Positions 1 to 32,365 of a DNA stretch of 32,365 bases are shown piece by piece. Source of the DNA: Aporhodopirellula sallentina SM41 (GTDB lineage: Bacteria > Planctomycetota > Planctomycetia > Pirellulales > Pirellulaceae); the NCBI RefSeq assembly GCF_000346505.1, contig NZ_ANOH01000103.1, forward strand, positions 1 to 32,365. The letters are read 5' to 3'. Under the pieces are notes generated by a model. It was given only the letters and a program-made list of their open reading frames with translations. It had not been told where the DNA came from and ran no database searches. Each line of letters starts with the position of its first letter. Position 1 is the stretch's first letter. A program made the position numbers and the translations under genes.

Positions 1-1314
1 ATCATTGAGGATCGGACTGTCGTTAGATGGAAAGGGAAACACTTCGGCGTCACCGCCGGCGACACAAATGCTCTCAAGGCGCAGCTCCTGCTCCTCGAGC
101 TCAGGGGAAAAGAGGGGCTCGATTTCGAGCGTGTGATCACGATCCGCAGCTAGATTTTCAGCAATGACGGCCACATGGTGCGTGTTGCCGTTCGCTCTGG
201 CTGAGATGCTCGCCGAATCGAACTCACACATTGGTTCTTTGGCACCGGGTCGCATCCGCTTAACGAGTTTGCCATCGATGTAGGCACGGTACCTCACTGA
301 CTTGGTCGTGCCTTCGCCAAACAGCAATACCATGTTGCCTCGAAAAGAAACTTTCAGTCGGTCGACTTGCTGCGGAGAGAATCGTTTCTCCTCTTCCGCG
401 GTTTGGATCTCGACGCGATTCGATGCAACCACTTCATCCTCGAGCCACCGTGACATCAACATGTCGAAGTAGGCGGACGTGAGGTTAGGCGACTCATTCC
501 GCCATCCCTTCGGAAGCTCTCCGAGCGTGGAAATGCGAACACGCGACTGCGTTCTGTACGTCTCGCCATGGACCATCTCTTTCGGTGTCTTGCAGACGAC
601 ATCACGACGCACAGCATCCTGGAACGCGGCCCACGCTACGTCGGCAAAAAGCTGATAGCCGACATCGCCCGGATGCACGAGATCGAACGGCCAAATTTGC
701 TCCACCGTCATCTCGCCGGCCTTCACACGCTGCACTGCTAACGAGATCGCATCACCGACCGCGGTGCCATACGCCTTGGAAAGCGAGAGATGCGCCGCAC
801 GACGTTTCATCCGGTCGAAATCCGCCGATTTCACGTCCCAACCAAACGGGAAGATCATCTGCACCACCGGTGCACGCCCTTCCTCGATTATCCGCCACAA
901 CAGTGACTCATAGGCCGCCAATTTCTCAGTATCGGCGGTGTTGATATCGTCGTTGGCTGAGAAATCCAGAAAAACCAAATCCGGCTTGTGCCGCAGAACA
1001 TCACGATCCAACCGAAATACAGCTAACTGCGAGTTTGTCCCGCCAATCGATGCATCATGAAACGCGAAATGCGCCTGCGGATATGCATCCTGCAAACGTC
1101 TAGCAACCTTCGCACGATACGAAGTCAATTGCGGATCGGTGGCATTCGATCCCCATGTAAGCGAAGCCCCAAAAAAGACCACATCCAAGCGTTCACCCGC
1201 CTTCGCGCGTCGGTCAAATTCGCCAAACGAGGCCGACGTCATGCCCTGCGCATCGGCGACAAACAGGAACACACATAAAAGAACAGTCAAAGAAAGAATT
1301 GGAGGAATGCGCAT
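1..1314 (-). CDS. SGNH/GDSL-type hydrolase (C-terminus cut by window edge)
   Basis: An open frame runs leftward from an ATG at 1314 off the window edge, giving 438 residues without a stop. Residues 1-22 are a signal peptide ending near ADA-QG, so the protein is probably exported. SGNH blocks are visible: FFGASLTWG with the presumed nucleophile Ser51, a GGTN block at 91-94, SANDD (Asn121) and DLVHPG with Asp211 and His214. The family includes secreted esterases and acetylesterases acting on carbohydrates or lipids. Residues after about 240 form an extra domain that I do not recognise. The neighbouring pectin genes would fit a carbohydrate esterase, but this is inference. Class confidence is high; substrate is unknown. 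Confidence 0.85.
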   Translation of the reverse strand, partial: MRIPPILSLTVLLCVFLFVADAQGMTSASFGEFDRRAKAGERLDVVFFGASLTWGSNATDPQLTSYRAKVARRLQDAYPQAHFAFHDASIGGTNSQLAVFRLDRDVLRHKPDLVFLDFSANDDINTADTEKLAAYESLLWRIIEEGRAPVVQMIFPFGWDVKSADFDRMKRRAAHLSLSKAYGTAVGDAISLAVQRVKAGEMTVEQIWPFDLVHPGDVGYQLFADVAWAAFQDAVRRDVVCKTPKEMVHGETYRTQSRVRISTLGELPKGWRNESPNLTSAYFDMLMSRWLEDEVVASNRVEIQTAEEEKRFSPQQVDRLKVSFRGNMVLLFGEGTTKSVRYRAYIDGKLVKRMRPGAKEPMCEFDSASISARANGNTHHVAVIAENLAADRDHTLEIEPLFSPELEEQELRLESICVAGGDAEVFPFPSNDSPILND

Positions 1315-1468
1315 GCGATCGTGTTTGCCTAGCCGGAGGTTTGGTCCCGACAGGCATATGGCGCACCGATCCGAAATTACACGTGAAATAGCGGACGGAT
1401 CGCAACCTTTTTCCCAAACACCGTTCGCCGTTCCGCGGTCACCGCTTGCACTCCACTGGATTCCTCTG

Positions 1469-2002
1469 TCACCCGGCTGGATTGGCGAGAAGCAACTGCC
1501 GACATTCGGGTTCGCAGATACCGGATATCAGTTGCACTGTTTTGCCGCTGATGTTGACGAAGTGTTCGCACGACAAACCGAGAGTTGCATAGCCGGCGTC
1601 CGAGATCGTTTCAGAAGACGCGCCATAAACAATCACATCCATCTTTGCCAACAATGCCGTCGCGGCACACATCGGACACGGCTCGCCACTGCTGACCAGA
1701 ACGTATTCGCTCAAGTCCGGTGTACTCAGCTTCTTGCAAGCCGCGTTGATCGCGTTGACTTCGCCATGGCGGCTGACTTCGTTGGTCGCCGAGACCGTGT
1801 TATGCGCGATCGCGACGATGTCTCCCGATCGCGAAAATACCCCGGCGGCGAACGGAGACTGCTCTTCACTCAAACCGCTACGCAGCTCGTCAAGAACGAT
1901 GGCCATCCAACGCTCCAACGTCGGTCGATCAAAGTCCTGACGATCTAGGTACTGACGATCAAGTTCCTGTCGATTTGCTTGTCTCTCTGCTGTCGCTTTC
2001 AT
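1469..2002 (-). CDS. Nucleoside/guanine-type deaminase (CDA fold)
   Basis: This 177-residue zinc-dependent deaminase has the two family motifs: HGEVNAI with His79 and Glu81, and PCPMC with Cys109 and Cys112. His and the two Cys bind zinc, and Glu is the proton shuttle. The usual motif is H-A-E; here the middle residue is Gly. The size and motif spacing resemble guanine deaminase (GuaD) and tRNA-adenosine deaminase proteins; the exact base cannot be read from sequence. The frame is open upstream to 2191, but the start at 2002 gives the family's normal length and leaves a gap to the divergent hydrolase. Residues 11-26 are a degenerate five-residue repeat (RQELD, RQYLD, RQDFD). Confidence 0.85.
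   Translation of the reverse strand: MKATAERQANRQELDRQYLDRQDFDRPTLERWMAIVLDELRSGLSEEQSPFAAGVFSRSGDIVAIAHNTVSATNEVSRHGEVNAINAACKKLSTPDLSEYVLVSSGEPCPMCAATALLAKMDVIVYGASSETISDAGYATLGLSCEHFVNISGKTVQLISGICEPECRQLLLANPAG
1927..1971. repeat. 15-bp tandem repeat inside the deaminase gene, three units
   Basis: On the plus strand three 15-bp units follow each other: gatcaaagtcctgac, gatctaggtactgac and gatcaagttcctgtc. On the minus strand they encode the DRQxL/DRQxF repeat near the deaminase N-terminus. The period keeps the frame. See the similar-period repeats at 2291-2335 and 3871-3945. Confidence 0.75.
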
Positions 2003-2122
2003 CGGTTCTGTGGCTCTCTTTCGTCGGTTCCCTGGCGTTCCGGATCGGTACGGTTCTTGCTGCACTGACACAACAGCAAACGAAACAGCAAAGCCCGTGC
2101 CCAAGAAACTCATTGAGAGAGC

Positions 2123-3022
2123 ATGTCCACGACGAACGCAGAATGCCAACAACAAAGCACGATCGAGACGCCCGATGGTCGAGGCCTTCATCTACGACGA
2201 TGGGGCGAAGGGGTTGGCGACATCGCGATCGTCGTGGTGCACGGACTCGGTGAACACAGCGGATGGTACGACGAATTCGGTGAAACGATGTCCTGCGATA
2301 CCCTGTCCTGCGAAACCCTGTCCCGCGAAACCATCTCTAATGACAACATCACCACGTACGCCTATGACCAGCACGGCCACGGCAAGAGTCCGGGTGTTCG
2401 CGGGCATGCTTCTTCGTTAGATCGGTTCGTCGATGACGTCCAGGTCGTCTGTGATTATGTTGCCGAGGATCAACCCGGCGCCGAGATCGTTTTACTCGGA
2501 CACAGCATGGGTGGTCACATCACGCTCAAGTACCTTCTGCGAAGCAACAGTCATCCGGTCCATCGCGCCATCGTGACCAACCCGATGATCTTGCCGAAAG
2601 ATCCTCCGACCAAAGCGCAATCCTTCGCAGCATGGCTGACGGCAAAGATCATTCCGAGAGTCCGAGTCTCGGCAGACATCGAACCGACTCAGTTGACTCA
2701 AGACACCGAAATGCTCAGGCAACTCGCGCACGATCCGCTAATGCATGAGAAACTGTCAATCGGAATCGGAGGCGAACTGATGTCCAGTGGCCATGAGATC
2801 CTCGAACAAGCCTCCAGCCTCGGCACCGAGTTGCTGTTCCTCACCGGTAGCGATGACGAGATTTGTGATCCAGAAACGAGCCGAACGTTCTGTGAACGCT
2901 CAGGAAAAAACTGCTCCACGAAGACCTTCGATGGACTCCGACACTCACTCCTCATCGAAGCGCGTCGCGATGAAGTCTTCGAAACCATCAAAACATGGCT
3001 GTCCCAGAACACAGGGCGTTGA
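2123..3022 (+). CDS. Alpha/beta hydrolase, monoacylglycerol lipase-like
   Basis: This 299-residue protein of the serine-hydrolase/lysophospholipase (Hydrolase_4) family has HGLGEHSG (oxyanion region, about 40-47), HGHGKSPG (84-91), the nucleophile elbow GHSMGG with Ser128, an acid in TGSDDEICDP (probably Asp245) and His274 in GLRHSLLIE. It has no signal peptide, so it is probably a cytoplasmic esterase acting on monoacylglycerol or similar lipids. The start is supported by gagagag a few bases upstream. Residues 57-76 are a five-residue repeat (SCDTL, SCETL, SRETI, SNDNI) that lengthens a loop before the second strand. It diverges from the deaminase gene and shows no clear link to the sugar genes. 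Confidence 0.88.
   Translation: MSTTNAECQQQSTIETPDGRGLHLRRWGEGVGDIAIVVVHGLGEHSGWYDEFGETMSCDTLSCETLSRETISNDNITTYAYDQHGHGKSPGVRGHASSLDRFVDDVQVVCDYVAEDQPGAEIVLLGHSMGGHITLKYLLRSNSHPVHRAIVTNPMILPKDPPTKAQSFAAWLTAKIIPRVRVSADIEPTQLTQDTEMLRQLAHDPLMHEKLSIGIGGELMSSGHEILEQASSLGTELLFLTGSDDEICDPETSRTFCERSGKNCSTKTFDGLRHSLLIEARRDEVFETIKTWLSQNTGR
2291..2335. repeat. 15-bp tandem repeat inside the hydrolase gene, three units
   Basis: Units are tcctgcgataccctg, tcctgcgaaaccctg and tcccgcgaaaccatc. They are read in the frame that gives S-C/R-D/E-T-L/I. In the next frame the same DNA would read C-P-A-K-P, close to the S-P-A-K-T repeat that is actually translated at 3871-3945. Confidence 0.85.
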
Positions 3023-3064
3023 TGCGTTCTCATGGTGTGGAGCATTGCGCCGCCTGCTTCGCGT

Positions 3065-3116
3065 CACCCTTTCGCTCCCTCAAACGTCGCTCAGATGGAT
3101 TGCGTGCGAAAGGGTG
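3065..3116. repeat. Perfect 11-bp inverted repeat with 30-nt spacer (possible terminator or protein site)
   Basis: CACCCTTTCGC at 3065-3075 is matched exactly by GCGAAAGGGTG at 3106-3116. It lies 43 bp after the hydrolase stop and about 190 bp before the lyase start. The right arm is followed by cgatttcttt, only moderately T-rich, so it could be a weak terminator for the hydrolase or a regulatory site for the lyase. The remainder of the 281-bp gap shows no gene. Confidence 0.5.
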
Positions 3117-3303
3117 CGATTTCTTTGCATTGTGCGAGATCAACTTCGCAGTTCAGATGATTTGGCACTGAGGCGTTACCCTTTTGCATTCGCTTCTCGG
3201 GTTGGGAAAACCGCACGTCGGACATCCCAGAACGAATCGATTACCATGTCGTGGCTTTATCCCAACAAGTTTACGCGGCGTCAGACCAACAAGAACTGCA
3301 ACA

Positions 3304-5523
3304 ATGTCGAACCCATTCATTCCGCAGATATTTCGCGAAGCAGCCACCAAGCCTTCCGGTGCGAAACGCCGCCGCCACCCAATTCAACATCCGAGCGGCC
3401 TGAATTGGCGCCAGCAAACGATCACGTTGGGAGTCACCTTCGCGATGACCGCCTTTGCAGCAGTCTCGATCTCTCCTTTCCATGCCGCCCGACCCCACCA
3501 GGAAGCGTTCGGGAACACGAGCGCATCCCCGCCAATCTCTCTGGTCGCCACAACAACACAAGACGAGCAGCCTTCCGACGCGATTCCTCCACGCGTTCCG
3601 ATCGTTGAGCGACTCGATCGTGGGCTGGTTGCGATCGTCCAATCCAACGAAAAGGTGTTTCTTAGCTGGAGAATGCTGGGACTCGATCCGACTGAGATCC
3701 GCTTCCATCTTTTTCGAATATCGGGGGACCAAGAGATCCAGCTCAACGATTCGCCTCTGCAGAACACGTGGTTTATCGACGACAGTTGGGACTCTTCCGT
3801 TGAAACCACATACCGGGTGATTGCCGATCCCAAAACTGCGGACGACAAGTGCGACAACACCTTCACTTTACCCGCTAAAACTTCGCCCGCTAAAACTTCG
3901 CCCGCCAAAACTTCGCCCGCCGAAACACTGCCCGCCAACGCGGAGGCTCGAAAATGCCTGGAGATTCCCCTGCAGCAGCCCGAGCCAGGAACCACTCCCG
4001 ACGGCAAGGAGTATCAATACACCGCCAATGACGTAACCGTCGCCGACCTCAACGGCGACGGCAGCTATGAGTACATCCTTCGCTGGGAACCGACCAACAC
4101 TTGGGGCGGCGGGCACCCCAATCGCCACACAGGTCCAGTGTTAATCGACGCTTACACGTTGGACGGCGAGCATCTATGGCGGATCAACTTGGGGACAAAC
4201 ATCAATGCTTCGGCTCACATCACCCAAATGAATGCTTACGACTTGGATGGTGACGGTCGTGCGGAAATCGCGTTGAAAACTGCCGATGGGACAATTGATG
4301 GCCGGGGAAACGTCATCGGCGAAGGCGACCGTGACTATCGAGGAGCCAATGGCGTGGTGCTTCGCGGGCCCGAATACCTGACCCTATTCGACGGCCTGAC
4401 GGGAGCCAAACTCGACACGCAATCGTTCATTCCACAGCGTCATCCGGACACGCACAGCCCAACACGCGACCAAATTTGGGACGTTTGGGGCGACAACTAT
4501 GGCGGCCGAATGGATCGATTCAATTCCTGCATCGCTTATCTCGACGGCGTCCATCCTTTCCTCGTCACCGCTCGAGGCTACTACCACGGCAAGAAACGAG
4601 GCGGTCGCACCTGCATCGCCGCATGGCAGTGGAAGAATCACCAACTCGAAAACGTTTGGGTCTTCGACACACTCGGACATCCTGAACTCGCCGGTTATAT
4701 CGGCCAAGGAAACCACCAAGTCTCCGTGGCGGACCTGGACGGAGACGGCCGAGACGAGATCGTGTTCGGTGGTTGCGCGATCGACGATGATGGCAGCGGA
4801 CTCTACACCACCGAACTGGGCCACGGGGACGCTCTACACGTGACCGACATGGATCCGCAAAAACCAGGCCTCGAGGTGTTCGACATTCACGAAGGAACCG
4901 CCCACGACGCCGGAATTGAATTCCGTGCATCCGACGGATCCGCGATTTGGAAGAAGCACCCGCACCGAGACGTTGGACGCGGCGTCGCGTTCGATATCGA
5001 TCCAGAACATAACGGCTTCGAGTTCTGGTCGACCGCGAGCAACAAACTCTTCAACGTCCGCGGTGAAACCATCAGCGATAAGAAACCTCGTTGGACCAAC
5101 ATGGGTATCTGGTGGGATGGTGACCTACTACGCGAACTCGTCAACGGGACGATCATTGACAAATGGGACTGGCAACAACGCACCAACCAGAGGTTGCTTA
5201 CCGCGTACCGCGATCCCTATTTCGCGTCGCAGAACAACGGCACGAAAGCGAACCCTTGCTTGATCGCCGACGTGCTCGGTGACTGGCGGGAAGAGCTGAT
5301 CCTACGTTCTAACGACAATACTCGCTTGATGATTTTCGTTAGCACTATCCCCACGCAATATCGATTGCGTACGCTGATGCACGATCCTCACTATCGGGTT
5401 TCCGTTGATTGGCAAAACGTCGGATACAACCAACCCGCCCATACCGGTTTTTACTTGGGTGAAGGGATGAGCCTGCCGCAATCCCCCTTTGCAATCCGGT
5501 ACGCCGCGCCGGCAACCCGATAG
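3304..5523 (+). CDS. Rhamnogalacturonan endolyase, polysaccharide lyase family 11
   Basis: This 739-residue exported lyase should cleave the rhamnose-galacturonate backbone of rhamnogalacturonan-I by beta-elimination. After a basic N-terminus and a hydrophobic stretch (about 36-60, signal or anchor) comes an Ig-like region (about 95-175), then the eight-bladed propeller from about 240. It carries strong PL11 (YesW/YesX-type) signatures: DLNGDGSYEYILRW, LDAYTLDGEHLWRI-like strand, ALKTADGTIDG, GPEYLTLFDG, ARGYYHGK, GQGNHQVSVADLDGDG and GLGHGDALHVTDMDP. Asp-rich loops would bind calcium. The start at 3304 gives the best leader; the frame opens 40 codons earlier with a TTG. Residues 190-214 are a low-complexity PAKTS repeat between the Ig-like part and the propeller. 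Confidence 0.95.
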   Translation: MSNPFIPQIFREAATKPSGAKRRRHPIQHPSGLNWRQQTITLGVTFAMTAFAAVSISPFHAARPHQEAFGNTSASPPISLVATTTQDEQPSDAIPPRVPIVERLDRGLVAIVQSNEKVFLSWRMLGLDPTEIRFHLFRISGDQEIQLNDSPLQNTWFIDDSWDSSVETTYRVIADPKTADDKCDNTFTLPAKTSPAKTSPAKTSPAETLPANAEARKCLEIPLQQPEPGTTPDGKEYQYTANDVTVADLNGDGSYEYILRWEPTNTWGGGHPNRHTGPVLIDAYTLDGEHLWRINLGTNINASAHITQMNAYDLDGDGRAEIALKTADGTIDGRGNVIGEGDRDYRGANGVVLRGPEYLTLFDGLTGAKLDTQSFIPQRHPDTHSPTRDQIWDVWGDNYGGRMDRFNSCIAYLDGVHPFLVTARGYYHGKKRGGRTCIAAWQWKNHQLENVWVFDTLGHPELAGYIGQGNHQVSVADLDGDGRDEIVFGGCAIDDDGSGLYTTELGHGDALHVTDMDPQKPGLEVFDIHEGTAHDAGIEFRASDGSAIWKKHPHRDVGRGVAFDIDPEHNGFEFWSTASNKLFNVRGETISDKKPRWTNMGIWWDGDLLRELVNGTIIDKWDWQQRTNQRLLTAYRDPYFASQNNGTKANPCLIADVLGDWREELILRSNDNTRLMIFVSTIPTQYRLRTLMHDPHYRVSVDWQNVGYNQPAHTGFYLGEGMSLPQSPFAIRYAAPATR
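3871..3945. repeat. 15-bp tandem repeat inside the PL11 gene, five units
   Basis: Units begin cccgctaaaacttcg (twice, identical), then cccgccaaaacttcg, cccgccgaaacactg and the more diverged cccgccaacgcggag. They encode PAKTS repeated, ending PAETL PANAE. The array lies in a linker ahead of the catalytic propeller, so it probably tolerates length change. Confidence 0.92.
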
Positions 5524-5571
5524 CCTAGCCGTCGCAAACGCACGCCTGGAGAAATTCGGCGATACCTCTTC

Positions 5572-5583
5572 AGAGTCGACTCT
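5572..5583. repeat. 12-bp perfect palindrome
   Basis: AGAGTCGACTCT is fully self-complementary and lies 49 bp after the PL11 stop and 49 bp before the proposed operator at 5632-5662. It has no loop, so it is more a potential protein site than a terminator. It may be chance. Confidence 0.3.
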
Positions 5584-5631
5584 AACCTGTGGGAACTCGA
5601 CAACAACGCGCAGCAGAGTCAGCGAAAGAGA

Positions 5632-5662
5632 CTGCGCATAGTTGATACTTGTTTGCGCAAAG
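5632..5662. promoter_or_regulatory. Proposed XylR-type operator, mutarotase copy
   Basis: Left half CTGCGCATAG and right half GTTTGCGCAA have the same spacing as the sites at 11544-11574 and 14638-14668, with 19 of 31 positions shared with the latter, mostly in the half-sites. It ends 114 bp before the mutarotase start, nearly the same distance as the third site from araD (119 bp). The regulator is inferred, not shown. Confidence 0.6.
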
Positions 5663-5775
5663 ATTTAGTGACCGGGCCAAACCGCACGGCTATCCTTGGC
5701 GAGCGTGCCTTTTCAAACGCACTCGTCTGCTCACCGGTTCGATGTCCCCACATCCAAATTTGGCCTCTCTATCTC

Positions 5776-6879
5776 ATGGCAACTTCCTTGATTCGAAGAC
5801 TCTTTCTGCTCGTCGTCACGGCAATCATGACATGCTGCATCGCTCCTGCCGCAGAGGTTTCGGATTTTGACTCCATCAACCTCTACACGCTGACCAACCA
5901 AAACAACATGGTGGTAAAAATCACCAACTATGGCGCGACCATTACCTCGATCATCGTCCCCGACCGCAACGGCGACATGGCGGACGTGGCTCTCGGTTAC
6001 GACAACGTGGAAAGCTACATCAACGCGGCGAATCGACCGTATTTCGGCAGTGTCGTCGGTCGCTACGGCAATCGCATCGCGCAAGGCCAGTTCACTCTCG
6101 ACGGCAAGGAATACACTCTTGCTACCAACGATGGTGAAAACCACCTTCACGGAGGACAGATGGGCTTCGACAAAGTCGTCTGGGACGCCGAACGAGTCGA
6201 CAACGGTGTCAAAATGACTTATCGAGCCCGCGATGGCGAAGAAGGCTACCCGGGAAATTTGACCTTGAGTGTCTCGTATACGCTGACGAATGAAAACGCA
6301 ATCGTCATGCACTACGAAGCCACCACGGACAAACCAACGGTCGTCAACGTCACCAATCACACCTACTTCAACCTGGCCGGAGAAGGGGAACCGACGATAA
6401 ACGACCACATTCTCCGAATTAACGCGTCCAAATTCACACCCGTCGATTCAGGACTGATTCCTACCGGCGAACTCCGTGACGTGGCAGGAACGCCTTTCGA
6501 CTTTCGCGCCCCCAAACCGATCGGGCGCGACCTTCAGTCAAACGATCCCCAACTGCAACACGGCCTCGGTTACGACCACAACTGGGTACTCGACCGGGAA
6601 GAGGCCGGACTCGAATTGGCCGCGACTTTGTATGAAGCTCATAGCGGCCGCGTGCTCGATGTGCTCACCACCGAACCCGCGATTCAGTTCTACGGGGGCA
6701 ACTTTTTGAACGGAAACTTGATCGGCAAATCGGGCAAGCCTTACCAACACCGCAGTGGACTTTGCCTGGAAACACAACACAGCCCAGACAGCCCGAATCG
6801 CCCCGAATGGCCGAGCACCACCCTGCGTCCCGGCGAGAAGTACGAGACCACCACGGTCTATCGCTTCGGAGTGAAATAG
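5776..6879 (+). CDS. galM: Aldose 1-epimerase (mutarotase)
   Basis: This 367-residue GalM-family enzyme interconverts alpha and beta anomers of free aldoses. Visible family signatures are GRYGNRIAQGQF, NHLHGG, the NHTYFNLAG block with the catalytic His, GYDHNWVLD (substrate-binding Asp) and GLCLETQ with the catalytic Glu. A leader (MATSLIRRLFLLVV to about APAAE) indicates export, as in many periplasmic mutarotases. The start at 5776 is chosen for this leader; the frame is open from a TTG at 5653, which would bury it. It lies downstream of the lyase and 137 bp before a GH43 gene, behind a proposed operator, so L-arabinose released outside the cytoplasm is the likely substrate (inference). Confidence 0.93.
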   Translation: MATSLIRRLFLLVVTAIMTCCIAPAAEVSDFDSINLYTLTNQNNMVVKITNYGATITSIIVPDRNGDMADVALGYDNVESYINAANRPYFGSVVGRYGNRIAQGQFTLDGKEYTLATNDGENHLHGGQMGFDKVVWDAERVDNGVKMTYRARDGEEGYPGNLTLSVSYTLTNENAIVMHYEATTDKPTVVNVTNHTYFNLAGEGEPTINDHILRINASKFTPVDSGLIPTGELRDVAGTPFDFRAPKPIGRDLQSNDPQLQHGLGYDHNWVLDREEAGLELAATLYEAHSGRVLDVLTTEPAIQFYGGNFLNGNLIGKSGKPYQHRSGLCLETQHSPDSPNRPEWPSTTLRPGEKYETTTVYRFGVK

Positions 6880-7016
6880 CGACAACGCAACGCGTCTGTC
6901 GGAAAGACGCATCTTCTTGCAATCCCGCCTGACATGATTCACCGCGAATAACCGTGGATGCCTCGCTCTACACGTGTACGGCGTGGCTTCGTTCTCCTCT
7001 GACGATACGAAACGAA

Positions 7017-8036
7017 ATGCGCACCATTCTCTGTTTTCTTTTGATCACTGCGACTGCAGGAGCTGCCGAACCAAAACTTCAGTGGCCGAACCCGATTCTT
7101 TGGCAACGCGCCGACCCGCACGTTACCTTGCATAGCGACGGATGGTACTACTTCACCGCAACGGTCCCGCAATACGATCGCATCGAACTGCGGAAAGCAA
7201 AAACGCTTGGCGAATTATCCAACGCCGAGGCAAAAGTCGTCTGGCGAAAACACGACAACGGTCCAATGAGCCATCACATCTGGGCCCCCGAGATCCATTT
7301 TATCGATGGCAAATGGTACATTTACTTCGCAGCCGGACGTGCCGAGGCGATCTGGGATATTCGCCAATACGTACTCGAGTGTGATGCCTCCGACCCACTC
7401 GAAAGTCCGTGGGTTGAAAAAGGCCAGCTCAAGATGAACTGGGAATCATTCACCTTAGATGCCACCACCTTCCGGCACCTCGGAAAGAGATACCTCGCGT
7501 GGGCGCAAAGCGTTCCGGAAGAACGTGGCACGCGGATCTTTCTCGCTGAAATGGACACGCCTTGGTCCATCACCGGACAACAGGTAGCGATCACCAAACC
7601 GGATCTGCCTTGGGAACGCATCGGACATAACGTCAACGAAGCTCCCGCGTTTATTCACAGAAACGGAAAACTCTTCATGACGTATTCGGCCAGCGCAACG
7701 GATGCGAATTATTGCCTTGGCTTGCTTACCGCCGATGAGAATGCCAACCTGCTCGATCCGAAATCGTGGATCAAATCACCAACCCCAGTGCTGAAGAGCC
7801 ATCCCGAAACCAGCCAATTCGGCCCTGGACACAACTGCTTCACCACCTCACCCGACGGGAACACGGATATCTTGGTTTATCACTCCCGCGACTACGAAAC
7901 AATCAAGGGCGATCCTCTGAACAACCCGGACCGTGCAACACGCGCGCAGGTGCTGCTGTGGAACGATGACGGTACACCCAACTTTGGCGTGCCCGTCGCT
8001 AACGACCGAAACGGAACCGCCCGCCCGCGTAGGTGA
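7017..8036 (+). CDS. GH43-family glycoside hydrolase, probable alpha-L-arabinofuranosidase
   Basis: This 339-residue single-domain five-bladed propeller enzyme has a short signal peptide (1-16, ending AGAAE). The GH43 catalytic triad is readable: Asp33 in RADPHV, Asp148 in TLDAT and Glu208 in NVNEAP, with GPGHN (His272) as in other family members. The motif HIWAPEIHFIDGKWYIYF (87-104) is typical. The start at 7017 is preferred over a GTG at 6954 because it begins the signal peptide. Likely co-transcribed with the mutarotase. It is expected to trim arabinose from pectic arabinan; xylosidase activity cannot be excluded from sequence. Confidence 0.92.
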   Translation: MRTILCFLLITATAGAAEPKLQWPNPILWQRADPHVTLHSDGWYYFTATVPQYDRIELRKAKTLGELSNAEAKVVWRKHDNGPMSHHIWAPEIHFIDGKWYIYFAAGRAEAIWDIRQYVLECDASDPLESPWVEKGQLKMNWESFTLDATTFRHLGKRYLAWAQSVPEERGTRIFLAEMDTPWSITGQQVAITKPDLPWERIGHNVNEAPAFIHRNGKLFMTYSASATDANYCLGLLTADENANLLDPKSWIKSPTPVLKSHPETSQFGPGHNCFTTSPDGNTDILVYHSRDYETIKGDPLNNPDRATRAQVLLWNDDGTPNFGVPVANDRNGTARPRR

Positions 8037-8240
8037 CTCACCATCCACGCCTGCGGTACCAACTGCGTGTCGACAACCGTCAATCCAAGATTGCGATGAG
8101 AACACTGCAGGCGACAGGACACCCGAACGGACAGGGCTGCGGCAAACGAACCGGACATGCCCTCGCGGTTTTTGGATTTCGATGTGTTTGAATCTCGCTA
8201 CGATTCGAGATCGCTTGGGTAAAGGTCTCTGGGTTGGAAC
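8037..8240. other. Convergent intergenic gap
   Basis: The stretch lies between the ends of the GH43 gene (plus) and the UnbV gene (minus). A 6-bp stem (ATCTCG / CGAGAT around 8192-8211) is present without a T-run. I see no gene and no convincing terminator. Confidence 0.3.
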
Positions 8241-11200
8241 TCATTGGGTAGTCGCGACGTTTTGGTCAGTAGATAGATCGTAGGCATCGTGGTCGGCCTC
8301 GACACACAGCCATGTCACATTGGGCTTTAATCCCGGATAACGTTGCTGCGTTCCACAGGCCCACTTCACCACGACGTCGCACTCACCGGCAGACTCGCCT
8401 AACCCGACCCGCAGAATCCGCTCGTTGCTGCACAGGTAACCATCGCCCGACGTCAGCGGCACCACCCAGCGCCGATCGTTGGATTCAATTTCGACAACGG
8501 CACCAATGGCATCCCGCGAGCAATCTCGCCCCACCAACTGCAACCCGATCCAATCACCAGACTCTTCGGTTTGATTGACCAACAACGCGACCGGTTCGGT
8601 TTGATGAGTGATGACTAGATCCGTCCGCCCGTCACGGTTGGCATCGACCGTCCACAGGGCCCGCCCGACATGCGTGGCACTGATGTATTCTCCGTCAATC
8701 AGCTCAGCAATCGATTCATAATCATCGACGGTATTACGCCGAAAGACTTGCATCGGCTGCGCATACGAACCGGACTTCTCACCTGGATAACGATCCACGT
8801 GACCGTTGGTGACAATGAGTTCGAGCCAACCATCATTATCGAGATCCACGGCCTGCGACCCGAACCCCACCATCGGTAACGTGGCCGAATACAGTCGCTG
8901 CGGCATCGTTTGGTCTCGCCAGCCCCCCGGACTCAGTTGGTCGTGATAGGTATTACACTCCTGATGGAAATTCGTGACGAAGAGATCGAAGTCTCCATCG
9001 CGATCGAAATCTCCTGTCGCCAAACCCATGGACCCTTGATACGGCGAATCATTGCTCGCCCCCAGTCCTCGAACGATCGCGGATTCCTTCAAGGAATATT
9101 CCTTACTCTCGGATCTGCTCCAGTAGTGGTTGCTTGACTGATCGTTGGCGACAAAAAGATCCACGCCGGGTACTTGGTCAAGGTCACCCGCAATCACACC
9201 GAGTCCTCGGCCGAGGTTCGACGCGGTGGGCTGCAACGATGCCTGGTCGGCAAACTCTCCCGTCTGAGAGTTCAAGCAAAATCGATCCGCTGCTGCTTTG
9301 AAATTGAGCGGGGCGCAGGCTCGTGCGAGACTCTTGCTCGTCCCAAAACATTTCTTGGTTACCGGTTCGAGACCTTTTCCGTAGTTAAGAATCGTCAGAT
9401 CCGCCAACCCGTCTTGGTTCCAATCAGCGATCGCACCGCTCGATGACCAAACGACTTCCTGGCCCTCGCTCGGCAACCGTTCGCTCGCGTCAGTGAATGT
9501 GCCATCGCCGTTGTTGATAAATAGAACATTCGGACCGTAGTTCAATATCAATAAATCGGGAAAACCATCTTCGTTGACATCCCCGACTGCGACTCCTTGA
9601 CCAAAACCGGTGTCATCGGTCCCAGACTCACGGCTCACGTCGACAAATGTGCCTCCTCGATTGATCCAAAGTGCATTCGGACTCGAATCTCGATTTGGCG
9701 GGGTGCCGCCCGCCGCCGCGAAGTACAAATCCGGCCAGCCATCGAGGTTGTAGTCGATAGCTCCACCGCCACAGCCCAACGTTTGGTAATGCATCACTCC
9801 TGGACGATCCAGGTCATCAGCCGTACGCCCAAAGAACGTCAACGATCGCTCATTCGCCTCATTCTTCAATCGCAGACGTTCGGAACGCCGGCAGATGCGC
9901 ATTTGCTTCTGGTCTCGTTGGTCAGCGATTCTTCCAAGCGAATCCAATCGCGGAACAACGAGATGGCTAAGATCGATCCGTAACTCGGGGTGCTTCTCAT
10001 CAATCTGCCAAGGAGTGTCTTTTCGCAACGAACACACGATCGACTCACGAATCTGAGCAACCGGCACAGCAGGATCGCGAGGTAGCCGAGTCGCAATCGC
10101 GGCCCAGGCTTCGGCCTCCCATAGACGCCCCAGGTTTTGCAGGGCTTCGGCAATTTCAACAGCAACAGCCTGCGAAGGATAGGTGCGAAATCGTGTCGTC
10201 GCATCGCTAAAAAGGGTCAGCAACCTTACTCGATTCTCAACAGAAGAAAGAGTCAAATCATCAATCCCGTGAGTCTCGTGATCGAGTTGCCTCAGCGAAG
10301 TCGCTAGTTTGAGCCAATATTCGCGGCCATCTGCGTCCCGCCGCGCCGCCTCCCAGTACGCTCGCGCTGCCTCCGGTTGCCGACCGGCGTACCAGCACCA
10401 ATCACCCACGGCTAACCAATAGTCGGGATAGCCATCGATGCCGTCAGAGAGTTCGACCGGGAGTTTCGCAAACTCGTCGTACGCAGCCTTTGCGATCAAC
10501 ACACGACATAGCAGTGCGTTGGCGGGCAAGTGTTCGGGGTGAGTCTCGAGAACCTGACGGAGAGTCGCTTCTGCCCGCGTGAACTCGCCCTGATCGAAAC
10601 GATACTTTGCTTCGGCAACGAGAGGTCGCTTGTCTCGCGGATGACGCTTGGCCATCGCCACAAAAGACTCCAATCGATCCGTTCCCGATTCGGTGGAACT
10701 GAGCGTTAACAGCAAAGGCAAATCAAACTGGCGATACTTCACCAAAAGTCGACCGTGAGGAATCGCTCTCCGTCGGTCTTCCGCTCCCCAACACATGTCG
10801 TAAAAGTATTGTCGAATCTCATGCAAATTTGGATCGACTTCCAACGCATCTTCAAAAAGGTCCAGACAATCGTATAGCCGCCCGACCTTCAACAATGCCT
10901 CCATCGCTCTCTTGATCCCCGCCACATCTTGAAAATTCTCGGCACGGCACGCATCCATCACAAGTTCTGCAGCAACGTCGGGCTTTCCAACTTTCTGAGC
11001 GACATTTGCGACCAGGTAAATCACCTCCGCGTCATCCGGATGTTGCGTCAAGGCAGCGTTGGAACCTTCCCATGCCTCCTGCCAGCGTTCCCGCTCAACG
11101 GCTAAACGCAAACGTTGCAAAGGATCGATCTGTGAGTCCACTGGTATCGGCCCCAGCTTTCTCTCTGCCGGCATACTCTCGTCGGTTCGGCTGCAACCGA

Positions 11201-11276
11201 ACTGCGCGCACAACGACAACGCGGCACCGACAATGCCCCAAACAATCTGACTACGATAAACAAGCAATGAACTCAC
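8241..11276 (-). CDS. TPR / FG-GAP repeat / ASPIC-UnbV (CRTAC1-like) lipoprotein
   Basis: This 1011-residue protein starts with a hydrophobic leader and a lipobox ending at Cys28 (QFGC), so it is probably lipid-anchored outside the cytoplasmic membrane. Residues about 50-420 are helical TPR-like repeats. Residues about 500-880 form FG-GAP/VCBS propeller repeats with calcium-loop motifs such as DYNLDGWPDLYF, DVNEDGFPDLLILN, DFDRDGDFDLFVTN and DANRDGRTDLVITH. The end (about 905-1000, GDWIGLQLVG to the final Trp) is an ASPIC/UnbV domain. Such proteins are common in Planctomycetes but of unknown function; binding of carbohydrate or protein is plausible. It diverges from the DUF1559 gene across a region with a copy of the proposed arabinose operator. 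Confidence 0.9.
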   Translation of the reverse strand: MSSLLVYRSQIVWGIVGAALSLCAQFGCSRTDESMPAERKLGPIPVDSQIDPLQRLRLAVERERWQEAWEGSNAALTQHPDDAEVIYLVANVAQKVGKPDVAAELVMDACRAENFQDVAGIKRAMEALLKVGRLYDCLDLFEDALEVDPNLHEIRQYFYDMCWGAEDRRRAIPHGRLLVKYRQFDLPLLLTLSSTESGTDRLESFVAMAKRHPRDKRPLVAEAKYRFDQGEFTRAEATLRQVLETHPEHLPANALLCRVLIAKAAYDEFAKLPVELSDGIDGYPDYWLAVGDWCWYAGRQPEAARAYWEAARRDADGREYWLKLATSLRQLDHETHGIDDLTLSSVENRVRLLTLFSDATTRFRTYPSQAVAVEIAEALQNLGRLWEAEAWAAIATRLPRDPAVPVAQIRESIVCSLRKDTPWQIDEKHPELRIDLSHLVVPRLDSLGRIADQRDQKQMRICRRSERLRLKNEANERSLTFFGRTADDLDRPGVMHYQTLGCGGGAIDYNLDGWPDLYFAAAGGTPPNRDSSPNALWINRGGTFVDVSRESGTDDTGFGQGVAVGDVNEDGFPDLLILNYGPNVLFINNGDGTFTDASERLPSEGQEVVWSSSGAIADWNQDGLADLTILNYGKGLEPVTKKCFGTSKSLARACAPLNFKAAADRFCLNSQTGEFADQASLQPTASNLGRGLGVIAGDLDQVPGVDLFVANDQSSNHYWSRSESKEYSLKESAIVRGLGASNDSPYQGSMGLATGDFDRDGDFDLFVTNFHQECNTYHDQLSPGGWRDQTMPQRLYSATLPMVGFGSQAVDLDNDGWLELIVTNGHVDRYPGEKSGSYAQPMQVFRRNTVDDYESIAELIDGEYISATHVGRALWTVDANRDGRTDLVITHQTEPVALLVNQTEESGDWIGLQLVGRDCSRDAIGAVVEIESNDRRWVVPLTSGDGYLCSNERILRVGLGESAGECDVVVKWACGTQQRYPGLKPNVTWLCVEADHDAYDLSTDQNVATTQ

Positions 11277-11803
11277 CTTCTCGCGATGCTCGAGAAACTC
11301 TGCGACAAGAAACCGATTCGAATATGAATGAGCCGATCGGCGTTAGCCGCGGTTTCCAGGATATCCCCGAAACCAGCGTCTGGGGGCTGATCAATTTACC
11401 GAGGTGATCGGATAAAACCTAAGCGTCGCGGTGGTGGAAAATTGCAACGTGCGTCGTCGCGCAACCTTCCGGTTACACGAGTGCCGCCCTCACCGGTGCC
11501 GCGACTTGGTTCCTCACAATGCGGTTTGCTCATCCGTTGCCCCATACGCAAAAACGACATTTTTGTGCGCAATGCCGGATAGAATACCCGAGAACCAAAC
11601 CTATAATTGCCCCTAACGTTCAAGAGTGTCACCTAAACGCGTTCCTCTTGGACAACCGATCCCAATACCGGGAAAGGCGTTATTTCCCCTTGAAACTGTT
11701 TTGATTGGTGCCGCGGATTTGTTTCCAAAACACCTTTCGGCCTTCGCCGTTTAGAAACAGTCCGATTTTGTTCATCGTTATAAATTGAACTGGAGTTGCA
11801 GAC
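11277..11803. other. Divergent intergenic region with one operator-like palindrome
   Basis: This 527-bp region separates the UnbV (minus) and DUF1559 (plus) genes. Besides the palindrome at 11544-11574, there is a TATAAAT at 11779-11785, rather near the start codon, and a GGAG at 11792-11795, eight bases before the DUF1559 ATG. Open frames here have no recognisable protein and I treat them as chance. Confidence 0.55.
11544..11574. promoter_or_regulatory. Proposed XylR-type operator, DUF1559/UnbV copy
   Basis: Half-sites ATACGCAAAA and TTGTGCGCAA flank a core acgacatt. The site matches the one at 14638-14668 at 27 of 31 positions, which is far beyond a chance half-site. It lies 230 bp before the DUF1559 start and 268 bp before the UnbV start, so it could serve either or both. 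Confidence 0.72.
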
Positions 11804-13045
11804 ATGAGTCCTCAAAGAGTTTGCCCACAGAAGGCAAAACGAGCATTCACACTGGTGGAATTGCTTGTTGTGATCGCGATCATTGGTGTGTTGGTCGGGT
11901 TGCTCCTGCCCGCCGTACAAGCGGCCCGCGAGGCCGCACGTCGCATGAGTTGCAGCAACAACTTCAAGCAAATCGGATTGGGACTCCACAACTATCACGC
12001 GGCCTTCAATCAAATCCCGACGCACATGGGCGGAACCCAATCCAGCGGTGGCGGCACGAACCAACTCAACAACCAGCAGATCCTCAGCTACCTCGTCGGA
12101 ATCTTGCCATTCGTCGAGCAGCAAGCATTGTGGGAACAGATTTCCAACCCCAACGCTAGCAACGCCGATGGCTCGGCTAAGTCGCCGCCGTGGCCTGCCA
12201 TGGGCCCCGCCCCTTACATCGGAACGTACGGACCGTGGGCGACGGAGATTCCAACCTTCCGCTGCCCAAGCGATCCAGGGAAGGGACTGCCATCGCTCGG
12301 CCGCAGCAATTACGCCGCATGCGTTGGCGACGACGCGATGACCAATTACGGTCCCTACCACCCTTGGTTCGGTGGCGAACGATGGGGTGACATTCTCGTC
12401 AACGACGCTCGGGCGCACTACCGTGGCTTCTTCAAACCGATGTTGAAATCAAGGTTCCGTGATGTTCTTGATGGCCTCGCTAACACGATCGCCGCAGGTG
12501 AAATGAACACCGACCTCGGTGACCGAGACATCACCACCGCCGCGTTGAACAACCCGGGAGCATGGTGGAGCCTGACGGACAATCGCAATCACTGCGCGTC
12601 CTTGATTAGTGCCGAGCGTCCTCAGTTTTGGGACGCCTCGGTCCCTCAAGCCTCACCGGGCAGCGACCCAGGCGACGGCGGACTCGTTAACTCCGATTTT
12701 GGACGTGGCTACATGTGGGCAGTTGGCGAACCACTGCAAACATCCTTCACCACGATCAAGGCTCCGAACTCGGAATTGTGCATCATCGACGGTAACCCTG
12801 GGTCAGAAATCATGGCCAGTGCGAGCAGTCGCCACCAAGGCGGGGCACACGTATTGATGGGTGACGGTGCCGTCAAGTTCATCACCGAATCGATTGATAC
12901 CGGATCTCATAACGGCATGGTCTTCTGGGACCACGCCACCAACCGCCCTGGCGCACCAACCGTCCCTGGTTCACCAAGCCCATTCGGACTTTGGGGAGCC
13001 CTCGGCACTCGTGCCAGCAAAGAAGTTATCGACCAAGAATTTTAA
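11804..13045 (+). CDS. DUF1559 prepilin-type protein
   Basis: This 413-residue protein has a type IV prepilin/pseudopilin-like N-terminus ([19 protein letters not shown] from residue 10), where a prepilin peptidase would cut before Phe, followed by the DUF1559 signature [20 protein letters not shown]. Near the end is the family's H-x9-DG motif ([12 protein letters not shown]). The family is greatly expanded in Planctomycetes and has no established function; a pseudopilin-like surface or periplasmic role is inferred from the N-terminus. GGAG lies eight bases before the ATG. It is followed by a 64-residue lipoprotein and a terminator, forming a two-gene unit, with an arabinose-operator-like site upstream. 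Confidence 0.95.
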
Positions 13046-13099
13046 CTGGGCCGAGCTCCATGCTCCGCTGATCCGACCTTATACCTGAAAGAGAATTTG

Positions 13100-13294
13100 A
13101 TGAGAAGGAAGTCTTGGCTGCTGTTGGCCCTGTGCGCTCTCAGCCTGCCGACCGCCGGCTGCGGGCAAGAAGAAAACACGGTGATCCAGACTGATCCCGC
13201 GAGAGAAGAGCGTTTTAGTAACTACGGAGAAACTTCCAAAGATGCCTTCTCAGACCGCTCCAGAGGATCTCGAAGCATTCCCGATCAACAATAA
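13100..13294 (+). CDS. Small lipoprotein following DUF1559 gene
   Basis: This 64-residue protein has a basic N-terminus (MRRKSW), a hydrophobic core and a lipobox PTAGC with the lipid-bearing Cys at about residue 22. The mature part is only about 42 polar residues rich in Ser, Arg and Glu. The start is ATG at 13100; a TTG directly before it adds one codon. It lies 54 bp after the DUF1559 stop and before a strong terminator, so it is very likely co-transcribed. Small lipoproteins of this kind often follow DUF1559 genes in Planctomycetes; no function is known. Confidence 0.82.
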   Translation: MRRKSWLLLALCALSLPTAGCGQEENTVIQTDPAREERFSNYGETSKDAFSDRSRGSRSIPDQQ

Positions 13295-13319
13295 TACAGT
13301 GATGCTTTGAACAACGACA

Positions 13320-13347
13320 AACACGCTCGCAAGAGCGTGTTTTCTTT
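13320..13347 (+). terminator. Rho-independent terminator after the DUF1559 unit
   Basis: A 9-bp perfect stem AACACGCTC / GAGCGTGTT with a GCAA tetraloop is followed directly by TTCTTT. It is 26 bp after the lipoprotein stop. Confidence 0.88.
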
Positions 13348-13445
13348 GTGCCCCGTCGCAATCAACGATGGCGTGCCCCATCAAAATCGCGGGACCACGA
13401 AGGAGTTAAATCGCATAGTGCAGACAACACCCCGGTGAGATCGCT

Positions 13446-14624
13446 TTAGCTGGTTTCATTTCTAATTTGACGGCGAAACCTTGACGGCGTCACACCGTGA
13501 GCTGCCCGGAACACTTGAATAAAATAAGATGGCGTTCCGAAACCGATCGCGTCGGCGATTTGCGGGATCGGCAGATCCGTTTCCAACAAAAACCGCTTGG
13601 CTCGCTCCATTCGCACCCGCTGCAGTTCTTCATGCAACGTCCGACCAACGACCTTCCGAAAACGCGTTTCGATATTTCTCCGTGAAATGGCAACGTATCG
13701 AACCACGTCATCAATCTGAATCGGCTTGGTAGCGTTCTCGTGAATGAATCGCATGGCCGCGGCAACGTCGGAATCTTCGATGGCAAAAATGTCTGTCGAT
13801 CGACGCGTGACAACGTGCAGCGGTTTGGCCAGCAATCGCTGCGGCTTGCGCACCTTCCGTTTCATCATCTGATCCAACAACGCTGCCGCACGAAACCCAG
13901 TGCCCTCGGCATCGAGTGCGACACTCGTGAGCGGCGGATCAGCGAGCTCACAAAGAAGATCGTCGTCATCAACTCCGATCACCGCAAACTCTTCGGGCAC
14001 TCGTATTTCCGCGTTGTAACATGCCTCGAGAACCTCTCGGCCACGGTCGTCGTTGCACGCCATCACGCCTGCTGGCTTGGGAAGGTTCGAAAGCCATTCA
14101 GCCAACTGGTGCTGTTCACGGTCCCACTCTCGTTCACGTTTACTCCGCGGACCCCGGTAAACCTCAACCGAATAACCCGCCTCCTCGATGTGTTTGCAAA
14201 AACTCTGTTCGCGAAGATCGGACCAAACGCGTCCACGCACTCCCACATACGCGAAGTTCTGAAACCGACGTTCGAGCAAATGCTGTGCAGCCAATTGAGC
14301 GGCACCGTACGAATCAGACGAGATCTCGCTGAGCTTCGATAACGGATGATTCGTTTCGCGTTCTTCTTGCTTTAAGTCCAACGCGATCGTCGGCAAACCC
14401 GATGCGAGAACGTCTTTCGCGATTTGAGGTGTCTCGAGTCGCGCGATGATCCCGGCCCCACCCCAACGCTTCATACGAGGCAACGCTTGCTTGAAGTCAC
14501 CAGGCACGAGATAGAAATCCCAAGGCCCGTGCAGTCGTGAATAGCGGGCGATCCCACGCAGCAGTTGCCGCCCATAACCTCGCGACGTCTCAATTAACAA
14601 CGCCACTTTTGCCGAGTCACTCAC
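13446..14624 (-). CDS. XylR-type transcriptional regulator (sugar-binding domain + AraC HTH)
   Basis: From a GTG at 14624 this gives 392 residues, the same length as E. coli XylR. The N-terminal two-thirds (KVALLIETSRGYGRQLLRGIARY onward) is a LacI/periplasmic-binding-like sensor, and the last ~100 residues are an AraC double helix-turn-helix (IDDVVRYVAISRRNIETRF; IADAIGFGTPSYFIQVF). The frame is open further up (ATG 14654, TTG 14681), but the GTG has an AAGGTGG just upstream, fits the family N-terminus, and leaves the palindrome at 14638-14668 outside the gene. It is divergent from the arabinose operon, so L-arabinose rather than xylose is the probable inducer (inference), with likely autoregulation. 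Confidence 0.9.
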   Translation of the reverse strand: MSDSAKVALLIETSRGYGRQLLRGIARYSRLHGPWDFYLVPGDFKQALPRMKRWGGAGIIARLETPQIAKDVLASGLPTIALDLKQEERETNHPLSKLSEISSDSYGAAQLAAQHLLERRFQNFAYVGVRGRVWSDLREQSFCKHIEEAGYSVEVYRGPRSKREREWDREQHQLAEWLSNLPKPAGVMACNDDRGREVLEACYNAEIRVPEEFAVIGVDDDDLLCELADPPLTSVALDAEGTGFRAAALLDQMMKRKVRKPQRLLAKPLHVVTRRSTDIFAIEDSDVAAAMRFIHENATKPIQIDDVVRYVAISRRNIETRFRKVVGRTLHEELQRVRMERAKRFLLETDLPIPQIADAIGFGTPSYFIQVFRAAHGVTPSRFRRQIRNETS

Positions 14625-14637
14625 GTGCCACCTTTGA

Positions 14638-14668
14638 TTACGCAAAAGCGACATTATTGTGCGCAAGG
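14638..14668. promoter_or_regulatory. Proposed XylR-type operator between regulator and araD
   Basis: Left half TTACGCAAAA and right half TTGTGCGCAA form an imperfect inverted repeat (8 of 10 positions symmetric) centred at about 14652. It is 13 bp upstream of the regulator's GTG and 118 bp upstream of araD, a natural place for shared control. A further GTGCGCA at 14683-14689 could be an accessory half-site. Confidence 0.75.
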
Positions 14669-14786
14669 TTTGGATAGTCAACGTGCGCAGACAGAGCTAA
14701 CATCATCTTCCGACGTGCGAGCGTCGCAGCAACTGCCTTCATGACAACCTTGAGGGCTCTCGATTCCCCTCAACATTGACATAGAG

Positions 14787-15527
14787 ATGCTCGACCGGTT
14801 GAAGAAGGAGGTATGTGAAGCGAACCGTGATTTGGTGCGTCATCACCTCGTCACACTGACTTGGGGCAACGTTAGCGGCTATGACTCCGACAGTGAACTC
14901 ATTGTTATTAAACCGAGTGGAGTCTCCTACGAGGAGCTAACACCACAAAAGATGGTCGTTGTTGACCTCGATGGAAACTCCGTCGAAGGCGACTTAAGAC
15001 CATCGAGTGATACGGCGACTCACATGTTGCTGTATCGTTCGTTTATCGGCATCGGTGGGATCACTCATACGCACAGTCGCTACGGAACGGTGTACGCGCA
15101 GGCGCGGTGTGAGATTCCATGTTTGGGGACAACGCACGCGGATCACTTCTATGGTCCAGTGCCTGTCACCCGTCCGTTGACCGAAGAAGAGGTCGAGACC
15201 GGGTACGAAGCGAACACCGGGGCCGTGATCGTGGAACGATTTGCAAACCTGGATCCGCAGTCGATGCCAGCAGTATTGGTAGCCGGGCACGCGCCGTTCG
15301 TGTGGGGACCGTCGGCGAAAAAGTCGGTTGAAAACGCCGTCGCGTTGGAGGCGGTTGCAGAAATGGCATTGGCCACGCAGCAGAGCACTCTGCAGGCCAT
15401 GCAGCAGGGCACGCATAGCGCCCAAGAGTTAGAATCCTACGTGCTTGAAAAGCACTATCGTCGCAAGCACGGGTCGGCCGCCTACTACGGCCAACCTTCT
15501 AACTCCTCTGCAAGCACTCAATACTGA
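14787..15527 (+). CDS. araD: L-ribulose-5-phosphate 4-epimerase
   Basis: This 246-residue class II aldolase-family enzyme converts L-ribulose 5-phosphate to D-xylulose 5-phosphate. Visible are TLTWGNVSG (phosphate site), KPSGVSYEEL, SSDTATH, the zinc ligands in THTHS, GTTHADHFYG, a GHAPFVWG block and the C-terminal HYRRKHGSAAYYGQ with the conserved catalytic Tyr. The length is close to the usual ~231 with a short Ser-rich tail. It is the first gene of the operon with symporter, araB and araA; the next gene starts 13 bp after its stop. No strong Shine-Dalgarno precedes the start. It is presumably controlled by the divergent regulator. Confidence 0.96.
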   Translation: MLDRLKKEVCEANRDLVRHHLVTLTWGNVSGYDSDSELIVIKPSGVSYEELTPQKMVVVDLDGNSVEGDLRPSSDTATHMLLYRSFIGIGGITHTHSRYGTVYAQARCEIPCLGTTHADHFYGPVPVTRPLTEEEVETGYEANTGAVIVERFANLDPQSMPAVLVAGHAPFVWGPSAKKSVENAVALEAVAEMALATQQSTLQAMQQGTHSAQELESYVLEKHYRRKHGSAAYYGQPSNSSASTQY

Positions 15528-15540
15528 TTAGGTCCCCACC

Positions 15541-17232
15541 ATGCAAATCTTTGACTGGGTTGTTGTCGCCATCTATTTCATGGGATTGGTTGCCATTGTG
15601 CACTGGTCCTCCAAACAAATTTCATCGACATCGGATTACTTCCTCGCAGGGCGACACGCCAGTTGGTTTGTGATCGGGGCATCGCTCTTCGCCTCGAACA
15701 TCGGTTCCGAACACATCGTAGGCTTGGCGGGCAACGGGGCGTCTTCCGGGATGGCGATGGCCCACTGGGAATTACACGCGTGGGTGATGTTGTTACTCGC
15801 GTGGGTGTTCGTCCCGTTCTACTATCGCAGCGGTGTCTTCACGATGCCGGAATTTCTCGAACGTCGGTTCGATTCCCGAACGCGTTGGGTGCTGTCGATC
15901 GTCAGCTTGCTGGCATACGTTTTCACCAAAGTGTCAGTCACGGTATACGCCGGGGCTCTCGTGTTCATGAGCCTGCTCCCCGATACGTTTGGCACCCCCG
16001 AAAACGCGTTCTGGGTCGGTGCCTTCGTTACCGTGATTTTGACGGGAGTCTACACCGTTTTCGGTGGACTGCGTGCGGTGCTTTATACCGAGGTGGCACA
16101 AACGGTGGTGCTGCTTCTCGGGTCGTTCTTCATTACTTGGTTCGGACTGCGAGAACTCGGCGGTTGGGGAGAACTGCAGGCGACCGCGTCGGCATCAAAA
16201 GCCGAATTCGCATTGTGGCGTCCACTCGTTCAGGAGGGTGTGCCTTGGTGGAAAAACGGCGACTTCCCTTGGCTCGGTATTTTGATCGCCTCGCCCGTGA
16301 TCGGCATCTGGTACTGGTGCACCGACCAATACATTGTCCAACGAACACTGGCTTCGAAAGACCTGACCGAAGCACGACGCGGCGCCATCTTTGGCGGCTT
16401 CCTGAAGGTCTGGCCGGTGATGATCTTCCTGATCCCCGGCATGATCGGTTGGGCTCTTCATCAAAAAGGCAGCATCTCCATCCCAACGCGGAGCAGTGGT
16501 GAGATTGATGGCGACCAAGTCTTCGCCACGATGGTGACCGGACTGCTTCCAATCGGTTTGCGTGGTCTCGTGGTCGCGGGATTAATGTCGGCCCTGATGA
16601 GCTCACTCGCATCACTGTTTAATTCGTGTGCGACTCTGTTCACGATCGACATCTATGAAAAACTCCGACCAGGTAAAACCGAAAAGCACTACGTCTACAT
16701 CGGTCGCTTGGCAACGGTTGCTGTCGTCATCGCGGGCCTGATCTGGATCCCGATTATGAAAGCGATGGCAGGCGGCGGCATCTACAAATACCTGCAAGGT
16801 GTCCAAAGCTATCTCGCGCCTCCGATCACTGCCGTCTTTCTGCTCGGACTCTTCTGGCGACGGGTCAATGCGACCGGAGCGTTCTGGGGATTGATCATCG
16901 GCTTCGTCCTCGGAATGGGCAAACTGACCGTCGAAGCCGTCACGACTTCCCTGGAAGTACAAAGCGGAATTTGGAAAGACATCGCGGACTTCAATTTCCT
17001 TTACTACTCCGGCGTCTTGCTGCTTATCAGTGTCGCCATCGTGGTCGGTTTGTCATTGCTGACGGAATCGCCGGGAGAGGAAAAGACGAACGGTATCACC
17101 TGGGGCGGGCTGTCGCCAGAAGACCGCTTGGCGATTCGAAACAGTTGGACTGCCACCGATGTCGTCGCCTCCGTGGCTGTCCTCGGTATGGTCATCGGCG
17201 TTTACCTCTATTTCAGTTTTTGGTTGAGTTGA
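15541..17232 (+). CDS. Sodium:solute symporter (SSS family), probable L-arabinose importer
   Basis: This 563-residue integral membrane protein begins in TM1 (WVVVAIYFMGLVAIV) and carries the SGLT-like TM2 signature GASLFASNIGSEHIVGLAG, then ADACLY-like loops and many hydrophobic helices to a final TM at the C-terminus (about 14 in all). The family couples Na+ influx to uptake of sugars, amino acids or similar solutes. Its place between araD and araB, with small gaps on both sides, makes L-arabinose the likely substrate; the sequence alone does not prove it. It is the only transporter in the window and would serve at the cytoplasmic membrane. Confidence 0.93.
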   Translation: MQIFDWVVVAIYFMGLVAIVHWSSKQISSTSDYFLAGRHASWFVIGASLFASNIGSEHIVGLAGNGASSGMAMAHWELHAWVMLLLAWVFVPFYYRSGVFTMPEFLERRFDSRTRWVLSIVSLLAYVFTKVSVTVYAGALVFMSLLPDTFGTPENAFWVGAFVTVILTGVYTVFGGLRAVLYTEVAQTVVLLLGSFFITWFGLRELGGWGELQATASASKAEFALWRPLVQEGVPWWKNGDFPWLGILIASPVIGIWYWCTDQYIVQRTLASKDLTEARRGAIFGGFLKVWPVMIFLIPGMIGWALHQKGSISIPTRSSGEIDGDQVFATMVTGLLPIGLRGLVVAGLMSALMSSLASLFNSCATLFTIDIYEKLRPGKTEKHYVYIGRLATVAVVIAGLIWIPIMKAMAGGGIYKYLQGVQSYLAPPITAVFLLGLFWRRVNATGAFWGLIIGFVLGMGKLTVEAVTTSLEVQSGIWKDIADFNFLYYSGVLLLISVAIVVGLSLLTESPGEEKTNGITWGGLSPEDRLAIRNSWTATDVVASVAVLGMVIGVYLYFSFWLS

Positions 17233-17322
17233 CGCCGTCTCCACGAGGGGCGTCATCGCCGGCATTCGCGGATCACACCACGTTTGATCGTCGAACAGAG
17301 TATCTACAAGGAGCACAGAAAA

Positions 17323-19056
17323 ATGCCGTACACGCTTGGAATTGACTATGGATCCAACTCCGTTCGTGCGATCGTAGTGGACGTTGCTGATGGGTTCGAA
17401 CTAGGCAGTTGCGTGTTTGATTACCCCAGCGGACAGCAAGGTATCTTGCTCGATCCGCAGGATCATCACCTCGCCCGCCAACACCCCGGCGACTATCTGC
17501 TCGGCTTGGAAAAGTCCGTGCGAGGGGCCATCGAAAACGCGTCCAACGTTGCCGGTTTCTCCGCCGACAAAATTATCGGCATCGGCGTTGATACCACCGG
17601 ATCCAGCCCAATCCCGGTCGATGAAAACAATATCCCATTGGCGTTAAACGAATCATGGTCGAAGTACTTGGCGGCGCAGTGTTGGTTGTGGAAAGACCAC
17701 ACCAGCCACCAGGAAGCGGCCACGATCACTGCACTCGCCAAGGAACATCGGCCGGATTACATCGCCAAGTGCGGCAACACCTATTCGTCGGAATGGTTCT
17801 GGAGCAAGATTTGGCACTGCCTGAATTCATCACCCGATGTATTCGACGCCGCGTTCAGTTGGGTCGAACTGTGTGACTTCATTCCTTCGGTTCTGGCAGG
17901 AGTGAATGACCCGCGGGAAATCAAACGCGGGATCTGTGCCGCCGGGCATAAAGCGTTGTACAGCGACCAATGGGGTGGCCTGCCAGACAAAGAGTTTCTA
18001 TCAATGCTCGATCCGGCACTCTCCGAACTTCGTGATCGCCTCTACGAAACGGCGTACGATGCCACCGAAGCCGCTGGCACACTGTGCGACAAATGGGCGA
18101 ATCAACTGGGGCTGACTGCCGGAATCCCGATCGCCATCGGTGAATTCGATGTGCACTACGGTGCCATCGGTTGCGGTATCGACGAGGGAACGCTCGTCAA
18201 AGTCATCGGCACCTCGACGTGTGACTGCGTGGTTGTCCACGAAAGTAAGTCCATCGCGGATATACCGGGCATCTGCGGCATCGTGCCAGGCGCCATTTTG
18301 CCAGACTACTACGGTATCGAAGCCGGGCAGAGTGCCGTCGGTGACATCTTCAAGTGGTGGGTCGAAGGCGTGTGCGGGGGTGATGCCGCGCTGCACGCGA
18401 GACTCTCCCTCGAAGCCGAATCTCTCGCGCCCGGCCAAAGCGGTCTGCTCGCTCTCGATTGGAACAACGGCAATCGCACAACGCTGGTCGATCCGATGCT
18501 CAGTGGTTTAATGCTCGGGCAAACGCTGCACACCACTCGCGCGGAAATCTATCGTTCGTTGATCGAAGCGACCGCCTTTGGAGCCCGAACCATTATCGAA
18601 CGCATTGCAGAATATGGTGTCCCGATTGATCGAGTCGTATGTGCTGGTGGTATCGCAGAGAAGAACCCGTTGCTGATGCAGATTTACGCCGACATCACCG
18701 GCTGTACGATGCTCGTTGCCGGATCGAGCCAAGCGTGTGCACTCGGCGGCGCCATATCCGCCGCGGTCCTCGCCGGGGAACATCCTAACTTCCGTACCGC
18801 GCAGGACTCGATGACTTCCCTCAAAGACGTCAGCTACCGCCCCATTGCCGCAAATCAGATAATTTACGACCAACTCTTCACGCTCTACCGTCAAATTCAC
18901 GATTCCTTCGGTGGCGTTCGCCATTCAGTCGATCTTTCCGACGTGATGAAGGAACTCATCCAAATCAAAACGTTGTCGCAGAAACCCGATCATTCCTCTG
19001 ACACCGACACTCAACCAACAGAAGCCCGTCCCCACGTCGAACTCGTCCGCTCATGA
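17323..19056 (+). CDS. araB: Ribulokinase
   Basis: This 577-residue FGGY-family kinase phosphorylates L-ribulose to L-ribulose 5-phosphate. It begins with the phosphate-1 loop [16 protein letters not shown] and has [37 protein letters not shown], a Trp-rich lid ([14 protein letters not shown]), [22 protein letters not shown] and the C-terminal nucleotide motif [19 protein letters not shown]. The length is normal for AraB. AAGGAG nine bases before the ATG at 17323 supports this start over a TTG at 17284. Its stop overlaps the start of araA by four bases (ATGA), so translation of the two is probably coupled. Confidence 0.96.
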
Positions 19057-20567
19057 GCAACATGCCAAAACCCGAAATCTGGTTTATCACCGGTTCACAA
19101 CACCTATACGGCGAAGGACCTCTCAAACAGGTCGCGGAAAACTCGCAGCAGATCGTCAACGAATTGAACAAATCTGGGCGTTTGCCGTTGAACCTGGTTT
19201 TCAAACCGATCGTCACCCGTCCCGAAGAAATTCGCGCACGTTGCCTGGAAGCCAACAACTCCGAAGACTGCGCAGGCGTCATCCTTTGGTGCCACACCTT
19301 TTCGCCTTCCAAGATGTGGATCGGTGGCTTGCTGCAGCTCGCCAAACCGGTATTGCACCTTGCGACTCAGTTCAATCGAGATTTGCCATGGGCAGATATC
19401 GACATGGACTTCATGAATCTGAACCAAGCCGCTCACGGTGATCGCGAACATGGATTCATTCACACGCGTCTGCGTCTCGGACGGAAAGTCGTCGTCGGCC
19501 ACTGGAGTGATGAGGAAGTCCAAGACCGAGTCGCCGTTTGGATGCGGGTCGCCCACGCCTGGGCTGATTGGCAGGGAGGCAAGTTCGTACGCATCGGCGA
19601 TAACATGCGTTACGTTGCCGTGACCGAAGGCGACAAGGTAGCGGCCGAAGCACGATTCGGCTTCTCCGTCAACACGCACGGCGTCGGCGACCTGGTTGAG
19701 GCCATGAACGGGATCAACGAAAGTGCGGTCACTGACTTATGTGCTCAATACGAATCGCAATATGATGTCGCCGCCGCTCTCCGTCGCGGAGGCGAACGCC
19801 ACGACGCACTTCGCTACAACGCCCGCCAAGAACTCGGACTGCGAGCCTTTCTCGAAGATGGCGATTTCATTGGCTTCACCGACACGTTTGAAGACCTGCA
19901 CGGCCTGACGCAGTTACCAGGCTTGGCGGTACAACGGTTGATGGCCGACGGCTATGGCTACGCGGGTGAAGGCGATTGGAAAACCGCTGCACTCGTTCGT
20001 GCAATGAAAACCATGTCCGCCGACATGCCTGGTGGGACGTCCTTCATGGAAGACTATACCTATGAACTGAACCCCAACGGACAACTCGTCCTGGGATCTC
20101 ATATGCTCGAGATCTGCCCGTCGATTGCCTCGCATAAACCGACAATCGATATTCATCCGCTGGGGATTGGTGGTCAGGACGATCCTGTACGAATGATCTT
20201 TGACGCACACGAAGGTGCCGCAGTCAACGTCGCGATGATGGACCTTGGGAATCGGTTCCGGTTGCTGGTCAACGAGGTGGATGCGATCAAACCACCTCAT
20301 GATCTGCCCAAACTTCCGGTAGCCCGCGCGGTTTGGAAGTGCCGGCCTGATCTAAAAACCGCTGTCGGATCGTGGATCTATGCCGGTGGTGCCCACCACA
20401 CCGGATTCAGCTACAGCGTGACGACCGAGTACATCGAAGACCTCGCAGAAATCGCTGGAGTTGAAGTCGCGATCATCGACGCGGAAACCAAACTAAGAGA
20501 CTTCAAACAAACGCTCCGAAACAATGAAATCTACTATCACATCGCCCCCGGACTCGGCAGGATGTAG
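19053..20567 (+). CDS. araA: L-arabinose isomerase
   Basis: This 504-residue enzyme converts L-arabinose to L-ribulose. Family blocks are [10 protein letters not shown] near the start, [25 protein letters not shown]-like [69 protein letters not shown] and GGAHHTGFS. The Glu of MED and MLE and the His of DIHPLG and GGAHH are the metal and catalytic ligands of the family. The start ATG overlaps the araB stop; a second ATG three codons on is possible. It ends 36 bp from the converging GH16 gene with no obvious terminator between. Confidence 0.97.
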
Positions 20568-20603
20568 ACGCAGGATCAACGTCTCGCGACTCGAAACTGC
20601 GAT

Positions 20604-21434
20604 TCACTGATAAACTCGAACGTATTCAATCTCATATCGCGTTGGAAAGGTGGTGCCCGCCGGATCACCACCGTTGGCACCACCGATTGCAAGGTTGAGT
20701 AACAAATAGTGAGGTTGCCGGAAAGGGTTTTTCGGTCCTCGGTCGGTCGGATTTAATGTCTTGCGAACATCGATCGTATTGAGCAACCGATCATCCACAA
20801 ACAACTTGATGCTGTCGGCATCCCAATCCATTCTCCATACATGGAACCTTTCATCCCATGTCGGATCGCCAAACGAGTCTACCGGCTTTTTGATGCTATC
20901 CCACTTTGCATTCCAACGTTGTCGCGTTCCCCAGCACGCATTCGCCAAAATGTTCCCGTCGTAGTACTCCATCAGATCGATTTCACCGTTACTCGGCCAT
21001 TCTCCTTCCACACCTAGAAACCAAATCGCGGGCCAAAGCCCTGGCTTTGCCGTGATTCTCGCTTTCACTTCAAACCGGCCGTACTTCCAACTCTGAAGGC
21101 CCCGAGTCGTCAACGAAGCAGACGTGTATTCCGCGAACTTTCGCTGCGTCTTCCAAGTCTTGCTGCCCGCCTCGTAGTTGGGATTTTTCCTACGTTCTCG
21201 GCGACCTTCGATAACCAGCCGGCCACCTTGGCAGTAGGCGTTTTGTCGCTGGTACCACTGCAGTTCACGATTGCGGGCAAAGCCAAGTTCGTAGTTCCAA
21301 TTTTTCGGATCGGGTGCACCATCAACCTCAAATTCATCCGCCCAAACGAGCTGCAAGTCAGCGGAAGACGTGTTGGTACACAACTGCGAAGCTGACAAAT
21401 GAAACACCATCAGCACAGCAATATGAATTCGCAT
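20604..21434 (-). CDS. GH16-family glycoside hydrolase (laminarinase-like)
   Basis: This 276-residue secreted enzyme has a signal peptide (MRIHIAVLMVFHLSASQL to about SSADL). The GH16 active-site motif is clear: GEIDLMEYYDG, with the Glu nucleophile, Asp helper and Glu acid/base. Flanking family features are the WADEFEVDGAPDPKNWNYELG N-terminus, YGRFEVKARI, LWPAIWFLG and DPTWDERFHVWRMDWD. GH16 members cut beta-1,3(4)-glucans, carrageenans, agars or porphyrans; the architecture here is closest to laminarinase/lichenase types, substrate not certain. The start at 21434 has gagagag upstream; the frame is open to 21506. It points against the operon and is an odd fit in an arabinan locus. Confidence 0.92.
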   Translation of the reverse strand: MRIHIAVLMVFHLSASQLCTNTSSADLQLVWADEFEVDGAPDPKNWNYELGFARNRELQWYQRQNAYCQGGRLVIEGRRERRKNPNYEAGSKTWKTQRKFAEYTSASLTTRGLQSWKYGRFEVKARITAKPGLWPAIWFLGVEGEWPSNGEIDLMEYYDGNILANACWGTRQRWNAKWDSIKKPVDSFGDPTWDERFHVWRMDWDADSIKLFVDDRLLNTIDVRKTLNPTDRGPKNPFRQPHYLLLNLAIGGANGGDPAGTTFPTRYEIEYVRVYQ

Positions 21435-21797
21435 CGAACGCTCTCTCGTTTTCGTTTGACAGAGATGCAAAGTGGACCTTCCACCTCGCGATTCCTGTCG
21501 CTTCATCTTTCATCAGAACTAGACGACCAAAGAAGTCGGGCACTGCGGCATCGATCGCCTGCGCGGGCATCACGCTCTCGGTTGTAGAACCTTGATTCAA
21601 ACATACCCACAGAGCAATGCCCCCAAGACCCAACATGGGGCCATCAGCGTGATATCGATATTTTTCTGCGTGGAATTGCATTGAACGATCAAGCGTATTG
21701 AGAGACCATCTCTCCATCGAGTTCGATGCAAGCGCATCTTCCCTCCCACATCTCGTTCCTCCCCCCTATCCCCACTCGCCTTAACAAAGGCCCCCCA
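21435..21797. other. Divergent intergenic region between GH16 and GH51 genes
   Basis: This 363-bp stretch should hold promoters for both genes. I see no copy of the TTGCGCAAAA-type palindrome, no strong hairpin and no convincing small gene. A short GCCCC / GGGGC stem near 21617-21640 is the only symmetry noted. Confidence 0.4.
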
Positions 21798-24284
21798 ATG
21801 AACAACACGTTTGAACGCGTACGCGGAGCCTGCTTCGCCAAGTACAACACCGCGCTAATACTGGCAACCTTATTGACCCTCACTGCCATGAACGTAGCCG
21901 ACGCGGAAGGAACCGCTGAGATCCAAGTCTTCTGCGATCAACCTACCGTCGAACTCAGCCCTCACTTGTATGGTCTGTTTTTTGAAGACATCAACTACGC
22001 GGCCGATGGTGGATTGTATGCAGAGTTAGTGCAAAACCGCTCGTTCGAATACTACTCGCTTACAAACAATCGTCGTGGACAAGGGCTCCATCCTCTCTAC
22101 GCTTGGAACACGATCCAACGAAGCGGCGGTCACGCGGAAACCCAAGTCACCGACGCGGAACCGCTGAACCCGAACAATCGCAATTATGTCGAATTGCAAA
22201 TTACAAAGAGTGGCGAAGTCGGTGTGAGTAACAAGGGCTACGACGGAATCCATTTGGATCAAGGTGCCCGCTACAACGTGTCACTCTACGCGCGTGCGAA
22301 GGACTGGTCCGGTGACTCATCATTAACGATCAGGCTCGAATCGAAAGATGGCTCAGACTGCGGGAGCGTCCGCCTGCAAGGTGTCGATGGCGACTGGAAA
22401 AAACTAGAAGGCATCATCACTGCGAACCAGTCAACCGACGAAGCCTCCCTACTCGTAACCACCTCGGGGGAAGGCACGCTGCACCTCGACATGGTTTCGC
22501 TATTCCCTCAAAACACTTTCAAGGGACGCAGAAACGGACTGCGAAAAGACCTGGTCCTGGCGTTGAAAGAATTGAATCCGAAATTCTTTCGTTTTCCCGG
22601 CGGTTGCATCGCCCATGGCAGCGGGTACGACAACCGATACAACTGGAAAGACAGCGTCGGCGACATCGCCCAACGCAAACCAAACTGGAACCTGTGGGGC
22701 TACCACCAATCATACGGACTCGGGTTCTTCGAGTATTTTCAGTTGTGCGAAGACCTCGAGATGGCTCCACTTCCGGTCATTCCGATCGGAGTGGGCTGCG
22801 GTTTTCGTGGCAACGATTTCGTCCCGATCGATGAACTCGGGCCGCACATCCAGGATGCCCTCGACCTCATCGAGTTTGCGAACGGCCCAACAACGAGTCT
22901 GTGGGGACAACTGCGTGCGGAAATGGGCCATCCCAAACCGTTCAACCTCGAGTTTGTTTGCCTCGGCAACGAAGAACATGACACGCCAGACATGCGTCAA
23001 CGGTTTCCCTTGTTTTCCAAAGCGATACGCGAAGCCTATCCAGAGATCAAAATCATTGGAACCTCTGGGCTCGGCGCAGGAATCCCGATCTATGATCTGA
23101 TGACCAAGGACAACGTCTACAGTTCGGACGAGCACTATTACATGCCGCCGAATTGGTTTCTCAAAAACGAAGGCAGGTTTGACGATTTCGACCGGAACAA
23201 ACCGCTGATTTTTGTTGGCGAGTACGCCGCGCATGACCACGGACGCAAGAACACTCTGTTCTCAGCGATTTCGGAAGCAGTATTTCTCAACGGTGTCGAA
23301 CGCAATGCGGACATGGTCGACATGACCTGCTACGCACCACTGTTCGGCCGGAAAGGACACTGCCAGTGGAACCCGGACTTGATCTACTTCGACAAACGCA
23401 ACGTCGTTCGCACAGCCAACTACTACGTGCAACAACTATACGGCCAAAACAAAGGCGATGTCTTTCTGAACAACGAGGTGGCCATGAAAACAATAGGCCG
23501 CCCATCTACCGTATCTGGACAAATTGGAATCGGAAGCTGGAACACGACGATCGAAGTCGAAAAAGTGACCGTAAACGGACGCGATGTGTCCCCGACCAAT
23601 TGGAAAGTTCTTAGTGGGACCTACTCAGACAAAGATAATCACTACTACCAAACCGATAAAACCGCAACGCCCGCGATGAGTCTCGGCCGAGAGGTGATTG
23701 ACGGTGAAACCGTATCCATTGAAATACGAGCCCGCAAAACAGGAGGCTCCGAAGGTTTCTTGGTTCGCTTTGGTGCGGATGCCAAAGGCAACGGTGGCTA
23801 CTGGTGGAACGTCGGCGGTTGGAACAATACACGACACGGACTGGAGGAACTCTCCGGACGAGCGGCAACCGTTGACAGTGTAGGTGGATCGATCGAGACC
23901 AACCGATGGTACGACCTGACCGTTGAGTTGTCGCCAGGACAAATTCGGTGCTACATCGATGATCAACTGATACAACAGTACGAGATCAAACCCGCCGAAC
24001 TCAGTTTGTCCTCCACGTACGACCAATCCACAGGCGAGGTGATCCTGAAAATGGCAAACCCAACCGCGGATTCGATCCAGACTCATGTGAACTTAGCGGG
24101 CGCTCAACAAGTGGCGAATACCGCAACGCTCATTTCTCTCTCAGGTACGAAAGACGCTACCAACACCTACGAGAATCCTGAGAACATCGTTCCTTCGAAA
24201 AGCTCAATCCCCGCGGGCAAACAGTTTTCTCACACGATCTCAGCCTATACGGTCGACGTCATTCGCCTGAAAACCGAACGTTGA
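21798..24284 (+). CDS. GH51 alpha-L-arabinofuranosidase with extra domains
   Basis: This 828-residue exported enzyme releases arabinofuranose from arabinan or arabinoxylan. A signal peptide covers about 1-36. HLYGLFFEDINYAADGGLYAELVQNRSFE opens the GH51 fold. Residues about 100-235 look like a CBM4/9-type carbohydrate-binding insert. FRFPGGCIAHGSGYDNRYNWK is the family's barrel strand, Glu392 in CLGNEEHD is the acid/base and Glu475 in VGEYAAHD the nucleophile. Residues about 590-735 form a LamG-like beta-sandwich (GFLVRFGADAKG, NRWYDLTVEL, IRCYIDDQLI) inserted in the C-terminal arabinofuranosidase domain, which resumes to the end. Start 21798 places the signal peptide first; the frame opens at 21726. 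Confidence 0.95.
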   Translation: MNNTFERVRGACFAKYNTALILATLLTLTAMNVADAEGTAEIQVFCDQPTVELSPHLYGLFFEDINYAADGGLYAELVQNRSFEYYSLTNNRRGQGLHPLYAWNTIQRSGGHAETQVTDAEPLNPNNRNYVELQITKSGEVGVSNKGYDGIHLDQGARYNVSLYARAKDWSGDSSLTIRLESKDGSDCGSVRLQGVDGDWKKLEGIITANQSTDEASLLVTTSGEGTLHLDMVSLFPQNTFKGRRNGLRKDLVLALKELNPKFFRFPGGCIAHGSGYDNRYNWKDSVGDIAQRKPNWNLWGYHQSYGLGFFEYFQLCEDLEMAPLPVIPIGVGCGFRGNDFVPIDELGPHIQDALDLIEFANGPTTSLWGQLRAEMGHPKPFNLEFVCLGNEEHDTPDMRQRFPLFSKAIREAYPEIKIIGTSGLGAGIPIYDLMTKDNVYSSDEHYYMPPNWFLKNEGRFDDFDRNKPLIFVGEYAAHDHGRKNTLFSAISEAVFLNGVERNADMVDMTCYAPLFGRKGHCQWNPDLIYFDKRNVVRTANYYVQQLYGQNKGDVFLNNEVAMKTIGRPSTVSGQIGIGSWNTTIEVEKVTVNGRDVSPTNWKVLSGTYSDKDNHYYQTDKTATPAMSLGREVIDGETVSIEIRARKTGGSEGFLVRFGADAKGNGGYWWNVGGWNNTRHGLEELSGRAATVDSVGGSIETNRWYDLTVELSPGQIRCYIDDQLIQQYEIKPAELSLSSTYDQSTGEVILKMANPTADSIQTHVNLAGAQQVANTATLISLSGTKDATNTYENPENIVPSKSSIPAGKQFSHTISAYTVDVIRLKTER

Positions 24285-24517
24285 TTCTGCACGATAGAGA
24301 GGACGGCGGCACACCTTCACGTGTTCCATGGTCGCAACTGACATCGGCAATCTTATGCCGGTGCGATTGAAAGCGAGCAACCGTGACAAAACATGGTCTA
24401 CCCTACAAATGTCAGGGGCAAACGCCTCGCATGAAACCGTCGGACCAGTGGTTCGCTCCCAATCGCTCAAAACCCCTCCGACGACACTTTCTCGACAAAC
24501 TAGATGAGCAACCGAGC

Positions 24518-27106
24518 ATGAAACCTCACTTCTTTGCTGTCCTTCACCTCTTCGTCGCGTCGCTGGCGTGCGCGGCCGACACCGGAGGGTATCTGTTTGC
24601 GACCTTCCGTGGCGAAGGCACTCCAATGACCGAACAGGTCTACTTCATGCTGAGTGAAGACGGCCGAGACTGGCAGGTATTGAACAACGGGCAACCGATC
24701 CTCGTCAGCACGGTGGGAGAGAAAGGTGTGCGTGACCCCTTCATCATCCGCTCGCCAGACAACGCGAAATTCTTCTTGATCGCGACCGATCTATCGATCC
24801 ATCTCAACCATGACTGGGGGAGGGCGGTGCGAGCGGGAAGCCAATCGATCGTCGTTTGGGAATCCGAGGATCTAGTGAACTGGTCCGAACCGCGGTTGGT
24901 CAAGGTCGCGCCCGACGATGCCGGTTGCACATGGGCACCGGAAGCCGTCTATGACGAAGAACGAGGAGAGTACATGGTCTTCTGGGCCTCCCTGACCGCT
25001 CGCGACAATTTCAGCAAGCACCGGATTTGGGCCGCACACACGAAAGATTTCAAAACGTTCAGCGAACCGTTCATTTACATCGAAAAGCCCAACACGGTCA
25101 TCGATACCACAATCGTTCGAGATCGTGGTTTCTATTATCGCTTTACCAAAGACGAGCGATACAAAGCCATCACGATGGAAACCAGCTCGCAATTGATGGA
25201 AGGTTGGGAAGACGTATCGGACTTCTCGCTGAGTCGTTTGACCGGTTATGAAGGACCGACCTGTTTCCAAATCGAGCCACCCACCGAGGACCAACCTGCT
25301 CGGTGGTGTTTGCTGCTCGATTGGTACAGCCGTGGCAAGGGATATCAGCCGTACGAAACCGCCGACCTCGCGAAGGGCGACTTCCAACCTAGCGAACCGA
25401 TGACGTTCCCGTTTCATCCCGTTCGCCACGGGACGGTCGTGCCGGTCACCCAGACCGAATACGACGCGTTAAGGAACCGATGGCCGAGCACCTCGCCACA
25501 ACGGATTGAGTCGCTTTCCGCTCCCGACCACTATGTCCGTCACACCAACTTCGTTCTGCGGGTCGACTCAAACGTGCAACCCTCCCAGGACGCAGACTGG
25601 AAAATCGTTGAAGGGTTGGCGTCTCAACCGGGATCCGTGTCAATCCAATCGGTTAACTTCCCGAATCGCTTCTTGGCAAAGAAGGACAACGGATTTGTTA
25701 TCGAACCGAAAAACGACAGCGACAACTTTGCCGCCCGCGCGAGTTTCCTACAGGTTCCTGGTTTGGCCGATTCGTCAGCCGTTTCGTTCCAACTCGTCAG
25801 CGACAACTCGCAATACCTGATCAACGAAAACTCCATGTTGGTCGCTGGTTCGGTCACTTCGAACACTGACAAAGAACGAGCCACCTTCCGTTTGATTGAC
25901 AAAGCAGCACTACGACGGAAGCAACGGCGAGCCGCGTTCCAGTTCCAATCCGCCTCCGATTCAGTCAAACCCAACAATATCGTGACGGACCTGGAAACCG
26001 GCACCGTTCAACTCCCCGTGGAACCAGGCACGGACCGATCTGACCTCAATCCTCAATTGACCGTGAGCGACCGGTCTCTCGTCAGCCCAACCGGGGCTCA
26101 AGATTTCTCAAAAGGTCCAGTGGAGTACCGTGCCGGCAGCAAATTGAAATTCAAAGTATCAGCGGTCGAACACCACAACCCATCCCTGACCGGTTATTTC
26201 GCAGACCCGGACATTATCTATTCGAGAAAGACAGGCCGCTTCCACGTTTATCCCACGAGCGATGGGCACGATGGCTGGTCGGGCACCGATTTTCGATCTT
26301 TCTCGTCACATGACCTCGTTCACTGGAAAGACGACGGCGTGATTCTCGATCTGAAACGTGACGTCGCGTGGGCGAATCGCAACGCCTGGGCACCGTCCAT
26401 AATCGAACGCGAAACCAATGGCGAGTATCGCTACTACTATTACTTCACCGCCGCACAAAAGATCGGCGTGGCAGTTGCCGATCATCCGACCGGCCCCTTT
26501 GTGGATAGCGGCAAACCGCTTGTCGACTTTCGACCTGATGGAGTTCGAGGCGGACAAGAGATCGACCCCGACGTGTTCCACGATCCGAAATCGGGCAAGA
26601 ACTTTCTTTACTGGGGAAACGGTTACTTGGCAGTGGCCGAACTCAATGACGACATGATCTCGATCAACAAATCGACAATCAAAATCATGACGCCTGACCG
26701 GACCTACCGAGAAGGAACACACGTGTTCTTTCGAAAGGGCGTCTATTACTTTCTGTGGTCCGAAGACGATACACGGAGCCCCAACTACCGAGTCCGCTAC
26801 GCCACCGCGACTTCGCCCAACGGCCCGCTCACTATCCCTTCGGACAACCTGGTCATCGCCAAAGATGAGAGCCAAGGCATCTACGGCACCGGACACAACT
26901 CAACAATCCAAGTGCCCGGTCGAGACGAGTGGTACATTGTTTATCACCGTTTCAATTACCCCCATGGAATCAAACTGGGCCCTTCGGCTGGGTTCCACCG
27001 CGAGGTCTGCATCGACAAAATGCAGTTCGGTGCGTCAGGCGAGATCCTCCCGGTGACCCCCACGCTCGAAGGCATCTCCCCCGTGTCCATGCCTGCGGCG
27101 AAGTAA
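24518..27106 (+). CDS. Double GH43 enzyme with central CBM42 (AbfB) domain
   Basis: This 862-residue secreted enzyme (signal peptide 1-20, ending CAA-D) holds two GH43 propellers. The first (about 22-320) has Asp73 in VRDPF, Asp196 in VIDTT and Glu245 in YEGPT. The middle (about 330-462, HYVRHTNFVLRVDS, NFPNRFLAKK) is an arabinofuranose-binding AbfB/CBM42 domain. A short Ig-like segment follows (about 485-550). The second propeller (about 553-855) has Asp563 in FADPD, Asp683 in EIDPD and Glu732 in YREGTH, plus GTGHNS. Both triads look intact, so both domains may be active on arabinan side chains. The start at 24518 begins the leader; the frame is open from 24383. Confidence 0.93.
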   Translation: MKPHFFAVLHLFVASLACAADTGGYLFATFRGEGTPMTEQVYFMLSEDGRDWQVLNNGQPILVSTVGEKGVRDPFIIRSPDNAKFFLIATDLSIHLNHDWGRAVRAGSQSIVVWESEDLVNWSEPRLVKVAPDDAGCTWAPEAVYDEERGEYMVFWASLTARDNFSKHRIWAAHTKDFKTFSEPFIYIEKPNTVIDTTIVRDRGFYYRFTKDERYKAITMETSSQLMEGWEDVSDFSLSRLTGYEGPTCFQIEPPTEDQPARWCLLLDWYSRGKGYQPYETADLAKGDFQPSEPMTFPFHPVRHGTVVPVTQTEYDALRNRWPSTSPQRIESLSAPDHYVRHTNFVLRVDSNVQPSQDADWKIVEGLASQPGSVSIQSVNFPNRFLAKKDNGFVIEPKNDSDNFAARASFLQVPGLADSSAVSFQLVSDNSQYLINENSMLVAGSVTSNTDKERATFRLIDKAALRRKQRRAAFQFQSASDSVKPNNIVTDLETGTVQLPVEPGTDRSDLNPQLTVSDRSLVSPTGAQDFSKGPVEYRAGSKLKFKVSAVEHHNPSLTGYFADPDIIYSRKTGRFHVYPTSDGHDGWSGTDFRSFSSHDLVHWKDDGVILDLKRDVAWANRNAWAPSIIERETNGEYRYYYYFTAAQKIGVAVADHPTGPFVDSGKPLVDFRPDGVRGGQEIDPDVFHDPKSGKNFLYWGNGYLAVAELNDDMISINKSTIKIMTPDRTYREGTHVFFRKGVYYFLWSEDDTRSPNYRVRYATATSPNGPLTIPSDNLVIAKDESQGIYGTGHNSTIQVPGRDEWYIVYHRFNYPHGIKLGPSAGFHREVCIDKMQFGASGEILPVTPTLEGISPVSMPAAK

Positions 27107-27465
27107 GACACCCGACTCCGTTTCGAGGGCCCTACATCTCACGATGCGACGCCGTAGAGAAGGATGTCGCAAAAAAAGAGACGCCTTGAAAAGGGGCGCC
27201 GCGAAAGAGATCGCGACACCCAGTCAGACTGTACCTGCACAGTCTTTCTATGCCGGCTGCCTTCCATGCCGCCCGCGACAAAACACCTCTCTGCGATTTC
27301 GCATGTGAAGAGCCTCTCTTGATCGCGTTCAAAGACGCTGTCTCTACGAGAGAATGCCGCGATGCTCCCAATCGAGTTACATTGGCAACGTGAGCCGTAC
27401 GCCTCAAAATAGGCCCCCCGCCGGCTCTGGCTTTCCAATGTCTTCGTTCATTCACGGCAAAACGC
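27107..27465. other. Intergenic region with two or more hairpins
   Basis: This 359-bp gap between the double GH43 gene and the fuconate dehydratase has no credible gene. It holds a stem at 27226-27245 and a GACGCC/GGCGCC-type stem near 27180-27200 preceded by seven A, nested in TGTCGC/GCGACA arms (about 27164-27218). A minus-strand open frame covers much of it but has no recognisable protein features. Confidence 0.4.
27226..27249 (+). terminator. Possible terminator after the double GH43 gene
   Basis: A 7-bp perfect stem AGACTGT / ACAGTCT with loop ACCTGC is followed by TTCT. It is 120 bp after the stop, and the stem is only moderately GC-rich. Confidence 0.4.
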
Positions 27466-28842
27466 GTGTCATCCAATACGATCGTCATTCAATCCGCCGA
27501 GGTCATCGACCTTCGGGTTCCTACCTCGGACCAACTGCTCGGCTCGGACCCTTTTCACAAGGCCCCCGACTACTCGTCGGCCGTCCTGCATCTGGAAACC
27601 AATACCGGGCTGCGAGGCGTGTCGATAGTTTTCACGATTGGTGCGGGAACGGACTGGATCTGCCACGGTATCCGCGATCTTTGCCAACTCATCATCAACA
27701 CGCCTCTGGATGAGTTCACTGAAGCACCGATCCGTCTCTATCGTCGTTTGCTTGATCACCACCAATTGCGTTGGCTACACGACGGCGTCTTTCGAATGGC
27801 AGCGGGCGCTGTCCTCAACGCGCTGTGGGACCTGTGGGCGAAATCCGTCGGCAAACCGCTTTGGAAATTGCTCGTTGACCTGGATCCTCAGTTCATCGTT
27901 GACTGCATCGACTGGCGCAACATCAGCGACGCGCTAACGCCCGACGAGGCACTCTCGATACTTCAACGGGTTCGTCCGAACGCAAAGCAAAGGGAGTCAG
28001 AGTTGCTCCAAGGCGGCCCCAAAGCCTACTGCACTGCCGGATGGCTGGGACTGAGCGACGAGGAAATTCTGACCACCATCCGAAAGCTTGAGGACAAAGG
28101 GTTCGACGCCTTCAAACTAAAAGTCGGCCAAGACTCTGTCGCCGACGTTCGCCGGATTCGATTCATGCGAGAGGCGATTGACGTTGACGCTGAACTCATG
28201 GTCGACGCGAACCAATACTGGGGACTCGACGAAGCCCAACGTCACATCGACCGGTATCTTCCGTTCAACCTGAAGTGGATCGAAGAGCCGATCGCCCGTG
28301 ACGACATCCTCGGCTACATCGAATTGGCGAAGCGATACGATGCCGAACCGTTCCACCTAGCCTGTGGCGAACACGCCGCGTCACCGGTGATCTTCAAACA
28401 GCTCCTCAAGAGTGGCTCGATCGGATACTGCCAAATCGATGCCGTCCGAGTCGCCGGAGTAAATGACGTGATGGCGATCATCCTGATGGCGGCCAAGTTC
28501 GGCGTGCCTGTCTGCCCACACGGCGGCGGCATCGCGTTATGCAACATGATCCAACACTACGCCATGTGGGATCAAACCAGCGTGTCGGGCCATTCCGACA
28601 CCCAATTGGTCGAGTACATCGATTTCCTGCAAGACGCAGTACAGAATCCCGTTCAGGTTCGCGACGGACGCTACGTGTCACCCACAGCTCCAGGATGGGG
28701 TCTCGAGTTCCGCCCCGATTTCGTCCAAGAGTTTCAATTTCCCGACGGAATCGCGTGGAATCAACGCGATCCACGGACGTCCGGAGTCAGGTTTGAGGTC
28801 CCGTCCGCCTCGCCTTCCGAAACACTCGAGCAAAAAACGTAA
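27466..28842 (+). CDS. L-fuconate dehydratase (enolase superfamily)
   Basis: This 458-residue cytoplasmic enzyme dehydrates L-fuconate to 2-keto-3-deoxy-L-fuconate in the non-phosphorylating fucose pathway. It matches the FucD/ENOSF1 group along its whole length: DVRFPTS-like LRVPTSDQLLGSDPFHKAPDYS N-terminus, QLRWLHDGV, LNALWDLWAKSVGKPLWKLLVD. Active-site residues are Lys217 and Lys219 in FKLKVG, metal ligands Asp247, Glu273 and Glu302, and His352 in CPHGGG, all within one position of those known in the Xanthomonas enzyme. The start is a GTG; no in-frame ATG lies upstream. It is 41 bp before the sigma gene and in the same direction as the fucosidase, so L-fucose is the likely pathway. Confidence 0.92.
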   Translation: MSSNTIVIQSAEVIDLRVPTSDQLLGSDPFHKAPDYSSAVLHLETNTGLRGVSIVFTIGAGTDWICHGIRDLCQLIINTPLDEFTEAPIRLYRRLLDHHQLRWLHDGVFRMAAGAVLNALWDLWAKSVGKPLWKLLVDLDPQFIVDCIDWRNISDALTPDEALSILQRVRPNAKQRESELLQGGPKAYCTAGWLGLSDEEILTTIRKLEDKGFDAFKLKVGQDSVADVRRIRFMREAIDVDAELMVDANQYWGLDEAQRHIDRYLPFNLKWIEEPIARDDILGYIELAKRYDAEPFHLACGEHAASPVIFKQLLKSGSIGYCQIDAVRVAGVNDVMAIILMAAKFGVPVCPHGGGIALCNMIQHYAMWDQTSVSGHSDTQLVEYIDFLQDAVQNPVQVRDGRYVSPTAPGWGLEFRPDFVQEFQFPDGIAWNQRDPRTSGVRFEVPSASPSETLEQKT

Positions 28843-28883
28843 AAAACGTGTCACGTTCGACATCGTCGCGACAAGGTAACGAC

Positions 28884-29417
28884 ATGAGCCGTCCCTCCCC
28901 CACCGTCTCGCCCGAATTCGCTCAGTTGGTCGCTCAACAGCATCAACAGTTGCGGTCCTTCATCCGGATGCTCGGTGTTGCTCCCGACTGGGTCGATGAT
29001 CTCGCGCAAGAAGCATTGCTGATCGCGTGGCGTGAACAGAACACCTATGACCGACAACGCGATCCGGGCAAGTGGCTGCGGGGGATCGCGAGAAACTTGG
29101 TTCGCAACGAAATTCGAAAACGCGCCCGCCAGGAACGCATCCTTCACAACGGATTGGCTGAGCTACTCGTCAACGCCTCCGAGGTGTCCACTCACCCTGA
29201 ATCGTGGAGCGAATGTCACGTCCCGATTCTGCGTGACTGCGTCGAACAATTGGCCCCCAAAAGCCGCGAACTCGTATCGGGTCGCTACGCCGATGGATGG
29301 AAAGCTGCCGATTTAGCGGACCACTTCAACATGACCGCCGCTTCCGTGCGGCAAGCACTCGCGCGAATTCGAGTCCAGTTGAAACGGTGCATCGAAATAC
29401 ACACGGCGGAAGTCTGA
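28884..29417 (+). CDS. ECF-type RNA polymerase sigma factor
   Basis: This 177-residue sigma-70 family protein has region 2 (about 14-80: QQLRSFIRMLG, DDLAQEALLIAWR, KWLRGIARNLVRNEIRKR) and region 4 (about 115-170: LAPKSRELVSGRYADGWKAADLADHFNMTAASVRQALARIRVQL). It resembles the planctomycete-type ECF sigmas that are followed by FecR proteins. AAGGT shortly before the ATG at 28884 supports this start; a GTG at 28848 is possible. Three bases separate it from the FecR-LamG gene, so the two are co-translated partners: sigma factor and membrane anti-sigma/sensor (inference from the family). Its target promoters are unknown. Confidence 0.92.
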   Translation: MSRPSPTVSPEFAQLVAQQHQQLRSFIRMLGVAPDWVDDLAQEALLIAWREQNTYDRQRDPGKWLRGIARNLVRNEIRKRARQERILHNGLAELLVNASEVSTHPESWSECHVPILRDCVEQLAPKSRELVSGRYADGWKAADLADHFNMTAASVRQALARIRVQLKRCIEIHTAEV

Positions 29418-29420
29418 GAC

Positions 29421-31148
29421 ATGTCAACAAACCGCTTTGATGAATTACTGGGCCTGCTTCTCGACGACGACGTCACCGAACAGCAACTCAACGAACTGAC
29501 ACAGATCGTGTCGCAAGACACAAAGAAGCTCGATCTGCTGCGTGATCATCTCCTGATGAGCGATCGTCTCAGCCAGTTCGAAGACGACCTGCGAAGCGGT
29601 GACAGATTCCTCGACGCATGGCAAACCCGTCTCCACGCCGCAGACGACACCAGTGGATTTGTGGCGAAGGTGGTCGCCTCCGCGCAAGAAGAAGCGTCGG
29701 CGCGTTCGACTCACACGCTCGCCAAAAACGAAAACGTCTGGCAAATCCCAAAGGCAGCAGGCACGATCGCGTTTGCCCTCAGTCTACTGATCCTCGCGGC
29801 GGTGCTCTATCAACGAACAACCGATCCAGACGCGGATTCGACCAGGATCGCACTTTCTCCCGACACTGTCGTAACCAATGTCGGACGCGAGGAACCGAGC
29901 GACCTGGGCGTTGCCGTCCTCACGCGAGCTTCCGCGTTGGTCGGCGAGCAAACCTCCGATTGGGCGACCGGCAAAACGGTTCCTCCCGGTGTACTCACGT
30001 GGGATTCCGGACTCTTGCAACTCGAGTTCTACGCGGGTGCGACCGTGGTTGCCGAAGGCCCGGCGGAGATGGAAATCCTGGACGAGTCACACGTCATCTG
30101 CCGTTCAGGACGACTTCGCGTGCATGTTCCCAAACCCGCGAGAGGTTTTTCGGTACTCGCTCCATCGATCGAACTCGTAGACCTTGGCACCGAGTTTGGA
30201 CTCGATGTGTTGCAAAACGGTGACGCGGAAGTGCATGTTTTCGACGGCAAAGTCGAACTTTATGACGCCGAAACCAATCGCGACATCGAGACACGTCGCG
30301 TGCTGAACGCCGGAGACGCCCTTACCGTCAACCACGATGGAACATCGACTCCGATCGATCTTCGTGACGCGGACTTCGTATCGCCTTCCCTTCTCAACCA
30401 AATCGCCGATGGAAGGCAAAAGAAACAACTCAGCGACTGGCGAACCTTCCGTGATGCGATGCAAGACGACCCTCGCGTGGTCGCGTACTTCCCATTTGAC
30501 CGTAACGACGTGGAAGATCGAATCCTCTCGGGCTATGGCGCCAACGGATCGACATTGGAAGGCGCCATCGTCGGCTGCGAATGGACCGAAGGACGCTGGC
30601 CAGACAAATCGTCTTTGCAATTCAAACGACCTGGCGACCGTGTCCGCATCACGGTCCCGGGAGAGTATCAGTCGTTGACCTACTCGATCTGGCTGCGGGT
30701 CGACGGCCTCGACCGCAAATACAACTCGCTACTACTCACCGACGGCTTCGGCCGAAACCGACCGCACTGGCAAATTCGTCAGGACGGATCTCTTGCACTC
30801 GGCATGAGACACTCCTCAACAGTACTGCACTCGTACCGAACGGCATCAATCTTCAACCTCTTTCGACTCGGCCAGTGGGTGCATTTAGCAATGTCTTACG
30901 ATGCCGTCCGGAGAGACATTTCGCACTACGTCAACGGAAAGTTGGCGATGCGTGAACCACTGGAAGAAGCCGCATCCGGTCTGCTGAAAATTGGCGACGC
31001 AACCATCGGCAATTGGAGTGCCCCTACCCACCGACACCGCGAAACAAGGGTTCGCAACCTCAACGGATGCATCGACGAACTCATCGTGTTCGGAGAAGCC
31101 TTAGGTGAATCCGAAATCCGACGAATCTGCGAAGCGGGACGCCCGTGA
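29421..31148 (+). CDS. FecR-domain membrane protein with C-terminal LamG domain (anti-sigma/sensor)
   Basis: This 575-residue protein has a cytoplasmic N-terminus (1-110, sigma-binding in related proteins), one transmembrane helix (about 112-130, AGTIAFALSLLILAAVLY), a FecR domain (about 165-300; WDSGLLQLEFYAGATVVAEGPAE, LGTEFGLDV, VFDGKVELYD) and a LamG/concanavalin-like domain (about 350-570; YFPFDRNDVEDRILSGYG, LTYSIWLRV, GQWVHLAMSYD, GCIDELIVFGEAL). LamG folds often bind glycans, so the outer part could sense a polysaccharide and relay it to the sigma factor; this is inference. It sits three bases after the sigma gene and 62 bp before the fucosidase, all in one direction. Confidence 0.9.
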   Translation: MSTNRFDELLGLLLDDDVTEQQLNELTQIVSQDTKKLDLLRDHLLMSDRLSQFEDDLRSGDRFLDAWQTRLHAADDTSGFVAKVVASAQEEASARSTHTLAKNENVWQIPKAAGTIAFALSLLILAAVLYQRTTDPDADSTRIALSPDTVVTNVGREEPSDLGVAVLTRASALVGEQTSDWATGKTVPPGVLTWDSGLLQLEFYAGATVVAEGPAEMEILDESHVICRSGRLRVHVPKPARGFSVLAPSIELVDLGTEFGLDVLQNGDAEVHVFDGKVELYDAETNRDIETRRVLNAGDALTVNHDGTSTPIDLRDADFVSPSLLNQIADGRQKKQLSDWRTFRDAMQDDPRVVAYFPFDRNDVEDRILSGYGANGSTLEGAIVGCEWTEGRWPDKSSLQFKRPGDRVRITVPGEYQSLTYSIWLRVDGLDRKYNSLLLTDGFGRNRPHWQIRQDGSLALGMRHSSTVLHSYRTASIFNLFRLGQWVHLAMSYDAVRRDISHYVNGKLAMREPLEEAASGLLKIGDATIGNWSAPTHRHRETRVRNLNGCIDELIVFGEALGESEIRRICEAGRP

Positions 31149-31210
31149 TCAACTATCGAACATCCGTCGGACTCCCACCGTCCCTCAACCAAAATCCGGA
31201 ACGACCTTCG

Positions 31211-32365
31211 ATGAAATTGTTTCTAGGTGCATTGCTCTTCGCCATCATCAGCACGTTGCCCGTCCAGGCTCAAACAGAAAAGCCCAAACGCAACAAATCG
31301 GCAAAACGCAACGTCAGTTTCGAATATCGGTTTCCCAATCATCTTCAACAAACACCCGATTCAATCGCACGGCAAGAGAAATGGTTCCGTGACGCGAAAC
31401 TAGGCGCGTTCATTCACTTCGGCGTCTACTCGACGCTCGAAGGCGAATACAAAGGACGCGGTTCGGGCTTTCGGTACTCCGAATGGATTCAGATTTCGGC
31501 GAAGATCCCTGCTCTGGAATACCACCAAGTGGCCGCCCGGTTCAATCCGACTGAATTCGATGCCAACGAATGGGCGAGAACCTTCCAAGAATCGGGCATT
31601 CAATATGTCGTCATCACGTCAAAGCATCATGACGGCTTCGCACTCTTTCAATCCATGGTCAGCGCGTACAACATCGTCGATGCAACTCCGTTTCGGCGCG
31701 ACATCATCAAGGAACTTTGCGACGCGTGTCATCGCCACGGACTGAAATTTGGCGTGTACTACTCTCACGCGCAAGACTGGGACGAACCCGACGCCCCCTA
31801 CCTCAATAAACGAGCGAAATTACGCGATATTCACCCCGACCTTCCGGCTGATTTCGAGCCCGACATGGATCGGTACATCAGCAAGAAAAGTCTTCCGCAG
31901 GTGGAGGAACTGGTCAAGAACTATGAACTGGATTTGATCTGGTTCGACACTCCCGTGGGAATGAACTTCGAGCGGGCCAAATTGTTCAGTGACATGGTTC
32001 GCAAGCATCGTCCTGAATGCCTGATCAATTCGCGATTGATCCACAGCGGAAAAGGCAAAATCGAAGCGCAGTATCTGCCACTCTACGACTACGTTTCGAT
32101 TGGAGACAAGGAAGTCCCGACTCAGAAACTCCCGCTTTATGTTGAGTCACCCGACAGTGTGAGTTCTTCGTTCGGTTACAAAACCAAAGGCAACTGCTAC
32201 TACCACTCCGAAGAGGAGATGCTCCATCGTTTTGTGCATACCGTTTGCGCCGGAGGCAATGCCCTGATCAACAACGGACCGATGGGCAACGGAAAACTCG
32301 ATCCTGAGGCCGTTCGACTTTATGGCGTCATCGGCGATTGGCTCAAAGTCAACGGCGAATCCATC
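31211..32365 (+). CDS. Alpha-L-fucosidase, GH29 (C-terminus cut by window edge)
   Basis: The first 385 residues of a secreted fucosidase are present. A signal peptide covers 1-20 (MKLFLGALLFAIISTLPVQA). GH29 signatures are WFRDAKLGAFIHFGVYS, EWAR, VVITSKHHDGFALF, KFGVYYSHAQDW and LIWFDTP, with the nucleophile Asp246. ALINNGPMGNGKLD matches the end of the catalytic barrel. The acid/base cannot be assigned because it varies in the family. It follows the FecR-LamG gene by 62 bp and would supply L-fucose to the fuconate dehydratase pathway encoded upstream. Confidence 0.93.
   Translation, partial: MKLFLGALLFAIISTLPVQAQTEKPKRNKSAKRNVSFEYRFPNHLQQTPDSIARQEKWFRDAKLGAFIHFGVYSTLEGEYKGRGSGFRYSEWIQISAKIPALEYHQVAARFNPTEFDANEWARTFQESGIQYVVITSKHHDGFALFQSMVSAYNIVDATPFRRDIIKELCDACHRHGLKFGVYYSHAQDWDEPDAPYLNKRAKLRDIHPDLPADFEPDMDRYISKKSLPQVEELVKNYELDLIWFDTPVGMNFERAKLFSDMVRKHRPECLINSRLIHSGKGKIEAQYLPLYDYVSIGDKEVPTQKLPLYVESPDSVSSSFGYKTKGNCYYHSEEEMLHRFVHTVCAGGNALINNGPMGNGKLDPEAVRLYGVIGDWLKVNGESI

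Follow-up and report, generated by a model that had tools for sequence, protein, structure and literature searches.

A probably tandem element with a 21-bp box period at arabinose-gene promoters of Aporhodopirellula sallentina as the predicted operator of a XylR-type regulator

The window, by which we mean the whole stretch of 32,365 nucleotides analyzed here, carries a gene for a XylR-type regulator, an araD-SSF-araB-araA series, a mutarotase-GH43 pair, a DUF1559 gene and a GH51-type arabinofuranosidase gene (Table 1). The three domains of the regulator occur in the order given in the table, all over the Pfam cut-off, and residues 5–384 match E. coli XylR (PDB 4fe4) over the full length (E 1.3e-67), so that the protein shares with this regulator (4fe4, 4fe7) the combination of a LacI-like ligand domain and an AraC DNA-binding domain. 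The neighboring genes point to L-arabinose as the probable effector.

Table 1. Operators, promoter elements and genes in the window, in order of position.
Feature	Coordinates	Strand	Remarks
Operator C	5632..5660	+	5' of mutarotase-GH43
-10-like TATCCT	5691..5696	+	30 nt after operator C
Aldose 1-epimerase (mutarotase)	5776..6879	+	domain scan from 5779; start ATG 5776
GH43 glycosidase	6954..8036	+	downstream of mutarotase
Operator B	11544..11572	+	5' of DUF1559 pilin-like gene
-10 hexamer TATAAT	11602..11607	+	29 nt after operator B
DUF1559 (PF07596) protein	11804..13045	+	prepilin N-terminal motif
XylR-type regulator	13446..14624	-	PBP1_XylR, Peripla_BP_3, HTH_18; likely start GTG 14622-14624 behind AAAGGTGG
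Operator A	14638..14666	+	between regulator and araD; boxes TTACGCAA and GTGCGCAA, 21-bp period
-35-like TAGTCA	14675..14680	+	araD promoter, 17 bp before -10; weak
-10-like TAACAT	14698..14703	+	araD promoter, 31 nt after operator A
araD, L-ribulose-5-phosphate 4-epimerase	14787..15527	+	subfamily model NF006047 over cut-off; equivalog TIGR00760 below
Sodium:solute symporter (SSF)	15541..17232	+	
araB, L-ribulokinase	17284..19056	+	equivalog NF003154 over cut-off; TIGR01234 below
araA, L-arabinose isomerase	19053..20567	+	equivalog NF002795 over cut-off
Operator D	21645..21673	+	5' of GH51-type arabinofuranosidase; weaker, only probable; no TANNNT at 28-32
GH51-type alpha-L-arabinofuranosidase	21726..24284	+	ASD1_dom, Alpha-L-AF_C

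The original prediction described one long palindromic element at three separate promoters in the window. The three copies are genuine, with sequences and coordinates as described; compared with the copy at 14638–14668, that at 11544–11574 is identical at 27 of 31 positions and that at 5632–5662 at 19 of 31. All three are intergenic, as had been claimed, given the likely starts of the regulator (GTG), araD (ATG 14787) and mutarotase genes, while operators A and C would overlap an open reading frame if the most upstream TTG starts of a mechanical ORF list were used. The count of three holds for these copies but overlooked operator D, which is absent from the own-genome lists of both motif models described below.

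The element is concentrated in this region of the genome. The pattern TTGCGCAA-N13-TTGCGCAA with up to three mismatches occurs at 40 places in 8.19 Mb, of which this 32-kb contig accounts for three, and with two mismatches at only three places, two of them here; the same pattern written backwards, taken as a control, is commoner (171 places in the genome). A stricter pattern gave two matches in the window, which are also the only two in the whole genome, against none in 100 shuffles. When 150 of 1976 first-look candidates in the 8.19-Mb genome were scored with model 1, built from ten sites of other genomes only, the window sites took ranks 1, 2 and 3 (18.5, 16.7 and 15.2 bits; next 11.5), and model 2, which like model 1 contains no window site and also leaves out L066 (its site being identical to that of L065), repeated this ranking (18.1, 17.5 and 16.9; next 12.9). 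Genome-wide scatter without relation to sugar genes, which would have spoken against a regulon, is thus not seen in either ranking. A place in C430 with a DUF1559 gene downstream reached 11.5 bits with no -10 at 30 nt and was not counted. That the copies are a chance resemblance or a mobile repeat and no regulatory site at all is contradicted by the shuffles, the pattern counts and the model rankings, as well as by the conservation and the fixed promoter spacing considered below; nothing was seen that speaks for it, and we regard it as practically negligible.

The internal architecture of the element fits a tandem site of AraC type, in which TGCGCAA boxes recur every 21 bp, better than a palindrome. 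The half-site centers had been placed about 19 bp apart in an inverted repeat; the boxes actually lie 21 bp apart, and inverted pairing reaches only 8 of 14 positions in each of operators A–C and 4 of 14 in operator D, even though each box happens to be self-complementary, so that the whole site lacks two-fold symmetry. Because of this self-complementarity, each single ara site is ambiguous between the direct and the inverted reading, and it is the upstream regions of paralogous regulator genes (n = 83) and the asymmetric, oriented core GAYAT that favor the direct one. In those upstreams, CGCA direct repeats at the 21-bp period number 14, versus 0–5 at other gaps, while CGCA inverted pairs at the matching gap number only 4, versus 0–3, and several of the boxes there are non-palindromic. 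Exact 8-mers gave no signal in the 83 upstreams; exact 6-mers stood at a direct period of 21 in 17 of 83, with periods 15 and 23 at 14 each, and among exact 7-mers period 15 (10) exceeded period 21 (8). Since periods 15 and 23 rival 21 in these k-mer counts, only the CGCA-specific count carries weight. The palindromic operator originally proposed, to which a symmetric dimer would bind, would fit the self-complementary TTGCGCAA, the weakest positions of both boxes being the outermost ones, the near-palindromic sites of L099 and L100, and the -10 hexamers found on both sides at equal distance in L095, L101 and L112; weighed against the pairing, the core and the paralogue repeats, we consider it unlikely.

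The element stands in a fixed relation to a promoter. At 10 of 12 sites (L066, with the same site as L065, left out) and in none of 500 shuffles, a -10 hexamer (TANNNT) begins 29–31 nt downstream, and among 58 distinct sites 39 have TANNNT at 28–32 nt; it is missing from this interval at site D, G023:C1:2303057, G103:C6:177994, G191:C1:7334273 and L065/L066. The -35 is weakly visible, as weak conservation at site positions 38–39. The site of an AraC-type activator at a class II promoter immediately precedes the -35 and keeps a set distance to the -10, and this is the arrangement found here. The -10 is on one side only at most sites; the element is therefore directional and marks the promoters of araD, mutarotase-GH43 and DUF1559. 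The copy at 11544 was correctly located between the UnbV and DUF1559 genes, and it is oriented toward DUF1559; UnbV, on the wrong side of operator B, was rejected as a target. Let us assume, alternatively, that the regulator is mainly a repressor whose sites block RNA polymerase until the sugar binds. The LacI-like ligand domain and the distance of 13 bp between operator A and the likely start codon of the regulator would agree with this. However, the sites stop short of the -35 region, on its upstream side, and keep a constant spacing to the -10, which is where an AraC-type activator sits, and the available text of PMC12125979 presents both E. coli XylR and Vibrio XylRA as activators, making a mainly repressing role improbable.

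Conservation of the motif at orthologous promoters, whose absence would have counted against the original prediction, holds for close homologues. A query with the single protein retrieved only five remote relatives. In related Pirellulaceae, copies of the element stand at ara operons as well as at arabinofuranosidase genes of the GH51 and GH127 families, and other genomes carry it at promoters of the regulator-araB or regulator-araD type. In regulator-bearing Pirellulaceae, all ten matches outside the model precede either arabinose genes (eight: ara operon 2, GH51 4, GH127 2) or DUF1559 pilin-like genes (two), and seven of the ten have TANNNT at 28–32. The gene order can differ: G003 has a regulator gene that is not divergent, with sites ahead of araB and ahead of GH51, and in G189 the site at the ara operon is unlinked, about 316 kb from the regulator gene. 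With our own genome included, araA is present in 10 of 11 regulator-bearing genomes versus 4 of 230 without the regulator (Fisher p 7e-14); the ara operons of G111 and G112, both without the regulator, have no site, nor has the araA region of G062. Distant homologues (~50% identity) are often without the box. No match of at least 13/16 was found at L073 (49%, divergent from araB) or at L064, L071 and L072 (~20 kb each), the upstreams of L131, L132 and L134 stay below 13/16 with ara genes nearby, and G222 and G224 (48–51% homologues) gave no model match; among 31 homologue upstreams at the order level, 13/16 is attained in only 8, including two loci used in model building (L007, L058). A 13/16 match also lies inside the GH51 gene of L061; neither this match nor that at L068:16243 (score 22.6) fits any of the explanations offered here.

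The conserved sites, the genome ranking and the regulator co-occurrence together support the arabinose regulon under one XylR-type regulator that had been predicted. The genome contains 13 XylR-type paralogues, and in other genomes similar sites stand beside paralogous XylR-type genes with other neighbors, several of them at probable peptidoglycan genes (the annotation of model 1 matches in genomes without an orthologue is partial). Because of these sites, the motif alone does not indicate arabinose, and one of the paralogues could bind the sites in place of the adjacent regulator, paralogous regulators of other genera adjoining very similar sites. Site presence, however, tracks the orthologue and the ara operon, model 1 finds no other place above 11.5 bits among the genome candidates scored, and of 11 own paralogue upstreams examined, two (L174, L175) show different boxes repeated at 21 bp; we judge binding by a paralogue to be improbable.

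We consider it highly probable that the element is the shared operator of the predicted regulator at 13446–14624, and that this protein activates the ara, mutarotase-GH43 and DUF1559 promoters. From the sequence features, we infer that two regulator protomers would bind head to tail on two half-sites 21 bp apart, each half-site consisting of a TGCGCAA box followed a few bp on by YGAnAT, with the downstream half-site abutting the -35 region. The ligand is most likely L-arabinose or a derivative, and the liganded regulator would activate transcription from sigma-70-type promoters with the -10 about 30 nt downstream. Its targets would be araD-SSF-araB-araA, mutarotase-GH43 and DUF1559, and perhaps weakly GH51. 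The position of operator A beside the regulator's own start codon probably also permits self-repression.

E. coli AraC acts at araBAD on tandem half-sites (araI1-I2) 21 bp apart beside the -35. The system proposed here resembles it in the probably tandem half-sites, 21 bp apart, next to the -35 and in the control of araBAD-type genes; it differs in the box sequence and in the regulator, which is not AraC (NCBIfam AraC equivalog 63.6 versus a cut-off of 208, over residues 274–388 only). Compared with XylR and XylRA, the genes controlled here are for L-arabinose, not xylose. For Vibrio XylRA, the available text of PMC12125979 describes an operator with two direct repeats and sugar-responsive activation, and these repeats are called AT-rich, whereas the box here is TGCGCAA. 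Among the open-licence papers listed, no described operator for a planctomycete sugar regulator was found.

Lastly, a pilin-like DUF1559 gene seems to stand under the predicted arabinose activator, besides arabinose-digesting genes. In the available text of the respective papers, the DUF1559 family, with 74 copies in R. baltica, is called solute-binding (PMC2754498), and its function is called unknown (PMC10632474). Adjacency alone was rejected as a link between DUF1559 and XylR genes, a DUF1559 match at 4 of 31 homologue loci being something that such a many-copy family could give by chance. Tentatively, DUF1559 proteins might be sugar-induced pilins of planctomycete polysaccharide-binding fibers, with XylR-type activators assigning single members to single glycans, here one of ~91 copies to arabinose-containing glycans; we find this scenario possible though rather doubtful. 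If one DUF1559 gene is under an arabinose activator, the role of that member would be testable by simple induction, and the arabinose sites thereby offer a handle on this large family. More generally, a defined operator with fixed promoter geometry would make sugar regulons readable from genome sequence, which would serve in the Planctomycetes, a phylum with many XylR-type paralogues.

The three operators of the window lie within an L-arabinose locus that comprises a XylR-type regulator, araD, an SSF symporter, araB and araA, with GH16, GH51-type and AbfB-GH43 enzymes beyond araA and with RGL11, mutarotase, GH43, UnbV and DUF1559 genes on the other side of the regulator. If the regulator starts at its likely GTG, operator A is 13 bp upstream of the start codon. 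An ECF sigma factor gene followed by one for a FecR-laminin-G protein (28848-31148) adjoins the arabinose enzymes. Judged from sequence, we consider the element to be real and kept in close homologues, and the operator-promoter of a predicted L-arabinose XylR-type activator explains it best.

Operators, -10-like hexamers and the regulator gene in the window
Feature	Position	Strand	Description	Basis
Operator A	14638-14666		29-bp core	sequence
Operator B	11544-11572		29-bp core	sequence
Operator C	5632-5660		29-bp core	sequence
Operator D	21645-21673		probable fourth site	
TAACAT	14698-14703		-10-like, operator A	
TATAAT	11602-11607		-10 hexamer, operator B	
TATCCT	5691-5696		-10-like, operator C	
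XylR-type regulator	13446-14624	minus	likely start GTG 14622-14624, preceded by AAAGGTGG	

With up to three mismatches, TTGCGCAA-N13-TTGCGCAA occurs at 40 places in the 8.19-Mb genome, three of them within this contig (probability ~5e-4). R1, a sequence-only model built from ten aligned sites (alignment A2) taken exclusively from other genomes, ranked the three window sites first to third genome-wide at 18.5, 16.7 and 15.2 bits, the next place scoring 11.5 (150 of 1976 first-look candidates were scored), and R2, a second model from 16 other-genome sites, gave the identical top three. R1 gives the window sites modest E-values (0.02-0.26), since they have diverged from the model; the weight of the ranking is that all three top matches fall inside one 32-kb contig. 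Operator D is probably a fourth site: it scores 15 with the other-genome matrix, the next place in the window staying below 8, and random sequence yields ~13 places per 30 Mb of single strand that reach 14. It lies 52 bp upstream of a GH51 gene, and GH51 genes have a site in other genomes as well. It has no -10 at the expected spacing and is absent from the whole-genome lists of R1 and R2 at E 10.

Promoter geometry was examined in 12 sites oriented to a sugar or DUF1559 gene, distances being counted from the end of the 29-bp core. TANNNT begins 29-31 nt downstream in ten of them and at 32 nt in the eleventh; the twelfth, locus L065, has TAGAAC at 31 nt. In shuffled flanks the best 3-nt window averages 2.5 sites and 0 of 500 shuffles reach 10, while upstream flanks reach 1. 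Among 58 distinct sites scoring at least 20 from all loci gathered, a set that mixes ara and paralogue sites with the strand picked by score, 39 have TANNNT at 28-32 nt. By its -10 spacing operator B is oriented to DUF1559. Assuming a start ~12 nt after the first -10 base, the site would span roughly -72 to -44, about the position occupied by AraC at araBAD.

Regulator matches at E 1e-100 or better occur in 11 of 241 family genomes, this one included, and in 54 of 396 order genomes. Of the 14 family genomes with araA, 10 are among the 11 with the regulator and 4 among the 230 without it (Fisher p 7e-14, related species not being independent). An element of at least 13 of the 16 box positions is present at the regulator-ara promoters of L061, L063, L065, L066, L067, L068 and L070, upstream of GH51 genes in L062 and L068, and between the regulator homologue and DUF1559 in L069. 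In genome G003 (L068) the regulator and araB share a strand, yet the site precedes araB, and the GH51 gene has a second one upstream. The ara operon of G189 has a site with its -10, the regulator gene being ~316 kb distant. G111 and G112 possess araBAD and lack a regulator match, and no site was found at these two operons with intact upstream regions; G118, G221 and G222, whose operons are cut by contig ends, were left out of this comparison.

Conservation at orthologous promoters, set as a test beforehand, was found among close homologues, and L064, L071, L072 and L073, more distant, gave no element of 13 of 16 positions. Since L073 carries a 49% homologue divergent from araB, either the box has changed or the arrangement is different in more distant homologues. 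G062, with a regulator homologue just 47% identical, has araA and no site there; G222 and G224 have no model match. Upstream of the regulator, 8 of 31 homologue loci reach 13 of 16 at the 21-bp period (L007 and L058 among them having been used in model building), against 1 of 124 for other gaps.

With stricter filters and 30 candidates scored in each, 31 of the 241 family genomes had R1 matches at E 0.1 or better. Nine of these have the regulator and hold 19 matches, 9 in the model and 10 outside it. All ten of the latter lie upstream of arabinose or DUF1559 genes: the ara operon (G000, the present genome, and G189), GH51 (G189, G191, G023, G103), GH127 (G189, G223) and DUF1559 (G000, and G191, where the site overlaps a 160-aa open frame without Pfam match). 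The GH51 gene of G189 was named from similarity to the window gene, and that of G103 from a site identical to that of G023 and a next gene of equal length; as G023 and G103 are of one genus, the ten represent about nine independent cases. Of 11 same-genus genomes lacking the regulator, three (G005, G008, G011) also had one R2 match each at E 0.3 or better. With the element at ara, GH51 and GH127 promoters of regulator-bearing relatives, the arabinose regulon of the original prediction stands.

Its palindrome probably does not. Because TTGCGCAA is its own reverse complement, a single ara site is readable as tandem or palindrome, and the palindromic reading draws on the almost perfect palindromic sites with GATATC core at L099 and L100, on L095, L101 and L112, where a -10-like hexamer at 28-29 nt flanks both sides (possibly bidirectional promoters), and on unspecific k-mer tests, which fail to single out 21 clearly. 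Against it, direct CGCA pairs upstream of 83 paralogous XylR-type genes peak at the 21-bp period (14 vs 0-5 at other gaps), inverted pairs at the matching gap numbering 4 vs 0-3. The core YGAnAT is asymmetric, and a 21-bp shift brings core positions 12 and 17 onto the weakly conserved positions 33 and 38, although 38 may be the -35. Non-palindromic boxes also stand in direct order at paralogues, TGTCGCA twice in L217, GTCGCA twice in L223, and TGCCGCA with TGTCGCA in L175 (G000:C183) of the present genome. These observations favour a tandem site. L174 (G000:C238), a further XylR paralogue of the present genome, likewise has a 21-bp direct repeat, TGTCGCA with AGCCGCA; together with L175 it looks as if each paralogue used a code of its own. 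An operator with direct repeats and xylose-responsive activation is described for Vibrio XylRA in PMC12125979; a search of paper listings yielded nothing relevant on a planctomycete operator of such type.

An exclusive tie to arabinose also has to be given up. In genomes without an orthologue, several R1 matches adjoin different XylR-type genes that are 31-38% identical (L092, L093, L096, L102, L103, L108, L109). The box is therefore shared by a group of XylR-type regulators, and their ligand must be inferred from the genes. Scanned neighbours of these sites are DUF1611 in G030 and G084 (with an adjacent enolase-like gene in G030), also in G030 a beta-lactamase-like/S11 protein and then an M19 dipeptidase gene, SSF, SIS and AnmK genes in G087, and AnmK in G118. 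Such neighbours (L254, L255, L256, L257, L104) look like peptidoglycan recycling, and the very similar operator-promoter elements at these probable recycling genes, some beside a XylR-type paralogue, likely constitute a muropeptide regulon. Sites near-identical to these occur in G085 (L096) and G086 (L092). Two loci of one genus in another family (L270 in G480, L271 in G052) have a site, with a -10 at 30 nt, upstream of a GH2-family glycosidase, and strong sites precede laminin-G-like domain protein genes in L262 and L266 (G343, G513), with no TANNNT at 28-32 nt.

Lastly, among the 40 oriented sites that have a -10, DUF1559 is the matched downstream gene at 5 (L069, included in the models; L081, from the window; L252, L277, L280), 12.5% of sites compared to ~1.3% of genes (91 own-genome matches, a gene total of 7000 being assumed). 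The binomial p is 1.7e-4 at 1.3% and 1.2e-3 at 2%, for a non-random sample of sites whose downstream genes were found solely by similarity to window genes. A weaker site (G000:C430:12162-12188; L083, L245) lies just over 100 nt before another DUF1559 gene of this genome, with no -10 at 30 nt. A prepilin motif is present in the window DUF1559 protein. According to PMC5394234, the main text of which has 0 occurrences of DUF1559, the pili-like fibres of planctomycetes bind dextran, and PMC2754498 terms the domain solute-binding; we infer that DUF1559 may be linked to these fibres. A pilin-like DUF1559 target is a surprise worth pursuing.
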